A stretch of DNA of 64,000 nucleotides from Terriglobia bacterium. Lineage in GTDB: Bacteria; Acidobacteriota; Terriglobia; Terriglobales; Acidobacteriaceae. The position numbers and the translations under genes are program-made. The notes under the pieces are model-generated. The model ran no database searches. It saw only the letters and a list, made by a program, of their open reading frames with translations, and was not told the DNA's origin. The stretch is taken from the NCBI GenBank assembly GCA_020072815.1, contig JAIQGE010000003.1:124001-188000 (forward strand), written 5' to 3'. Position 1 is the first letter of the stretch, and every line of letters begins with the position of its first letter. This document shows, piece by piece, positions 1-64,000 of this stretch.

Positions 1-2
1 TT

Positions 3-788
3 AGTGCGAATGACGCAAAGAACATAGGGCTGTTCTTTCAGAATCTCGCTCAGGAACAAGCGAACAATCTGGCAGCAGGTTTCTTTGGTATTTACACAAG
101 AGAAGATACGTTGCCGCAAACGCGAGATAACATCCGACTGTTATTGCCGATTTTGTGGGATTTGGTGGATGAGGATACGCGCGGCCAATTCGGGATCAAA
201 TATGGAAAGTTTGTTGCGAATAACGAGCAGAAAGAAAAGGCTCTGGCTTACGATTTTCTGCAGATTGTGTCCGGTTTGTCGTACATACCCCAGGATCTCA
301 GGGCAACGTTGATCGACAGCGCGCTAGAGAATCTCAGAACTGCTCATCGTGGCTTCAACAACTTCTACAATGAGCCGCCCTTTGCCAACGAGCTACAACG
401 GATAGTGGGACAGACTGGCATCCCACCCCAAGTGGCGACGAAATATGTGCACACAATTGTTGAGGTCTATCTTACGAACGGCAACGGAATTGCCTACAAC
501 GCAGAAACTGTGTACGAAGCTCTAATCCAAGGGTTTGGTTCGAAGGAGGCAGCGATTGCGGTACTATCATTTACTGACACAGTCATCGGCAGTAAGCTGC
601 AGTTCAATCTTCCGCAACAAAAGTTCTCGCGGCTGCTTCAGCTGCTTGAGCCGAAAATTTCATCTCCAGCGTTGCTCGAGTTTCTGAGAGACATGAAAGC
701 CATCTCACCCGGCAGACTAACTTCCGACAGAGGGATCAAACAAAAACTGCCTAGTGTCCTAAAGCTGATAAAGCAGGGCAAGCCCTAA
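3..788 (+). CDS. C-terminal part of an unknown protein (5' end outside window)
   Basis: The frame is open from the first bases of the window to the TAA at 788, so the true start lies upstream and the internal TTG at 111 is probably not the start. The visible 261 residues look soluble and mostly helical, with no membrane segment, signal peptide or recognised motif. Codon use is visibly richer in A/T than in the genes that follow, which hints at a different origin. I do not recognise a family. The next gene is on the opposite strand, so this gene ends its own transcription unit. Confidence 0.6.
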   Translation, partial: SANDAKNIGLFFQNLAQEQANNLAAGFFGIYTREDTLPQTRDNIRLLLPILWDLVDEDTRGQFGIKYGKFVANNEQKEKALAYDFLQIVSGLSYIPQDLRATLIDSALENLRTAHRGFNNFYNEPPFANELQRIVGQTGIPPQVATKYVHTIVEVYLTNGNGIAYNAETVYEALIQGFGSKEAAIAVLSFTDTVIGSKLQFNLPQQKFSRLLQLLEPKISSPALLEFLRDMKAISPGRLTSDRGIKQKLPSVLKLIKQGKP

Positions 789-960
789 CTGATTTTGCAG
801 TTTCTCGGCGTTGCTCGAGTTCTTAAGATGTCTGGGGCAACGTCAAACATTGAAATTGTGTTCTTAGGCGATCCCACACTTACACGGGTAAATGGTCGTG
901 TTAGCCTATCGAGTTACCCAACAATTCCGCGCTCATCCGCGATAGGCTCTGTTCAAAGCC

Positions 961-2745
961 TCACCCCACCGGCGCTGTCTCCACCGGATGCGGTTCCTGG
1001 TAGAGCTCTTCGATCTGGTCTTTGTACTTGGTTTCGATGATGCGGCGCTTGAGCTTCAGGGTGGGAGTGATTTCGCCGCCGGCCACGGTGAACTCGTCGG
1101 GAACCACGAGTATCTTCTTGATGGTCTCGTACTGCGCCAGCTTTTTGTTCAAGTCTTCAATGATCCCGCGATACAGGTCGCGGACTTTGGGCGAGTTGAC
1201 CAGGTCTCCGTGGTTCTGGAAGGTCACACCGTTGGCGCGCGCCCAGTCTTCCAGCACGGGGAAGTGCGGCGAGATGATCACCGACGCGTACTTGCGCTTG
1301 TCGCCGATCAACGCGGCCTGCGCCACCAGAACGTTGGATTTCAGGGCATTCTCAATCGGCTGCGGGGCGATAAACTTGCCGCCGGAGGTCTTCAGCAGGT
1401 CTTTTTTGCGGTCGGTCACGCTGAGGAAGCCGTCGGCGTCCAGTTGGCCGATGTCGCCGGTCTTGAACCAGCCGTCGCTGGTGAAGGAGTTGCGGGTTTC
1501 CTCCGGCATGTTCCAGTAGCCTTTGAAGACGGTGGGGCCTTTTACCAGGATTTCCCCGTCTTCGGCGAGTTTTACTTGCAGGCCGTCATGAATCTTGCCT
1601 ACCGATCCGATCTTGAACGCGCCTACGCGGTTGACTGAGATCACCGGAGAAGTTTCCGTCAGACCGTAGCCTTCGAAAATGGGAATACCCATTTTGCAGT
1701 ACCAGTCTGACATGTCGTAGCCCAGCGGAGCGCCGCCGGAGAAGTAGGCGCGACCGTTGCCGCCAAAACCGCGGCGCAGCTTGGAGTACACCAGGCGGTC
1801 GGCCAGCTTCCAGGCCAGGCTGGCGGGTTTTTCGCCGCGCTCGATTTCCGGTTTATGCTTTTCGCCCACGCGCAGCGCCCACTCCAGGATGGTTTTCTTG
1901 ATGCCGCGGGGAGCGTGGCGTTCAAACTCCTGGCGCGCTTTTTCGTACACGCGCGGCACGGCGACGACGATGCTCGGCTTCACTTCCTGAAACATCTGCG
2001 GCAACTGGTCAAAGAACGGACAGTAGGCGATGACCACTCCGTTGAGATAGCAAACGTAATCCAGGTGGCGCGCGGTCACGTGGGAAAGCGGCAGAAAGGA
2101 TAGATAGACGTCGCCCACGATCCATTCGGCGTGGTGGCTGGCCATCTCGGCATTGCAAGTCAGGTTGCCGTGCGTCAGCATCACGCCCTTGGAGACGCCG
2201 GTTGTGCCCGAGGTATAAATCAGCGTGGCCAGATCGTCCGGCTGAATGGATGTGGCTCGAGCATCAAAGTCGGGGTCGCGGTCGGTGGACGAACCGCGCA
2301 GCAAGTTCCAGATGGGGACCACGTTGACTTCCGCGAGGTCGTCAAACATCACGATCTTTTCCACCTTGGTCTGCGACAGAATGGACTGCACTTTCCTCAG
2401 CTGTTCCAGTGTTGAAACACAAACCACGCGCGCGCCGGAGTTCTGCAGGAGGTACAAGGTTTGTTCGGCAGTGAGCGTGGAATAGATGGGCACGTCGGCA
2501 ATGCCGCTGCACACGCAGGCAAAGTCCACGATCATCCATTCCGGCCGGTTCTCGCTGAGAATGGCGACGCGGTCGCCTTTGTCCAGGCCCCATTGCCGGA
2601 GAGTGCGGGCCATGGTGGCCACGTAGCCGTAGAGCTGCCAGGAGGAAATGACCTGCCACTCCGCGCCGCGCTTGACCATCACGTGGCGCTGCAGGTTGCG
2701 CGCCACCGAGGTAAGAAAGATATCGGCTAGAGTCCTGGTTTCCAT
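961..2745 (-). CDS. Long-chain acyl-CoA synthetase (AMP-forming)
   Basis: 594 residues, normal for bacterial FadD15/FAA1-type ligases, which activate fatty acids to acyl-CoA through an acyl-adenylate. The AMP-binding P-loop reads YTSGTTGVSKGVMLTHGN, followed by the linker motif GYGLTETSPVISVN and the hinge GWFKTGDIGQLDADGF. No signal peptide; a peripheral cytoplasmic enzyme is expected. It lies 34 bp downstream of a TetR regulator on the same strand and is probably cotranscribed with it, a usual arrangement for fatty-acid degradation control. Family assignment is firm; the preferred chain length is not readable. Confidence 0.93.
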   Translation of the reverse strand: METRTLADIFLTSVARNLQRHVMVKRGAEWQVISSWQLYGYVATMARTLRQWGLDKGDRVAILSENRPEWMIVDFACVCSGIADVPIYSTLTAEQTLYLLQNSGARVVCVSTLEQLRKVQSILSQTKVEKIVMFDDLAEVNVVPIWNLLRGSSTDRDPDFDARATSIQPDDLATLIYTSGTTGVSKGVMLTHGNLTCNAEMASHHAEWIVGDVYLSFLPLSHVTARHLDYVCYLNGVVIAYCPFFDQLPQMFQEVKPSIVVAVPRVYEKARQEFERHAPRGIKKTILEWALRVGEKHKPEIERGEKPASLAWKLADRLVYSKLRRGFGGNGRAYFSGGAPLGYDMSDWYCKMGIPIFEGYGLTETSPVISVNRVGAFKIGSVGKIHDGLQVKLAEDGEILVKGPTVFKGYWNMPEETRNSFTSDGWFKTGDIGQLDADGFLSVTDRKKDLLKTSGGKFIAPQPIENALKSNVLVAQAALIGDKRKYASVIISPHFPVLEDWARANGVTFQNHGDLVNSPKVRDLYRGIIEDLNKKLAQYETIKKILVVPDEFTVAGGEITPTLKLKRRIIETKYKDQIEELYQEPHPVETAPVG

Positions 2746-2779
2746 AAACTCGCGCTCTCGAAAACTGTTTCTCGAAAAA

Positions 2780-3412
2780 CTATGTCGCTGTTTCCACGCC
2801 CTGCAGAACGATGGAGACTACCGAGTCCGCCAGGCTGGAAAGCTGGTGATCGCGATCACGGTCGCGGTCAGAAAGGATCCACGTTGTAACTATCTCATCC
2901 ACAGCGCCAAAGAAGCAATGCGCGGCGATGGTTACGGACATGTCGGCACGGAAGACACCTGCGGTCTGGCCTTCGCGCAGCACGCCTTTGATCAGGTCAA
3001 AGTACTCGACCATCAGATTGTGGGAAAACTCGCCCAGAAACTTGGCGCTATGCCTTAGTTCGGTCTGGAAGACGATGGCCAGGTTACGGTTTGCGCCCAG
3101 CCCTTCCAGGTGCAGGAAGGCCATGCGGCGCAGTTTCTCCCGGGGATCGCCGATCTGGTCCAGCGCCGTTTGGGCGCGGCGGATGAAGCGGTGGAAGGCC
3201 GAATCAATGGCCGCCATCAGAAGTTCGTCTTTGTTTTTGAAGTAAAGATAGATGGTGCCGTCGGCTACGCCGGCGCGGTCAGCGATTTCCGACACCCGGG
3301 AATGGAAAAAACCGTGTTCGGCAATGACTTCAATGGCCGCGTCCAGGATGCGCTGGTGCTTGCCAGACGTGCCACTCACGGTTTTCGAGGTCGGTTCTGT
3401 GGGACGTTTCAC
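2780..3412 (-). CDS. TetR/AcrR-family regulator (FadR-like)
   Basis: 210 residues. The N-terminal helix-turn-helix is clear: ILDAAIEVIAEHGF, then VSEIADRAGVADGTIYLYF, the classic TetR recognition helix ending. The C-terminal half is a helical ligand-binding and dimerisation domain. Placement directly upstream of an acyl-CoA ligase gene suggests a fatty-acid or acyl-CoA responsive repressor, as in the Gram-positive FadR group; this is inference from context. Near the C-terminus a short DRDRDRD run comes from a small DNA repeat and is probably neutral. Confidence 0.88.
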   Translation of the reverse strand: MKRPTEPTSKTVSGTSGKHQRILDAAIEVIAEHGFFHSRVSEIADRAGVADGTIYLYFKNKDELLMAAIDSAFHRFIRRAQTALDQIGDPREKLRRMAFLHLEGLGANRNLAIVFQTELRHSAKFLGEFSHNLMVEYFDLIKGVLREGQTAGVFRADMSVTIAAHCFFGAVDEIVTTWILSDRDRDRDHQLSSLADSVVSIVLQGVETAT

Positions 3413-3462
3413 GGCTAGGAAGTGATGAATCTACTTGGATTTGCAGAGTAAGGCAATGGAAA

Positions 3463-4104
3463 TCATAGTGAGGCTATGATTTTTGGGAGTGCCTCCAGCA
3501 ACCGCCGGATCGCCTGTCCGCGATGGCTGTGTCGCCGCTTTTCTTCCAGGCTCAACTCGGCAAACGTCTTGCCCAGCGCAGGGAAGTAGAACAGCGGATC
3601 GTAACCGAAGCCGCCTGTGCCACGGGGTGATGAAAGCAGCTCGCCGCGGGCCTCTCCGGTAAACGTCGCCAGAGTCTGGCCGTCGCGGGCCAGGGCGATC
3701 ACGCAAACGTATTTGCCCGCATGTTTGCCGGCAGGCAAGCGCTCCAACTGGGCGATCAGCGTGCGATTGTTTTCCTCGTCGCTGGAATTCTCATGGGTTG
3801 CGGCGCCATCACGGACGATGGCCGCATAGCGGGCGGAATAAACTCCCGGAGCGCCGTCCAGTTCGTCCACGGACAGGCCGGAATCTTCGGCCAGCAGCAG
3901 AGCGCCGGGAGCAAAGCGGCTGTAGTATTCGGCTTTGATGCGGGCGTTGTCGGCGAAGGTGTCGCCGTCTTCAACGGGTGCAGGAAGCGTTTCCAGGCCG
4001 GGCAGCATGGCCAGAGACAAGCCCAGGCTCTGCGCGGCTTCTGCGAACTCGCGCAGTTTACCAGGATTGGTCGTAGCCAGATATAGTCGAGGAGCGCTGG
4101 GCAT
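3463..4104 (-). CDS. rdgB: dITP/XTP pyrophosphatase (RdgB/HAM1)
   Basis: 213 residues from the chosen ATG at 4104 (an in-frame ATG at 4116 is equally possible; the longer upstream extension is antisense to the next gene and was rejected). The N-terminus LYLATTNPGKLREF is the family signature, followed by the metal and substrate residues in LLAEDSGLSVDELDGAPGVY and the C-terminal GGFGYDPLF and HRGQAIRRL motifs. The enzyme hydrolyses non-canonical purine triphosphates (dITP, XTP) to monophosphates, keeping them out of DNA. Cytoplasmic. It is transcribed away from the lipoprotein gene that starts at 4161. Confidence 0.95.
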   Translation of the reverse strand: MPSAPRLYLATTNPGKLREFAEAAQSLGLSLAMLPGLETLPAPVEDGDTFADNARIKAEYYSRFAPGALLLAEDSGLSVDELDGAPGVYSARYAAIVRDGAATHENSSDEENNRTLIAQLERLPAGKHAGKYVCVIALARDGQTLATFTGEARGELLSSPRGTGGFGYDPLFYFPALGKTFAELSLEEKRRHSHRGQAIRRLLEALPKIIASL

Positions 4105-4160
4105 TTTGTTTATCATGATAGCTTGAGAGCAAGAGTTCGTTGGAAATTGAGGTGAAGTCC

Positions 4161-5174
4161 ATGGCCAAGCGGTGGTTCGCGATCCTGTTGGGAACATCTC
4201 TTCTGGTGGCCGGCTGTGTTTCTCCGGCGGTAAACACCGTTTCCAGCGGCGGGGGAGGAGCAGGCGGCCAGCTGTACGTGGCCACACCCACGGCGATCCT
4301 GCGCTTCAACAACGCGTTCACGTCCAACGGCAACGTGGGCCCCACCGTCACCATTTCCGGAGCGCTCACCGGGCTCTCTTCACCGCGCCGCATCCTGCTG
4401 GACGCGGCGGCCAACCGGCTGTACGTGGCCAACCAAGGCAATAACGCAATCCTGGTATTTGAAAACGTCTTCGCGGCCACCGGCAACGTAGCGCCCAACC
4501 GGACCATTGCCGGCCCGGCCACTCTGCTTGCCGCGCCAACCGACATCGCGCTGGACCCAGCCAACAACCTGCTTTACGTGGCCAGCGGCACGAATATCCT
4601 GGTCTATGCCGGGGCGTCCACCATCAACGGCAATGCGCCGCCGGTGCGCAACATCAACATGGGAGTTACGATTGGCGCGTTGTTTCTAGACGCCACCAAC
4701 AATCAGCTCTACGTCGCCGACCCGGTCAACAACATTCTGGACCGCTTGGATGGAGCCAGCAGCCAGGACGTGGTGGGAATCATCGGCGGCGCCATTGCCG
4801 GACCCGCCACCCTGCTCTCGTCACCCAGCGGGTTGGTTCTGGACGGCAACGGACGCTTGCTGGTCAGCAACGCCGCAGCGCCGCTGAGCCTTACGATCTA
4901 CAGCGGGGCTTCCACGGCGACAGGGAACATTGCGCCGGCCGCAAACATCACCGGGAGCGCGACCAAGCTGGCGTCGCCGGGCCAATTGGCCTTCAACAAG
5001 ACGGTGACCACCGGCGAAGTGTACGTGGCGGACAACCTCGCCGGGAGCATCCTGATCTATACCAACACCAACGCAGCCAACGGGAACGTGCCGCCGGCGC
5101 GCATCATCAGCGGGGCCGGCACCGGTTTGGTGGCCAACGGCGTGAACGGCGTGGCCCTGGACACCACGCGTTAG
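4161..5174 (+). CDS. Lipoprotein with NHL/YVTN-like beta-propeller repeats
   Basis: 337 residues from ATG 4161, chosen because GAGGTG sits at normal spacing upstream and the protein then opens with a lipoprotein signal (MAKRWFAILLGTSLLVAGC). After a Gly/Ser linker come about six repeats of roughly 50 residues, each with a variant of P-x-x-I-x-L-D followed by LYVAN or LYVAS, typical of beta-propeller blades of the NHL/YVTN kind. No catalytic residues are visible; such proteins usually bind partners or ligands outside the cytoplasmic membrane. Its TAG overlaps the stop codon of the convergent gene by four bases. Confidence 0.8.
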   Translation: MAKRWFAILLGTSLLVAGCVSPAVNTVSSGGGGAGGQLYVATPTAILRFNNAFTSNGNVGPTVTISGALTGLSSPRRILLDAAANRLYVANQGNNAILVFENVFAATGNVAPNRTIAGPATLLAAPTDIALDPANNLLYVASGTNILVYAGASTINGNAPPVRNINMGVTIGALFLDATNNQLYVADPVNNILDRLDGASSQDVVGIIGGAIAGPATLLSSPSGLVLDGNGRLLVSNAAAPLSLTIYSGASTATGNIAPAANITGSATKLASPGQLAFNKTVTTGEVYVADNLAGSILIYTNTNAANGNVPPARIISGAGTGLVANGVNGVALDTTR

Positions 5175-5962
5175 TGCAGCATCAAGAGCCCATACAGCGC
5201 AACCGCTACGCCGGCGATGGTGGTTAGAAAAGACATTCTCCAGTAAAGCTTGGACCCTGCCAGCAGCGAGATGGAGCAGAGCACAATGGAGATTTCCAGC
5301 AGGAGCTCTGAGCCGTCATAGAAGTTGGCCTGGTGCTCAATGAGTGCCTGCTCATGTTCCCGCTCGCGGGCCTGTTCTTGAATCTGGACGGCGCCGGGCT
5401 TGCCGGGCTTTTCCTTTTCCGCCTTTTCCTTGGCCGCGTGCGCTCCGCCTGATTCTTTCGTTTCCGCCTTGTGGGCTTCGCCTTCTTTGGCTTCGCTGGC
5501 TCTGTGCGCTTCAGCATCGTTGGCTTTGTGGGCCTGGCCTTCCTTGGCGGCCGGTTCTTCTGCTTCCTCTTTGTCCTTCTTCTCTGCGGAAGCCTGGCTC
5601 AACAAGGGCGCCAATATGGCTGAATCCTTCACCGGGCTACTGCAGCCCTTTTCCGGCGGAACGCCACATTCCTCTTCCAGGGACTTCTTGTAGTCCCGGA
5701 GCGCCACGTCTTTGCCGTTGGGCAGCAACGCCGCCACTTCCGCCGACGAGCCGTAGCTGTGGGCGCGCCCGTGCTTGGCCTGATAAAAGCTCCAGTCGTC
5801 CACGATTTTTCCCTGGAGGAGCACCTCTTCGGTGTGTGCGCGATGGCTCAACAGCGTGGCCATCGCCAGCAGTACCGCGGTGACGGCCATGGTCAAGCCA
5901 ATGCTTTTTTCGCCTGCCTCGTGCGCGTGCTCTGCGCCTTCTTTGATTTCTTCAACATTCAT
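5171..5962 (-). CDS. DUF4337 family membrane protein with long charged insert
   Basis: 263 residues. One membrane segment near residues 22-40 (GLTMAVTAVLLAMATLLSHR) and two at the C-terminus (LLLEISIVLCSISLLAGSKLYW and FLTTIAGVAVALYGLLML) match the DUF4337 layout. Between them lies a roughly 75-residue stretch made almost only of Ala, Glu, Lys and His with repeats of the type EAHKA, much longer than usual and likely an extended coil. Function of the family is unknown. The gene stands alone, convergent with the lipoprotein gene with which it shares a TTAG end. Confidence 0.75.
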   Translation of the reverse strand: MNVEEIKEGAEHAHEAGEKSIGLTMAVTAVLLAMATLLSHRAHTEEVLLQGKIVDDWSFYQAKHGRAHSYGSSAEVAALLPNGKDVALRDYKKSLEEECGVPPEKGCSSPVKDSAILAPLLSQASAEKKDKEEAEEPAAKEGQAHKANDAEAHRASEAKEGEAHKAETKESGGAHAAKEKAEKEKPGKPGAVQIQEQAREREHEQALIEHQANFYDGSELLLEISIVLCSISLLAGSKLYWRMSFLTTIAGVAVALYGLLMLH

Positions 5963-6056
5963 AGTTTCTTCCTGATGTTTGAGAATTTAGTTCTAGATCA
6001 GAAATACTTGTGGCCCCATCGCAGCTTAGCAAACCTTGGGAAATCTGAACTTCTCT

Positions 6057-6575
6057 TCAATGGCGATGCAGAAAACGCAGCCGCTTTTGCGGCCGGATTG
6101 CTTCAGGGACGTCGTCATACTTCAGCACGCTGATGGCTCCGTCCACTTCCAGGACGGCCAGGGCCACATCCTTAATCTCATTGACTCCGTGTTCGCGCAG
6201 AGCGCGGTTGAGTTCGTCCATGGAAAGATGCTCTTTGGCGATATGGTCAGTGATGCATTGGCCGTTGTGAATCAGGAGCGTGGGCGATCCCTGCACCAGC
6301 TTGCGGAAGCGGCGGTTGAATCCAGCCACCTCCGCCAGCAGGTAATTCAGGCCCAGCAACATCATCGCGGCCACAATGCCGCCCAGCAGAGACGAGTCTT
6401 GCCCGACCATGGCATTCTGCACGGCGTTGCTCAGCAGAAGAAGCAGAGTAAGATCAAACGGCGTCATCTGCCCGACCTCGCGCTTGCCCGTCAGGCGGAT
6501 GCCCACCAGCACTAAAACGTAAATCACGCTGGTGCGGAGGACGATTTGCAGCACGGATTCCCAGTTGGTCAGCAT
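6057..6575 (-). CDS. DUF421/YetF-family membrane protein
   Basis: 172 residues. Three hydrophobic segments fill the N-terminal half (VLRTSVIYVLVLVGIRL, FDLTLLLLLSNAVQNAMVG, GGIVAAMMLLGLNYLLAEV), with the family hallmark RLTGKREVGQMTPFDL between the first two. The C-terminal half is the cytoplasmic YetF-like alpha/beta domain (LLIHNGQCITDHIAKEHLS). The family is widespread and its role is unclear, with links to spore and envelope stress in Bacilli. Monocistronic here; copy A of the structured repeat lies in the divergent intergenic region upstream. Confidence 0.85.
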   Translation of the reverse strand: MLTNWESVLQIVLRTSVIYVLVLVGIRLTGKREVGQMTPFDLTLLLLLSNAVQNAMVGQDSSLLGGIVAAMMLLGLNYLLAEVAGFNRRFRKLVQGSPTLLIHNGQCITDHIAKEHLSMDELNRALREHGVNEIKDVALAVLEVDGAISVLKYDDVPEAIRPQKRLRFLHRH

Positions 6576-6645
6576 AAGGTCGGCGCCTTTGGCGCAGCGG
6601 CATTATAGAAGATGTTTGCCGCATAAACACTTAAACTAAATGTTA

Positions 6646-6778
6646 GGTAGTGGGTCAGTTTGATAGACGTTCATCGCTGGCGCGATGAACGTCTGCCTGA
6701 AGGCCCGCGATTCGCACGCGAATCGCTAGATGCTGATACCGGCGAGTGGGTCAGTTTTCATTAAACTGACCCACTGCC
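6646..6778 (+). repeat. Structured repeat element, copy A (133 bp)
   Basis: The ends form an imperfect 19-bp inverted repeat (GGTAGTGGGTCAGTTTGAT at 6646 and its complement at 6760-6778). Inside are two strong hairpins: 12 bp with a TGGC loop (6666-6693) and 9 bp with a 2-nt loop (6707-6726). Near the 3' end a second direct copy of the end sequence (6745-6757) faces the terminal inverted copy (6763-6775), giving a perfect 13-bp hairpin. The terminal copy can therefore pair with either upstream copy. A second element with the same design is at 48101-48265. It ends 41 bp before the start codon at 6820. Confidence 0.85.
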
Positions 6779-6819
6779 GAATGCTATCCTCTGGTTCAGG
6801 GCGAAGAACTAGCTTGTCT

Positions 6820-8463
6820 ATGGCCGATTCCAAACAATTCAAGACTGACGTCGTCATCGCCGGCGGCGGATTGGCCGGGATTGTCACCGCCTATGAACTC
6901 CTTGATTCCGGCCACCGCGTCCTGCTGATTGACAAAGACAAGCGGGAAAACTTTGGCGGGCTGGCCAAGCAGTCGTTCGGCGGCGTGCACATGATTGATA
7001 CGCCCCACCAGCGCCGTCTGGGCATCAAGGATTCGCCGGAACTGGCGTGGCGCGACTGGCAGAGCGTTGCCGGCTATGAGGCCAACGACGATTGGCCTCG
7101 CCAGTGGGCCAGGCTTTACTGCGAAAATTCGGGCGAATACATTTTTGAGTTCCTCAATCGCCACCAGATCAAGTTTCTGCCCGTGGTCAACTGGGCGGAG
7201 CGCGGAATTTACGGTCCAGGCAATACCGTCCCGCGCTGGCATATCGTGTGGGGCACTGGACATGAAATCATCCACTGCCTGCTGAACGCGCTGGACGCCC
7301 ACCCGAAACGCGCCAATCTTGAATTGCTGTTCGATACAGAAGTTTCCGCGATTGAGATGAGCAATGGCCGGGCTACGGGCGTCCGTGGCCGGACCATTAA
7401 TTCTAGGGATCCTGTCGATTCCGGCCAGGAGGTTCGCGTCTCTGCCGAACACACGGTGATTGCTTCGGGCGGAATCTGCGGTGGCGATCTCAGCACCCTG
7501 CGTGCCAACTGGTACAAGCCGTGGGGCGCGCCGCCGACGAAGCTGCTCAACGGCGCGCATGATTACGGTGACGGCATGCTGCACAATCGAGTTGCCGCGC
7601 TGGGCGGGGCCATAACCCACCTTGACCTGCACTGGCACTACGCCGCGGGCATACACCACCCTGCCAAGCGCCGGCCTGACGACGGCCTCAGCCTGGTGCC
7701 ACCGCGTTCCGCCCTGTGGCTCAACGCCCGCGGAGAACGCATCATGACTCCAGGCCCCATGCCGGTGTACGGCGACACCCGCCATCTGGTGGAGAGCGTG
7801 CTTCGCCAGCCCGGCCAATATTCGTGGCAGGTGATGAACTGGAAAATCGCCATCCGTGAGCTGGCGGTTTCCGGCTGCGATTACATGACCGCGTTTCGCT
7901 ACAAAGACCGGCGCGCGCTGCTCAAGAGCGTCATGTTCGGCAATAAAGAACTCGTTGAGCGGCTGATTCGCGAATGCCCGGACGACATTGTGGTCGCTGA
8001 CACGTTGCCTGAGTTGATGGAGCGCATGGATGCGGCGAACCTTTTCGGCCAGCGGCTCGACCGCGCTCAGATGGAAGCTACCATCAAAGCGTGGGATGAC
8101 ATGATTGGGCGCGGTCCCAAGTTTCACAATGACGACCAGCTGCGGCGCATCGCGAATTTCCGCAACTACCGCGGCGACCGCGTGCGCACATCCAACTTCC
8201 AGCGCATTCTTGATCCCAAAGCTGGTCCGCTGATCGCCATCCGCGAGTTCATCCTGGCGCGCAAGAGCCTGGGCGGAATCCAGACGGACATGCAGTGCCG
8301 CGTGCTGCGCGTCGACGGCCAGCCGATTCCCGGCCTCTACGCTGTGGGCGAAGCCGCAGGATTCGGCGGCGGCGGCATCCACGGCAAAGGCTCGCTCGAA
8401 GGCACGTTCCTGGGCGGTTGTATACTCACGGGTCGCGTCGCCGGCAGAAGCATCGGGAAGTAA
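6820..8463 (+). CDS. FAD-binding dehydrogenase (succinate dehydrogenase/KstD-like fold)
   Basis: 547 residues from ATG 6820; the longer frame upstream runs through the repeat element and was rejected. The N-terminus holds the dinucleotide-binding motif IAGGGLAGIVTAYELL with the acidic residue of LLIDKD, followed by GGLAKQSFGGVHM, and the C-terminus ends with the FAD-contacting LYAVGEAAGFGGGG and GSLEGTFLGGC segments. This layout is that of the FAD-dependent dehydrogenases related to fumarate reductase and 3-ketosteroid dehydrogenase; substrate unknown. It probably forms an operon with the ThDP enzyme whose start lies 13 bp downstream. Confidence 0.85.
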   Translation: MADSKQFKTDVVIAGGGLAGIVTAYELLDSGHRVLLIDKDKRENFGGLAKQSFGGVHMIDTPHQRRLGIKDSPELAWRDWQSVAGYEANDDWPRQWARLYCENSGEYIFEFLNRHQIKFLPVVNWAERGIYGPGNTVPRWHIVWGTGHEIIHCLLNALDAHPKRANLELLFDTEVSAIEMSNGRATGVRGRTINSRDPVDSGQEVRVSAEHTVIASGGICGGDLSTLRANWYKPWGAPPTKLLNGAHDYGDGMLHNRVAALGGAITHLDLHWHYAAGIHHPAKRRPDDGLSLVPPRSALWLNARGERIMTPGPMPVYGDTRHLVESVLRQPGQYSWQVMNWKIAIRELAVSGCDYMTAFRYKDRRALLKSVMFGNKELVERLIRECPDDIVVADTLPELMERMDAANLFGQRLDRAQMEATIKAWDDMIGRGPKFHNDDQLRRIANFRNYRGDRVRTSNFQRILDPKAGPLIAIREFILARKSLGGIQTDMQCRVLRVDGQPIPGLYAVGEAAGFGGGGIHGKGSLEGTFLGGCILTGRVAGRSIGK

Positions 8464-8476
8464 GAAGGTGGAGAAT

Positions 8477-10261
8477 ATGGCCAGCGGAACTCAAACAGAA
8501 GCAGCACAACGCATTCGCATCGGCGGCAGCAAAACCGGCGCGTGGCTTGCCCGCTACGCGCTGGAGCAACTGCCGGTCTCGCACACCTTCGGCATTCCCG
8601 GCGTCCACACCACGGAGCTGTACGACGAGCTGAACCAGTCGGAGAAGATCCGGCCCGTCCTGGTTACGCACGAGTGTTGCGGCGCGTTTGCCGCCGACGC
8701 CATCAGCCGGACGTCCAACGGACAGATCGGCTGCCTGGTAATTGTGCCTGCGGCCGGCGTTACCCACGCCATGAGCGGCATTGGCGAATGCTACCTGGAC
8801 GGCATTCCTCTGCTAGTGATCACCGGCGGAGCGCGCACGGACGTTCCTTTCGGCTACCAGTTGCATGAAATTGACCAGCAGCGCCTTGTGGACGGCATCG
8901 TTAAGCGTTCCTGGAAGATCACTGAACATCGCGATATTGTGCCGGTGATCTTTGAGGCTTACCGCACCACGGTGAGCGGCGTGCCAGGGCCGGTGCTGGT
9001 GGAAATTCCCGTCAACTTGCAATTGTTTTCGCAAGCGGTGGACGACGTGCCCGCGTTCACTCCCTACGCGCCGGAGCCAGTATTCGTTGATAACGAGCTG
9101 GACGCCGCGGTTCGTCTGCTTCGCGAAGCCCGCTCGCCAGGAATCTTCGTCGGCTGGGGAGCGGTTGACGTCGCCGAATCCGTGGCCAAAATCGCTGAGT
9201 TGCTGGGCGCGCCGGTTTCCACCACGCTGCAAGGCCTCTCCGCTTTTCCCGGCGACCATCCGCTGCACACCGGCATGGGATTCAGCCGGGCCGCGGTGCC
9301 CGCCGCGGAAAATGCCTTTGCCAAATGTGACTGCATGCTGGCCATCGGCGTCAGCTTTGGCGAGATTCCTACCGGCAGCTTCGGGTGTCCAGTGCCGGAG
9401 AACCTTATCCACATTGATATCTCGTCCAAAGCTATTGGGCGCAACTATCCGGCCAAGGTCGGCTTACTGGGCGATTCGCGTCTCATCGTCCCACAGCTTC
9501 TTGCGCGGCTTCAGTCCGGCGCTGCCGACCAAACCGCGCGCCGCCGCAACGTGGAAGCCCGCATCGCCGCCGACAAAGCCGCTTATCGCGAAGAATGGCG
9601 GGCACACCAAACCGACCGCGTCAATCCCGCGCCGTTTTTCCAGGAACTACGGCGCCAGCTCAACGACGACGCCATCATGACCGTGGACGACGGCAACCAC
9701 ACCTTCCTCGCCGCTGAGCTGTTTGAAGTGCGGCGTCCGCGCGTCTTCGTTTCACCCACCGACTTCAACGCCATGGGATACGCCGTGCCGGCAGCCGTCG
9801 GCGCCAAGCTGGCCAGCCCTGATCGGCAAGTCGTCAGCATCGTGGGCGATGGCGCGTTCCTGATGACCGGCCTGGAGACCATCACCGCGGCCACGCTCGG
9901 CCTGGGCATTGCGTACTTCGTTTTCGACGACGGCGAGCTCAGCCAGATTTCCCAGGGCCAGGAAATTCCCTACAACCGCAAACCGTGCACCGTTCTTGGT
10001 ACGCTGCGGCTGAAGGGCATCGCCGACGCCACCGGCGCAGACTACGTGGCCATCGAGAACAATGGCCAGATCAGCGATGCGGTTCGCGACGCCCTGGCCT
10101 GCGCCGCAAAGAACAAGCCGGTCATCGTGGACGTTCACGTGGACTACTCCAAGCGCACGCGCTTTACCAAGGGCGTGGTCAAGACCGCGCTGAAGCGTTT
10201 TCCGCTGCGTGACCGTCTGCGGTTCATCGCCAGGGCGCTGGTGAGAAAAGTGACGGGATGA
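8477..10261 (+). CDS. Thiamine diphosphate-dependent enzyme (acetolactate synthase/decarboxylase-like)
   Basis: 594 residues from ATG 8477; AAGGTGGAG lies just upstream, and an in-frame GTG at 8468 is the alternative. The three domains of the POX/ALS family are present: an N-terminal PYR domain with the cofactor-activating Glu in THECCGAFAADAISR, a middle domain, and a C-terminal PP domain with the Mg/ThDP motif GDGAFLMTGLETITAA ending in FDDGEL, where most family members have NN. Likely reactions are decarboxylation or carboligation of a 2-keto acid. Pairing with an FAD dehydrogenase suggests a short pathway acting on one substrate, not identified here. Confidence 0.85.
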   Translation: MASGTQTEAAQRIRIGGSKTGAWLARYALEQLPVSHTFGIPGVHTTELYDELNQSEKIRPVLVTHECCGAFAADAISRTSNGQIGCLVIVPAAGVTHAMSGIGECYLDGIPLLVITGGARTDVPFGYQLHEIDQQRLVDGIVKRSWKITEHRDIVPVIFEAYRTTVSGVPGPVLVEIPVNLQLFSQAVDDVPAFTPYAPEPVFVDNELDAAVRLLREARSPGIFVGWGAVDVAESVAKIAELLGAPVSTTLQGLSAFPGDHPLHTGMGFSRAAVPAAENAFAKCDCMLAIGVSFGEIPTGSFGCPVPENLIHIDISSKAIGRNYPAKVGLLGDSRLIVPQLLARLQSGAADQTARRRNVEARIAADKAAYREEWRAHQTDRVNPAPFFQELRRQLNDDAIMTVDDGNHTFLAAELFEVRRPRVFVSPTDFNAMGYAVPAAVGAKLASPDRQVVSIVGDGAFLMTGLETITAATLGLGIAYFVFDDGELSQISQGQEIPYNRKPCTVLGTLRLKGIADATGADYVAIENNGQISDAVRDALACAAKNKPVIVDVHVDYSKRTRFTKGVVKTALKRFPLRDRLRFIARALVRKVTG

Positions 10262-10270
10262 ACGAGACCA

Positions 10271-10285
10271 CGCGCCGAAGGCGCG
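10271..10285 (+). terminator. Short GC hairpin after the ThDP gene, possible terminator
   Basis: A 6-bp perfect stem CGCGCC/GGCGCG with a GAA loop lies 10 bp after the stop codon, followed by a moderately T-rich stretch. The same core hairpin occurs in the intergenic repeat at 57878-57890, so it may be a repeat remnant rather than a dedicated terminator. Confidence 0.4.
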
Positions 10286-10440
10286 TTGCCTCCTTTTATT
10301 GAACGCGCCGGTTCAGGTTCCCTCGCAAGAGCGGTCCCAGCTCACTTCCGCATGGGCGATGATTTGAGTCACGATCCGAAAATCGCGGCCCTTTGCCGGA
10401 ATCACGCCCGACCGTGACCGCCGTCACATTCCGCCATAAC

Positions 10441-10464
10441 CGACAAAGACGATAAATATTGTCG
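10441..10464 (+). promoter_or_regulatory. Candidate operator before the Rrf2 regulator gene
   Basis: The inverted pair CGACAA ... TTGTCG, with a 12-bp A/T-rich spacer containing GATAAATATT, ends 14 bp before the GTG start of the Rrf2-type gene. Rrf2 regulators usually bind A/T-rich dyads overlapping their own promoter, so this is a plausible autoregulatory site for the whole downstream operon. The match is to position and symmetry only. Confidence 0.3.
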
Positions 10465-10478
10465 GAATTAGACGGGCC

Positions 10479-10988
10479 GTGATTAACAAGACCTCCGTAC
10501 TCGCTATGCGAGCTTTGCTGGTAGTCGCCGGGGACGCGCCGGGCAACGTCCTGTCCCCGCGCAGCATTGCCGCCCGCTTGAATGAATCGCCCGCTTATAT
10601 GGCCAAGGTGCTTCGCCTTCTGGTCAGGGCGGGAATTTTACGGGCGGAGCGCGGGACCAAAGGCGGCGTTTTTCTCAACCGGCCAACTTCAGAAATCTCC
10701 ATGCTTGAAATTGTTCAAGCTTGCCAGGGCGCGATCGTCGGCGGCTATTGCCAGCCAGTCCTCAACCTCCAGAGCACTTGCGCTTTTCACCGCGCGACGC
10801 TGGAACTGGAGCACGCCGTCACTCAAGTTCTCTCGCGCTGGAATTTGGCGCATCTGGAAAAAACGCCCGGACCAGTTGGCAGGCTGCCCGGAACGATGCA
10901 CTGCTTGATCGCCGGTTTTCCTGCGCCGTTGTCACCGAAAACGCGCTCAACGAAAGCCGGCTTAGCGAGAGGAACCGCGAGACCATGA
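10479..10988 (+). CDS. Rrf2-family transcriptional regulator
   Basis: 169 residues from GTG 10479. The winged helix is clear (LAMRALLVVAG, SIAARLNESPAYMAKVL, LVRAGILRAERGTKGGVF). Cysteines at about residues 82, 91 and 101 fall in the region that carries the Fe-S ligands of IscR and NsrR, but the spacing differs and a bound cluster is uncertain. The gene opens the operon and its TGA overlaps the ATG of the next gene (ATGA), so translation is coupled. By position it probably controls the molybdoenzyme operon in response to redox, NO or Fe-S status; this is inference. Confidence 0.85.
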   Translation: MINKTSVLAMRALLVVAGDAPGNVLSPRSIAARLNESPAYMAKVLRLLVRAGILRAERGTKGGVFLNRPTSEISMLEIVQACQGAIVGGYCQPVLNLQSTCAFHRATLELEHAVTQVLSRWNLAHLEKTPGPVGRLPGTMHCLIAGFPAPLSPKTRSTKAGLARGTARP

Positions 10989-12946
10989 CGGATCTCCTGA
11001 AGCTGCGCGTTTCCATTCCTTCCGAGCAGTACCAGCAGGATCAGATTTCCTGCCAGGTGGCGTGTCCGGTGCACACCGACGCGCGCGGTTACGTGCGGGC
11101 CATTGCACAAGGCCGCTTTGAAGAAGCCTACCTGATCGCCCGAGGTCCCAATCCTTTTGCCTCCATCTGCGGACGAATCTGCGGTGCGCCCTGTGAGACG
11201 GCCTGTCGTCGCGGCAAGATTCCGCGCGTAGATGATGACGGCAACTTCGTCGCCAACGACCGTCCTATCGCCATTCGCGCGCTGAAACGTTTTGCCTGCG
11301 ATCTTTACGGCCCTGAGGCACAAGGCCCCGGCGTCACGCTGCGTAATGTAAAAGCGTTCATTCCTCCAGTGGCCGCCCACGCGGACGAAATGGCCGCGTT
11401 GCTGCGCGCCTCTGTGGATGGCCGGGTGAAGCAAGCGGGTGGAGAAAAGATCGCCATTATCGGCGCCGGTCCTGCGGGGCTTTCCGCAGCGCACGATCTG
11501 GCCCTGCTCGGTTTCAAACCCGTGGTGTTTGAGTCTGAGCCGGTCCCCGCCGGCATGCTGGCGGTGGGCGTGCCTGCGTATCGCCTGCCGCGCGACATTA
11601 TCGCCAAAGAAGTTGCGGTGATCCAGGCACTGGGCGTTGAGATTCGTTGCGGCGTTTCCATCGGCAAGGACGTGAGCTTCGCCGAGTTGCGCCGGGATTT
11701 CAGCGCCGTGTTGATCGCCGTGGGCGCAAAGTCCTCTCGCGACCTGGGACTGCCCGGCGAACGCGGGCCGCGCGTCTACGGCGGCGTGGATTTGCTGCGA
11801 GCCGTTTCCTTGGGCGAACCCATTGATATCGGCCGTGAAGTGGTGGTGGTTGGCGGCGGCAACGTGGCTTATGACGTGGCCCGCACCGTGGTCCGGCAAA
11901 TTGCCTATGACACGGCCCGCACCGCGGCCCGTCTGCCTGGCATGAGCAAAGTCTGGCTGGTCTCACTGGAGAGCCTGGAAGAAATGCCCGCGGACACCGT
12001 GGAGATCCGCGAAGGTGATGAAGAAGGTGTGCAGCGGCTGAACGGCTGGGGGCCGCTGGAAATCCAGCGCCGCGATGATGGCTCCGTTTCCGGCGTGCTC
12101 TTCCGCAAGTGCACCCGCGTGTATGACGAGAATCGCCGCTTCGCCCCAACGTATGACGACACCATGACCCGCCCGGTGCCGTGTGACACCGTGCTGCTCG
12201 CCGTCGGACAGAGCACGGCCCTCAAATTCCTGGAAGACGGCGGCAAGGACGTTGAGATGATGCGTCCCGGCTGGCCCAAGGTGGACGCGCAAACACTGCG
12301 CACCACGGCCGACAACGTGTTCGTCGCAGGCGACCTGGCGCACGGTACGCGGCTGTTGATTGATGCCGTGGCTTCCGGCAAAGCCGCGGCGCGTTCCATT
12401 TACGAGTCGCTTACCGGCAACAAGTTGCAGTTTGAGGCCGTGGCCTCCCATCGCGTGCTTGAACTCTATCGCCGTGAACGCGGCTACGAAAACATTCGCC
12501 GCCAAGCGATTCCCACCACGGAGCCGGAAGACCGGCTGAAGCACCCGGCGGTCTGTGTGGAGAGCGGCTACACGCAGGAACTGGCCATGCGCGAAGCTTC
12601 GCGCTGCCTGGATTGCGGCGTGGCGCCCATCTTTGACGGCACGCGCTGCGTGCTCTGCGGCGGCTGTGCCGACGTTTGTCCCACGCAGTGCCTGAAGCTG
12701 GTGAGCCTGGGCGACCTGTTCGGCGACGACGCGTTTGCCCGGGAGATCGGCGTCGCGCTCGGCGAAGACGCTGATCTCGCCGCCAACTCAGCCATTTTGA
12801 AAGATGAAGACCGCTGTATCCGCTGCGGGCTCTGCGCCCTGCGCTGCCCGGTGGATGCCATCACCATGGAACGCGTCATGTTCCGCACGGATTGGAGGAC
12901 CAATGAGCGAGACACAGAAGACCGGGCGCTCGCGGCTCGATCCTGA
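10985..12946 (+). CDS. GltD-like FAD/NAD(P) oxidoreductase with N- and C-terminal Fe-S domains
   Basis: 653 residues from ATG 10985, which overlaps the previous stop. The N-terminal Cys-rich domain ([15 protein letters not shown], then [16 protein letters not shown]) is the Fer4_20 type of glutamate synthase small subunits. It is followed by an FAD site ([20 protein letters not shown]) and an NAD(P) site ([18 protein letters not shown]). A ferredoxin domain at the C-terminus supplies two 4Fe-4S motifs ([12 protein letters not shown] and [12 protein letters not shown]). There is no glutamate synthase large subunit nearby. In this operon it may pass electrons between NAD(P)H and the quinone or ferredoxin pool; the partner is inferred only from context. 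Confidence 0.85.
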
Positions 12947-13388
12947 GCCGGTGAGCCGTCGCGATGTGTTGGGACTCATGTCCCTGTGGGCTGCAGGGTC
13001 GGCCCTGCTGTTCGGGCTCGTTGGGATGTTGCGCCTGCCCAAGGCCGCTGTCCTGTCGTCTCCATCCAAACGTTTTCGCGTGACGCTGCCGGCGACCTTG
13101 GCGGCGGGCGAAGCCTTCACTCCTCCGGGCCGCAACGTGGCCGTGTATCGCGACGAACAAGGCGTGTACGCAATCTCCCGCGTGTGCACGCATCTGGGTT
13201 GCATCGTCAAGCCAACGGAAGAAGGTTTTGAGTGCCCCTGCCACGGCTCGCGTTATGACCATGACGGCACCGTGACCAAGGGTCCGGCGCCGCGCGCGCT
13301 GCCCTGGCTGGAAGTGAAAGAACAGGCCGGCACGCTCTACGTGGATGAGGGCAGCAACGTGGCTTCCGGCACGAGGTTGAAGGTATGA
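12903..13388 (+). CDS. Rieske 2Fe-2S protein with Tat-type membrane anchor
   Basis: 161 residues; the ATG at 12903 lies 44 bp inside the end of the preceding gene. [20 protein letters not shown] is a twin-arginine signal followed by one membrane segment, as in Rieske subunits of bc complexes. The cluster ligands are present in CTHLGC and CPCHGS. It carries electrons from quinol at cytochrome b to a cytochrome c on the outer face of the membrane. The 4-bp overlap with the cytochrome b gene supports a shared complex. Confidence 0.95.
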
Positions 13389-14932
13389 GCGCCCCGGACC
13401 GCAATTCCGCTCTGCAGGTCTTCTGGCAGAACCTGAAGGCGACGCCGCGGCACTTCATGGAAACGGCGTTTCGCGGTGGCGCTCCCAAGACCGACCGCAC
13501 GCGTTCCACGTTTGTCTTTGGCAACGTGTTCTTCCATCTTCATTCCGTGCGCACGCATCGCTGGAGTTTGCGTTGGGCAACGACTTGGGGACTGGGAATG
13601 GCGACGTTTGCGGCCTTTGTCATCACGCTGGTCACCGGCATCCTGCTGATGTTTTATTACAAGCCTTTCCCTGACGTTGCCTATCAATCCATCAAGGACA
13701 TTCATTTCGTGGTCCCCACCGGCCGCTTCATGCGCAACATCCATCGCTGGGCGGGAAACGTGATGGTAGTGACGGTGATCCTGCACATGGCGCGCGCGTT
13801 CTATACCGCGGCCTACCGCAAGCCGCGCGAGTTCAACTGGCTCATGGGAATGGCGCTGCTGGTGGTCACGCTCGGCCTTTCTTTCACCGGCTACTTGCTG
13901 CCCTGGGACCAGTTAGCGTACTGGGCTATTACCATTGGCGCCAACATTGCAGCGTCACCCCAGGAGGTAACAAATGCGCTGGGGATCACGCAGCATTTTG
14001 ATCCCGGGGGATTGCAGCGGCTCATTCTACTGGGATCGGACACCGTTGGCCCGGAAGCGCTGATCCGCTTCTACCTGCTGCACGTGATGATCCTGCCGCT
14101 GGTGCTGGCGTTGATCGTCGCCGTTCATTTCTGGCGTATCCGCAAAGATGGCGGGTTGGCCAGGCCTGTTGACGCTGACCAGCGCGTGGGGCCCATCACC
14201 GGAACCTATCCGGTGTTCACCGAGCAGCCCAAGAAGACGTATCAGTTGGCGGCCATCGTGCGCGGGAAGACTGCGGCAGTGGGTAAAGGGCCGGAAGCCA
14301 CCGTGCCTTCCATGCCGCATCTTTTTTACGGCGAACTTGCCGTCTTGATGTTGACCACGCTGATCTGCGTGGCGCTGGCACTGCTTTCCGACGCGCCGCT
14401 GAAAGAGCTGGCCAATCCCATGGTGCCGGAGAACCCGGCCAAAGCGCCCTGGTATTTCCTGGGACTGCAGGAGTTAGTTTCCTTCTCGGCGTTCATGGGC
14501 GGGATCGGAATTCCCACCATCGTGCTGCTTGGCCTGGGATTGATCCCGTATCTCGACCGCGAAACCGAAGGCACCGGCGAATGGTTCGGCGGGCCGGGAG
14601 GCAAGAAGCTCGCCATGCGGTCGCTGCTGGTCGGCTTTGGCGCGTCGCTGGCGATTGAATCGTTCGTCATCCACTTTGGCTGGCTGCGGGAGTGGTTCCC
14701 GCACATTCCGCAACTGGTCATCACTGCCATCAACCCTGGCACGCTCCTCACGCTGGCTTACGGCGCGTACTCGGTGTGGTGTGTGAAGAAATACAGCTCA
14801 ACCCGCGCAGGCGCCATGGCTCTTTTCACGTGCTTCCTGTGCGGCTTCATCGTTCTCACCGTCATCGGGACGTATTTCCGCGGACCGAACTGGGTCTTTT
14901 ACTGGTCGCCGTCCCAATGGCCCGGACACTAA
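13385..14932 (+). CDS. Cytochrome b of a bc-type complex, fused b6/subunit IV form
   Basis: 515 residues. The N-terminal part has the two heme-b His pairs (IHRWAGNV and [17 protein letters not shown] and [10 protein letters not shown]) and the [12 protein letters not shown] segment of the quinol site. The C-terminal part resembles subunit IV, with [14 protein letters not shown] where the canonical PEWY would be, a variant seen in menaquinone-using bacteria. About ten membrane segments. It oxidises or reduces quinone and works with the Rieske protein upstream and the seven-heme cytochrome downstream. The resemblance to Rieske/cytochrome b pairs linked to outward-facing nitrate reductases is notable. 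Confidence 0.93.
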
Positions 14933-14935
14933 TTT

Positions 14936-16591
14936 ATGAGTAAGAACAAATATCTGTTGCTCATTTCAAGCCTTGGCGTGCTGACGCTGCTGGTTGGCGC
15001 GGCGGTGCAGGAAAACTTTCTGCGCGAGTGGCGTCAGATTCAGACGCAGGGCCGCAACGAGGAAGGGCCCATCGCCGTGCAGCTTCGGCAGGTCGTGAAC
15101 ACGGGGCTCAAGACCAACGACCGCTGCGTCTCCTGCCACGTGACCATGGCGCCGGGCGAATCGACGACGACCGGAGCAAAAGTCCTGTCACCCCACAAGC
15201 CTGTTGTGCACGATCCTTCCGAGTGGGGCTGCACGGTCTGTCACGCCGGACAAGGCCAGGCCACCGACAAAGCCGACGCTCACGGCGATGTCCCCTTCTG
15301 GCCGGACCCCATGATTGAGCCGCGCTTCAGCCAGGCCGGTTGCGGCACATGCCATGCGCCGCTCGGCGTGCCCGAGCAAGAGCGCTACGCGGAAGCTCGC
15401 AATGCCTTTGCCCGCCTGGATTGCTTTGCCTGCCACAAGGTGGACGGGCGCGGCGGCATGATTCGTCCCGACGGCGGCGGTATGGAAGGCCCCGAGCTTT
15501 CTCGAGCCGGCATCAACGGCTATGACGCCGGCTGGTATGAAAAGCACGTTGCCAAACATCAGCAGGCCCAGCAGGGACCGTGGCGCAACTCGTTCGCGTC
15601 TGTGAACGATGCCGATCGCGAGTTACTCAAAGACTATCTGGCCACGCTGATGGCCGCTCCCAAGCTGGTGGAAGCCAAGGCGGTGTTCAACTCCACCGGC
15701 TGCATGGGCTGCCACAAAGTCAGCGGCGTGGGCGGTGACGAAGGCATTGATCTTTCACACGAAGGCGAAAAAGATCCCGGACAAATCAACTTTGCCCACA
15801 TGGCCGGCAAGCACAGCGTTGAAAACTGGATGGCCGAGCACTTCCGCTCGCCGGTGTCCGTCGTGGTCGGCTCGCAGATGCCGTCGCTTGCGCTTTCTGA
15901 TCGCGATGTTGACCTGCTCAGCATGTACATGCGGTCGCTGCGGCGCAAAGACCTTCCTGCAAGTTACGTCCCCAAAGACCGTGTACGCGCCGTGCGTTTT
16001 GGCGAACGCGAATTCGCCGCCGACGGCGCCACCCTCTTTGGCACATTCTGCACCGGTTGCCACGGCGGAGGCGGTGTGGGCCAGCGCTCACCGGGCATGC
16101 CTTCGTTCCCGGCCATCGCCAGCGCGGATTTTCTCTCGCGCGTTTCCGACGACTTCCTTACGGAAACCATCACCCGCGGGCGTCCCGGACGCCGCATGCC
16201 GGCCTGGGGCGAACTCACCGGCGGACTGAAGCCGGAAGAAATCAAGAAAGTAGTTGCCTATGTGCGCCAGCTCGGTCCGGCCTACCAGCCGGATGGCGAA
16301 CCTCCGCGTTGGATCAAAGCCGATGCCGAGCAAGGCAAGAAACTATTTGCCTCCATCTGTTCCGGTTGCCACGGCGCAAAGGGCCAGGGCAACGAAGGAC
16401 CGGCGCTGAACAACCAGGTGCTGCTGGCCACGGCCACGGACAGCTACTTCGTACAGACCATCGGACAGGGCCGCCGCGGAACGGACATGCTGGGGTTCCT
16501 GGAGCCGCATCCCGCGCGGCCCACGCTCAGCCCGGGGGAGATCGAAAACATTATTGCTTTTCTGCGCACGTGGGAGAGGGGGAAGAAATGA
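14936..16591 (+). CDS. Seven-heme cytochrome c
   Basis: 551 residues starting with one uncleaved or signal hydrophobic segment ([19 protein letters not shown]). Seven CXXCH motifs are visible: CVSCH near residue 64, CTVCH 99, CGTCH 136, CFACH 163, CMGCH 256, CTGCH 372 and CSGCH 475. The last two sit in ordinary class I cytochrome c domains with downstream Met candidates ([15 protein letters not shown]); the first four form a compact multiheme part. It lies 3 bp after cytochrome b and its stop overlaps the molybdoenzyme ATG, so it is the likely wire between the bc complex and the Mo enzyme. Confidence 0.92.
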
Positions 16592-19500
16592 AACGAGATC
16601 TTGGACGCCGCGAATTCCTGCAGATGCTCAGCGCCACCGGACTGACGGCGCTGGTCGGCTCCACGGCGGAGACCTGGGGACTGGACGCGATCAGCAATCC
16701 GCTGGCCAGCTATCCCGACCGCGGATGGGAACGGGCTTACCGTGATCTGTGGAAATATGACTCCAAGTACACCTTCCTCTGCGCTCCCAATGACACGCAT
16801 AACTGCATGATCAATGCCTACGTGCGCCAGGGCGTGATCACCCGACTGGGCCCCACCATGAAATACGGCGAAGCCACGGACCTCAACGGCAATAAGGCCA
16901 CGCATCGCTGGGACCCGCGCATCTGCCAAAAAGGCCTGGCCCTCACCCGGCGCTTTTACGGTGACCGCCGCGTCAACGGCTGCATGGTGCGCGAAGGTTT
17001 CAAGAAGTGGGTGGAGAAAGGCTTCCCGCGGCAGAGCAACGGTCTTCCTGAGCGCGAATATTTCAATCGCGCGCGCGACCAGTGGGTCCGCGTGACGCAC
17101 GATGACGGCGCCAGGATCGTGGCATCCGTGCTCAAGAACATTGCTGAGACTTACACCGGCGAAGAGGGCAAGCGGCGTCTGACTGAACAACATTATGACC
17201 CCGCCACAATTGAGGCCACCAAGGGCATAGGCACGCAGGTGCTGAAATTCCGCGGCGGCATGCCGTTGCTGGGCATCACGCGGGTCTTCGGCATGTATCG
17301 CATGGCCAACAGCATGGCGCTGCTGGATAGCCACATCCGCAAGGTCGGTCCGGACCAGGCCAAGGGCGCGCGCGGATTCGACAACTACTCATGGCACACC
17401 GATCTGCCTCCGGGCCATCCCATGGTCACCGGCCAGCAGACGGTGGAGTTCGACCTGAGCGCCGCCGAGCACTGCAAAACTTTGGTGGTCTGGGGCATGA
17501 ACTGGATCACCACCAAGATGCCGGACAGCCACTGGCTCACCGAAGCACGGCTCAAAGGCACGCGGGTAGTCGTGATCGCGTGCGAGTACTCGGCTACAGC
17601 GACCAAAGCTGATGACGTGGTCGTCGTTCGTCCGGGCACAACGCCCGCGCTGGCGCTTGGTTTCTGCAACGTGATCCTGCGCGAAAAACTCTTCGACGTT
17701 GAATACATGAAGCACTGGACGGATCTGCCCATGCTCGTCCGCATGGATACGCTGCAGAACCTGCGCGCCAAAGACGTTTTCCCCAATGACCAACTGGCGG
17801 ATTTGAAATCCACCAAGATCCTGAAGAAGGGTGACAAAGAGCCTCCCGCGTTGCAGCACGTGGAACAGATCGTCGGCGAAGAACTGCGGGCCGCCTGGGG
17901 CGACTACGTTTGGTGGGACCGTAAGACCAACGCTCCTAAAAAGCTGACGCGGGACATGGTGGGTAAGTTCTCCAACGTGGCCGATCCGCTGCTCGAAGGC
18001 TCAATCGAAGTCACGCTGGTTGACGGCAAGAAAGTCCGTTGCCGTCCGGCGTTCGATCTGATCCAGGAGTACGTGGCCCACTTTGACCCCAAGACCGTGG
18101 AAGAGATGACCTGGGCGCCGGCCGCGGCCATTGAGTCCGTGGCGCGGCACATTGCGAAAGAGCCGGGGACCACGCTATTTGCTATTGGCATGGGGCCCAA
18201 CCAGTTCTTCAACAGTGACAACAAAGACCGTGACACCATGCTGCTGGCCGCGCTCACCGGCAACGTGGGCAAGATCGGCGGCAACATCGGCTCGTACGCC
18301 GGCAACTACCGCACGGCGCTGTTCAACGGCTCGCCGCAGTACATCAACGAGAACCCGTTCGATATAGAACTGGACCCAAGCAAGCCGTCGCGGCCCAAGG
18401 CGTATTGGGTGGGCGAGTCAGCCCACTATTACAACCATGAAGACCATCCGTTGCGCGTCGGCAAGCGGCTGCTCACGGGAAAGTCCCATATGCCGTGCCC
18501 GACCAAGTCCCTTTGGTTCGCCAACGCCAATTCCATCCTGGGCAATGTGAAGTGGCACTTCAACACCGTGATCAATCAGTTGCCGAAGATGGAGATGATT
18601 GCCGTCAACGAGTGGTGGTGGACGGCCTCCTGCGAATGGGCGGATGTGGTTTTTGGCGTAGACAGTTGGGCCGAACTGAAGCATCCGGACATGACCGCTT
18701 CCGTCACCAACCCGTTCTTGCAGGTCTTTCCCCGCACGCCCATCAAACGCGTCTTCAACACTATCGGTGATATTGACGTGTATGCGCTGGTGGCCTCCAA
18801 GTTTGCCGAACTCACCGGCGACCAGCGCTTCAACGACATGTGGAAGTTCGTGCGCGAAGGCCGCACCGACGTCTACCTGCAGCGCATCCTGGACAACTCC
18901 ACCAACACCAAAGGCTACAAGTTCGCGGACATTGAAGCCAAAGCCAAGGAAGGCATCCCCGCAATCCTCAACAGCCGCACCACCCCCAAGGCTGTAGGCT
19001 ACGAACAGGTGGCCGATTCCAAACCCTGGTACACCAAGAGCGGGCGGCTGGAGTTCTACCGCGAAGAGCCGGAGTTCATTGAAGCCGGAGAAAATCTGCC
19101 GGTGCATCGCGAACCCATTGATTCCACTTTCTACGAACCCAACGTGATCATCGCGCCCAAGCATGAGGCGCTGCGGCCGGCCTCGCCGGAGAGCTACGGC
19201 GTCTCCCGCGACGATCTCACCTGCGAGGTCCGCTGCGGACGCAACGTGGTCCTGACCTGGGCGGAAGCCAAGCAGACGCAGCACCCGCGCATGAAAGAAG
19301 GCTACAAGTTTATCTTCCACACGCCCAAGTACCGCCACGGCGCGCACACCACGCCGGTGGACGTGGACATGATCGCGCTGCTGTTCGGTCCGTTCGGCGA
19401 TCTCTATCGCCACGACCGCCGCATGCCGTACGTCAACGAAGGCTACGTGGATATCAACCCCAGCGACGCCAAGGACCTGGAGATTGAAGACGGCGACTAC

Positions 19501-20034
19501 GTGTACATCGATCCCGACCCGGAAGACCGTCCCTTCCGCGGATGGCAGAAAGACAAGAAGAACATGGAGTTTGCGCGCCTGCTGTGCCGCGCCCGCTACT
19601 ATCCGGGGACGCCGCGCGGCGTCACGCGCATGTGGCACAACGTGTACACGGCCACGCCAGGCTCAGTGGAAGGCCACAAGACCCGCAAAGACGGACTGGC
19701 CAAGAACCCGCGCACCAACTATCAGGCCATGTTCCGCAGCGGCTCGCAACAATCAGCCACGCGCGGCTGGCTCAAGCCCACGTGGATGACCGATTCGCTC
19801 ACGCGCAAGAACATGTTCGGCCAGAGCATTGACAAAGGTTTTCTGCAAGACGTTCACTGCCCCACGGGCGCGCCGCGTGAAGCCGTGGTCAAAATCACCA
19901 AGGCTGAGCCGGGCGGCATTGAAGGTCAAGGTTTGTGGCGTCCGGCGGCGCTGGGCATCCGGCCGAGCTACGAGTCGGCGGAGATGCGCAAGTATCTGGC
20001 AGGCGAATTCTATCTGGGACGGAAGGAGAAATAG
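16588..20034 (+). CDS. Molybdopterin oxidoreductase alpha subunit, type II DMSO reductase family (NarG/NxrA-like)
   Basis: 1148 residues from ATG 16588 (the longer frame upstream lies in the cytochrome gene). [10 protein letters not shown] is a twin-arginine export signal, so the enzyme faces outward, unlike classical NarG. The segment [11 protein letters not shown], with Asp near residue 272, aligns with the region of the Mo-ligating Asp in type II enzymes. The FS0 motif is unusual: Cys65, Asp69, Cys73 and Cys113, with Asp where NarG has its second ligand. This resembles what I remember of nitrite oxidoreductase and archaeal-type nitrate reductases. Substrate is not determinable from sequence; nitrate/nitrite is likeliest, with selenate, chlorate or a hydrocarbon as other options. 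Confidence 0.88.
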
Positions 20035-20037
20035 GCC

Positions 20038-21165
20038 ATGGCACGCGTTTATAACTGGCAAATCGGCAGGGAGATGTCGTACTGGTATCCGGAGAGCCGT
20101 CCGAAGAAGCAGTTTGCGGCCGTCTTTGACACCAACAAATGCATTGCGTGCCAAACCTGCACGCTGGCTTGCAAGACCACGTGGACCTCCGGCAAAGGCC
20201 AGGAATACATGCTGTGGAACAACGTGGAGACCAAGCCCTACGGCAGCTATCCGCTGGCTTACGACGTGAAGTTGCTCAACATGATTGAAGCCGGCAAGTG
20301 GAGCGGCAAGTCCTATGAAGGACAAACCATCTTTGAGTCTGCGCCCGCAGGCGAGCGGGTGATGGGCTGGCGGCCAGAGCAAGTGGACTATTCCTATCCC
20401 AACACCGGCGAAGACGATTGTGCCGGACAGGTGGACCACGGCGCACTCATGCAGTTGCCGCACATGAATTGGTTCTTTTACCTGGCGCGCATCTGCAACC
20501 ACTGCACGTATCCGGCTTGTCTGGCGTCCTGTCCGCGCGGTTCGATTTACAAGCGGCAGGAAGACGGCATTGTGCTGGTGGACCAGGGACGTTGCCGCGG
20601 CTACCAGGAGTGCGTGCGCGGATGTCCTTATAAGAAAGTCTTCTTCAACCCCCTGACCGGCACGTCAGAAAAGTGCATTGCATGCTTCCCCAAGATTGAG
20701 CAGGGGCTGCAGCCGCAGTGCTTTGTCAACTGCATCGGCAAAATCCGCATGGCCGGCTTCATCAACCCCCCGGAGAGAGCCCGCGCCGACAACCCGATTG
20801 ACTACCTCGTCCACATAAAGAAGATAGCGTTGCCGCTCTTCCCGCAATACGGATTGGAGCCCAACGTCTATTACATCCCGCCGATCCATGTGCCTGCGTC
20901 GTTCAACCGGCAGCTGTTCGGCCCCGGCGCGGACGCCGCAGTGGAAGCGTACAAAAACGCCCGGAAAGACATGGACCTGGCCGGGCTGCTCTGCCTGTTC
21001 GGCTGCACCGAATCGCTCATGACGCGCTTCAAGCGGTCAGGCGACGTGATCGTGGGCGCCGACGACAGCGGCACGCAGCTTGTCCGCGTGCCTATCACCG
21101 AACCGGTGCACGTGCGGCCGTCATTTGATCCCGTGCAGAAGCTGGTGCGCATCAACTGCCCGTAA
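20038..21165 (+). CDS. Molybdoenzyme beta subunit, four Fe-S clusters (NarH/NxrB-like)
   Basis: 375 residues, starting 3 bp after the alpha gene. Four Cys groups are visible: [41 protein letters not shown] and [11 protein letters not shown] with [11 protein letters not shown]. In the third group a Tyr replaces the second Cys, as Trp does in NarH, which predicts one 3Fe-4S cluster and three 4Fe-4S clusters. There is no signal sequence; in this family the beta subunit is exported with the Tat-tagged alpha subunit. It links the heme-b gamma subunit to the Mo subunit. Confidence 0.93.
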
Positions 21166-21180
21166 AGAGGAGGACTTGAA

Positions 21181-22041
21181 ATGCGACAACTGAAACTCAT
21201 CGTCTTACCCGCGTTGCTGGTCCTGATATTTTCGGCCGGATGCAAGAAGGCGCCAGTGCAGGCGACGGAGGTGATTGCTGTCCCCGCAGCGCAATTGCCT
21301 TCAAGCCCAACCGACGCAGCCTGGGACGCAGCGCCCGAGTATCTGGCCAAGCTCATCGCGCAAGATCTTGTGGAACCACGCTTGGCGCAGGCTTCCACTC
21401 CTGAAGTGCGCGTGCAAGCCATGACCAACGGCACGGACATCGCTTTCCGCCTGCGCTGGGTTGACCCTGACCAGAACGATACCGCCAAGCCGGGCGCCTT
21501 CGTGGACGCTTGCGCGGTGCAGGTCCCATCCAAGCTGATGCCTAACCCGCCGGCGCCGCAGATGGGCGAATCCGGCGGCGGTGTGCAGATTGTTTACTGG
21601 CGCGCCGACTGGCAGGCGTGGGCCAACGGTCGCGAAGACAACATCAAGTCCATTTACCCCAACGCGGAGATCACGCACTACCCATTCCAGGCCGCGTCGC
21701 TGCCCAAAGATTCGCCGGAGCAGAAAGAGATGGCCAAGCGCTTCGCGCCGGCGGACGCATCCGGAAACCGTCGCCAGGGACCAAGGCAGTCTCCTGTGGA
21801 AAGCCTCTTGGCCGAAGGCCCGGGCACGTTGGCGCCGAATCCGGCAATCGCCGTAAAAGGAACCGGCGTCCGCACACAGGACGGCTGGGAGGTGATGCTG
21901 GTGCGTCCGTTGCCGGAGGGATTGGCGCCGAAGAAGAGGACGTCCGTGGCATTCGCCGTGTGGCAAGGATCGAACAAGGAAGCCGGCGCCCGCAAGATGC
22001 GCAGCGGATGGGCGCCACTGGCATTACAGGAGAAGAAATAA
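21181..22041 (+). CDS. Ethylbenzene-dehydrogenase-like heme b gamma subunit, lipoprotein
   Basis: 286 residues with a clear lipoprotein signal (LLVLIFSAGC), so it is anchored on the outer face of the membrane. The body is the beta-rich EB_dh heme-binding fold of gamma subunits of ethylbenzene dehydrogenase, selenate and chlorate reductases (segments AWDAAPEYLAKL, VQAMTNGTDIAFRLRW, WEVMLVRPLPEG). Heme axial ligands in this fold are Met and Lys and were not assigned here. Standing between the beta subunit and chaperone genes, it should be the electron entry or exit point facing the cytochrome c. Confidence 0.82.
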   Translation: MRQLKLIVLPALLVLIFSAGCKKAPVQATEVIAVPAAQLPSSPTDAAWDAAPEYLAKLIAQDLVEPRLAQASTPEVRVQAMTNGTDIAFRLRWVDPDQNDTAKPGAFVDACAVQVPSKLMPNPPAPQMGESGGGVQIVYWRADWQAWANGREDNIKSIYPNAEITHYPFQAASLPKDSPEQKEMAKRFAPADASGNRRQGPRQSPVESLLAEGPGTLAPNPAIAVKGTGVRTQDGWEVMLVRPLPEGLAPKKRTSVAFAVWQGSNKEAGARKMRSGWAPLALQEKK

Positions 22042-22697
22042 TGTCATCCACCACGACTCTGGACAAACGGGAATTGCAACTGGCGAAAGAAGCTGCCGAG
22101 TGGCGCTTGGCATCCATGTTATTTGAATGTCCCAGCGACGCGTGGCGGGCCCAAATTACTGCCCTGGCTACGGAAGTGGGCGATGCTGAGTTGAAATCAG
22201 CCACGCACGACGCGCTGGAAGAAGCCGAGGAAGGCCTCTTTCACTACATCTTCGGGCCCGGCGGTCCGGCGCCAGCGCGCGAAGCCAGTTATCACCAGAC
22301 GGTGGAGCTGGGTTACCTGATGTCAGAGATTCAAGCTTATTACAACGCGTTCGCGTATCAACCTTTGGCCGCGGAACCTCCCGACCATATCTCCGTGGAG
22401 ACCGGCTTCATTGCCTACCTGAAATTGAAGCAAGCTTATGCGCTGGCCTGCGGAGAAGCGGAACATGCGGCGATCGCGTCTGAAGCAGCGCAAAGCTTCA
22501 TTAAAGACCATTTGGCGATTCTGGCGAATCCCCTGGCGGGCCATCTGGCTAATTCCGGCATTACCTATTTGGAAAAAGCCAGCGCGTTTGTGGCCAGAAA
22601 AGCCGGACCGCTGCCTGTTGTCGCGCCAATTCTTCCCATCCTGCAGAACCAGCAAGAGGAAGAAGAATACTCCTGCGGGAGTTCCCCTTGCGAATAG
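22041..22697 (+). CDS. TorD/NarJ-family assembly chaperone
   Basis: 218 residues; ATG overlaps the preceding TAA (TAATG). All-helical protein with no signal or membrane segment. The central region PAREASYHQTVELGYLMSEI followed by DHISVETGFIAYLKLKQAYA carries the D-H-I-x-x-E-x-x-F pattern of TorD/NarJ/DmsD chaperones. These bind the Tat signal of the Mo subunit until the cofactor is inserted, which fits an exported alpha subunit. The C-terminus ends with two Cys (CGSSPC), of unknown meaning. Last gene of the operon. Confidence 0.9.
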   Translation: MSSTTTLDKRELQLAKEAAEWRLASMLFECPSDAWRAQITALATEVGDAELKSATHDALEEAEEGLFHYIFGPGGPAPAREASYHQTVELGYLMSEIQAYYNAFAYQPLAAEPPDHISVETGFIAYLKLKQAYALACGEAEHAAIASEAAQSFIKDHLAILANPLAGHLANSGITYLEKASAFVARKAGPLPVVAPILPILQNQQEEEEYSCGSSPCE

Positions 22698-22846
22698 GTC
22701 GCGACCAGCTACCCGCAATATCATACGAGCCGAGTCAAAAAGCCCACCAAATGGCGCTGCGGCACGGTCTAGCAGGGAGACAGTCTCTTTATTGGACATG
22801 CATTGGACATGTGAAAACGTAAGTGACTGGATGCAAAAAGGAAATT

Positions 22847-22922
22847 TGGGGTGGGTAGTGGGGGTCGAACCCACGACATCCAGAGCCACAGTCTGGCGTT
22901 CTGCCACTGAACTATACCCACC
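22847..22922 (-). tRNA. tRNA-His (anticodon GTG), CCA encoded
   Basis: On the minus strand the cloverleaf is complete: acceptor GGTGGGTA pairs with TACCCACC including the extra G at position -1 typical of tRNA-His. The anticodon arm is CCAGACTGTGGCTCTGG with GTG in the loop, the T arm contains GGTTCGACC, and CCA follows directly at 22849-22847. It stands alone between the molybdoenzyme operon and fmdB. Confidence 0.97.
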
Positions 22923-23127
22923 GTCTGGTAGAAGTCTATTTTACACGATTCTCGCGCCGCACCTCTGATCCCGGCTTTCGGTCGAGTGGTCCAACGCCGG
23001 AGGCACGAAATGAGTTAGCTCAGGCCAGACCGGGCCTGGGAGATCATGAAGGAATGATCGGAAATCCAGCGTTTTGGCCCGGGATGCGCGGCAGCGCGCC
23101 CCGCAGAGGCGGTACACCAAACCGAGC

Positions 23128-23349
23128 CTAATTCGAGCAAGCTCCAGGCCCGCGCGGGTCGCCGCACGTGCCGCAAGGGCCGGCGCTGCTGCTGGCTTGC
23201 TGGGACTTTTCGCCCGTCACCGCAAATGTTGACAGCTGCTGCTTCAAACGCTTGCTCCCACACTTGGGGCACGCGGCTTTTTGCTGACCCAGAACAATGG
23301 CTTCAAACTCGTGGTCGCATTCCCGGCAGACGTATTCAAAAATGGGCAT
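23128..23349 (-). CDS. FmdB-family zinc ribbon protein
   Basis: 73 residues. The N-terminus MPIFEYVCRECDHEFEAI and the second pair in CPKCGSKRLKQQLS make the CXXC/CXXC zinc ribbon of the putative regulatory FmdB family. A third pair, CGTC, is near the C-terminus. Family function is poorly known. It is transcribed divergently from the hydrolase gene starting at 23418. Confidence 0.9.
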   Translation of the reverse strand: MPIFEYVCRECDHEFEAIVLGQQKAACPKCGSKRLKQQLSTFAVTGEKSQQASSSAGPCGTCGDPRGPGACSN

Positions 23350-23417
23350 ACCCGCCAGCCTCAGCTAAAATCTTGATAGCGTCCTTATTATAGGATGAAG
23401 AAACCGTAATTCGGCCC

Positions 23418-24428
23418 ATGCAGATCGGTTCAATGGAAGACAAAAGCATCTTCGCGCAAGAACAGTTCGTGCCCCGCAGGTTCCTGAGCAATCGCCACGT
23501 GCAGACGCTGGCAGGCAACTTCCTGCCGCGTAAAAGCGTTCTGCCCGATCCGCAAGACCTGTTCGTCCAGGTGGCCGACGGAGCGCGCGTGCTTTGCCAC
23601 TGCCACTGGCAGGCGTCGCCAGCGGAGCACGGCACCATCCTCATCGTTCACGGACTGGAAGGCTCCAGCGAATCGCAATACGTGATTGGCACGGGGTCCA
23701 AGGCCTGGGCCGCGGGGATGAACGTTGTCCGCATGAACATGCGCAACTGCGGAGGCACTGACCATCTCACGCCCACCCTCTACCACTCCGGACTTTCCGC
23801 CGACGTTGCCGCGGTTCTCCGTGCGGTGCGCGACGAGAAACGCTTGCAGAAGATTTTTGTTGCCGGCTATTCCATGGGAGGCAATCTGGTTTTGAAGATG
23901 GCCGGCGAGTGGGGAAGTGATGCCCCCGCGGAACTCCAAGCCGTGGCTGCGGTCTCGCCCGCTGCCGATCTTGCCGCTTCTGCCGACGCCATGCACGTGG
24001 GCGCCAACAAAATGTACGAATGGAAATTTCTGGTTGGACTGATGCGCCGATACAAACGCAAAGCGGCGTTGTTCCCCGATATATACAAAAAAGCTCCGCG
24101 ATGGCCCGCCAGCATTCGCGAATTTGATGACGTGATCACTGCCCGGTATTGCGGCTTTACCGGAGCGCAGGATTATTACCATCGCGCCGCCGCGGCCCGC
24201 GTCGTGGACAAGATCGCCGTGCCTACTCTGGTCATCAATGCGAATGACGACCCTTTTATCCGCATTACTCCGGAAACCCACGCCAAGCTGGTGACGAATC
24301 CGCACATTACTCTGCTGGAGACCGATCACGGCGGTCACTGCGCGTTTCTCGCGCACCCCAACGGAGACGACGGCCGCTGGGCTGAGCGCCAGATCCTTTC
24401 CTTCTTCCGCTCGCGTGGGGCGTTTTGA
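23418..24428 (+). CDS. Alpha/beta hydrolase, YheT family
   Basis: 336 residues from ATG 23418 (ATG 23433 also possible). The order is standard for YheT: FLSNRHVQTL near the N-terminus, LIVHGLEGSSES for the oxyanion region, the nucleophile elbow GYSMGGN, the acid in INANDDPFI, and the catalytic His in DHGGHCAF. No signal peptide. Members are esterases of unknown physiological substrate. The following gene begins directly at its stop and is probably cotranscribed. Confidence 0.88.
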   Translation: MQIGSMEDKSIFAQEQFVPRRFLSNRHVQTLAGNFLPRKSVLPDPQDLFVQVADGARVLCHCHWQASPAEHGTILIVHGLEGSSESQYVIGTGSKAWAAGMNVVRMNMRNCGGTDHLTPTLYHSGLSADVAAVLRAVRDEKRLQKIFVAGYSMGGNLVLKMAGEWGSDAPAELQAVAAVSPAADLAASADAMHVGANKMYEWKFLVGLMRRYKRKAALFPDIYKKAPRWPASIREFDDVITARYCGFTGAQDYYHRAAAARVVDKIAVPTLVINANDDPFIRITPETHAKLVTNPHITLLETDHGGHCAFLAHPNGDDGRWAERQILSFFRSRGAF

Positions 24429-24429
24429 A

Positions 24430-25188
24430 ATGCAAGTTGACTACTCGATTGAGTTGGGCAAAGACGATCCTGCGCTTGAATTGCCGTGGAGCGCCGAAGA
24501 CGGCGCGCTGCGCTATTACGATTTGAAGTCCGATCCTGGCCTTGTGTCGCAAGTCCCGGAGACTGACGGATGCCCGGAGTTGGCGGATTTCCTCACCCGC
24601 ATCAACGCTCCCGCCTTTCCTCTGCAAACCGCCAAGTGCGATGTCTGGCAAACGCGCGACCTTTCCCCTGAAGAACAGGTCTTCAAGGTCGAATGGAAAT
24701 TCGTTTCCTATGTTGACGTGATTTTCGCTGCGAAAGTCGTCGGCTCAAAAGATCTTGATTCGGCAAAACTGCGCTCTGAAGCTCTTCGCTCTGAAGGCCG
24801 GACGGACTCGCGCGTCGCCGAAAATCCGCGCAACGCCGGCGCAGATCGTCCGCTTGGCGCTGCCGACGAAAGCCCGCGAACCTCCGATGCCGGGAATACG
24901 GGTTCCGCCGCCGACGAAAACCTGCGTTACTCTTTTGAAGCCCACGAATCTCTTGTCAAAGGCCTGTGTGCTCTGCTGGCGCGCGTTCCGGAAATGCCTG
25001 CTTCGGCAGAATTCGTGGTTCGCCGGTGCTACTTCCATACAGCCACTACACTCGAAAAGTCTTGCGCCGGCTTCTGTGTCACAGCGTACGTGTTCGGATT
25101 CGGCGAAAGCAGCGCTCAGGCTCGATTGAGATGGGCCATCGCCGTCAAGCTCGTTCAACATGCCTTGGTCCAGTGGGCCAATCTGTGA
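24430..25188 (+). CDS. Hypothetical protein with low-complexity middle
   Basis: 252 residues from ATG 24430, one base after the preceding TGA; an in-frame GTG at 24415 is possible. Residues 1-95 (containing LRYYDLKSDPGLVSQV and VEWKFVSYVDVIFAAKV) and 150-252 look folded and soluble. They are joined by about 55 polar residues rich in Arg, Ser, Asp and Ala that seem to be an insertion. I do not recognise a family. Its downstream edge borders the gene-poor repeat region. Confidence 0.65.
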   Translation: MQVDYSIELGKDDPALELPWSAEDGALRYYDLKSDPGLVSQVPETDGCPELADFLTRINAPAFPLQTAKCDVWQTRDLSPEEQVFKVEWKFVSYVDVIFAAKVVGSKDLDSAKLRSEALRSEGRTDSRVAENPRNAGADRPLGAADESPRTSDAGNTGSAADENLRYSFEAHESLVKGLCALLARVPEMPASAEFVVRRCYFHTATTLEKSCAGFCVTAYVFGFGESSAQARLRWAIAVKLVQHALVQWANL

Positions 25189-25755
25189 ACGTGCCAGCCT
25201 TTGCGTAATGTCAATGTTCAAAATGGCCGTCAGGCTGCGGACATAGCGCCCTCTTGGGCGGCACTGGTGTCGCATCTCACGTGGCAGTACTGCTCACGCT
25301 TGCTACGCGAACAATCTTCGTGCTTGGTCAAATCGAACATCGTGCAATGGGCTCGGTGGGTTCTTCAAAATGTCCCCTTTAGCCGGGGGTTCGCCGGCGC
25401 AAAAGTCTTCGGGAAGTCGAGACATGAAAGCCGTCCTTGTTATGGCGAGAATGGCGCGGGTAAAAGTTCCTAGTATGCGCCCGAAGACCTGTTGTGCTCG
25501 ATGCGGCTAGCGGTGAGCTAGAAATGGAAGAGTGCGCCATGGAGAACGCTCGACGAAGAGTGTGATCTTCAAATAGAACGCGTGAAGAAGATCGTGATTC
25601 GCAAACAGAGAGTGCGATGATCATTGTGATCAGGTATCGAGCCCATGGAAGAGCGGGACGCCGCACCTCTCTACGCAGTGGTGGAGTAGTCTGGCAAGAC
25701 CCCGTTCGGTGCGTGTAGGGGCTTTTCCTTCCATGTTGACGCAAACTCCTTCACC

Positions 25756-25918
25756 AAGGATCCTTCGAATTCTTAAACGAGATCCGTAGTGCTCGGATGT
25801 GGGGCCTTCCTTCCATGTGATGAGAACTCCGCCACCCAAGGATCCTTCGAATTCTTAAACGAGATCCGTAGTGCTCAGATGTGGGGCCTTCCTTCCATGT
25901 GATGAGAACTCCGCCACC
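25756..25918. repeat. Tandem duplication, 82- and 81-bp units
   Basis: Two adjacent units, each starting AAGGATCCTTCGAATTC and ending in CTCCGCCACC, differ by one substitution and one base indel. A partial and more diverged unit precedes them (from about 25718) and another fragment follows (to about 25940). The near identity suggests a recent duplication. Confidence 0.9.
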
Positions 25919-26128
25919 AAGGATCCGCCGAATTCTAAGCTAGGTCCGTCGCACTTTCCACCAAATGCAGTGAATGCAAAACCAAATACATCGTTGCCAG
26001 GCCAGATGCGTTGTGCGGGAGTGCTCGTTCGGCGGCTGATCGTTAAGAACCTGGTCGTGATGTCTGCCATTGTGCTGGCAGGCCGTGTGGCATCTTGCGG
26101 TGATTGCTCGCGCCCCCATTCTGCGCTC

Positions 26129-26241
26129 GAGCGTTGGCCCGAGCGTTGACTTGAGCGTTGGCCCGAGCATTGACTTGAGCGTTGGCCCGAGCATTGACTT
26201 GAGCGTTGGCCCGAGCATTGACTTGAGCGTTGGCCTAAGCG
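26129..26241. repeat. 24-bp tandem repeat, about 4.7 copies
   Basis: Units begin at 26129, 26153, 26177, 26201 and 26225 (partial). The unit is GAGCGTTGGCCC followed by GAGCATTGACTT, itself two diverged 12-bp halves. Units 2 to 4 are identical; unit 1 has one change. There are no spacers, so this is not a CRISPR array. Confidence 0.92.
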
Positions 26242-26484
26242 TTTAGTAGTTTGTGAGGGTTGCTTGCACGGGTTGCCACGATGATGCTCCGTGGAGATGA
26301 CTTCTTTGTGAATGGAGATTGCCATCGGCCTGAATGCCTGTACCGCCAGACTCCCTAACCAGCCTAATCATGTGAGTAGAGCAAGGCATCGGAAGCCTGA
26401 GGCTGGAGTGGCCGCTTAGACGGAATTAGACCATCCGCATTCGCCGCTAATGCTCAAGCTAGGGCTGTTAGAATGTAAAAAAGT

Positions 26485-26556
26485 GGGCCCGTAGCTCAGT
26501 TGGACAGAGCATCTGCCTTCTAAGCAGAGGGTCTAAAGGCCCGCTTTATCGGCTTA
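26485..26556 (+). pseudogene. tRNA-Arg(TCT)-like sequence with degenerate 3' part
   Basis: The first 49 bases read as a good tRNA: acceptor GGGCCCG, D arm GCTC-AGTTGGACA-GAGC and anticodon arm TCTGC-CTTCTAA-GCAGA with TCT. After GGGTC the normal T arm is absent. In its place is TAAAG-GCCCG-CTTTA, a 5-bp stem with a 5-nt loop lacking TTCRANY, and the following TCGGCTT pairs only partly with the acceptor. Most likely a tRNA gene that lost its 3' end, for example through integration and excision of an element. Confidence 0.65.
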
Positions 26557-26640
26557 TCCAGTCGAAGTTGCACTCCCGTTAGAAACGGCTTCTCAGAGTA
26601 AGAGAGGGGAGAGAGAAATAGTTGACTCAACGAAACAACA

Positions 26641-26679
26641 GATAACCCATCTTAAAAACGATAACCCAATCTTAAAAAC
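26641..26679. repeat. 19/20-bp direct repeat pair
   Basis: GATAACCCATCTTAAAAAC at 26641-26659 is followed at once by the same sequence with one extra A at 26660-26679. Confidence 0.85.
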
Positions 26680-26722
26680 CATGAGCATGCTCGACCTACT
26701 TAAATAAGAAATAGATCAGAAA

Positions 26723-26783
26723 GAATGAGGCTCCTCCAGTAAGGAATGAGACTTCTTCAGTAAGGGATGAGCTCTCTAGAAAG
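26723..26783. repeat. 21-bp tandem repeat, about 3 copies
   Basis: Units start at 26723, 26744 and 26765. The first two share GAATGAG-CT-CT-CAGTAAG with three substitutions, all at evenly spaced positions; the third is more diverged. Confidence 0.8.
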
Positions 26784-26985
26784 ATTGGACTTCTCCATTT
26801 AGATGGTCCGTCAGGGCTGGGGAGAAGTGAGAAAGAATCAACTCAATGCGACAGTAGATCATTGCCATCCTAGAACCACGAAACTGGGGTGGGATGGGTG
26901 AACTGTGCCGATCAAGCATATGGAGCATATGTTCAGCTTGCTGAAAAATCGAAGTACAAAGGTCTGAGTAGTTGTGTTGCAGCGG

Positions 26986-27121
26986 TGCACGCCGGCTCAG
27001 CAGGGCCAGCGGTCTGAGTGGCTTTGTCCGAAATCCAAACCGACAATGGTGGCACGATCCGTGCGCGCCAGGCTCAGTGAGGTCAACTGTCAGAGTGCTT
27101 TACTCAAAATCCAACCCGAAA
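26986..27121. repeat. Diverged direct repeat, period about 77 bp
   Basis: Two roughly 60-bp units share GGCTCAG (26994 and 27071), then a GTC-GAGTG block and AAATCCAA-CCGA, with many substitutions between them. An old duplication. Confidence 0.6.
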
Positions 27122-27312
27122 TATCTCACGATCAAAATGATCCGCCGACCCACACTCAGGCGTAGAACAAGGCCGGACAACCTTAGCGTCTGAGGTTATG
27201 TCTGCGAGATCTATCGCGATGTGTAAGCAGTGGTATTCGATCTGATTCTGAACGGTAAAAGCAACCATACTGGGAGTATTTGGCAGAGTACATAGCTTGG
27301 CAAGATAGGTAG

Positions 27313-27602
27313 AAATGTTTGTGTAGTGCTAGACACGGGACTCTTGTGGTGCAAGTTGTAATCAAATAACCGGCGCCGATTTATTGCAGAGCGCATAGAA
27401 ATGTCTGTTGGTACTGGCAGAGTACATCGATTAGCAGAGTGCTTAGAACTCGTTTCATAAATGGCTCGATTACTATGTCGCCGTTGTAAATGCTTGCAAC
27501 GCATAGCAATTTATAACCGAAGAAGTAACCGGGAGATTTATGAAACCAGCTCTACAAATGTTGTGGTGCTAGATGGGGTCTCTTGCTGCAGTCCGTAGTC
27601 AA
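27313..27602. repeat. Diverged repeat pair flanking the imuA start
   Basis: AAATG-TTGTG-GTGCTAGA-GGG-CTCTTG occurs at 27313-27363 and again, with small gaps, at 27556-27602. The second copy covers the presumed imuA start codon, so the gene's 5' end lies inside repeat-derived sequence. Confidence 0.55.
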
Positions 27603-28415
27603 GTTGAAAAACGTCTTCCGTGCGCGCTGTCCGTTTATAAGCGGACTGCAGATGCGACATGGCCCGTGGGAATTGCATCGCTGGAGGTAAACACCGGCGG
27701 CATCCCGCAGGGAGCACTGACTCAGATATGCACTGCGCGAGGAATATCGTCAGGGAAAACAACGGTGCTGGTTTCTCTGTTGGCACAGATGACGGGCCGG
27801 GAGCAATTCTGCGCGCTGGTGGATGCGGGCGATGGTTTTGATCCTGGATCGGCAGAAGCCGCGGGTGTGGATTTATCGCGAGTGCTGTGGGTCCGGTGCC
27901 GGAGCAGACGGATGGCGGCTGCTACTGGGCGAAGACTGAAACAGCCTGAAGAGAGAAGAGGATCAATGCACGAGTTGGGCAGAGCGATTGGCCAAGAAGA
28001 AGTCACGAGTGAAGCAAGAGTCAAGCATGGATTGAAGCCACTGGAGCAGGCGTTTAAGGCCGCAGACATTCTGGTGCAGAACGGCGGGGTGGGGTTGATT
28101 GCCGTGGACTTGAGCGGCATTGAAGAGCGGCAGGTCCGCAGGGTGCCACTTTCAACGTGGTTTCGCTTTGCGCGCGTGGTGGAAAAAATGAACACTGCGC
28201 TGGTTTTCCTGACGCCGTATCCGGTGGCGCAGAGTTGCGCAGCGTTGACGCTGCATATGTCCGAAGCAGAGTCCTGCTGGGCGGGTTGGGGAGAGGAGTC
28301 GCACACGCAAGTTCTGCGTCAGATGGAATGTGAAGCGGAAGCCGCGCGGACGCGCCTGCGAAAGCCGGTGCGATCAGCACAAGCAAGGTTCGTAACGAAT
28401 CCAATATGGGCATAA
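27573..28415 (+). CDS. imuA: ImuA, RecA-like mutagenesis cassette protein
   Basis: 280 residues. A RecA-like core is recognisable: LEVNTGGIPQGALTQIC with a degenerate Walker A in SSGKTTVLVSLLAQM, then the DAGDGFDP region and a Walker-B-like LIAVDLSG. This is the ImuA/SulA-like partner of ImuB found upstream of dnaE2. It helps recruit the error-prone polymerase in DNA-damage-induced mutagenesis. The start at ATG 27573 has a weak ribosome site and lies in repeat sequence, so the true N-terminus is uncertain. imuB follows after 4 bp. Confidence 0.82.
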   Translation: MGSLAAVRSQVEKRLPCALSVYKRTADATWPVGIASLEVNTGGIPQGALTQICTARGISSGKTTVLVSLLAQMTGREQFCALVDAGDGFDPGSAEAAGVDLSRVLWVRCRSRRMAAATGRRLKQPEERRGSMHELGRAIGQEEVTSEARVKHGLKPLEQAFKAADILVQNGGVGLIAVDLSGIEERQVRRVPLSTWFRFARVVEKMNTALVFLTPYPVAQSCAALTLHMSEAESCWAGWGEESHTQVLRQMECEAEAARTRLRKPVRSAQARFVTNPIWA

Positions 28416-28419
28416 GCGT

Positions 28420-30072
28420 ATGTTGTTGGGCAGTCATCTATTCGGTTGCATTTGCGTCCCGGATTTTCCTGTGCAAGCTGGGCTACGGGCGGAGACAGCG
28501 TTCTCTTATCGGTCCGACGCGGTTGCCGTGCTGGATGGCCCAGAGTCGTTGCTCAAAGTGTTTGCTTGCAATGCGCCGGCGCGGCGCGCAGGTGTGATAG
28601 TGGGCATGACCAAGGCACAAGCAGAGGTTTCCCCACATGTAGTTTTACGCAAGCGAGCGGTGGAGCAGGAGCGAGCTGCAAATGATGCCTTGCTGGAATG
28701 TGGCTACAGCTTCTCCCCGCGCATTGAATCTACCTGTCCGGGGACGGTGATTGTTGATCTCACGGGAGCCGAGCGGTTGCTGGGCACAGCGGAAAAAATT
28801 GGCCGCCGGCTTGCCGCCCGTGCAGCGGCCTGCGGGCTGATGGTGAATGTTGGGCTCGCCGGCAATCCAGATTCTGCGCTGCATGCAGCACGAGGATTTA
28901 CAGGAATCACAGTAGTTCTGCCAGGCCAGGAAGCAAGCTGCTTGTCGCGACTGCCGGTGGAGGTCCTGCAGCCGGACGCGGAAATTCTGGACACGCTGGA
29001 TAGCTGGGGCATTCGCGACTTTAAGTCGCTGGCGGCACTGCCGGAGATCCCGCTTACGCAGCGATTGGGCCAGTACGGATTGCATCTGCAGCGGCTGGCG
29101 AAAGGTGAAGTCCGGCGGGAACTGGTTCCGGCGGAGCTGCCGCAAGTATTTCAGGAAAGTATGGAACTGGAAGAGCCGGTGGACCTGCTGGAACCGCTGG
29201 CTTTTGTGCTGAATCGCCTGCTGGAACAATTGATGGCGCGGCTGCTGGAAAGATCTTTGGCCACGGACCACGCGCGCGTCGTGCTGGAACTGGAAATCCA
29301 TCATGACCGGCAAGTGAAGGCCGATGACTTGCAGGAACTCCCATCGCCAATGCACGAAAGAACACTGAAGCTGCCGGCGCCGACGCAAGACACAAAAATC
29401 CTGCTGAAGTTGCTGCAGCTTGATCTGGAAGCGAATCCGCCGCAGGGACCGGTGAAGAAAGTCACCGTAGAAGTATTCGCGGCGCGGCTGCGCCTGGGAC
29501 AAGCAGGTTTGTTTCAGCCGTTGACGCCGGAGCCGGCCAAACTGGAGATCACGCTGGCCCGGTTGCGCGCCGTAGTGGGCAACGAAGATGAAGACGGCCG
29601 CGGCTGCGTGGGATTTCCGCAGATGCTGGATTCGCACAAGCCGGACAGCTTTCAAATGCTGCCGTCCATGCCGGAAAGAAGTCTTCGAAAGAACTCGCGG
29701 GCAAAAAAGCAAATGCATAGGTCCTTCGACTCACCCTCGCTGGTGCTCGGACTCGCTCAGGATGACAGGGCTCAGAGATCATCGGATGATAAAACGCCGC
29801 GGCTGGCGATGAGGAGATTTCGTCCGCCGCTGGCGGCCATAGTGGAAATGGCAGGCGACGCGCCGCGAACAATCAGCTTCAGCGGTATGCGGACAAAGGT
29901 GAGAAATGCGAGCGGACCATGGCGCGTTAGCGGCAGCTGGTGGGACCAGGCGGAGCAATGGCAGAGAGATGAGTGGGACGTGGAAATCAGCACGGAAGGC
30001 GGAATGGCGCTGTACCGAATGTTTCGCGAGGTCAGGTCCGGGCAGTGGTACGTGGAAGGGATGTATGACTGA
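28420..30072 (+). CDS. imuB: ImuB, catalytically inactive Y-family polymerase
   Basis: 550 residues. The N-terminus FGCICVPDFPVQA is the ImuB form of a Y-family palm and lacks the metal-binding DXD found in active enzymes; VDLTGAERLLG and the helix-hairpin-helix region (LDSWGIRDFKSLAALP) also fit. ImuB acts as an adaptor linking the beta clamp, ImuA and DnaE2. Residues of about 434-451 (SFDSPSLVLGLAQDD) are encoded by a dispersed intergenic-type repeat inserted in frame. The conserved C-terminal region (GPWRVSGSWWD, GQWYVEGMYD) is intact, so the protein is probably functional. Confidence 0.88.
   Translation: MLLGSHLFGCICVPDFPVQAGLRAETAFSYRSDAVAVLDGPESLLKVFACNAPARRAGVIVGMTKAQAEVSPHVVLRKRAVEQERAANDALLECGYSFSPRIESTCPGTVIVDLTGAERLLGTAEKIGRRLAARAAACGLMVNVGLAGNPDSALHAARGFTGITVVLPGQEASCLSRLPVEVLQPDAEILDTLDSWGIRDFKSLAALPEIPLTQRLGQYGLHLQRLAKGEVRRELVPAELPQVFQESMELEEPVDLLEPLAFVLNRLLEQLMARLLERSLATDHARVVLELEIHHDRQVKADDLQELPSPMHERTLKLPAPTQDTKILLKLLQLDLEANPPQGPVKKVTVEVFAARLRLGQAGLFQPLTPEPAKLEITLARLRAVVGNEDEDGRGCVGFPQMLDSHKPDSFQMLPSMPERSLRKNSRAKKQMHRSFDSPSLVLGLAQDDRAQRSSDDKTPRLAMRRFRPPLAAIVEMAGDAPRTISFSGMRTKVRNASGPWRVSGSWWDQAEQWQRDEWDVEISTEGGMALYRMFREVRSGQWYVEGMYD
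29721..29770. repeat. Dispersed repeat inserted in frame within imuB
   Basis: The segment beginning GTCCTTCGACTC and ending CTCGCTCAGGATGACAGG has the form of a short intergenic repeat common in this kind of genome. Its length and phase leave the imuB frame open. Confidence 0.65.
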
Positions 30073-30140
30073 AGAGAATCGCCGGAATCGCCGACATCGC
30101 AACGTAATCGCGCGTGATCGAAAGGAAAATCCTAACCTAC

Positions 30141-30210
30141 CGCGGATTTGCGCGGATCAACGCGGATGCACCAAAAGCTAAAGGCCAAAGGCCAAGAGCC
30201 AAAGGCCTGG
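30141..30210. repeat. Short tandem repeats between imuB and dnaE2
   Basis: Three 10-bp units starting CGCGGAT (30141, 30151, 30161) are followed by several AAGGCCA units (about 30175-30208). They fill the 166-bp spacer before dnaE2. Confidence 0.75.
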
Positions 30211-30238
30211 GGCAATAACAGACGCAAAGAAGTCATCT

Positions 30239-33200
30239 ATGAAATACGCAGAACTCCATTGCCGATCGGCGTTTTCGTTTCTGGAAGGCGGATCTCTTCC
30301 GGAAGCGCTGACCAAAATCGCCGCGGACATGGACATTCCCGCCGTGGCGCTGCTTGATCGCGATGGGTTTTACGGGTCGCCACGCTTTCATATGAGCGCG
30401 CAGAAAGCGGGGATTCGCGCGCATGTGGGAGCGGAGGTCACGGTAAGGAACGAAGGCGATGCGGGGAGTATCGCCAATGAGGCCGGCGAGGACAGGAAAA
30501 ACGGTACTGAACGCCAAGCTGCTGACAGAACAACGCTGGATGCACTAAACGTCACGCGCTATCCTCTGCTGTGCGAATCGCGAGCGGGCTATCAGAACCT
30601 TTGCCGCTTGCTGACCAAAACGAAGCTGCGGGTGGCGAAGCACGCGGAGTCGTCGGCCACGCTGGAAGAGCTGGCGGAACACGCGTCCGGGCTGGTCTGC
30701 CTGACGGGCGATGAGCGTGGTCCGCTGGCGCAGGCGCTGGAGCGAGGCGGAGTGTCAGCTGGCAGGGAATTACTGGTCAAATTGAAAGACGTTTTTGGCG
30801 GCAAGAATGTTTATGTGGAGCTGCAGCGGCATTTTGATCGCCGGCAGGAGTCGCGCAACCATGCGGCGATCGGGCTGGCACGCGAATTGAAGCTGCCGCT
30901 GCTGGCGACCAACGGCGTATGTTATGCCACAGCGGCAGACCGGGAAATTCTGGACGTCTTCACTTGCATCAAGAACAAGCGGGAGCTTGGCGACGCGGGG
31001 CGTCTGCTGTGCAGAAATTCTGAGCGGCACCTGCGCACGCCAAAGCAGATGATGAAGTTGTTCGCTGACGTGCCGGAAGCCATCGCCAATACAGTTGAGC
31101 TTTCGCAGCGGCTGGATTTTTCTCTGGAAAAGCTAGGCTATGAATTCCCCCGCTATCCCGTGCCAGACGGCGGCCGGCAAATTGATTTTCTGCGCGCGCA
31201 AACCATGAAAGGAGCGGCGGACCGCTACAAGCCAATCAGCGACCGCGTCAGCCGGCAACTGGAAAAAGAACTCAAACTGATTGAGAAGCTGGAGCTGGCC
31301 GGATACTTCCTGATTGTCTGGGACATTATTCGTTACTGCCGCGAGCAGGGCATTCTGGTGCAGGGCCGGGGGTCGGCGGCGAACAGCGCGGTGTGTTATT
31401 CGCTGGGGATTACCGCAGTGGACCCGGTCGGCATGGAATTACTCTTTGAGCGCTTCCTGTCAGAAGAACGCGGCGAGTGGCCGGACATTGATCTCGATCT
31501 GCCCAGCGGCGACGAGCGCGAGAAAGCAATTCAGTATGTCTATCAGCGCTACGGGCAACTGGGCGCGGCGATGACCGCCAACGTCTGCACCTATCGGGGA
31601 CGGCTGGCGGCGCGCGAAGTAGGGAAAGTGTTCGGGTTTGATCCGGAGACGCTGAACCGCGTGTCATCGTTCGTCGGGGGATGGGAGTGGCGCGGGCCGG
31701 AGGACACGTTTGATCGCCACTTCGCCAACGCCGGGCTGGACCTGACGCACGCGCGCATCGCCAAGTATCTTGATTTGTGCGAACGCGTGCAGGACCTGCC
31801 GCGGCATTTGAGCCAGCATTCCGGCGGCATGGTGATCTGCCAGGGCCAACTCGATTCGGTGGTGCCGCTGGAGCCGGCCACCATGCCGGGACGCGTGGTG
31901 GTGCAGTGGGACAAAGATGATTGCGCTGACCTGGGCATCATCAAGGTTGATCTGCTCGGCCTGGGGATGATGGCGGTGCTGAAAGATTCCATCGGGTTGA
32001 TACGCGACCATTATGGCGAAGAGGTGGACCTGGCGCATCTGCCGCCGGACGCGCAGGACGTGTATGACGTGATTCGCAAGGCGGACACCATTGGCATGTT
32101 CCAGATTGAGAGCCGGGCTCAGATGTCGTCATTGCCGCGCAACCATCCTGACCGATTCTATGACCTGGTGACGCAGGTGGCGCTGATCCGTCCGGGGCCC
32201 ATCACCGGGCAGATGACCAGCCCGTATCTGCGACGGCGGCAGGGCAAGGAGCCGGTGACCTATCCGCATCCGTCGCTGGAGCCGGTGCTGAAACGGACGC
32301 TGGGCGTGCCGCTGTTCCAGGAACAACTGCTGCGCATGGCCATGATCTGCGCCAACTTTACCGGAGGCGAAGCGGAGGAGCTGCGGCGCGCGCTGGGACA
32401 CAAACGGTCTGAGCGCCGCATGAAGGAAATTGAAACCAAGTTGCGCGCCGGCATGACGACGAACGGCGTTTTGCCCAAAGCGCAGGACGACATCGTCAAG
32501 TTCATCAGTTCGTTTGCGCTGTATGGATTTCCGGAGTCGCATTCGGCCAGCTTTGCGCTCATCGCATATGCCAGCGCATTTTTGAAAGTGCGATATCTGG
32601 CGGCGTTTACCGCGGCGCTGCTGAACAACCAGCCGATGGGATTCTATTCTCCGGCAACCATTGTCAAAGACGCGCAGCGGCACGGGCTGAAGGTGAAGCC
32701 GATTGATGTGACCTGCTCGGAATGGGACTGCACGCTGGAGAGTAGCGACGAGAAACCGATTCTGCGCATGGGCCTGCGCTACGTGCGCGGGCTTCAACAA
32801 GCCGCCGCCCAAGCACTGATAGAAGCCCGGCGGCGGCAGCCGTTTACGGCCACGGAAGATCTGACGCGTCGCGTGCCGCAGTTGAGCCGGGCGAACCTGG
32901 CAATGCTGGCCCGCATCGGCGCACTGAATAAAATCGGCGCGAAGAACAACAATTCGCCGACGCTGCATCGTCGTGACGCGCTGTGGCAGATCGAAAAAGC
33001 CGCGCGGCCGGTAGGCCCGTTGCTCAGGGACGTGGTGGAGCCGGACGCGGCCTCTCCTTTATATAGGATGGAAACCGAAGAACGCTTGGTCGCCGACTAC
33101 TACGGGACCGGGCTTACGGTGGGTCCGCATCCCATGGCCTATCAGCGCAACATGTTGAGCCGTATGGGGATACTCTCTGCCGCCGAGCTGCGGGAAACGC

Positions 33201-33484
33201 CCCACGGCAAGCCGGCGGTGGTGGCCGGATGCGTGATTACCCGGCAGAGACCGGGCACGGCCAAAGGGTTGATCTTTGTCACTCTGGAAGACGAAACCGG
33301 CAACGCCAACATTATTGTTATGCCGGACGTTTACAGCAAAGACCCGGCGGTGGTGCTGCATGAGCGCTTTCTCAAAGTCCAGGGAACCGTGCAGAACCAG
33401 GATGGCATCGTGCACTTGAAGGCGCAGAAAATTTCGCCACTGTTTGTGACCGAGGCGGAGACACAGTCGCACGATTTCCATTGA
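30239..33484 (+). CDS. dnaE2: Error-prone DNA polymerase DnaE2
   Basis: 1081 residues, normal for DnaE2. Domain order is PHP (YAELHCRSAFSFLEGGS at the N-terminus), palm with the catalytic acids in WPDIDLDLPSGDERE and VQGRGSAANSA, thumb and fingers (GTLGVPLFQEQLLRMAM region), and a C-terminal OB fold (VVAGCVITRQRPGTAKG). It lacks the extra C-terminal part of the replicative DnaE1. With ImuA and ImuB it carries out translesion synthesis after DNA damage. A loop of about 30 residues after the PHP N-terminus (EAGEDRKNGTERQAADR) seems longer than usual. Confidence 0.94.
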   Translation: MKYAELHCRSAFSFLEGGSLPEALTKIAADMDIPAVALLDRDGFYGSPRFHMSAQKAGIRAHVGAEVTVRNEGDAGSIANEAGEDRKNGTERQAADRTTLDALNVTRYPLLCESRAGYQNLCRLLTKTKLRVAKHAESSATLEELAEHASGLVCLTGDERGPLAQALERGGVSAGRELLVKLKDVFGGKNVYVELQRHFDRRQESRNHAAIGLARELKLPLLATNGVCYATAADREILDVFTCIKNKRELGDAGRLLCRNSERHLRTPKQMMKLFADVPEAIANTVELSQRLDFSLEKLGYEFPRYPVPDGGRQIDFLRAQTMKGAADRYKPISDRVSRQLEKELKLIEKLELAGYFLIVWDIIRYCREQGILVQGRGSAANSAVCYSLGITAVDPVGMELLFERFLSEERGEWPDIDLDLPSGDEREKAIQYVYQRYGQLGAAMTANVCTYRGRLAAREVGKVFGFDPETLNRVSSFVGGWEWRGPEDTFDRHFANAGLDLTHARIAKYLDLCERVQDLPRHLSQHSGGMVICQGQLDSVVPLEPATMPGRVVVQWDKDDCADLGIIKVDLLGLGMMAVLKDSIGLIRDHYGEEVDLAHLPPDAQDVYDVIRKADTIGMFQIESRAQMSSLPRNHPDRFYDLVTQVALIRPGPITGQMTSPYLRRRQGKEPVTYPHPSLEPVLKRTLGVPLFQEQLLRMAMICANFTGGEAEELRRALGHKRSERRMKEIETKLRAGMTTNGVLPKAQDDIVKFISSFALYGFPESHSASFALIAYASAFLKVRYLAAFTAALLNNQPMGFYSPATIVKDAQRHGLKVKPIDVTCSEWDCTLESSDEKPILRMGLRYVRGLQQAAAQALIEARRRQPFTATEDLTRRVPQLSRANLAMLARIGALNKIGAKNNNSPTLHRRDALWQIEKAARPVGPLLRDVVEPDAASPLYRMETEERLVADYYGTGLTVGPHPMAYQRNMLSRMGILSAAELRETPHGKPAVVAGCVITRQRPGTAKGLIFVTLEDETGNANIIVMPDVYSKDPAVVLHERFLKVQGTVQNQDGIVHLKAQKISPLFVTEAETQSHDFH

Positions 33485-33574
33485 CGCCGGCAGCCGGGAA
33501 TGTAATCAGAATGATTCCGGTGCGCCTTACGATTGGCCAGCATCACGGCGTGACTATAGAATGCTGTGAAGCAC

Positions 33575-34639
33575 ATGACCAATAAACGGGCACTGATCAC
33601 CGGAATCACGGGGCAAGATGGTTCTTATCTGGCCGAGTTTCTCCTGCAAAAAGGCTATGAAGTGCATGGGATGAAGCGGCGCGCGTCGTCATTCAACACC
33701 GAGCGCATTGACCACCTGATGCAGGACCGCCACGTCGCGGGGAAGCGGCTGTTTCTGCATTTCGGCGACATGACCGATTCCAGCAACCTCACGCGGATCA
33801 TCCAGCGCGTCCAGCCGGATGAGATCTACAATCTGGCGGCGCAGAGCCACGTTGCGGTGTCGTTTGAAGAACCGGTGCACACGTCGGACGCGGACGCTCT
33901 GGGTCCGCTGCGCGTGCTGGAAGCCATCCGCATGCTGGGGCTGGTGAACAAGACCAGGTTCTACCAGGCTTCAAGTTCTGAATTGTACGGCAAGGCGCAA
34001 GAGGTCCCACAACGGGAGACCACGCCGTTTTACCCGCGCTCACCCTACGGGGTGGCCAAACTGTACGCCTACTGGATCACCGTGAACTATCGCGAAGCGT
34101 ACGGAATCTTTGGCTGCAACGGGATCCTCTTCAATCATGAGTCCCCGGTCAGGGGCGAGACGTTTGTGACGCGCAAAATTGCCCGCGGCTTGACCCGCGT
34201 AAAAATGGGCCTGGATGACTGCGTGTATCTGGGCAACCTTGACGCCAAACGCGACTGGGGACACGCGCGCGATTACGTGGAAGCCATGTGGCTGATCCTG
34301 CAGCACGACGAACCCGAGGACTTTGTCATCGCTACGGGAGTCCAGCATTCGGTGCGGGATTTTGTGATGGCATCGGCGGCGGAGCTAGGGATGAACATTC
34401 GCTGGCAGGGTTCGGGCGTGCAAGAAGAAGGCTTCGACGAAAAGACCGGGGCCCGTGTGGTGGCGATTGAGCCGCGTTACTTTCGTCCCGCGGAAGTGGA
34501 GAGCTTGCTAGGCGACTCTACCAAGGCCAGGGAAAAACTTGGCTGGAAGCCGCGCACCAGCTTCTCCGAACTGGTCAAGGAGATGGTGAGTAAGGAAGTG
34601 GCCAGAGCGGAATTCGAAAAGAGGGGCCCGCGCCCTTAA
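33575..34639 (+). CDS. gmd: GDP-mannose 4,6-dehydratase
   Basis: 354 residues from ATG 33575; an in-frame GTG at 33566 is the alternative. The NADP-binding [19 protein letters not shown], the catalytic-site [20 protein letters not shown], and the SDR pair [10 protein letters not shown] are all present, as is [16 protein letters not shown]. It converts GDP-D-mannose to GDP-4-keto-6-deoxymannose, the precursor of fucose, rhamnose and perosamine sugars for cell-surface glycans. No other sugar gene is adjacent. Confidence 0.95.
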
Positions 34640-34902
34640 GCGCTATACCAAAACACCAACGAACCATAGGACACGTGACACGCCTGCTTGCCCATGAACT
34701 CTTTCGCGCGTGCCAGGAGTGTGCAAAATTGCTCATTCCCATCGTTGGCGATCGGGTAATCTGAAAGGGCCGCGACTTGGGGATGAGTCGCATAAACCAT
34801 TTAGAATCATAGTTGAAGCTAGGGGAGGGGCGGCGAGGATCGCCGACTTTGCCTATCATTGCCGTGATCGGAACAACAGCCCAGCCAGCAGGAGTGAGGC
34901 AC

Positions 34903-35532
34903 ATGAGACTTCCAGTGAAAAAAAACGCTGCGATCTTGGTGGCGGTATTGGGAAGCTGCTTTTCAGCGGTTGCGCAGACAGCGTCCGCGGCGACTCCTGC
35001 TGCAACTCCAGAAGCTCAACTTCAGGTTTGTTGCCGGTCGCTGACCAAGTGGGGCAGCTCGCGTAACCCGCTGCTGCGGGGCCTGAATCTGACGATTGTC
35101 AGCAGGCTGCACCATTGCTACGTGGATTTTCCCGCCGGCGTTATCGTGCCTGGGTTCGGCGCGCCGGTACAGACCGCAGGGATCCATCCTCTGGAAGCCA
35201 ACAACATCAACAAGCAACCGAACCTGGACCAGAGCGCTGACAACTCTGATCGCGGCGGCTACTGCAAGCCGGTGAAAGATGCCACGCCGGAGAAGATCAA
35301 GCTTCTGGCGAAAGAGATTGCCGGAGGGATTTGTAACGCGTGCGCGGAGAATTACCGCAACCGGGCTCTCAGGAATTGTTTCAACAATAGCAATACGTAC
35401 GTATATGACCTGATCAGCGGCGCGGGAATGACCCCACCGCAGATGAAGGGCGCTCCGGGCTTCCGGGCCCATCACGACTGCGGCCAAGGCAGTGTCGCAA
35501 GTTCCAAAGGTCCCAAGGGAGCCAAGCCTTGA
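34903..35532 (+). CDS. Secreted Cys-containing protein of unknown function
   Basis: 209 residues from ATG 34903, preceded by AGGAG at good spacing. The N-terminus KKNAAILVAVLGSCFSAVAQ is a signal peptide. The mature part has eight or so Cys (VCCRSL, HHCYVDF, YCKPV, ICNACAENY, RNCFNN, HHDCGQG), enough for several disulfides or a metal site. I recognise no family. The next gene starts just after its stop and is likely cotranscribed. Confidence 0.7.
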   Translation: MRLPVKKNAAILVAVLGSCFSAVAQTASAATPAATPEAQLQVCCRSLTKWGSSRNPLLRGLNLTIVSRLHHCYVDFPAGVIVPGFGAPVQTAGIHPLEANNINKQPNLDQSADNSDRGGYCKPVKDATPEKIKLLAKEIAGGICNACAENYRNRALRNCFNNSNTYVYDLISGAGMTPPQMKGAPGFRAHHDCGQGSVASSKGPKGAKP

Positions 35533-35534
35533 GG

Positions 35535-36515
35535 ATGTTGCTGATCATCGCCATGGCCTTGCTCCAGACCCCGGACAAAGCCACACAGTTCCCCGGACTT
35601 CCCGAGTTGACGGCTTTTTCCAAGAGCGCGGACACTGAACTGCTTGCCTACTATTCGAATGCCAATGTTGTCCTGCTGATGAAGAAAGGCGAATCTGTCC
35701 CGCTGGTGCTGGAGACGCGCATGTCAGAGATCAAGGGCTGCTGCGCTCATCGCGCAACGCCGGCGTTGTCTCACCGGGGAGAAAAAATTGCTTACGTGCA
35801 CGTACTGGCCGGCACGCCAAGACGGGAAGCCATCGCTGTCTTTGATGTGGCCGCGGGAAAATCCGTAGATGTCTTTGAGTCAGAGGCCATATGGAGTGTT
35901 GCCTGGTCGCCGGATGACAGCCAGCTGGCCGCAGTCGCTGACGGGGAACCTGCACAGGGCCGCAGCATTTACATCATCGTTCCCCAGGCAGGCCGGTCCG
36001 CCGAGCGACTGCATCTAGCGCTCGATATCAAAGGCGTGGAGTACCAGGTTTCCAATTATTCAACGCCATCGTGGGCCCCTGGAGGCAAGCGGCTGGCCCT
36101 GGAGTTTCGCCGGCGTGGCCTGGGAGCCAGCAATAGCTCAGCCGGAGCAATTGGAATGGTGGACCTGGAGTCAAAAGCAGTCAAAGAGCTGGCTGAAGGA
36201 GTGGAGCCTTCGTGGTCGCCGGTGGGCGATGAAGTCGCCTACTTCGCGCGCAACCGGAAGAGCTGCTTTGCCATCCGGGAGAGCACGGGAGAAAAGCGAT
36301 TGCTCTTTACGGTGGGCCAGCAGGGCGCCGGCAGGGGCCGAGGCCCGCTGTTCTTTCCGGTTGTGTGGTCGCCAGACGGAAAACAGTTGCTTTTCCACCA
36401 ATGGGTGGACCCGGACTTAGTAACCGATGTCTACAAGCTGGATCTGGCTATCGGAAAATCAAGAAAAGTAGGCCGCTCGGAGGTACAGGTCGTGAGCTGG
36501 CGGCAGGCGAACTGA
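35535..36515 (+). CDS. TolB-like beta-propeller protein (PD40 repeats)
   Basis: 326 residues from ATG 35535, two bases after the previous stop. A short hydrophobic N-terminus (MLLIIAMALLQ) may be a signal. Several blades carry the PD40 signature: WSVAWSPDDSQLAAVADG, SWAPGGKRLALEF, PSWSPVGDEVAYFARN and VVWSPDGKQLLFHQW. This fold is used in TolB and in many secreted or periplasmic binding proteins; no catalytic motif is seen. Confidence 0.75.
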   Translation: MLLIIAMALLQTPDKATQFPGLPELTAFSKSADTELLAYYSNANVVLLMKKGESVPLVLETRMSEIKGCCAHRATPALSHRGEKIAYVHVLAGTPRREAIAVFDVAAGKSVDVFESEAIWSVAWSPDDSQLAAVADGEPAQGRSIYIIVPQAGRSAERLHLALDIKGVEYQVSNYSTPSWAPGGKRLALEFRRRGLGASNSSAGAIGMVDLESKAVKELAEGVEPSWSPVGDEVAYFARNRKSCFAIRESTGEKRLLFTVGQQGAGRGRGPLFFPVVWSPDGKQLLFHQWVDPDLVTDVYKLDLAIGKSRKVGRSEVQVVSWRQAN

Positions 36516-36687
36516 ACATTTAAGCCTTCCTTTAAATTCCATGTAACTTGCTGAAGATAAAGTACATGAACAAATTTCCGCAATTACCATAGTAATCGTC
36601 GGACAGTGTTCTTTAGGACGATACAGCGCCGGTCTTAGGTATGATCCTCTCGTCTCCTCCTCCCCAGGACTTGCGCGGGTATTACCT

Positions 36688-38796
36688 ATGCAAGAGAACA
36701 CACTTACGACTCCCGAAGATGCCGCCGCGCCTGCCGCGGCAGGCACGTCTGCCACGCCGCGCACGGACCGCCTTGAACTAGTGAAGGAATTGCCGCGAGG
36801 CAGTATTGGCGTGGTCCACCAGGCCAGAAGTCCGCTCACCGAACGGGTGACTGCGCTGCGCCAGTTTGAGGTACCGCAATGGCTGGACGACGTCAGCGAA
36901 CTGCTGAACCGGATCGTCGCCGAAGCCCGAGCTGCCAGTGCGCTGGACCATTCGAACATCGCGCACCTGTACACCTGCGGCTACAAGGATTTCAACGTTT
37001 TCGTGACGGCGGAGTTCATCGAAGGCCAAAGCCTGAAAGAGGTGATGGCGGCGCGCATGGTGGAGCTGAATGAGGTGCTGGCCATCGCCAAACAGCTTTG
37101 CGCCGCGCTGGACTTTGCCCACAGCAAGGGCGTCGTCCACCATTTCCTGAATCCGTCCAACATCAAATTGTTGCCGGATGGCACGCTGAAGGTCCTGGAT
37201 TTCGGGTTGCTGCGCGACAAGAACCTGCTTTCACAAACACCGGTCAAGAAGCTGGAAAACGCGCCGTACCTTTCGCCGGAAGAAGTCAAAAACAAGCCCG
37301 CGGACCGCGCGGGCAACTGGTTTACCGTCTCAACGATTTTGTACGAACTGTACACCACGCGCAGCCCGTTTGCCGGCAAGCATCTGGGCGAAGTGGACCG
37401 CGCCATCACGGACTCCATGCCGCATCCGCTCAACGTGGCGAACGGACGCGTGCCGGAGGCGATTTCAAGAGTGGTCCTGAAAGGGCTCTCCAAAAACCCG
37501 GCAGAGCGGTTTCAGAGCGGACAACAGTTTGTCACTGCGCTGGAACAGGCCATGAAGGAGCCGCGCACAGCGCCGGTGAAGCCGGCAACTGGAAAAGTTC
37601 CAGCGGCAAATTCCACAGGCCAGTTTTCGGCAAATCAGTTTGGGACGGGATCGTTTTCCGCGAGCCAGTTCAACGCGAGTGTGGCGACGCCGAAGACCGC
37701 GACCAGTCCCGGCACGACCAAGAGCCGCGTACCGCCTCCGCCGACTTCGGCAAGAGTGACGGTGAACACCTCCAACCACTGGAAGCTGGTGGGCGCCGTG
37801 GTAGGCGGACTGCTGGTGGTCGGTGCGTTGGCAATGTTTTTCCAGCGAAAGCCGAGCGATCTACCGGTGGACTCCCAAGTTGCGCAGACCAGGACGCCGG
37901 CCGCCCCGGCCGCGGCCCCGACCGCAGCCCCAACCGCAAACACACCGCCGTTTACGCAGGACCAGCCCGTGGCAACCGTTTCCGAGGCGCCGCAGCCTTC
38001 CGGCAGGACGCGTCCCGGCAAAGCGGCCAGAAACGCGGCACGTGTGCCGCAAGTCATGATCCAACCGGCCCCGACGACGGCCGCGGAAGGCCAGCTTGCG
38101 GTTACCTCTACTCCCGCTGGCGCCACCGTGGAAATTGAAGGACGAGCGGGCCAGTCCTGGAGGACGCCGCAAACTGTGGGACCGCTGTCTCCCGGCACAT
38201 ACAAGGTCACGATCAGCCGGCCAGGGTTCGCGCCGGAAACACGCAGCATACAAGTGAGCGCCGGCGGCCGCGCCAATCTTGACGTCCGGCTCAACGCGGT
38301 CAAAGGATTTGTGAACGTCGCCAGCACGCCTGCGGGCGCCAGCATCTTTGTGGATGGCCGTGACACCGGCAAGGCGACGCCCACGGAATTAATGCTGGAT
38401 CCCGCGACGCACAGCATTGCCGTCCGCAAGCCCGGCTATCTGGACGCCAACACGCAAATCAATCTGGTTGCGGGGCAGGCGGCTGGCTATGCGCCCAATT
38501 TGATGGTGGCGGGCCGCACCGACAACATCAAGGTGAAAGGCGGCGGCGTAGGCAAGATATTCAACGGCGGCGGATCGTCGCAAGGAATGTCGCGCATTGA
38601 AATCAAGAGCGAGCCGAAAGGCGCGCAGGTTGTCATCAACGGTCTGGCGCTGCAAAAGACCACTCCGCTGGAGATTGAAGTGGAAGCCGGCAACTACGAC
38701 ATCGTGCTGCAAAAGGACGGATACAAACCATTGCACGAAAACGCAATTGTGGGGATTGATGACCGGATCAAAATCTCCAGATCTCTCGCCCGGTAG
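36688..38796 (+). CDS. Membrane pseudokinase with PEGA domains
   Basis: 702 residues. Residues about 30-290 have the fold of a bacterial Ser/Thr kinase: glycine loop region LPRGSIGVVHQA and DFG at 171-173. Key catalytic residues are lost: the beta3 Lys is Arg58 in VTALRQF, and the HRDxxPSN loop reads HHFLNPSN, with Phe153 for the catalytic Asp and Asn155 for Lys. After a Pro/Ala-rich linker comes a membrane segment (LVGAVVGGLLVVGALAMFF, near 370-388), then about three PEGA repeats (STPAGATVEIEG, STPAGASIFVDG, SEPKGAQVVING) outside the membrane. Probably a signalling or scaffold protein without kinase activity. Confidence 0.82.
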   Translation: MQENTLTTPEDAAAPAAAGTSATPRTDRLELVKELPRGSIGVVHQARSPLTERVTALRQFEVPQWLDDVSELLNRIVAEARAASALDHSNIAHLYTCGYKDFNVFVTAEFIEGQSLKEVMAARMVELNEVLAIAKQLCAALDFAHSKGVVHHFLNPSNIKLLPDGTLKVLDFGLLRDKNLLSQTPVKKLENAPYLSPEEVKNKPADRAGNWFTVSTILYELYTTRSPFAGKHLGEVDRAITDSMPHPLNVANGRVPEAISRVVLKGLSKNPAERFQSGQQFVTALEQAMKEPRTAPVKPATGKVPAANSTGQFSANQFGTGSFSASQFNASVATPKTATSPGTTKSRVPPPPTSARVTVNTSNHWKLVGAVVGGLLVVGALAMFFQRKPSDLPVDSQVAQTRTPAAPAAAPTAAPTANTPPFTQDQPVATVSEAPQPSGRTRPGKAARNAARVPQVMIQPAPTTAAEGQLAVTSTPAGATVEIEGRAGQSWRTPQTVGPLSPGTYKVTISRPGFAPETRSIQVSAGGRANLDVRLNAVKGFVNVASTPAGASIFVDGRDTGKATPTELMLDPATHSIAVRKPGYLDANTQINLVAGQAAGYAPNLMVAGRTDNIKVKGGGVGKIFNGGGSSQGMSRIEIKSEPKGAQVVINGLALQKTTPLEIEVEAGNYDIVLQKDGYKPLHENAIVGIDDRIKISRSLAR

Positions 38797-38819
38797 AACG
38801 TTGCCGGGCGTCTGGCCGT

Positions 38820-38850
38820 GGGCGGCACATGGGTGCCGCCCGTGTTTATT
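38820..38850 (+). terminator. Likely terminator after the pseudokinase gene
   Basis: A 9-bp perfect stem GGGCGGCAC/GTGCCGCCC with loop ATGG (38820-38841) is followed by GTGTTTATT. The rest of the interval up to typA shows nothing else clear apart from TACAAT at 39055-39060, which could be a -10 element for typA. Confidence 0.6.
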
Positions 38851-39093
38851 GGTAACGGCCGGCGCCGCTTATCTGCATTTGTCGCAGTCTTCAGCCCGCT
38901 TGCGACGGTGTGCTGCAAAAACGCAAAGACAATGATTTGCCGCCTTGTCGAACGGAAAGCCAAAATCGTCCGGCCGATCAAGGCTGGCGCGGGCTTTGGC
39001 CCGCTTTTGAGCTTGTAACACAGATCATGCGCGGCCCATGAACGGTTTGTCCGCTACAATGGTAACTGGGATGATTACAGGAGTTTGCTCAAG

Positions 39094-40929
39094 TTGAATT
39101 CTGCTATTCGCAATATCGCCATCATCGCGCACGTTGATCACGGCAAGACCACACTGGTGGACGCCATGCTTCGCCAAAGCGGCGCTTTTCGCGCCAATGA
39201 GGCCCTAGTGGACCGCGTGATGGATTCCAATGCTCTGGAGCGCGAGCGAGGCATCACCATCCTGGCCAAGAATACCGCGATTCTGTATCACGACGTGAAG
39301 ATCAACATTGTGGACACGCCGGGCCACAGCGATTTTGGCGGAGAGGTGGAGCGCGCGCTGAAGATGGTGGATGGCGTGATGCTGCTGGTGGATGCCAGCG
39401 AAGGCCCGCTGCCACAAACGCGTTACGTGCTGAGCAAAGCCCTGGAAGCCGGACTGCCTCCGGTGGTGGTGATCAACAAGATTGACCGCCCGGACGCCCG
39501 CTCCCAGGAAGTCCTGAACGAAATCTACGATTTGTTCATTGACCTGGACGCGCATGAAGACCAGCTGAATTTTCCCGTGCTCTATACCAACGCTAAGGCC
39601 GGTACCGCGTCGGCCGATATGAACGTTGCCGGGGAGAATTTGCGCCCATTGTTTGACGCCATTCTGGCGACGATTCCGCCGCCCGCCGGCGACGCCGCCA
39701 ACGCGTTGCAGATTCTCGTCGCCAACCTGGATTACAGCGACTATCTCGGCCGCATGGCCATTGCCCGCGTGTTCAACGGCACGCTGCATGCCGGAGAAGA
39801 AGTGGCCATCGCCAAGTTGGGCGGCGCGTTCGAAAAGGTAAAGATTACCAAGCTGTTTTCCTTCAGCGGACTCAAGCGCGTGGACATTGAGAAAGCCGAA
39901 GTCGGCGACATTGTGGCCATCGCCGGAGTGGAAGGTATCAATATCGGCGAAACCATCACCAATGTGGAGAACCCGGCGCCGCTTCCCCATATCGCCATAG
40001 ACGAGCCGACCATCGCGATACAGTTTTCCGTGAACACGTCACCCTTTTCCGGACGCGACGGCACCTACGTGACTTCCCGCAATCTGCGCGACCGCCTGGA
40101 GAAAGAGCTGCTCACCAACGTTTCCCTGCGCGTGGAAGAGGCTGACAACACGGATTCTTTCAAGGTATTAGGCCGGGGCGAGCTGCAACTCGCCATTCTG
40201 ATTGAGACCATGCGCCGCGAAGGTTTTGAACTGGCTGTGGGCAAGCCTGAGATCGTCACCAAGCGGATTGACGGCAAGCTGATGGAGCCGCAAGAAAAAT
40301 TGATGGTGGACATTCCGGAAGCGTTCATCGGCGTGGTGATTGAAAAGCTGGGATCGCGCAAAGGCCACATGCTCAAGATGCACAACCACGGCTCCGGCCG
40401 CGTGCGCCTGGAATTCACCATCCCCAGCCGCGGCATGATCGGCCTGCGCTCAGAGCTGCTCACGGAAACGCGCGGCACGGTGATCTTGAATTCGCTCTTT
40501 GACGGATACACCGAATGGCTGGGCGAAATCCCGCATCGCATGACCGGGGCCCTGGTGTCCGACCGCGGCGGGCACTCCACCGCCTATGCCTTGTGGAGTT
40601 TGCAGGAGCGAGGCGTGCTGTTTGTCGGCCCGGGCGTGGAGTTGTATGAAGGAATGATCGTCGGCGAGAACGCGCGCGAAGTTGACCTGGACGTAAACGC
40701 CGTCCGCGAAAAGAAGCTGACCAACATGCGCTCTTCCAGCGCCGACGAAGCAATTCGCCTGATTCCGTTCAAGAACCTCACGTTGGAACAGGCCATTGAG
40801 TTCGTGGCCGACGACGAATTGGTGGAAGTCACGCCCAAGAACCTGCGTCTGCGAAAAAAAATATTGCAAGCCAACCGACGGCCGAAGAAGAACGCGGCCC
40901 TGCCGGCGAATGCACCGGCGGTTGTGTAA
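39094..40929 (+). CDS. typA: Translational GTPase TypA/BipA
   Basis: 611 residues. The TTG at 39094 was chosen because AGGAG (39079-39083) then has normal spacing; TTG 39085 is almost touching that site. GTPase motifs are [15 protein letters not shown], the switch [14 protein letters not shown] and NKIDRPDAR, followed by EF-G-like domains and the family-specific C-terminal domain. TypA binds ribosomes and supports subunit assembly and growth under stress. Single gene. Confidence 0.95.
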
Positions 40930-40962
40930 GTTCAGACCTGTACAGTGAAGCTTCCTTCTGCA

Positions 40963-41095
40963 ATCCCGAGCGGAGCGAGGGATTCCTATGATCACGATGA
41001 AATGCGGGAGTCTGGCCGACGCGCATTGTTAGGCCAAAAAACCAATTGCGCAAGCGAGCGTGGAGCCGATAGGGTTCCCTCGCTCCGCTCGGGAT
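40963..41095. terminator. 20-bp perfect inverted repeat between convergent genes
   Basis: ATCCCGAGCGGAGCGAGGGA at 40963-40982 recurs as its exact complement at 41076-41095, 93 bp apart. It lies between the ends of typA and the MFS gene, so it could end transcription from both sides. The arm sequence is itself of the kind dispersed through genomes of this group. Confidence 0.5.
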
Positions 41096-41104
41096 AAAGA
41101 AACA

Positions 41105-42373
41105 CTACTCGAGCTGTTTTCCCCTCGTCTCCGGCAACTGAGTGGCCATCACCATCGCCAGCAAGAATGCTACGGCGCAGGTGGTAAAAGCCCAGCTTAG
41201 GCCGTGGGCGTCGGCGACGCGGCCAATCGTGTAGGGAGCAACGCAACTCAGCGCGCGCGCTCCGTTGTACGTGAATCCCAGAGCGCGGGAACGGACGCGA
41301 GTGGGGAAGATCTCGCTGCCCACGATTCCCGAGCCGGCAAAGAACCCGGTGCCAAAGAACCCGACCAACACTCCCAGCACCAGAATCAGCCACGGCGAGC
41401 GTGCCGCGGCGTAAGCGGGGATGAGCAGTGCGGCGCATAGCGTAAAGAGCACCAGCGACCGGCGGCGGCCCATCCGGTCGGCGATCCAGCCATAGCAAAG
41501 ATAGCCGGGAAACATGCCAAGCAGGTTCAGCGTCACCAGCAGCGTGGTGGTGTTCATCAGGCCGAAGCCGCGGCCGCCTTTGTCCACCGGCAAAGTCAGG
41601 TAGGGCGGCATCCAGCTGAACAGTCCCCACCAGGCGAACAGACCAAAAATGTTCAAGAGCAAGAGGACGATGGTGTTCTTGCGCAGTGCGGGAGAAAAGA
41701 TCTCAGAGAATGGCGCAGCCTCTTGCTTGGCGCGTTGCTGCTTCCACATCTCGGATTCGGGAACACTCTTGCGAATCCATAAGGTGACCAGCGCGGGAAG
41801 CAAGCCGACCAGGAAAACCAATCGCCAAGTCTGGTGCATGAAATCGTGTTTGGAAGGGTCCTGGGGAAAAATCCGAAAGAATAGTCCTGTAACCAGCGCC
41901 GCGGCCGCCAGTCCCCAGGCCCACGCGCTTTGCACGATGGCGATGGCTTTGGCGCGCAAGTTCACCGGCCAGGTTTCGGCGACGAGAGTTGCGCCGGTGT
42001 TCCACTCGCCTCCCATCCCCAGCCCCAGAGCGAAACGGAAAAAGATGAGAACGCCGAGAGAAGTGGAAAGCCCGGAGCCCAGCGAGCATACCGAGTAAGT
42101 AAGAATGCTCAGCATCAGCGCCTTGGTTCGGCCGATGCGGTCGGCAATAAACCCGAACAATACGCCGCCAATGCCGGACGCCAGCAGCATGAACGCATTG
42201 GGCAGGCCGGCGGTGGCTTTGTCATGGATGCCCAGCGCCATCATCACGTGGACTTGCACGTTGCTGTAGAGCAGGACGTCGAATCCGTCTAGCCCCCAGC
42301 CCAGCGCGGCTGCGACCAGCGTGCGTTTCTGTGCGGACGTGACTTCTGAGAACGGGACTGTAGCGGTGGCCAT
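41105..42373 (-). CDS. MFS transporter, sugar/aromatic acid porter type
   Basis: 422 residues from ATG 42373. About twelve membrane segments are visible. The two MFS motif A copies are DRIGRTKALM and DRMGRRRSLV, and the loop RFALGLGMGGEWNTGATLVAETWP is typical of the AAHS/sialate/shikimate groups. It probably imports a small organic acid or sugar with protons; the substrate cannot be read from sequence. It stands alone, upstream of nothing related. Confidence 0.85.
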   Translation of the reverse strand: MATATVPFSEVTSAQKRTLVAAALGWGLDGFDVLLYSNVQVHVMMALGIHDKATAGLPNAFMLLASGIGGVLFGFIADRIGRTKALMLSILTYSVCSLGSGLSTSLGVLIFFRFALGLGMGGEWNTGATLVAETWPVNLRAKAIAIVQSAWAWGLAAAALVTGLFFRIFPQDPSKHDFMHQTWRLVFLVGLLPALVTLWIRKSVPESEMWKQQRAKQEAAPFSEIFSPALRKNTIVLLLLNIFGLFAWWGLFSWMPPYLTLPVDKGGRGFGLMNTTTLLVTLNLLGMFPGYLCYGWIADRMGRRRSLVLFTLCAALLIPAYAAARSPWLILVLGVLVGFFGTGFFAGSGIVGSEIFPTRVRSRALGFTYNGARALSCVAPYTIGRVADAHGLSWAFTTCAVAFLLAMVMATQLPETRGKQLE

Positions 42374-42483
42374 GGGCGCGTGAATTCTATCAGGAGACCT
42401 AACCACAAAGGACACAATGACCCACAAAGGTGGCTTTCGGTCCTTTACGGATTACCTTGGTGTTCCTTCGTGCCCTTTGTGGT

Positions 42484-43425
42484 TCATGCTTTTGTTAATC
42501 GAGCAAAGTATCGCTCCGCCCTGCGCACGTCTCGTCGAATCTGCTCTTTCAACGCTTCCACGGAAGGGAATTTGATCTCCGTCCGCAGCCAGCGCAGGAA
42601 AGATACTTCGACTTCAGTTTGCGCTGTGATATCCAGCGGATGGAAGTTGAGCAGATGGGTTTCAATGGCGAAGGAATCAGCGCCGAAGGTGGGCCGGTTG
42701 CCCACGTTGGTCACGGAGTTAAAGGTCTCCCCGCCGACTCGCGTCTGCGTGAGGTAGACGCCGTTCTGGGGAACGAGTTCGTCATAGCGGCTGAGGTTGA
42801 TGGTCGGAACGGTGTATTTGTGGCCGTAGCCGCGTCCGCGTCCGGCAGTAGAGATGATGCAGAACACGCGGCCCAGCAGGCGACGCGCGCGGCTGACTTT
42901 TCCCGCGGCAATCAGCCCGCGGATATGGCTGCTCGACACCGGACTGCCGCGCAACAGCAACAAGGGATAGTTGACGACGGAAAATCCAAGTTCTCGGCCG
43001 AATTCTTTGAGCCGTTCGGTATTGCCCTGCGCTTTGTGGCCAAAATGAAAAGTCTCGCCTTCGTGAATTTCCTGCGCTTGCAGCTTGCCGGCCAGGATGT
43101 CGGCGGCAAAATCGCGCGGTGTGATCATGGAAAAGTCGCGCGTGAACGGGATGATCAGCAGCTCGTCCAGCCCGCTCTGCGCGAGTAACGATTCTTTGAT
43201 GCTTTGCGGGGTGATCAGCCGGGGAGCAATATCCGGACGCAAGATCCGCAGGGGATGAGGATCAAAAGTCACGGCCACAGCTTTGCTGCCAGTCTCCTGC
43301 GCGCGCCGAACCACTTCCTTCAGCACCTGACGGTGGCCGCAGTGGACGCCGTCAAAATTCCCCACGGTCACCACGGTCGGGCCCAGATCGCCGGGGACTT
43401 CCTGCAGAGACCGCAAGATCCTCAT
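42484..43425 (-). CDS. ribF: Bifunctional riboflavin kinase/FAD synthetase
   Basis: 313 residues. The N-terminal FAD synthetase part has GNFDGVHCGHRQVL and the ISSTA-like SSSHIRGLIAAGKV. The C-terminal kinase part has VPTINL and GVYLTQTRVGG, with NVGNRPTFG. Together they turn riboflavin into FMN and FAD. The start overlaps the end of the preceding MBL gene by 4 bp, so the two are cotranscribed. Confidence 0.93.
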   Translation of the reverse strand: MRILRSLQEVPGDLGPTVVTVGNFDGVHCGHRQVLKEVVRRAQETGSKAVAVTFDPHPLRILRPDIAPRLITPQSIKESLLAQSGLDELLIIPFTRDFSMITPRDFAADILAGKLQAQEIHEGETFHFGHKAQGNTERLKEFGRELGFSVVNYPLLLLRGSPVSSSHIRGLIAAGKVSRARRLLGRVFCIISTAGRGRGYGHKYTVPTINLSRYDELVPQNGVYLTQTRVGGETFNSVTNVGNRPTFGADSFAIETHLLNFHPLDITAQTEVEVSFLRWLRTEIKFPSVEALKEQIRRDVRRAERYFARLTKA

Positions 43426-44195
43426 GCGATGTCAAACTCCAATTTGAGGCCGTCATACGCCAGGCGTACATGGCCGGGGAGCAGTTTGTTGGTGGCTTCG
43501 TGCGGCAGGTCGTGCGCGATATGAGTAAAAAACGCGCGGCGTGGCTTTAATTCGTCCACCAGGTGCAGTGAGTTGTCCACGGTGGAGTGCGTCGGGTGCG
43601 GCTTGTGGCGGAGTGCGTCAAGAAACAGGACGTCCAGATCGCGCAACCGGCCCATGGATTCCGCAGGAATCTCGCTGAAGTCGGTGAGATAAGCGGCGCC
43701 GCCAAAACGGAACCCGTGGATGGTGGCGTCGCCATGCAGGACCTTCACCGGCTCAAAGCTCGCGCCGAACAGCTCTACTGAGCCGTTGATGCGGTTCATG
43801 GTCACCCGGGCCAGGCCGCCATATTTGTAGTTCGCGTCAAAGATGTAGCGAAAAACACTCTCAATGGCGTCAGCGGTGGTGCTGTCCGCATAGAGCGGGA
43901 TTTTTTCTTCGCGGCGCAAGCTCAGGGGACGAACGTCATCCAGGCCGAGGATGTGGTCGGCATGGGAATGAGTGTAGAGAACAGCGTCCAGCCGGGTGAT
44001 TTTTTCGCGGATCGCCTGCTGCCGAAAGTCCGGCGTGGTATCAATCAGCACGCAGCGGCCGTCATATTCCACCATCACGGAAGGCCGCGTGCGCTGGTCA
44101 TGCGGGTCGATGGAACCGCACACCCGGCAGGTGCAGCCGATGGTGGGCACGCCCATGGACGTGCCGCTGCCCAGCACGGTAAGCGTCGCCTTCAT
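43422..44195 (-). CDS. MBL-fold metallohydrolase (PhnP-like)
   Basis: 257 residues. LTVLGSGTSMGVPTIGCTC opens the fold and the metal motif is THSHADHILGLDD. Later ligands lie in HGDATIHGFRF, TDFSE and THIAHDL. A CTCRVC pair at the N-terminus resembles the extra zinc site of PhnP-type cyclic phosphodiesterases. Substrate unknown. It overlaps both neighbours by 4 bp, in an operon with the DUF1844 gene and ribF. Confidence 0.87.
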   Translation of the reverse strand: MKATLTVLGSGTSMGVPTIGCTCRVCGSIDPHDQRTRPSVMVEYDGRCVLIDTTPDFRQQAIREKITRLDAVLYTHSHADHILGLDDVRPLSLRREEKIPLYADSTTADAIESVFRYIFDANYKYGGLARVTMNRINGSVELFGASFEPVKVLHGDATIHGFRFGGAAYLTDFSEIPAESMGRLRDLDVLFLDALRHKPHPTHSTVDNSLHLVDELKPRRAFFTHIAHDLPHEATNKLLPGHVRLAYDGLKLEFDIA

Positions 44196-44809
44196 TTTTG
44201 TGGAGGCGCCGTTTCTGCCGGCGGGTTCGCAGCGCGTTTGGCGATGGCGTTGGTGAGTTCAATCCACGCCATTCTCAGTTCGAACAGAACGTTCTGCAGC
44301 AGAGTCAGTTCGCGGTCGTTGAGATTGCCTACAGTTTTGTCATGCAAAATGGTGAGCGAATCTATGGTCTGGCGCGCCCCGATGATATCCACGCTGGGCG
44401 GCTCGCCTTCTGAGCGCACGGCGCCCATCTGGATGAGCGCGCTCATGTAGAACGACTCCACCACCTTATCGAAAGTCATCTCCGGATAACCGCCTTGCGC
44501 GCCCAGCTTGGCGGCGAAGAGGTCATCCAGCTTCTTGCCGGAGGCCTTGTAGGCTTCATGCTGTTCAAGCTGTTCTTCCACGGCGGGCGCTTCCGGCATG
44601 GCTTCTTCTTCGCCCGCCCCCGGCGTTGTGCCGTCGCCCTGCGCGCCTTCTGCCGGTGGAGGTGCGGTTGCGGCCGGCGGCGACGCGGCTTTGGCGGCTG
44701 CTTCGGCCTCGGCTTCTTCCCGCGCTCCCGCAGAGTCGGGGCGCAATTCGCCTTCGTCGCCAAAGCGGCGTCGATCACTTACCACAAAGTCCTGCTTCTT
44801 TTCGGTCAT
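44192..44809 (-). CDS. DUF1844 protein
   Basis: 205 residues. The first half is a disordered Ala/Pro/Glu-rich tail. The second half (TFDKVVESFYMSALIQMGAV and LLQNVLFELRMAWIELT) is the helical DUF1844 domain common in Acidobacteriota and Deltaproteobacteria. Function unknown. First gene of a likely three-gene unit with MBL hydrolase and ribF; the ygfZ-like gene lies 15 bp upstream. Confidence 0.8.
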   Translation of the reverse strand: MTEKKQDFVVSDRRRFGDEGELRPDSAGAREEAEAEAAAKAASPPAATAPPPAEGAQGDGTTPGAGEEEAMPEAPAVEEQLEQHEAYKASGKKLDDLFAAKLGAQGGYPEMTFDKVVESFYMSALIQMGAVRSEGEPPSVDIIGARQTIDSLTILHDKTVGNLNDRELTLLQNVLFELRMAWIELTNAIAKRAANPPAETAPPQK

Positions 44810-44824
44810 ACTCCCTCGATTCGA

Positions 44825-45874
44825 TTAGATTGCAAACGGCAGCACAACGATTCGTGCCTGATGGCCGTTCAAGTCCACTTGCGGACCGGCTTCCGCGGTT
44901 TCCCGCCGAACGTAGCCCAGCCCAATCTTTCTTTCTCCTGCGTCCACGGGGATGACTGCCGTGCTGGTGATCTCGGCCAGCAAGCGGCCATCGGACTCAT
45001 ATTTACCCGGCGGAGCCGGATCGCCTTCAAACTCAAAGCCGGTGAACTGGCGATGCACCTGGCCGCGCGAGCGTATGCGCTCCACAATCTCCTGGCCAAT
45101 GTAACAGCCTTTGTTGAAGCTGAGCGCTTGCGCCTGGCCGGTTTCCTGGGGCAAGTCACGGTCGCGGATGTCCTGGCCATATTGCGGGACGCCTTGCAGA
45201 ATTCGCCACCATTCCAGCGCATGTGCTCCAACGGGCTGTGCCCCGGCTTTTACCAGCGAATCCCAAAGCGATTGCTCGCTCGCCGGCCCGCACCATATTT
45301 CATACCAGCCCGGCTTGTTTTGCCCGCCGCGAATGATCTCCGCCCCGGGAAAAACTTTGTCGCCAGTGCGGACTTCCCGCGGCTCCATTCCATTTACTTC
45401 AAAGCCCGCGTCGGCAAGAACTGTTCCGGCTTGCGGCCCGCAGACGCCAACGGCCACCAGAGCGCCGAATTCCGCCAGCTCAACTTTGTCCATGATGATG
45501 AAGCGCTTAATGGCGGTGAGCAGCGGTTCCACCTGTTTGCGATCGGTCTCCAGCAAGTAAGTTTCACCGCGATTGAAAATGCATAAGTCGCCCAGGATGC
45601 GTCCTTGCGCGTTGAGCACAAAATTGTAGTTGCCGCGGTCCTGCGCCAGGTCGCGGACGTTGTTGGTCACCATGTTGTGCAGCCAGCGGGTGCGGTCTTT
45701 GCCGCCGGCGATGATGCGCGCTCGCCAGCCCAGATCAAAAGCTCCGCAGGCAGTCCTCAGCGCCCGGAGTTCTGAGCCGGAATCGCCAAAGCTGAGCGGG
45801 GTTTCCACGCCCAAGTATTCGCCCCACTGGGCGCGGGGCAAGGAGAGCCGCTGCTGGATGGTCGTCTCTGTCAT
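44825..45874 (-). CDS. ygfZ: YgfZ/GcvT-like folate-binding Fe-S maintenance protein
   Basis: 349 residues from ATG 45874; a longer frame reaching 46036 is antisense to atpZ and was rejected. The hallmark K-G-C-Y-x-G-Q-E motif is present as FNKGCYIGQEIVERI, followed by a GcvT-like C-terminal barrel. YgfZ/IBA57 proteins bind tetrahydrofolate and help repair or assemble certain Fe-S enzymes. This fits a genome rich in Fe-S enzymes such as complex I and the molybdoenzyme. Confidence 0.88.
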   Translation of the reverse strand: MTETTIQQRLSLPRAQWGEYLGVETPLSFGDSGSELRALRTACGAFDLGWRARIIAGGKDRTRWLHNMVTNNVRDLAQDRGNYNFVLNAQGRILGDLCIFNRGETYLLETDRKQVEPLLTAIKRFIIMDKVELAEFGALVAVGVCGPQAGTVLADAGFEVNGMEPREVRTGDKVFPGAEIIRGGQNKPGWYEIWCGPASEQSLWDSLVKAGAQPVGAHALEWWRILQGVPQYGQDIRDRDLPQETGQAQALSFNKGCYIGQEIVERIRSRGQVHRQFTGFEFEGDPAPPGKYESDGRLLAEITSTAVIPVDAGERKIGLGYVRRETAEAGPQVDLNGHQARIVVLPFAI

Positions 45875-45990
45875 GGATGCCAAAATGAAAGCCGAATAAC
45901 TGATTATAGCGAACCCGCTGCCTGAACCCTCGCGGCAAGGCGGCCTGCCATCACTTGCATAAGGCGAGGCCGCGCCGGAGAATGGAACTG

Positions 45991-46254
45991 ATGCCTGCAC
46001 AACCCGGCTCCAACCCCGAGCAACCCAGCAAGCCAAGCCCCAAAGATGCCAAGTCGGTATGGGTGGGCGCAGAGCGGTACATCCAGTTGGGGATGACTCT
46101 TCCGGCGGCCACGGTGATTGGCTGGCTGCTGGGCGAACTGCTGCAGCGCTGGCTGCACTGGGACTGGCTGCCCCTGGGAGGCCTGATCTTTGGGATCATT
46201 GCAGGATTTGTGTATTTCATCCGCACCGCCATGTCTGAGGAGTTCAAAGATTGA
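45991..46254 (+). CDS. AtpZ-like F0F1 ATPase assembly protein
   Basis: 87 residues from ATG 45991 (GGAG 10 bp upstream; ATG 45982 would be too close to it). Two membrane segments (LGMTLPAATVIGWLLGELL and LPLGGLIFGIIAGFVYFI) match the AtpZ/AtpI small subunits upstream of F0 genes, thought to help c-ring assembly or ion uptake. It overlaps the next gene by TTGA. Confidence 0.8.
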   Translation: MPAQPGSNPEQPSKPSPKDAKSVWVGAERYIQLGMTLPAATVIGWLLGELLQRWLHWDWLPLGGLIFGIIAGFVYFIRTAMSEEFKD

Positions 46255-46733
46255 GCGGCCCTGGACCAACCGGTGACGCCCCTGCGGACAAAGTGGCGGC
46301 GGATTTGCCAGCCCAAGCCCAGCCGTCAGAGACGCCGGACACCTTCCATCTCATCATCTATCGCCGGCTGGTGATCTTTATGGTGGCGCTGGCCGCGGCC
46401 GGATTGCCCGTCATCGCGATCAAATTCGGGGCAGGACTGGCGCTGAGTTTCCTCGCCGGGACCGTCATCGCGATCGTGAATTTTCACTGGCTGCGGCGCA
46501 CCATTGAGGCCATGGCCGACCGCGTTGGAGCCACGGGAAGAGGGCCGTCGCGCGCCGGCGTGGTGTTCCGTTTCCTGCTCCGCTACTTTTTGATCGCCCT
46601 GGTTGGCTATGTTATATTGAATAGTTCTGCCAACAACTTGTACGGTCTCTTTGCGGGGTTGTCTCTGCCAGTTGGAGCAATCTTGATGGAAGCTGCGTAT
46701 GAAACCTACAAGGCGCTCCGGACAGGATTCTAA
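46251..46733 (+). CDS. atpI: ATP synthase subunit I
   Basis: 160 residues from TTG 46251. Four membrane segments (LVIFMVALAAAGLPVIAIKF, ALSFLAGTVIAIVNFHWL, FLLRYFLIALVGYVIL, LFAGLSLPVGAILMEAAY) are those of the AtpI family, a chaperone for c-ring assembly. It lies between the AtpZ-like gene and atpB. Confidence 0.82.
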   Translation: MSGPGPTGDAPADKVAADLPAQAQPSETPDTFHLIIYRRLVIFMVALAAAGLPVIAIKFGAGLALSFLAGTVIAIVNFHWLRRTIEAMADRVGATGRGPSRAGVVFRFLLRYFLIALVGYVILNSSANNLYGLFAGLSLPVGAILMEAAYETYKALRTGF

Positions 46734-46754
46734 TCTCCAGGACTAAGCTGACGA

Positions 46755-47495
46755 ATGCAGGAACAACTGTGGTTCACTGAAATCCTCAACCGGGCCGTGG
46801 GTGGCCCCGTGAACGCCCTTCTTGAGAAGCTGCCGGCGCCGTTTCATCCTGCCGACGCGGCCACTCCCATTACCAATGCGGTAGCCATGGAAGTCCTGGT
46901 AGTGGGCTTCATCCTGCTGCTGTTCCTGCTGGTGCGGTCAGGCCTCTCCGTGGACAAGCCCGGCAAACTGCAACACATGTTCGAAATGTTGCACGGCTTT
47001 ATCGCTGACCAGTGTGAGAGCATCATTGGACACGGCGGCAAACGCTTTGCTCCATACCTGACTTCGCTGGGATTTCTGATTCTGTTCTGCAACCTGATCG
47101 GGCTCATTCCCGGGTTTGAATCGCCCACCGCCGACCCCACGGTCCCCCTGGGCTGCGCTTTCGTCACGTTCATTTTTTACAACCTGCACGGCCTGCGGGA
47201 GCAGGGCGTCTGGGGTTACATCAAGCATTTCATGGGTCCGGTGTGGTGGATGGCATGGCTGCTGCTTCCCATTGAGTTGATTAGTCACCTGGCCCGTGTG
47301 ATGTCGCTCACCATCCGTCTTTATGCCAACATTTTTGCCGGCGATATGGTAACGCTGGCGTTTTTCACGCTCGTCCCCGTGGGCATTCCGGTGATTTTCC
47401 TGCTGCTGCACGTGGGCGTTTCGTTTTTGCAGACGTACATTTTTATTTTGTTGACCACGATTTACCTGCAAGGTGCGGTTTCGCACGAGCACTAA
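46755..47495 (+). CDS. atpB: ATP synthase F0 subunit a
   Basis: 246 residues. The essential Arg is in LARVMSLTIRLYANIFAGDM, within a set of five to six membrane helices (FILLLFLLVRSGLSV, YLTSLGFLILFCNLIGLIPGF and others). Subunit a provides the ion half-channels facing the c ring. Confidence 0.95.
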   Translation: MQEQLWFTEILNRAVGGPVNALLEKLPAPFHPADAATPITNAVAMEVLVVGFILLLFLLVRSGLSVDKPGKLQHMFEMLHGFIADQCESIIGHGGKRFAPYLTSLGFLILFCNLIGLIPGFESPTADPTVPLGCAFVTFIFYNLHGLREQGVWGYIKHFMGPVWWMAWLLLPIELISHLARVMSLTIRLYANIFAGDMVTLAFFTLVPVGIPVIFLLLHVGVSFLQTYIFILLTTIYLQGAVSHEH

Positions 47496-47574
47496 ACAAG
47501 CTTCAAGCGTGAGGGCCCCGTCCCCCAGGGCGGAAGCCAACCACCCACTGGAAGCTGATTTCATAGGAGAAACA

Positions 47575-47892
47575 ATGCGCAAAACAATGATCTTTGTCTT
47601 TCTGATGATGGCCCTGCTGTGCGTGGCCTCGCCGGTGTACGCCCAGGGCGGCGGCAGCCCGATCACCAGCAGTTGGTCCATCCCCATCGGCGCCGGTCTT
47701 TGCATGGGCATCGCCGCCGGTCTTTGCGGCTTGGGACAAGGCAGAGCGACTGGCTCCGCCGTGGAAGCCCTGGCCCGCAACCCTGGCGCCCGTCCAGGAA
47801 TCTTCATCTTTCTGCTGCTCGGCTTGGCGCTGATTGAGTCCCTGGCGCTGTACGCGCTGGTGATCGCCTTCCGCATTTCGCCGACTAAGTAA
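47575..47892 (+). CDS. atpE: ATP synthase F0 subunit c with N-terminal signal-like extension
   Basis: 105 residues from ATG 47575 (AGGAG upstream). The first 23 residues (MIFVFLMMALLCVASPVYA) look like a cleavable signal, then come the two c-subunit helices: GLCGLGQGRATG with the loop ARNPGARPG, and LALIESLALYALVIAF with the ion-binding Glu. Gln in helix 1 plus Glu-Ser and Tyr in helix 2 resemble sodium-type sites, but the usual Thr is Leu and the same pattern occurs in proton c rings. The F1 and b/delta genes are not here. Confidence 0.92.
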   Translation: MRKTMIFVFLMMALLCVASPVYAQGGGSPITSSWSIPIGAGLCMGIAAGLCGLGQGRATGSAVEALARNPGARPGIFIFLLLGLALIESLALYALVIAFRISPTK

Positions 47893-47910
47893 CAACTCGG
47901 AAGAGTTTTC

Positions 47911-47946
47911 AAGAGCCCGGCTATGTGGCCGGGCTTTCTTGTTTTT
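47911..47946 (+). terminator. Rho-independent terminator after atpE
   Basis: An 8-bp stem AGCCCGGC/GCCGGGCT (47914-47921 with 47928-47935, loop TATGTG) is followed by TTCTTGTTTTT. Between it and the repeat at 48101 nothing else is evident. Confidence 0.85.
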
Positions 47947-48100
47947 GAACGCAATCTACGCAACAGGCATTTTGGGCGAGACGGCGCCGTTCTTCCCCGA
48001 TAAACGAAGCTTTACAAAAACACACTATTTGTAACAGCGCGGGATACCGGTGTGCGATAGATTGGCCTTAGTACGCGAGCTAGTTCCTGCCTTGACAGCT

Positions 48101-48265
48101 CGGTAGTGGGTTAGTTTGGGTTTGTTATCAGTTTTCGTCTGGCAACTCAGGCGCGCGCGTGTTCATCGCTGCCGCGATGAACGTCTGCCTAAAGGCCCGC
48201 GATTCGCGAGCGAATCGCTAGACGCTGATACGGGTAGTGGGTCAATCCAAACTGACCGACTACCG
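48101..48265 (+). repeat. Structured repeat element, copy B (165 bp)
   Basis: Same design as copy A at 6646. Ends form a 19-bp inverted repeat with two mismatches (48101-48119 with 48247-48265). Hairpin 1 (48161-48182, loop TGCC) and hairpin 2 (GCGATTCGC/GCGAATCGC) have the same stems as in copy A but different loops. A second direct copy of the end (48233-48244) can pair with the terminal inverted copy (48253-48264, 11 of 12). Copy B has about 30 extra bases before hairpin 1. It ends 16 bp before the start codon at 48282, in the same orientation as the gene. Confidence 0.85.
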
Positions 48266-48281
48266 GCGGAGGTTCCCGATA

Positions 48282-50483
48282 GTGAAGATCAAGCATCTCG
48301 CGGTATTCCTGCTTTGTTTGGCTCCATTGTGCAGCTTCGCACAACCGAAGGTGCGCTTTGTCACGGACCTGAAGAAAGGCTCCATGTATGAGAGCTTTGG
48401 ACGGGCCGCCAAGGGAAAAGCAGCATGGAAGTCGCAGCAGGGAATTGCGTTTCTCAGCAAAGACCTTGTGGCGGTCTATCAGTTGCGGCAAAGTTCCGGC
48501 GACGCCAATCGATTTCTGCTGAACATCGGCATTGTGGACGCGCACAACGGGCACGAAGGGGGCTTTCTGCAGTTGCCCGCCGCCGACCGCTCTGCGGCGG
48601 TCATGGCCGTCCAGGATGGCAAGTTTCTGGCGCGTGCGGGAGACTCTCTTTATCTGTACTCAATCGGGCGCGAGCGGCTTGCTACCAAAGATCTGCCTGC
48701 TTCCAATCCAGGCCAGTTCGATGAGTGGCAAGTTGACGTGACTCCATCCGGAGCGACCGTGGTGCTGGCGCGACAGAAGCCACTGAGCGGCGAAGCGGAG
48801 ATCGAACTGCTCGAAAGCAATTCTTTAAGCTCCATCAAGAAATTCACGGTCGCGCATTTGGACCGCTGGTCAGCCTCAGACAACTTTCTGATCGCCGCCG
48901 ATCCCGCGGCCGAGCCGGGCGAAGCAGAGATGGGAGTCCTGGACTTTGACGGACACTGGCGCCGCCTCCGAACGGGGGCAGAAAGCGATGATCCTGACTG
49001 CAGGTACAACATGCTGGCGCTGGAGCGAGGCCTGATCGCCGCCTACGATTGCGATGATCTGCTGTTGGTGTCCAACTCCGGGGCCGTAGTATTGTCCAAT
49101 CCTTCGCGGCCCGGCGAATTCATTGCGTCGGTGGCCGGCGCGCGAAGTTATTTTGCCGAAGTGCTGGTTCCGGAAGAGACCGGACGCCCATACATCGCTG
49201 TCCATGACGTGACCAGCCGGGCCGAACGGTTGCACGTTTTTTTGCAGCGAGGGAATTTCTACTACTCGGTTTCTCCCGACGGAGCGCTGGCGGTCATCGA
49301 GGGAGATGAGCTGAAGGTCTATGAGGGCCAGCCTGCGTCTGAGGGCAAGACTGGAACTGTGGCTGCTGCCGCGCCCGGCGTCAAGGCCCATCTGCGCTGG
49401 CGGCTTGATCTGGACGACGAATACGGCTTTTCCACCTTCACCAGCGCCTCCAAGTCCACCTGGATGAAACAGCATGACGTGCTGTTTCTTTCGCCGGAGC
49501 GATTGCTGGTGTATCAGGTAAGCCAGGTGGCCCCGGCCGAGGGGCCTGTGCTTCTCGAAGGGCAAGTCCCTGGAACCAGTTTTACCCTGGAAGCCAAAGT
49601 GTTGGACGCTCAGGACGGCCACGAGATCAAGTCATTGAAAATCCCCACCACCTCCGGGTTTTCGAAAATCATCGCCACGCGTGACGGAAAATTCGCTGTC
49701 CGCGCAGGTGACTTCCTGTATCTCTACTCCGCTGATTTTGAGAAGCTGGCTTCGCGGGAACTTCCTTTGAAAGGCAAGGCCTTGGCGGAAGGCTGGCAAA
49801 TTGGCGTGTCGCCCAACGGGGAAGAATTGGCGTTGGTCCACCAGCAGATCTTTTCTCCCGCTCTGCCGCCTCCGATCGCGGCAGACAGGCTGGGCGTGGC
49901 GGAATTTGAGATCTTGAACGCGGACACCCTCCAGCCGGCCAAGTCATTCACCGTTCCGCACTACCTCAACTGGTGGTCCGCAGGGGACGGCTATCTGCTG
50001 GCCGCGAACCCACAGGAGCCCCCGGGGAAGCAGCATTTCGTCCGCATGGGCTTTGACGGCCAGTGGTCAACTCTGAACCCGGAGTGGGACCCAGCGGCAG
50101 GCTGCCAGGTACAGATGGACCAACTGCAACAAGAGCGCATCGTCTTTTATGGTTGCGGAAACGTTTTGGTGCGGGCGGCGAGTGGATACAACCTGCTTTC
50201 CGTGGCGGAAAACGTTTCTCAAGGCGTTGCCGCTTCAGCAACCGGGGCCGGCAAATACCTGGCTGTGGGGTTCGGCCGTTACGATATGGGTCCCTTCCGG
50301 CCTCAAGTGGGGAGTCCAAATCTGGTGCGACCCATGCTGATTGAAGTCTATGATCTGGCGACCGCGAAGACCGTCATGTCCGTTCCGGTGAGAAGTGAAA
50401 ACTCTTATTACGCGATTTCCCCGCAAGGAACTCTGGCTGTGGTTGATGGCCCCGTGCTGGCAGTCTTTCAACCGGAACCATGA
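48282..50483 (+). CDS. Secreted protein made of two duplicated beta-rich halves
   Basis: 733 residues from GTG 48282, chosen for GGAGG nine bases upstream and a signal peptide right after it (KIKHLAVFLLCLAPLCSFA). The two halves repeat each other: LSKDLVAVYQL with LSPERLLVYQV, VDAHNGHEGGFL with LDAQDGHEIKSL, GKFLARAGDSLYLYS with GKFAVRAGDFLYLYS, KKFTVAHLDRWSA with KSFTVPHYLNWWSA, and YYSVSPDGALAVIEG with YYAISPQGTLAVVDG. Probably a double beta-propeller. Family unknown to me. Confidence 0.8.
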   Translation: MKIKHLAVFLLCLAPLCSFAQPKVRFVTDLKKGSMYESFGRAAKGKAAWKSQQGIAFLSKDLVAVYQLRQSSGDANRFLLNIGIVDAHNGHEGGFLQLPAADRSAAVMAVQDGKFLARAGDSLYLYSIGRERLATKDLPASNPGQFDEWQVDVTPSGATVVLARQKPLSGEAEIELLESNSLSSIKKFTVAHLDRWSASDNFLIAADPAAEPGEAEMGVLDFDGHWRRLRTGAESDDPDCRYNMLALERGLIAAYDCDDLLLVSNSGAVVLSNPSRPGEFIASVAGARSYFAEVLVPEETGRPYIAVHDVTSRAERLHVFLQRGNFYYSVSPDGALAVIEGDELKVYEGQPASEGKTGTVAAAAPGVKAHLRWRLDLDDEYGFSTFTSASKSTWMKQHDVLFLSPERLLVYQVSQVAPAEGPVLLEGQVPGTSFTLEAKVLDAQDGHEIKSLKIPTTSGFSKIIATRDGKFAVRAGDFLYLYSADFEKLASRELPLKGKALAEGWQIGVSPNGEELALVHQQIFSPALPPPIAADRLGVAEFEILNADTLQPAKSFTVPHYLNWWSAGDGYLLAANPQEPPGKQHFVRMGFDGQWSTLNPEWDPAAGCQVQMDQLQQERIVFYGCGNVLVRAASGYNLLSVAENVSQGVAASATGAGKYLAVGFGRYDMGPFRPQVGSPNLVRPMLIEVYDLATAKTVMSVPVRSENSYYAISPQGTLAVVDGPVLAVFQPEP

Positions 50484-50532
50484 TGCCCGGAGCTGTGACG
50501 CCGGAGTGATCAAGTGGCGCGAGGCGAAGCGG

Positions 50533-52119
50533 TTATTTTTCCGGAGTAACCGTCAGACTCGCCGGTTCAGCATTGCTGGGCACAGTCTTTAGCATGTAAA
50601 CCACCGTAGGTTTGCGGTCCGGGGCCAGATCGAGCGCTGCTCGTGCGGCTGAATTGGTCACACGTCCCGGCGCCACGCCCAGCCAGATGGTGGCAATCGC
50701 CGCCGCGATCAACGCCAGCCGCATGGCTGCTGAGGGGCTGGCCGGCGCTTCGTCAACTGTAGGTTCACGCATGTACATGACCACGATGATTCGCAGGTAA
50801 TAGTAGGAAGCCACCGCGCTGTTGATCACGCCGATAATCACCAGCCAAATCAGCGCCTGCGGATGCGTCGCAGAAGCGGAGCCGGACAGGGCCGAGGTGA
50901 AAACGTAATACTTTCCCAGGAAGCCCGCCGTGGCCGGGATGCCGATCAGTGACAGCAGGAAAACCGTGAGCGTGAAGGCCAGCAGCGGAGAGCGTTTGCC
51001 CATGCCGGCATAGTCGTCCATGGTGACGTAGCGTTCGCCGGTGGAGGAGACGTGGCTGATCACCGCGAACGCGCCCACGTTCATGGCCGCGTAGGAAGCG
51101 GTATAGAAGATGGCGGCCCAGATGCCGTCATTGTTCTGTGCGGCAAAAGCAACCAGGATGTAGCCGGCGTGAGCAATGGAAGAGTATGCCAGCATGCGCT
51201 TCACGTTGTTCTGCATGAGCGCGCCGAAATTGCCCAGCGTCATGGAGAGCGCGGCGGAGATCCATATCAGCCAGAACCATTTGGTGCTGGTAGTGGCAAA
51301 AAGCATGCGCAACAGCACGGCAAACGCCGCCGCCTTCGGCGCGGTGGACATCAACGCGACGACTGGCGCCGGTGCGCCTTCGTAAACGTCAGGCGTCCAG
51401 ATGTGGAAGGGCGCTGAGGCGATCTTGAAGCCCAGTCCCACGATCATGAGCGCGACCGCCATGAACGCCAGAACGCCCGGAGTCCCAGCGGCGTTCACCT
51501 GCTCGCCCAGCACTTTTGGGATGTCCAGCAGGTTGGTGGATCCTGTGGCTCCAAACATGAGCGCCACGCCATACAGAAAGAAGGCGGTGGCAAACGATCC
51601 CAGCAGAAAGTACTTGATCGCCGACTCCGTGCTGGAAGCAGTGCGCCGGCGATAGCCGGCCAGAACGTAAGTGGAAATAGAAGAGATTTCCAGCGCGATG
51701 AAGATCAGCACCAGCTCTACGGCGGACGACATCAGCACCATGCCCACGGTCCCGAAAAGAATCAGGGCGTAGTATTCGCCGCTGTTCATCTTCTGAACTT
51801 CCAGGTATTCGAGCGACGCCAGAATGCAGACTGCGGAGATGGCCGGGATCAGAATGTGGAAGAAGATGGAGAAACTATCCACGCGGACCATGCCGAACCA
51901 GCCCGGCGTGCTGAAGCTGGCATCGCGGGCCAGCCAGGCCATCTGGCAGAATGCCGCTGCAATCGCCCCAAGCGAGCCCAGCAGAGATAACAGACCAAGG
52001 CTCTTGCGGCTTGCGCCCGGCTTCAGCAGCGGGTCAATCATCATCACCGCGATACCAAACGCGGTGAGCACCAGCTCAGGCAGGATGCGAATGTAGTCGA
52101 TGGTTTGAATCGGGTTCAT
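50533..52119 (-). CDS. nuoN: NADH-quinone oxidoreductase subunit N
   Basis: 528 residues with about fourteen membrane helices, an antiporter-like pumping subunit. The conserved MSTAPKAAAFAVLLRML and NNVKRMLAYSSIAHAGYIL segments carry the channel Lys residues. Its start overlaps the stop of nuoM by 4 bp. Last gene of the operon; it ends 49 bp from the end of the convergent secreted-protein gene. Confidence 0.95.
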   Translation of the reverse strand: MNPIQTIDYIRILPELVLTAFGIAVMMIDPLLKPGASRKSLGLLSLLGSLGAIAAAFCQMAWLARDASFSTPGWFGMVRVDSFSIFFHILIPAISAVCILASLEYLEVQKMNSGEYYALILFGTVGMVLMSSAVELVLIFIALEISSISTYVLAGYRRRTASSTESAIKYFLLGSFATAFFLYGVALMFGATGSTNLLDIPKVLGEQVNAAGTPGVLAFMAVALMIVGLGFKIASAPFHIWTPDVYEGAPAPVVALMSTAPKAAAFAVLLRMLFATTSTKWFWLIWISAALSMTLGNFGALMQNNVKRMLAYSSIAHAGYILVAFAAQNNDGIWAAIFYTASYAAMNVGAFAVISHVSSTGERYVTMDDYAGMGKRSPLLAFTLTVFLLSLIGIPATAGFLGKYYVFTSALSGSASATHPQALIWLVIIGVINSAVASYYYLRIIVVMYMREPTVDEAPASPSAAMRLALIAAAIATIWLGVAPGRVTNSAARAALDLAPDRKPTVVYMLKTVPSNAEPASLTVTPEK

Positions 52120-53726
52120 CGTTTTTCCTCAACCCGGTTTTCCTCAACCCGGTTCTGTCCACCCGCTGATGTTGCCGAAATTGACGTAGCCGAAATTGGT
52201 GTCGCCGAAATTGATACTGCTGCAATGGGAGTTGCTGGCGCGTTCTTGCCGGCCTTGACAACGGCCACCGCGGGATCAATGCTCTTCATCCAGTAAGGCG
52301 AGATCACGCCCATCACCAGGGCCATCACCGCCACCGGCCACAGGGAAATTTGCTCGCGCGCGTCCAGGTCCGGCAGGGCCTTGTTTTCGTCGTGATGGAT
52401 CGGGCCGTAGAAAACTTTCTGGTACATCCAGAGCAGGTAGCACGCGCCCCAGATCACGCCGCTGGTGGCCAAGGAAGCGTAGAGCATGCCGTGCGGATGG
52501 CTCTGCGCCGCGCCGCTGAGCACCAGGAATTCGCCGACGAAGCCGTTCATCAGCGGCAGCCCGACGGAGGACAGCACTGCGATGAGAAAGAACGTGGCGT
52601 ACACCGGCATGGGCGTAGCCAGGCCGCCGAATTCCTTGAATTCGTAGGTGTGCTTGCGCTCGTACAGCATGCCGGCCAGCATGAAGAGCGCTCCGGTGGA
52701 GATGCCATGGTTCAGCATCTGGTACACCGCGCCGTCAATTCCGGCTTGGGTGAAGGTGAAGATGCCCAGCACCACGAAGCCCAGGTGGCTGACGGAAGAG
52801 TAGGCAATCAGCTTCTTCAGGTTCGGCTGGACCAGCGCCACCAGCGCGCCGTAAATGATTCCGATGATGGCCAGAACAATGATCCACGAGGCGTTGTTGC
52901 GGGATTGGTCGGGGAACATGCCCAGGTTGAATCGCAACAGGCCGTATGTGCCCATCTTGAGCAGCACGCCGGCCAGCAGGACGGAGCCGGCGGTGGGGGC
53001 TTCCACGTGCGCGTCCGGCAGCCAGGTGTGCAGTGGGAACAGAGGGACTTTCACGGCAAACGCCACAAAGAATCCGAGAAAGAGCCACTGCAACGTAGAA
53101 GCTGAGACGCCGTTGGCGGCAATCAGGTCGCGAAACGCTGCGTACTCAAAGTTGTGCGCAGGGTTGTGCGTGTACAAGTAGATGATGGCCACCAGCATGA
53201 AGACGGAAGCGACCATGGTGTACAGGAAGAATTTCACGGCGGCATAAACGCGGCGTCCATGCCCGTACATGCCAATCAGCAAGGCCATGGGAATCAGCGT
53301 GGCTTCCCAGAAAACGTAGAAGAGGAACATGTCCAGCGCCAAGAAGACGCCGATCATCGCCGTCTCCAGCACCAGCAGCAGGACGAAGAATTCCTTCACG
53401 CGATCATGAATTGATTTCCACGAAACCAGCACGCCCAGGGGCACCAGGAACGTGGTGAGCACTACCAGCCACATCGAGATGCCGTCCACGCCCATGTGGT
53501 AGTGGATGGCCTGGCCAATCCAGGCGTGGTTGGTATCAAACTGCGGCTGGAACCCATGTTGGCCGTAGTCGAAGAACCGGACCAGGTGCAACGAGAAGAG
53601 GAACGTGACAACGGAAAAGATCAGAGCAGCCCAGCGCAGCAGGCGATCATTGCGCGGCATGAGCATGATCAGCACCGCGCCGATGGTGGGAAGGAACGTG
53701 ACGAGTGTAAGGATGGAACCGTTCAC
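52116..53726 (-). CDS. nuoM: NADH-quinone oxidoreductase subunit M
   Basis: 536 residues. The pumping core is normal (HTWLPDAHVEAPTAGSVLLA and KKLIAYSSVSHLGFVVLG). The C-terminus carries an unusual tail of about 45 residues encoded by short tandem repeats (VSISATPISATSISAT, then NRVEENRVEEKR). It overlaps nuoN and nuoL by 4 bp each. Confidence 0.95.
   Translation of the reverse strand: MNGSILTLVTFLPTIGAVLIMLMPRNDRLLRWAALIFSVVTFLFSLHLVRFFDYGQHGFQPQFDTNHAWIGQAIHYHMGVDGISMWLVVLTTFLVPLGVLVSWKSIHDRVKEFFVLLLVLETAMIGVFLALDMFLFYVFWEATLIPMALLIGMYGHGRRVYAAVKFFLYTMVASVFMLVAIIYLYTHNPAHNFEYAAFRDLIAANGVSASTLQWLFLGFFVAFAVKVPLFPLHTWLPDAHVEAPTAGSVLLAGVLLKMGTYGLLRFNLGMFPDQSRNNASWIIVLAIIGIIYGALVALVQPNLKKLIAYSSVSHLGFVVLGIFTFTQAGIDGAVYQMLNHGISTGALFMLAGMLYERKHTYEFKEFGGLATPMPVYATFFLIAVLSSVGLPLMNGFVGEFLVLSGAAQSHPHGMLYASLATSGVIWGACYLLWMYQKVFYGPIHHDENKALPDLDAREQISLWPVAVMALVMGVISPYWMKSIDPAVAVVKAGKNAPATPIAAVSISATPISATSISATSAGGQNRVEENRVEEKR
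52122..52230. repeat. 15-bp tandem repeats encoding the NuoM tail
   Basis: Two kinds of units stand side by side: TTTTCCTCAACCCGG repeated (about 52122-52153) and GCCGAAATTG followed by five variable bases repeated (about 52175-52220). Both have a 15-bp period, so changes in copy number keep the frame. Confidence 0.8.
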
Positions 53727-55792
53727 TTCTGCACCCCCAGCCAGATCATGTAGGCGATGACCGCTGCGCCGCCCAAAGCCACCCAGGCGGCGTAGGAACG
53801 GATGTTGCCGGATTGCATGCGGCGCAGCTCGTTGCCGATGCCTTGCGAAGTGGAGCCCGCTCCGTTCACCAGGCCGTCAATCACGCCCTGGTCCACGCCG
53901 CGCCAGAAGACGACAGTCGAGAGGGCTAGCAAGGGTTTGACCAGCAGCAGGCCATAGCCTTCGTCCACGTAGTATTTGTGCAGGACAGTGAGGTAGATGC
54001 CGTGAATTTTGCCTGTGATTCTGTCGGGCAGGCCCGGACTCTTGAAGTAGAGCAGCCAGGCAAAGAACAAGCCAAGCAGCGCGGCGCCGACCGATGTGCC
54101 GGCCAGCAGCCACTCTTCGCTAGCGTTCTCTTTTGCTGTCTCCTGCGTAAGACCAGCGTGGGCGGCTTCCACGCTTTCACCGGCGACTGCCGAACTTGAA
54201 GTCATCACTGGCGCCAGGAAATGTTCAATCTCATTGTGACCTTTCATAAAGGCCGGTACGCCCACCCAGCCGCCGACGAATGAAAGGATCGCCAGAACCA
54301 CCAGCGGCCCAATCATGATCCAGGGCGATTCGTGCACGCCATGACCGTGGTCGTCATCGTGACCGTGAGCGGCGGCGGCGGCGGCGGGTGCGGCATGAGT
54401 TGCGATTGCGTGGGCATCGCCCAGATCGGCGTCAGGCCGGCGCTCGCCGAAGAAGGTCATAAACCACAGTCGGAACATGTAAAAAGAAGTGATACCGGCG
54501 GTGACCACGCCGATAATCCACATGATGGGCCCCGCGGTCGGGCTCTTATAGACTTCGCCGAGAATCTGGTCTTTGCTGAAAAACCCGGCAAACGGCGGGA
54601 TGCCGGCGATGGCGATGGTGGCGATGGTCATCACCCAGAACGTTCTAGGAATCAGTTTCTTGAGTCCGCCCATGCGGCGCATGTCCTGTTCACCGCTCAG
54701 AGCATGAATGACCGATCCCGCGCCAAGGAAGAGCAGCGCCTTGAAGAACGCGTGGGTCATCAGGTGAAAGATTGCGGCGGAGTATGCGGCCGCGCCGCAC
54801 GCCAGGAACATGTAGCCGAGCTGTGAGACGGTGGAGTAAGCCAGCACGCGCTTGATGTCCGTCTGCGCCATGCCCATGGTGGCGGCAAAGATGGCGGTGA
54901 GGCAGCCGATGATGGCCACAATTTCCAGCGCATGCGGCGCTAGATTAAAGATGGCATGCGAACGGGCGATCATGTAGATGCCCGCGGTGACCATGGTCGC
55001 GGCGTGGATCAAGGCCGAGACCGGCGTGGGCCCTTCCATGGCGTCCGGCAGCCAGACGTAGAGCGGGACCTGTGCGGATTTGCCCGTGGCGCCAAACATC
55101 AGGCAGAGCGCGGTGATGGTCAGAAAGCCGAAGCCGGCTTCTACGGGATACTTTGAAGAATCCTTCAGCGCGTTGAACACGCCGTCATAGTCCAGCGTGC
55201 CGAAATGCTGAATCAGCAGAAACATGCCGATCAGAAACGCGAAGTCGCCAATGCGGTTGACGATGAAGGCTTTCTTGCCGGCGTCGGCCGCAGAGTCCTT
55301 GAGGAAGTAGAAGCCGATCAGCAGATATGACGCGAGCCCCACGCCTTCCCATCCCACAAACATCAAGAGATAGTTATTGGCAAGCACTAGCGTCAGCATG
55401 AAGAACATGAAGAGGTTCAGGTAGGCAAAGAAGCGGTAATACCCGCCTTCATGCGCCATGTAGCCAACGGCATAAATATGGATCAGAAAGCCTACGCCGG
55501 TGACCACCAGGACCATAATCATGGAGAGCTGGTCCAGATAGAAGCCAAATGGCGCGGAAAAGCCTGTGGTCCAAATCCAAGCGCCGTGGTTCTCAATGTA
55601 GGGCAGAGCAATCGCGCCGCCCGGCCACGCCTTCCATACCGCCCACGAAGCCCAGCCGAACGAGACCGCGGTAAACAGCAAGGCTACAAAGGAGACCATG
55701 CCGTTCTTGAAGCGGCGTCCGAAAAGGCCATTGATGGCCGCGCCGGCCAGCGGCAGCAGCGGAATGACCCAGAGATATAAGTTGTCGGTCAT
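53723..55792 (-). CDS. nuoL: NADH-quinone oxidoreductase subunit L
   Basis: 689 residues, the largest pumping subunit. [20 protein letters not shown] and [18 protein letters not shown] are conserved. A His/Ala-rich stretch ([19 protein letters not shown]) sits in a loop before the last third. The C-terminal lateral helix region is present. Confidence 0.95.
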
Positions 55793-56130
55793 AGTTTCAG
55801 CAGGTTTACCCGGTCAACATTCAAAGTCTCACGCGTACGGAACACCGCAATGATAATCGCCAGTCCCACCGCCGCTTCCGCAGCAGCCACCACCATCACA
55901 AAGAAAACAAACACGTGGCCGCTCAAGCCGACAATCTTTGCGCCGCTGGGCAGCAGTCCGCCGTGCGCATTCCAATAATTGGCGAAGGCCACAAACGTCA
56001 GGTTTACGGCGTTGAGCATCAGCTCAATGGACATAAAAATGGTGATGATGTTGCGCTTGAGCAGGAATCCCAGCACGCCCAGACAAAACAGCACCGCGCT
56101 GAGGGTCAGATACCAGGAGAGAGGAACCAC
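55789..56130 (-). CDS. nuoK: NADH-quinone oxidoreductase subunit K
   Basis: 113 residues from GTG 56130. Three membrane helices with the conserved Glu residues in [16 protein letters not shown] and [18 protein letters not shown], essential for proton transfer. Overlaps nuoL by 4 bp and abuts nuoJ. Confidence 0.93.
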
Positions 56131-56631
56131 TTAGTTTTCCCTCCTTCCCAGCACTACCGCGCCCATGATGGCGATGAGGATTAGCACGGAGGTGACTTCA
56201 AACGGAAGCAGAAAGTCTTTGAAGAGCAGGCGGGCGATGGGATGGGTCTCACCGAAGTCGCCTGCACTGATGCTGACGCCGCTCAGCCCCTTGCTCGTGG
56301 TGAGCATGGTCCAGCTCACCAGGCAGCCCAAAACGATCACGCCGGGCACGCCGATGAGCAACGCCATCACGCTGCCCTTGCTGCGCTCTTCCGCGCCGGC
56401 ATTGAGCAGCATGATGACGAAAACGAACAAAACCATGATGGCCCCGGCGTAAACGATCACCTGGATGGCTGCGACAAACTCCGCGCCCAGCAGCAGGTAA
56501 ATCAGCGCCAGCGAAGCCATCACCACCACCAGCGACAGCGCGCTGTTGATGGGGTGGCGCTGGACCAGCAGGTTCACAGCGCCGGCCACGCAGATCAGTC
56601 CGAAGACGATGAATAGTACCTGGTGAACCAT
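56131..56631 (-). CDS. nuoJ: NADH-quinone oxidoreductase subunit J
   Basis: 166 residues from ATG 56631; upstream in-frame sequence lies in nuoH and was rejected. Five helices, with the pi-bulge helix motif AAIQVIVYAGAIMVLFVFVIM. It follows nuoH directly, where nuoI would be expected. Confidence 0.93.
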   Translation of the reverse strand: MVHQVLFIVFGLICVAGAVNLLVQRHPINSALSLVVVMASLALIYLLLGAEFVAAIQVIVYAGAIMVLFVFVIMLLNAGAEERSKGSVMALLIGVPGVIVLGCLVSWTMLTTSKGLSGVSISAGDFGETHPIARLLFKDFLLPFEVTSVLILIAIMGAVVLGRREN

Positions 56632-56638
56632 TTCGGTT

Positions 56639-57721
56639 TTAAGCCCTCCAGGCCACGATGAAGCTGGTGACAATGATGTTGGCAATCGCCAGCGGCAGCA
56701 GGAACTTCCATCCAAATGCCATCAGCTGGTCATAACGGAAGCGCGGCAGCGTGCCGCGAATCCAGATATAGAGAAAGATAAAGAAGAAAACTTTCACCGC
56801 GAAATAGAACACCGGCAGCAGCGCCGCGACGATGGGCGGCGCTCCGGGGATCGCCGGGCCGTGCCATCCGCCGAAGAACAACAGCGTGGCCAGGCAGCCC
56901 ACGGTAAACATGTTCAGATATTCAGCCATGAAGAACATGGCAAACTTCATGGAGCTGTATTCGGTGTGGTATCCGGCGACGAGTTCGGTTTCGGCTTCCG
57001 GCAGATCAAAGGGGATGCGGTTGGTCTCTGCATAAGCGGCCATCAGATAAATAAAGAACGCGATGAACTGTGGAGCAATGTACCAGTGCGGCAGATGGGT
57101 GTTGAAGCTGCCGACCATCCAGGTGCCTGACTGCGCGTTCACGATTTCGCGCAGACTCAGGCTGCCCGCCAGCAGAAGGATTCCCACCAGCGATAGTCCT
57201 AGAGCCAGTTCATAGCTGATCATCTGCGCGCTGGCACGGAGCGATCCGAGCAGGGAATACTTGCTGTTCGACGACCATCCAGCCAGGGCGATGCCATAAA
57301 CGCCGATGGAAGTTGCTCCCAAGATAATCAGCAGGCCAATGTTGATGTCACTCAGGCCGCCCGCCGCGCCCATGCCGGTAATCTGCAGCGGGATGCTGAT
57401 CCCGCGAATGGTGATGGATTCGCCGAAAGGAATAATGGCAATCGAGATCAGGGACATGGCCAGCGCCAGCATCGGGGCCAGAATGTACAGGCCCTTATGC
57501 ACGTTGTCCGGCACCAGGTCTTCCTTCAGGATGAATTTGATGCCGTCAGCCAGCGGTTGCAGCAGGCCGAACGGGCCTACGCGCGTGGGGCCCCAGCGGT
57601 TCTGGATGCGGGCCACCAGCTTGCGCTCCAGCAGGGTGGTGTAGGCCACGCCGGTCAGCATGACAAAGAGGATCAGCAGGATCTTGATCACTGCCACGAT
57701 GATGAAAGTTTTTGTGTCCAC
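56639..57721 (-). CDS. nuoH: NADH-quinone oxidoreductase subunit H
   Basis: 360 residues from GTG 57721, which gives the usual length; the frame continues upstream to 57841 through intergenic sequence. Conserved parts are ERKLVARIQNRWGPTRVGP and ETNRIPFDLPEAETELVAGY, which line the quinone cavity. The gap to nuoJ is only 7 bp. Confidence 0.93.
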   Translation of the reverse strand: MDTKTFIIVAVIKILLILFVMLTGVAYTTLLERKLVARIQNRWGPTRVGPFGLLQPLADGIKFILKEDLVPDNVHKGLYILAPMLALAMSLISIAIIPFGESITIRGISIPLQITGMGAAGGLSDINIGLLIILGATSIGVYGIALAGWSSNSKYSLLGSLRASAQMISYELALGLSLVGILLLAGSLSLREIVNAQSGTWMVGSFNTHLPHWYIAPQFIAFFIYLMAAYAETNRIPFDLPEAETELVAGYHTEYSSMKFAMFFMAEYLNMFTVGCLATLLFFGGWHGPAIPGAPPIVAALLPVFYFAVKVFFFIFLYIWIRGTLPRFRYDQLMAFGWKFLLPLAIANIIVTSFIVAWRA

Positions 57722-57810
57722 GTTTTGGCTGCTACCGCCCCCTAATGGCGGCGACGAACTGAATCTCTCTTCTGAGCCGCAAACAACAAATCTTCTTTGC
57801 ACTTGTGCCG

Positions 57811-57890
57811 CCCCTACGGGGCTCTGCATCTTTTGGCTCACCTACCCAGGGCTTACGCCCTGGGCTACCGTTATTCCGCGCCTTCGGCGC
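57811..57890. repeat. Triple-hairpin intergenic repeat between nuoG and nuoH
   Basis: Three perfect small hairpins in 80 bp: GCCCC-TAC-GGGGC (57811-57823), CCCAGGGC-TTAC-GCCCTGGG (57845-57864) and GCGCC-TTC-GGCGC (57878-57890). The rest of the 278-bp spacer holds short repeats such as TTGCCAATTG and GCTAATT near 57960-57995. Confidence 0.75.
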
Positions 57891-57999
57891 TGGTACAAAA
57901 TTAGTCCAGAGTCTATTTCAAGCCTTACCAAGAGCCAAAAGCCGAACGGCGACTGCGAGTTGCCAATTGTTATTTGCCAGTTGCTAATTGCTAATTGCT

Positions 58000-60366
58000 T
58001 TAATCCGCCATGACTTCTTTCTTGTCTGCCGGCACGCCGCTCCTGCTCTCAAGAACGGAATTCAACATGTTTGAGTAGCGACCCAGCGTTCCCGAGGTGA
58101 ACAACGTGTCATTGGCGGGAACAATCTGTACCAGGCCGTCGGCCGCGCCGGCGTTGCTGTGTTCGGTGGCGGTCGAGTGCTGGTCATTGCCGGCCAGCAG
58201 GTTCAATCTTGAGAATTCGTAGCCCGGAACCAGGCGCTGGATCTCGTCCAGAATGGCCATCGAGTCAAACGGGCTGGTACGCGGCTCCATGTTGTTGGCT
58301 GTCAGCCACACCGAGTGGCGGTCCGCTTCGCCGGACTGCACGCCGCGGGTCTGTCCCATGTCCGCGTGCACGCCGCCGCCGAAGGGAACCAGCTTCTTGA
58401 CGTCAGCGCCCATGCGCTCAGCCACACGAACGATGATTTCAAAATCGCTGCGGACGCCGGCCACGTCGCCGGCCTTCTTGAGCAGTTGCACATCACCGCT
58501 GGTATTGGTAAACGTGCCGGACTTCTCGTAGGCCGACGCCGCGGGCAGCACGACTTCCGCCAGCGATGCGGTTTCCGTCAGGAACAATTCCTGGGCGACG
58601 ATGAGTGTGTTCTTGAGCGCCGCCGGGTCGAAACTGTAGTCGGCAACCGGGTTGGAGCCGACAACATACAGGGCGGCCAGCTTGCCGTCTTTCGCCGCCT
58701 GAATCATTTCCGACAAGGCGAGGCCTTTGGTGGCGGGGAGCGTTCCCCATTCGGCACTGAATTTCTGGGCTGACGTAAGAGCTGTGTAACCGGGTAGCAG
58801 GTCAGGGAACAAGCCCATATCGGCGGCGCCGCGCGAGTTGGCGTAGTCGCCCAGGCAGATGAATTTGGCGTTGATGCCGGAGCCAAACTTCACCAGAGCA
58901 GCAACGTCCGCGCCGCGGACTTCAGAGCCAAAGATGATGACCAGGTCTTTGAGCGCTTTGATCTCGTCGCGGAATTTCTTCAGCGTGTCATTGGTGACGC
59001 CGGCGCTGGTGAGCGACCCGGCGGCTGCGTCGTCGCCGTTGAGGAACGCGGCAATCTTGCCTTCTTTGCCCGTCCCCACCTGGATAAAGCCGGCGGCCTG
59101 GCGGCGCAACTTGATGGGCTGCGAATTCACAACATAGAGCTTGGTCTGGTGCAGGCGGACGGCGGTGCGAATGCTCCACGCCAGCAGCGGATGCTGCTCC
59201 GTGGGATCATTGCCGATCAACAGGATCGCCGGAGCGTTGCCCACGTCGCGCATGGTAGCGGTGGCGTTGGTCTTGCCGGCAAGAGCGCGCGCGAAAGCGG
59301 CGAAATCGGCTGTACGGTGGTGATCAATGTTGTTGGTGCCGAGCACGGTGCGGGCGAATTTCTGCAGCAGGTAGTTTTCTTCGTTGGTGGTGCGGTTGGA
59401 GCCGATCACGCCAATCGCTTGGCCGCCCTTGCTGTCGCGAATCTCGCGCAAGCGTTTGGCGACGTGGTCAATGGCTTCTTCCCAGGTGGCCGGCACGAGC
59501 TTGCCCTCTTTGCGGACCAGCGGCTGGCGCAGACGGTCTTTGTGTTCAGTGAAGTCGAAGGCGTAGCGGCCTTTGATGCACAGGAAATCACCGTTGATGC
59601 CGCTCTTGTCGCGATTGTCGCCGCGGATGATCTCCGCTCCGGTATCTGCCTGGCGCACGCCCAGCGTGGTCTTGCAGCCATCGCCGCAGTGCGTGCAGAC
59701 GGTGCCCACGTGCTTCATCTCCCACGGACGCGTCTTATAGCGGTACGAGCCGGAGGTGAGCGCGCCGACCGGGCAAATATCAATGCACATGCCGCACTCT
59801 TCGCACTCCAGGTGATCTTGCATGTTGGGAGCAATCACTGAGCTCGACCCGCGCAGTTGCACGCCGAGGGCGGAAACGTCCATGCCTTCACCGCATACGC
59901 GGACGCAGCGGTAGCACAGGATGCATCGCGGACGGTCAAAGAAGACCACCGGCGACCACTGCTGTTCTTCTTTGTGGAGCTTGCCTTCCATGTAGCGCGA
60001 TTCGGCGGCCCCGTACTTGAAAGTCATGTCCTGCAGTTCGCATTCGCCGCCGGCATCGCACACCGGGCAGTCCAGCGGATGGTTGCCCAGCAGCAGTTCG
60101 ATCATGGACTTCCGCGCCTGGCGGACTTCATCCGATTCCGTGGTGACGATCATGCCGTCGGTGATGGGGACGGTGCACGCGGTTTGCAGCTTGGGCATCT
60201 TCTCAATGCGCACCAGGCACATGCGGCAGGCGGCCTGCAAGGAGAGACCGGGATAGTAACAGAAGGACGGCACTTCAATGCCCACCGCTTTGCAGGCCTC
60301 AATCAACAGCGTGCCCGCAGGCGCGGTGACTTTTTTCCCATCAACCGTGATTGTTACGTCTGGCAT
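58000..60366 (-). CDS. nuoG: NADH-quinone oxidoreductase subunit G
   Basis: 788 residues. The N-terminus has the 2Fe-2S ligands (FCYYPGLSLQAACRMC), the His-ligated cluster (HPLDCPVCDAGGEC) and two 4Fe-4S motifs (CILCYRCVRVCGE and CEECGMCIDICP). CTHCGDGC plus FLCIKG add the N7 cluster. The C-terminal part is the molybdopterin-fold domain without cofactor function. Its start overlaps the DinB-fold gene by 13 bp. Confidence 0.95.
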   Translation of the reverse strand: MPDVTITVDGKKVTAPAGTLLIEACKAVGIEVPSFCYYPGLSLQAACRMCLVRIEKMPKLQTACTVPITDGMIVTTESDEVRQARKSMIELLLGNHPLDCPVCDAGGECELQDMTFKYGAAESRYMEGKLHKEEQQWSPVVFFDRPRCILCYRCVRVCGEGMDVSALGVQLRGSSSVIAPNMQDHLECEECGMCIDICPVGALTSGSYRYKTRPWEMKHVGTVCTHCGDGCKTTLGVRQADTGAEIIRGDNRDKSGINGDFLCIKGRYAFDFTEHKDRLRQPLVRKEGKLVPATWEEAIDHVAKRLREIRDSKGGQAIGVIGSNRTTNEENYLLQKFARTVLGTNNIDHHRTADFAAFARALAGKTNATATMRDVGNAPAILLIGNDPTEQHPLLAWSIRTAVRLHQTKLYVVNSQPIKLRRQAAGFIQVGTGKEGKIAAFLNGDDAAAGSLTSAGVTNDTLKKFRDEIKALKDLVIIFGSEVRGADVAALVKFGSGINAKFICLGDYANSRGAADMGLFPDLLPGYTALTSAQKFSAEWGTLPATKGLALSEMIQAAKDGKLAALYVVGSNPVADYSFDPAALKNTLIVAQELFLTETASLAEVVLPAASAYEKSGTFTNTSGDVQLLKKAGDVAGVRSDFEIIVRVAERMGADVKKLVPFGGGVHADMGQTRGVQSGEADRHSVWLTANNMEPRTSPFDSMAILDEIQRLVPGYEFSRLNLLAGNDQHSTATEHSNAGAADGLVQIVPANDTLFTSGTLGRYSNMLNSVLESRSGVPADKKEVMAD

Positions 60367-60947
60367 AGGTCCTTTTCTGCGCTAGCTCCTGGTGACTGTG
60401 CTTTCGTGAATGCCGGGCGGTTCCTGATCTCTTCAATCTGTGCGGCGTGCCGCTCGGCGTGCTTGGCCATGATAATCAACAATTCATAGGCGCTTACTTC
60501 TCCGAAGAGCGAATGAGGGACCTCCGTGCGCCGGAGATCTTCGTTATTTTGCTCGGCGAAGAGGATGGCTCCGGCCCGAGAGGTTTCAAACAGTTTTCGC
60601 GCCGCGTGCAGTGTGGGGAAGCGCCCGCTGGGATGGGCCCTTTCCGGCGCCGCAACTTTGCTGCTGCGATTGGCCACGCGCTCCAGAAAAATTTGCTCGC
60701 GGTTGGGGGCATCGGCGGAACGCGGACGTCGCGGCCCTTTCAGCAGGCCGAGCATAAAGGTTTCCGTCACCGCGACGTGCTCGGCGCAATCCAGCACGGA
60801 CCAGCACCCAGACGAAGGACGGTGGAGGCAGCTTTCCTCCGACACATCGGCCAAGCTCAAGAGGAAACGCTCGCGGCTTTCACGCAGCAATGCTGCCAGC
60901 CTTTGGTTATCGGCTGCCAAGGAGACCGTGTTGGACAAAGTGGTCAT
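60354..60947 (-). CDS. DinB-fold (YfiT/DinB superfamily) protein inside the nuo operon
   Basis: 197 residues, helical. The metal-binding His pattern of the DinB four-helix superfamily is seen in SVLDCAEHVAVTETF and IIMAKHAERHAAQIEEI. This is not DNA polymerase IV; these proteins are probably thiol- or metal-dependent transferases or hydrolases. It sits between nuoF and nuoG, overlapping nuoG by 13 bp and 5 bp from nuoF, so it is translated with the complex I genes. Confidence 0.85.
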   Translation of the reverse strand: MTTLSNTVSLAADNQRLAALLRESRERFLLSLADVSEESCLHRPSSGCWSVLDCAEHVAVTETFMLGLLKGPRRPRSADAPNREQIFLERVANRSSKVAAPERAHPSGRFPTLHAARKLFETSRAGAILFAEQNNEDLRRTEVPHSLFGEVSAYELLIIMAKHAERHAAQIEEIRNRPAFTKAQSPGASAEKDLCQT

Positions 60948-60952
60948 GGTTC

Positions 60953-62278
60953 TCAGTGTGACAGCACCGGCAACTCGCTGATCTGGGCGTTGGGCTCAAA
61001 CGGACATGGCTTGCCTTCCAGATGGGCTTCAAACTCGCCGCGCCACTTGTCCACAATGGACATGGTCGGGATGGCCGCGGCGTCGCCTAGCGGGCAGAAC
61101 GTACGGCCCAGCATGTTCTGCGCCAGGTACTTGATGTTGTCAATGTCCTTCTTCAATCCGCCGCCGTTGTGGAAGCGGGTCAGCGTTTTCTTGAGCCAGT
61201 CCGTGCCTTCGCGGCAGGGAATGCACCAGCCACAGCTTTCGTGCTGGTAGAACTTCATTACCCGCAGCGCGAATTTGACCATGCAGGTCTGGTCGTCCAG
61301 GATGACCACGCCGCCGGAACCGAGAAATTCGCCGCGCTTGGCGAAGGAATCAAAGTCGCAGTTGATGCCCTCGGCTTCTTCCGCAGTGAGCAGGAAGGTG
61401 GAAGAGCCACCGGGGACCACGGCCTTGAGTTTCCGTCCGTTGGGGATGCCTCCACCGACTTCGTAAATAAGTTTCTTCATCGGGTAGCCCAGCGGCAATT
61501 CGTACACGCCCGGTTTGTTGATGTGTCCGCTCAAGCAGAACAGGCGGGTGCCGCCGTTCTTGGGAGGGCCGTAATCGGCAAACTTCTGGCCGCCCATCAT
61601 GATGATGTGCGGGACCGAGGCGATGGACTCCACGTTGTTGATCACCGTTGGTCCGCCCCAAAGCCCAACCACCGCAGGGAACGGAGGACGGATGCGGGGA
61701 ATGCCGCGCTTGCCTTCCAGCGATTCCATCAGCGCGGACTCTTCGCCCACTTCATAGGCGCCGGCGCCGGTGTGCCAGTAAACGTCAAAATCCTTGCCGC
61801 TGCCGAAGATGTTCTTGCCCAGAAAACCTTTAGCGTAGGCGTCAGCCAGCGCCTTGCGCGTGATGTCCACCAGGTAACGGTATTCACCGCGGATATAGAT
61901 GTAGCCGATCTTGGCGCCCACGGCCAGGCCGGCGATGATCACGCCTTCGATGACGGTATGAGGATCGTGCTCCAAGATCAGGCGGTCTTTGCAGGTGCCG
62001 GGCTCGGATTCGTCGCCATTGACCAGAATGTATTTCGGCTTGGCGGATTCCTTGGGGACGAAGCTCCACTTCATGCCGGTGGGGAAGCCTGCGCCGCCGC
62101 GCCCGCGGAGGTTTGAAGTCTTGACCTCATTGATGATGTCGTCGGGCTGCATCTTGAGGGCTTTTTGCACGGCCTTGTAGCCGTCAAGCTTCAGATACTG
62201 CTCGATATCGGCCGCACCTTTGCCAAAGCGGCTGGAGACAATGCGTACTTCGTCGGGATGGGAGGTTAGTTCCGCCAT
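60953..62278 (-). CDS. nuoF: NADH-quinone oxidoreductase subunit F
   Basis: 441 residues. NADH and FMN sites are in LRGRGGAGFPTGMKWSF and VNGDESEPGTCKDR. The N3 cluster ligands are in SCGWCIPCREG and GRTFCPLGDAA. It accepts electrons from NADH. About 550 bp of other sequence separates it from nuoE. Confidence 0.96.
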   Translation of the reverse strand: MAELTSHPDEVRIVSSRFGKGAADIEQYLKLDGYKAVQKALKMQPDDIINEVKTSNLRGRGGAGFPTGMKWSFVPKESAKPKYILVNGDESEPGTCKDRLILEHDPHTVIEGVIIAGLAVGAKIGYIYIRGEYRYLVDITRKALADAYAKGFLGKNIFGSGKDFDVYWHTGAGAYEVGEESALMESLEGKRGIPRIRPPFPAVVGLWGGPTVINNVESIASVPHIIMMGGQKFADYGPPKNGGTRLFCLSGHINKPGVYELPLGYPMKKLIYEVGGGIPNGRKLKAVVPGGSSTFLLTAEEAEGINCDFDSFAKRGEFLGSGGVVILDDQTCMVKFALRVMKFYQHESCGWCIPCREGTDWLKKTLTRFHNGGGLKKDIDNIKYLAQNMLGRTFCPLGDAAAIPTMSIVDKWRGEFEAHLEGKPCPFEPNAQISELPVLSH

Positions 62279-62342
62279 TACCTTTCGTTTCTCAGTTGGA
62301 AATTGCCAACAATGCCAAAATTGCCGCGAAAAAAATTGCCAA

Positions 62343-62825
62343 GATTGCCAGAATTGCCAAAATTGATGATTTGAAAGCTCATCTCTGTTTTGCTGTTTGC
62401 CGGGAAATTGAAAATATTGCTGTGAGTTCCCGGGATTCCTTCAACAAATCTTCGAGACGCTCTTTCCTCATGATCTTTAGATCAGACAGCAACTCAATCC
62501 AGAAAGCCGACTCGTCTGCCTCTTCCGTTACTATTCCGATCTTCGAAACAAACTCTGCTTTTGAGCGTGCCCTGCAGGCAGCCCGATAGTTGGCTCCAAC
62601 CGCTGTACCGCAACGTAACAACTGCTTCCCGATAATCTGCGCCTCTGTAGCTGGCGGTAACGAACGAAACAGACGAACAATACGGACTGCGAATTCCTTG
62701 GTTCGCGTGCGAAGCTGCTCCGTTCTGCTATCCAAGGGCGGCCTCTCCTTGCTTGTCGCTCAGAACTGTCTTACCAAGACAGCGCCAAATCATCAATTTT
62801 GGCAATCATGGCAATTCTGGCAATC
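62343..62825. mobile_element. Inverted-repeat-bounded cassette carrying a four-helix-bundle gene
   Basis: The left arm 62343-62373 and the complement of the right arm 62786-62825 are identical over 31 bases, except that the right arm carries 9 extra bases (one more copy of an ATTGCC unit). The arms end in AAATTGATGATTTG on the inner side. A four-helix-bundle gene lies between them. Outside the left arm the ATTGCC unit goes on for some 40 bases. The layout resembles the intervening sequences found in rRNA genes. Confidence 0.6.
62379..62735 (-). CDS. Four-helix-bundle protein (S23/rRNA intervening-sequence type)
   Basis: 118 residues. LLRCGTAVGANYRAACRARSK followed by FVSKIGIVTEEADESAFWIE is the signature of the four-helix-bundle family first met in 23S rRNA intervening sequences; relatives include Avd of diversity-generating retroelements. 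It probably forms a ring-shaped oligomer that binds nucleic acid; function unproven. Codon use is richer in A/T than in the nuo genes around it. Confidence 0.88.
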   Translation of the reverse strand: MDSRTEQLRTRTKEFAVRIVRLFRSLPPATEAQIIGKQLLRCGTAVGANYRAACRARSKAEFVSKIGIVTEEADESAFWIELLSDLKIMRKERLEDLLKESRELTAIFSISRQTAKQR

Positions 62826-62829
62826 CTGA

Positions 62830-63315
62830 CTACTGTTTCGTTTTCTTTCTGTAACTCTCCAGCACCTGGTCCATTTTGTCTACCGTCAGGTTCTCATGAA
62901 AGTCATAGTTCACCTGGACGGCTGGCGCCCAGCTGCAAGCGCCGATGCACTCGACCTCTTCCAGGGAAAACACGCCGTCTGTCGTTGTGCCTTTGTGGCC
63001 GATGCCCAGAGTCTTTTTGCAATGTTCAAAAAGTTCATCAGAGCCGCGCAGCATGCAGCAGATGTTGGTGCACACCTGCACGTTGAATTTGCCGATGGGC
63101 TTGGTGCGCAGCATGGAGTAATAGCTGACCACGTTGCGGACCTCAAGTTCAGTCAACTCGGTCTTTTTTGCCAGATGCGAAATCACATCATCGCTGACAC
63201 ACCCGACTTCATCCTGGCTATAAATCAACATCGGGACGAGGAAGGAGCGCTTGGTCGGGTACTCTTTCATCTTTTCGTCGAAAAATTTGTCAAGCTTCTC
63301 AGATATGACGGCCAT
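62830..63315 (-). CDS. nuoE: NADH-quinone oxidoreductase subunit E
   Basis: 161 residues. The 2Fe-2S (N1a) ligands lie in VCTNICCMLRG and CIGACSWAP, the first pair in its usual C-x4-C spacing. Its ATG overlaps the nuoD stop by one base (TAATG). Confidence 0.95.
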   Translation of the reverse strand: MAVISEKLDKFFDEKMKEYPTKRSFLVPMLIYSQDEVGCVSDDVISHLAKKTELTELEVRNVVSYYSMLRTKPIGKFNVQVCTNICCMLRGSDELFEHCKKTLGIGHKGTTTDGVFSLEEVECIGACSWAPAVQVNYDFHENLTVDKMDQVLESYRKKTKQ

Positions 63316-64000
63316 TACCGGTCAATCTCCCCGAGGACGATGTCAATGCTCCCGATCGCGGCCACCACGTCGGCGATCAGCTTGCCTTCGCACATCTGCG
63401 GCAGGGCTTGCAGGTTGGCGTACGAGGGCGAACGCATGTGTACGCGCATGGGCTTGGCCGTGCCGTCGCTGACCACGTAGTAGCCCATCTCTCCGCGCGG
63501 CGACTCAATCGCCTGATAAACCTCGCCCGCCGGGACCGCAAAGCCTTCGGTCACGATCTTGAAGTGATAGATGAGGGCTTCCATCTGGGTCTTCATCTTC
63601 TCGCGATCGGGCAGAACGACTTTGGGTGCGTCCGCTTTGATGGGACCTTTAGGCATGCCTTCCAATGCCTGTACGCAGATTTCCCGCGATTCGCGCAGTT
63701 CCTGTACGCGGCAGACGTAACGGGCCCAGACGTCGCCATCCTGGGAGACAGGGACCTTGAATTTGAAGTTCTCATAGCCGCAGTAAGGAAGGTCGCGGCG
63801 ATGGTCAAAGTCCACGCCGCTGGCGCGCAGGGCCGGGCCTGTCATGCCGATGGCCAGGGCGTCTTCCGCGCTGATCTGGGCAACGCCCTTCAGCCGGTTA
63901 ATGAAGATGCGGTTGCCGGTAAGCAGGTTTTCGTATTCGTCAATCTTTTCGGAGAACGTGTCGAGAAACTTCTTCACCTTCTCAAAGAAACCGAGAGGCG
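63315..64000 (-). CDS. nuoD: NADH-quinone oxidoreductase subunit D (C-terminal part)
   Basis: 228 residues are visible; the gene runs off the right edge of the window and the GTG at 63977 is internal, since PLGFFEK precedes it in frame. The C-terminal signature PRGEMGYYVVSDGTAKPMRVHMRSPSY is split here at its usual place, and SIDIVLGEIDR ends the protein. The subunit helps form the quinone site together with NuoB. Confidence 0.95.
   Translation of the reverse strand, partial: PLGFFEKVKKFLDTFSEKIDEYENLLTGNRIFINRLKGVAQISAEDALAIGMTGPALRASGVDFDHRRDLPYCGYENFKFKVPVSQDGDVWARYVCRVQELRESREICVQALEGMPKGPIKADAPKVVLPDREKMKTQMEALIYHFKIVTEGFAVPAGEVYQAIESPRGEMGYYVVSDGTAKPMRVHMRSPSYANLQALPQMCEGKLIADVVAAIGSIDIVLGEIDR

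Follow-up and report, generated by a model that had tools for sequence, protein, structure and literature searches.

An acidobacterial operon linking an outward-facing molybdoenzyme of the nitrite oxidoreductase type to a Rieske/cytochrome b module and a putative NAD(P) oxidoreductase

The window, which is the whole 64,000-nucleotide stretch of the Terriglobia contig that was analysed, contains an operon of nine open genes on the + strand between positions 10479 and 22697 (Table 1). The open reading frame list and the Pfam and NCBIfam matches bear out the gene order and the families given in the preliminary description, except that the operon starts with the first coding sequence at 10479 and not at 10441. 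That most junctions overlap by 1-4 bp was slightly overstated: four of the eight do (Rrf2/GltD, 4 bp; Rieske/cytochrome b, 4 bp; cytochrome c/alpha, 4 bp; gamma/chaperone, 1 bp), the GltD/Rieske overlap is 44 bp if the probable Rieske start is used, and at the remaining three the genes are separated by 3, 3 and 15 bp. A scan for promoters in the DNA ahead of the first gene gave no match, but a weak terminator-like site lies there at 10279.

Table 1. Genes of the operon, with the evidence for each assignment
Product	Position	Strand	Evidence and remarks
Rrf2-family regulator	10479..10988	+	Rrf2 PF02082, 82 bits; 4 bp overlap with next gene
GltD-like FAD/Fe-S putative NAD(P) oxidoreductase, 653 aa	10985..12946	+	Pfam and NCBIfam
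Rieske protein	12903..13388	+	Probable start, open frame from 12804; best PDB match 9rk4, Kuste4569
Fused cytochrome b (b6-like part plus subunit IV), 515 aa	13385..14932	+	Profile match, Kuenenia comparison
Heptaheme cytochrome c, hydrophobic stretch at N-terminus	14936..16591	+	Seven CxxCH
Mo catalytic alpha subunit, NXR/NAR type, RREFLQ Tat motif	16588..20034	+	7b04_B, ligands, tree
Fe-S beta subunit	20038..21165	+	7b04_A, 384 bits
Heme-b gamma subunit with lipobox	21181..22041	+	EB_dh PF09459
TorD/NarJ-type assembly chaperone	22041..22697	+	Weak TIGR03482, 28 bits (cut-off 152); position kept in relatives

The models TIGR03479, TIGR03478 and EB_dh match type II subunits, the TIGR scores being below their cut-offs. 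The closest solved structure to alpha is Kuenenia NXR (7b04_B, 877 bits over the full length), and among the PDB matches PcrA and EbdA score far lower. The Mo ligand D272 is present in all 51 tier-A rows with a letter at this position (of 52), and this Asp, together with the set of alpha, beta, gamma and chaperone genes, is that of the type II DMSO-reductase family. As in periplasmic NXR, FS0 is ligated by three Cys and one Asp (D69, in 49/49 tier-A rows with a letter) and there is a Tat-like export motif, found in 34 of 44 tier-A rows including the window protein. In beta, 15 motif Cys (C35-C45, C153-C196 and C213-C232) are kept in 47/47 tier-A rows. Met128 and Lys272 of gamma correspond to Met155 and Lys305 of Kuenenia NXR-C and are present in 70/70 and 69/70 rows; the gamma lipobox is present in the window protein, and its pattern in only 25 of 43 tier-A rows. 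The operon enzyme has the Mo Asp, an Asn, the 3Cys/1Asp FS0 and the Met/Lys heme b in common with Kuenenia NXR-ABC (7b04; PMC8387239), but alpha is only about 41% identical to its counterpart there and is placed in a separate clade. No Rieske or cytochrome b match was found within 18 kb at the Kuenenia NXR locus. These features support the outward-facing, Rieske/cytochrome b-linked type II molybdoenzyme that had been predicted.

The alpha proteins (tiers A and B) form a clade sister to NXR-type proteins, with SH-aLRT support of 100 (A+B) and 95 (NXR-type rows), in a tree whose NXR side consists only of anammox and further acidobacterial or planctomycete rows and which is without SerA, DdhA, Nitrotoga and Hydrogenobacter sequences. 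Alpha is thus a sister group and does not fall inside periplasmic NXR proper (Nitrospira/Nitrospina/anammox). A published NXR/NAR sister clade (Nitrotoga NxrA, Hydrogenobacter NAR and Beggiatoa-type NAR) likewise adjoins NXR-type proteins, according to the available parts of the sources (PMC6050957, PMC8387239). Tier B includes Thioploca and Thiomargarita rows, and its loci are without the Rieske module, unlike the operon. The alpha phylogeny that had been proposed as a check gives a separate clade next to an NXR/NAR clade that is characterised in part, and within the sequences and literature searched alpha was not placed firmly in a characterised clade with the same operon already described.

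A search for the same gene order elsewhere found it in Acidobacteriota, Planctomycetota and Myxococcota. The GltD, Rieske, cytochrome b and multiheme cytochrome genes accompany alpha in 34 of the 36 tier-A loci with 5.5 kb or more ahead of alpha (the exceptions are L051 and L065). The other 13 of the 49 loci were not counted, as their upstream DNA is shorter; among these, L064 has 4.4 kb upstream without any of the four module genes. Because the module co-occurs with alpha in 34/36 loci, the association is not due to chance. The free GltD and cytochrome b trees suggested two independent linkages of module and enzyme, one of the window type and one in L056, L060, L061, L067 and L068. We do not claim two origins, because the AU test does not reject a single clade (p 0.225 and 0.589). 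An NXR-type alpha is present in 50 of the 396 sampled genomes of the phylum; 28 of these, the operon's own genome included, are at least 66% identical to the operon alpha and 19 are at 39-43%. The phage collection yielded distant NarG/DmsA-like fragments only. Many clusters of recurrent flanking genes are antisense frames of operon genes. The genuine ones, which are no more than suggestive, encode Ric/ScdA (at 9 loci), a regulator of the Crp type (at 7), a porin of the alginate-export type (at 5), a further Rrf2 protein (at 5) and MoaA (at 4).

The GltD-like protein has Fer4_20, Pyr_redox_2 and a C-terminal Fer4 pair, and its PDB relatives are NfnA, NfnI and the glutamate synthase small chain. 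In all 36 tier-A rows it keeps 17 Cys, of which 15 recur in 5/5 comparison rows, and it is 34-35% identical to its Kuenenia counterparts. The Rieske cluster ligands and the second-shell, potential-raising Ser are present in 38/38 rows. The four heme His of cytochrome b and His51, the proposed extra-heme ligand, are found in 33/33 rows, and the position of the heme-cN Cys is Gly in 33/33 tier-A rows tested and Cys in 5/5 comparison rows. Seven CxxCH motifs are present in 34 of 40 heptaheme cytochrome homologues of at least 540 aa. His51 is not specific, because it also occurs in L210 and L209, where the neighbourhood shows no clear GltD gene; it was therefore not used to diagnose coupling to NAD(P).

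A system with both a GltD-like protein and a heptaheme cytochrome had been thought to have no described counterpart. For the whole operon this stands, as no description was found in the open literature searched. The module itself has counterparts, since its GltD-like, Rieske, cytochrome b and subunit IV parts are homologous to those of the Kuenenia Rieske/cytochrome b complexes Kuste4569-4574 and Kustd1480-1485 (PMC12954380). A multiheme cytochrome c adjoins the module genes in both complexes and in the operon, so that the four components lie in one cluster as they do in the anammox NAD(P)-linked complexes, and the proposed extra-heme His is common to all. In contrast, the operon cytochrome b is fused and without the heme-cN Cys, whereas the Kuenenia complexes have this Cys and a separate subunit IV; the heptaheme cytochrome is only weakly similar to its Kuenenia counterpart; and the role of high-potential partner, which an octaheme protein has in Kuenenia, falls to an NXR-type enzyme in the operon. 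Electron exchange of the Kuenenia complexes with NAD(P) is itself a proposal, and no exergonic partner reaction had been proposed for Kustd1480-1485 (PMC12954380).

The comparison with the haloarchaeal Rieske/cytochrome b-NarGH systems holds for the wiring but not for the ancestry. Haloarchaeal pNar, as the available part of its description has it (L106; PMC2483277), likewise has Rieske, cytochrome b, alpha, beta, EB_dh and TorD genes in one cluster, but no GltD-like or multiheme gene is annotated there. Alpha is only 25% identical to the Haloferax larsenii protein over 67% of its length, L106 (on an H. larsenii plasmid) falls outside in the tree, and its His65 and Cys69 make the FS0 ligands different, so pNar was rejected as the parent system. 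For Methanoperedens a path from menaquinol through Rieske/cytochrome b and a multiheme cytochrome to an external nitrate reductase has been proposed, which, as described, resembles the operon; in the accessible portion of that account (PMC4683180) it is not one operon and has no NAD(P) subunit.

Taken together, the data give a modest preference to an outward-facing nitrate reductase that is fed by quinol through a Rieske/cytochrome b complex, with electron exchange between this complex and NAD(P) as well. Support comes from the NXR ligands in alpha, beta and gamma, from the match of the module to both Kuenenia complexes with the extra-heme His and the Rieske Ser conserved, and from the linkage in 34/36 loci. 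Quinol, probably menaquinol, would be oxidized at this complex, which the operon proteins would form physically. The first electron would pass from the high-potential Rieske cluster to the heptaheme cytochrome c, the Met/Lys heme b of gamma, the beta Fe-S chain, FS0 and the Mo site of alpha, where nitrate would be reduced to nitrite outside the cytoplasm. The second would pass through the low-potential b hemes to the GltD-like Fe-S/FAD subunit on the cytoplasmic side and on to NAD(P). By published potentials one electron would gain about 490 mV and the other cost about 250 mV, and by analogy with the Kuenenia proposal the energy released in the first branch would drive NAD(P)H formation in the second. 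If the enzyme does reduce nitrate, the chances are roughly even that NAD(P)H comes from quinol bifurcation, the remainder falling to NAD(P)H input or ordinary Q cycling. The full quinol-bifurcating reading, in which nitrate pulls the Rieske-path electron and the other reaches NAD(P)+ via the extra cytochrome b heme and the Fe-S/FAD subunit, is therefore tentative. The absence of the heme-cN Cys, the low specificity of His51 and the replacement of the Rieske Tyr by Phe in 33 of 38 rows count against it, and a heterotroph that also has nuoF/nuoG genes has no evident reason to make NAD(P)H in this manner.

Less probable is the same nitrate reductase with NAD(P)H feeding cytochrome b through the GltD-like protein, or with an ordinary Q cycle in which that protein has a minor role. 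Since the heme-cN Cys is absent, the N side differs from Kuenenia, and plain Rieske/cytochrome b coupling explains haloarchaeal and Methanoperedens nitrate reduction in the available text of both sources (PMC2483277, PMC4683180). However, the GltD gene is retained in 34/36 loci, and Hauser et al. hold NAD(P)H input to be energy-wasteful in Kuenenia (PMC12954380).

Sequence does not decide between the reductase and the reverse reaction, both of which had been raised for the operon; the context favours nitrate reduction, which is probably the physiological reaction. Nitrite oxidation with reverse electron transport, in which nitrite electrons would pass from alpha to the heptaheme cytochrome and the Rieske/cytochrome b complex and GltD-like protein would drive a share of these electrons energetically uphill onto quinone and NAD(P), is improbable. 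It is consistent with the closest solved structure being a nitrite oxidoreductase, with the bidirectionality of NXRs, Kuenenia NXR included (PMC8387239, available part), and with the enzyme of the nitrite oxidizer Nitrotoga lying in a sister clade of NXR (PMC6050957, available part). On the other hand, the genes are linked to a quinol-oxidizing type of complex, the host carries NrfA (429 bits, beside a tetraheme ORF), and in L084, a distant tier-B relative, NrfH and NrfA genes directly follow the enzyme genes. The genome has one alpha-type gene, with no second NarG or NapA among its Pfam-Molybdopterin matches, and RuBisCO, the sole CO2-fixation route covered, had no match in it or in 13 of 15 genomes tested. 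Nitrate reduction is favoured because of the host NrfA, the lack of another NarG or NapA, the lack of RuBisCO and the L084 nrfHA genes, and nitrite in the host would probably be reduced further to ammonium by NrfHA. Of 14 genomes that carry the operon alpha, 6 have an NrfA match above 400 bits; against this, the other 8, the closest (G004) among them, have no clear NrfA, and nrfHA adjoins the enzyme in only 1 of 90 loci searched, L084, which is without the Rieske module.

It is very unlikely that the substrate is a different oxyanion, for example chlorate, selenate or perchlorate: type II enzymes are diverse and the nitrate assignment draws on sequence and context, but alpha groups with NXR-type rows, apart from the chlorate-type L105 (which adjoins a chlorite-dismutase-family gene) in the tree without SerA and DdhA, and neither this placement nor the far weaker PcrA and EbdA matches support a chlorate or perchlorate reductase.

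New here is the homology of three operon genes (GltD, Rieske and cytochrome b) to both of the Kuenenia Rieske/cytochrome b complexes linked to NAD(P), the proposed extra-heme His included. If true, the quinol-bifurcating reading would give such complexes the exergonic half-reaction that they have lacked and would extend the class beyond anammox to Acidobacteriota, other Planctomycetota and Myxococcota. Naming such metagenome-assembled genomes nitrite oxidizers from an nxrA-like gene is unsafe. Some groups carrying the operon include cultured members. In several phyla the module has a genetic link to an enzyme type of high potential, and through this recurring pairing an energy-saving mechanism that has long been debated could become open to tests outside anammox bacteria.

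The nine genes from the Rrf2 regulator to the chaperone are arranged, as had been claimed from the sequence, into one unbroken operon, and both the ORF list and the family scans bear this out. Most of the junctions had also been described as overlapping by 1-4 bp. This holds for four of the eight; the remainder are one 44 bp overlap, which depends on an inferred start for the Rieske gene, and gaps of 3, 3 and 15 bp. There is a 217 bp gap between the operon and the flavoprotein/TPP-dependent enzyme pair upstream, and no match to this pair was found in the nearest relative, L016, where about 2 kb is covered past the Rrf2 gene. ARAGORN places a tRNA-Ile, which is probably false, within the GltD gene and a tRNA-His directly behind the operon. 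The presence of nuoG and nuoF means that complex I subunits are encoded within the same window.

Coordinates of the operon and of other features in the window and in compared loci
Feature	Locus	Position	Strand
Operon: Rrf2 regulator, GltD-like FAD/Fe-S protein, Rieske, cytochrome b, cytochrome c (seven CxxCH), Mo alpha (RREFLQ motif), Fe-S beta, EB_dh gamma, chaperone	window	10479-22697	+
FAD-binding dehydrogenase (flavoprotein) and TPP-dependent enzyme pair	window	6730-10261	+
tRNA-Ile (ARAGORN)	window	12328-12415	+
tRNA-His (ARAGORN)	window	22847-22921	-
nuoG and nuoF	window	58003-62278	-
GltD-Rieske-cyt b-subunit IV-octaheme cluster	L205 (own genome, contig C12)	5652-11760	
Enzyme genes with nrfH and nrfA	L084 (tier B)	10001-18058	
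NXR-type alpha and beta	L019	3881-11669	
Alpha match, Natronococcus occultus plasmid	L103	9001-12473	

The best PDB match to alpha is Kuenenia NxrA (7b04_B), which aligns over the whole length with 877 bits; the scores of perchlorate reductase (159 bits), ethylbenzene dehydrogenase (125 bits) and NarG (111-117 bits) are much lower. NxrB is the top match to beta. In Kuenenia NXR, Asp275 is a Mo ligand with Asn70 opposite the Mo, the FS0 cluster is coordinated by Asp71 together with three Cys, and the gamma heme b is ligated by Met155 and Lys305 (Chicano et al., 2021, PMC8387239). In the phmmer alignment Asp275, Asn70 and Asp71 correspond to Asp272, Asn68 and Asp69 of the window alpha. C65, N68, D69, C73, C113 and D272 are invariant in all rows with a letter there (tier A, 49-51 of 52, the others being gaps; tier B, 32 of 32; NXR-type, 7 of 7), and the NarG proteins of E. 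coli and Haloferax have His at position 65 and Cys at 69. Gamma Met128 and Lys272 correspond to Met155 and Lys305 and are kept in 70/70 and 69/70 rows, respectively. A lipobox pattern is present in 25 of 43 tier-A gammas, including that of the window, so lipid anchoring to the membrane is not a general claim for all gammas.

The relatives are the best 80 of at least 555 confirmed loci in a scan of genome contigs. Two tiers were assigned by rank and gene content. The window, L016-L018 and L023-L070, with alpha identities from about 61% upwards, make up tier A, in which L017 and L024 are apparently one contig, with identical length and gene positions; L071-L102 (57-61%) make up tier B. By the record titles of the matches listed, tier A comes from Acidobacteria, Planctomycetota, Myxococcota/Deltaproteobacteria, one Abditibacteriales MAG and two 'Acidimicrobiia' MAGs, and tier B has among its members Thioploca, Thiomargarita, Parabeggiatoa, Thiosymbion, Bacteroidia, Omnitrophota and Pirellulaceae. 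A phylogeny of alpha had been proposed as a check in the preliminary description; in a quick IQ-TREE of 48 rows selected from the listed relatives, with SH-aLRT support only, the 18 tier-A rows form one group (98). Tier B and a Natronococcus plasmid protein join them in a wider group (100), which adjoins that of seven NXR-type rows with Kuenenia NxrA (95). The haloarchaeal, chlorate-type and E. coli rows lie outside on long branches, and for this reason their branching is not trusted. An alpha encoded on an N. occultus plasmid (L103) is 47% identical and in two pieces, with no gene listed under the match.

In the phylum sample alpha is matched (E<=1e-100) in 50 of 396 genomes, own genome included; 28 of them have an identity of at least 66%, 3 of 57-61% and 19 of 39-43%. 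Seven of 100 near relatives match, the own genome again included; four are of the window type (own, G004, G082 and G097) and three stand at 39-42%. L019, L020 and L021, from one same-genus and two same-class genomes, carry NXR-type alpha and beta of about 40% identity. L019 and L021 have a gamma ORF of 508-520 aa with two CxxCH, resembling the alternative NxrC of nitrite oxidisers.

The gene-order search, also suggested earlier, covered 49 tier-A loci (L016, L023-L070), 36 of them with at least 5.5 kb 5' of alpha. GltD, Rieske, cytochrome b and multiheme cytochrome genes, which we call the electron module, are together in 34 of the 36. None of the four is found 5' of alpha in L051 (at least 5.5 kb) or in the 4.4 kb available in L064, and L065 has only a GltD-family match at 29% on the opposite strand. 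In tier-B loci alpha, beta and gamma were found but there is no Rieske or cytochrome b match. The own genome has a second cluster of module type without a molybdoenzyme (L205), G005 has one like it (L207), and L206 (own genome) is a bc-type complex with no GltD match, in which His51 is absent by eye. GltD and cytochrome b of tier-A loci L056, L060, L061, L067 and L068 are more like enzyme-free L205 than the window type; a single origin of the link between module and enzyme is not rejected.

The best PDB match to the window Rieske protein is 9rk4 (Kuste4569), with 9rk3 (Kustd1480) also among the matches, both from Kuenenia. We took genome G201 as Kuenenia because its Rieske protein is identical to 9rk4 (106/106 residues) and the published numbers His43, His62, Met155 and Lys305 agree with its ORFs; L148 is taken as Kustd1480-1485 from gene content and His62. 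Both Kuenenia clusters have a GltD-like protein 34-35% identical to that of the window over 625-638 residues (E 1e-87 and 2e-97), together with Rieske proteins (32 and 41%), cytochrome b (48 and 45%), subunit IV (34 and 45%) and weakly similar multiheme cytochromes. The published complexes include a putative NAD(P) oxidoreductase and have measured Rieske potentials of +303 and +335 mV, and AlphaFold3 predicts that His43/His62 is the site of a further b heme (Hauser et al., 2025, PMC12954380). The same authors side with Kartal et al., who proposed that quinol bifurcation yields NAD(P)H; for Kustd1480-1485, according to Hauser et al., an exergonic partner reaction had not been proposed.

In GltD, 17 Cys are kept in 36/36 window-family rows and 15 of these in 5/5 comparison rows, C62 being present in three and C569 in two. 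These Cys are compatible with several Fe-S clusters, putatively four by the Kuenenia models. In the PDB, GltD is related to chains annotated as molybdopterin oxidoreductase, formate dehydrogenase-O, NfnA, NfnI and glutamate synthase small chain. The Rieske cluster ligands and second-shell Ser are present in 38/38 rows, and the nearby Tyr position is Tyr in five and Phe in 33. The four b-heme His of cytochrome b and His51 (equivalent to His43/His62) are present in 33/33 rows, tier-A rows below 75% aligned length, split forms among them, being left out. The heme-cN Cys position (b6 Cys35) is Gly in 33/33 tier-A rows and Cys in 5/5 comparison rows (two from Kuenenia, two from its relative G233 and one from G337). 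Of 40 multiheme cytochrome homologues of 540 aa or more, four shorter frames not being counted, 34 have seven CxxCH and six have eight or nine.

Full-text searches of the open PMC literature turned up no account of this operon in the abstracts and passages covered. Single elements have precedents in haloarchaeal pNar (PMC2483277), Methanoperedens (PMC4683180; PMC13079737), a Nitrospira octaheme nitrite reductase adjoining Rieske/cytochrome b genes (PMC6606698) and Nitrospina NXR (PMC3578206); PMC8906906 proved not to be relevant.

Kuenenia NXR is bidirectional (PMC8387239) and Nitrotoga NxrA is placed in a sister clade of NXR alongside NarGs of nitrate reducers (PMC6050957), so direction is not readable from alpha alone. 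At E<=1e-12 a single alpha-type gene is present in the own genome. Its other five Pfam-Molybdopterin matches have formate dehydrogenase (three), DmsA/YnfE and NuoG as best NCBIfam models, three of these assignments scoring below model cut-offs, and NapA or NarG is the best model for none. There is an NrfA (429 bits) beside a tetraheme ORF and no match to RuBisCO. NrfA exceeds 400 bits in 6 of 14 tested genomes carrying the operon alpha and has no or only weak matches in the other eight, G004 included, so the ammonium step is not general. In L084, nrfH (158 bits) and nrfA (311 bits) lie directly behind the enzyme genes, an arrangement found by tblastn in no other of 90 loci; the nrfH score exceeds its cut-off, and that of nrfA falls short of its own, 595. 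Taken together, the host NrfA, the lack of another nitrate reductase match and of RuBisCO, and the linked complex of quinol-oxidising type favour nitrate reduction as the direction supported by host context. With published potentials for nitrate (+420 mV, PMC8387239), menaquinone (-70 mV) and NAD(P) (-320 mV; both PMC12954380), one quinol electron passing to nitrate would gain 490 mV and the other passing to NAD(P) would cost 250 mV, a margin wider than that for nitrite to NO. The complex may make or consume NAD(P)H.
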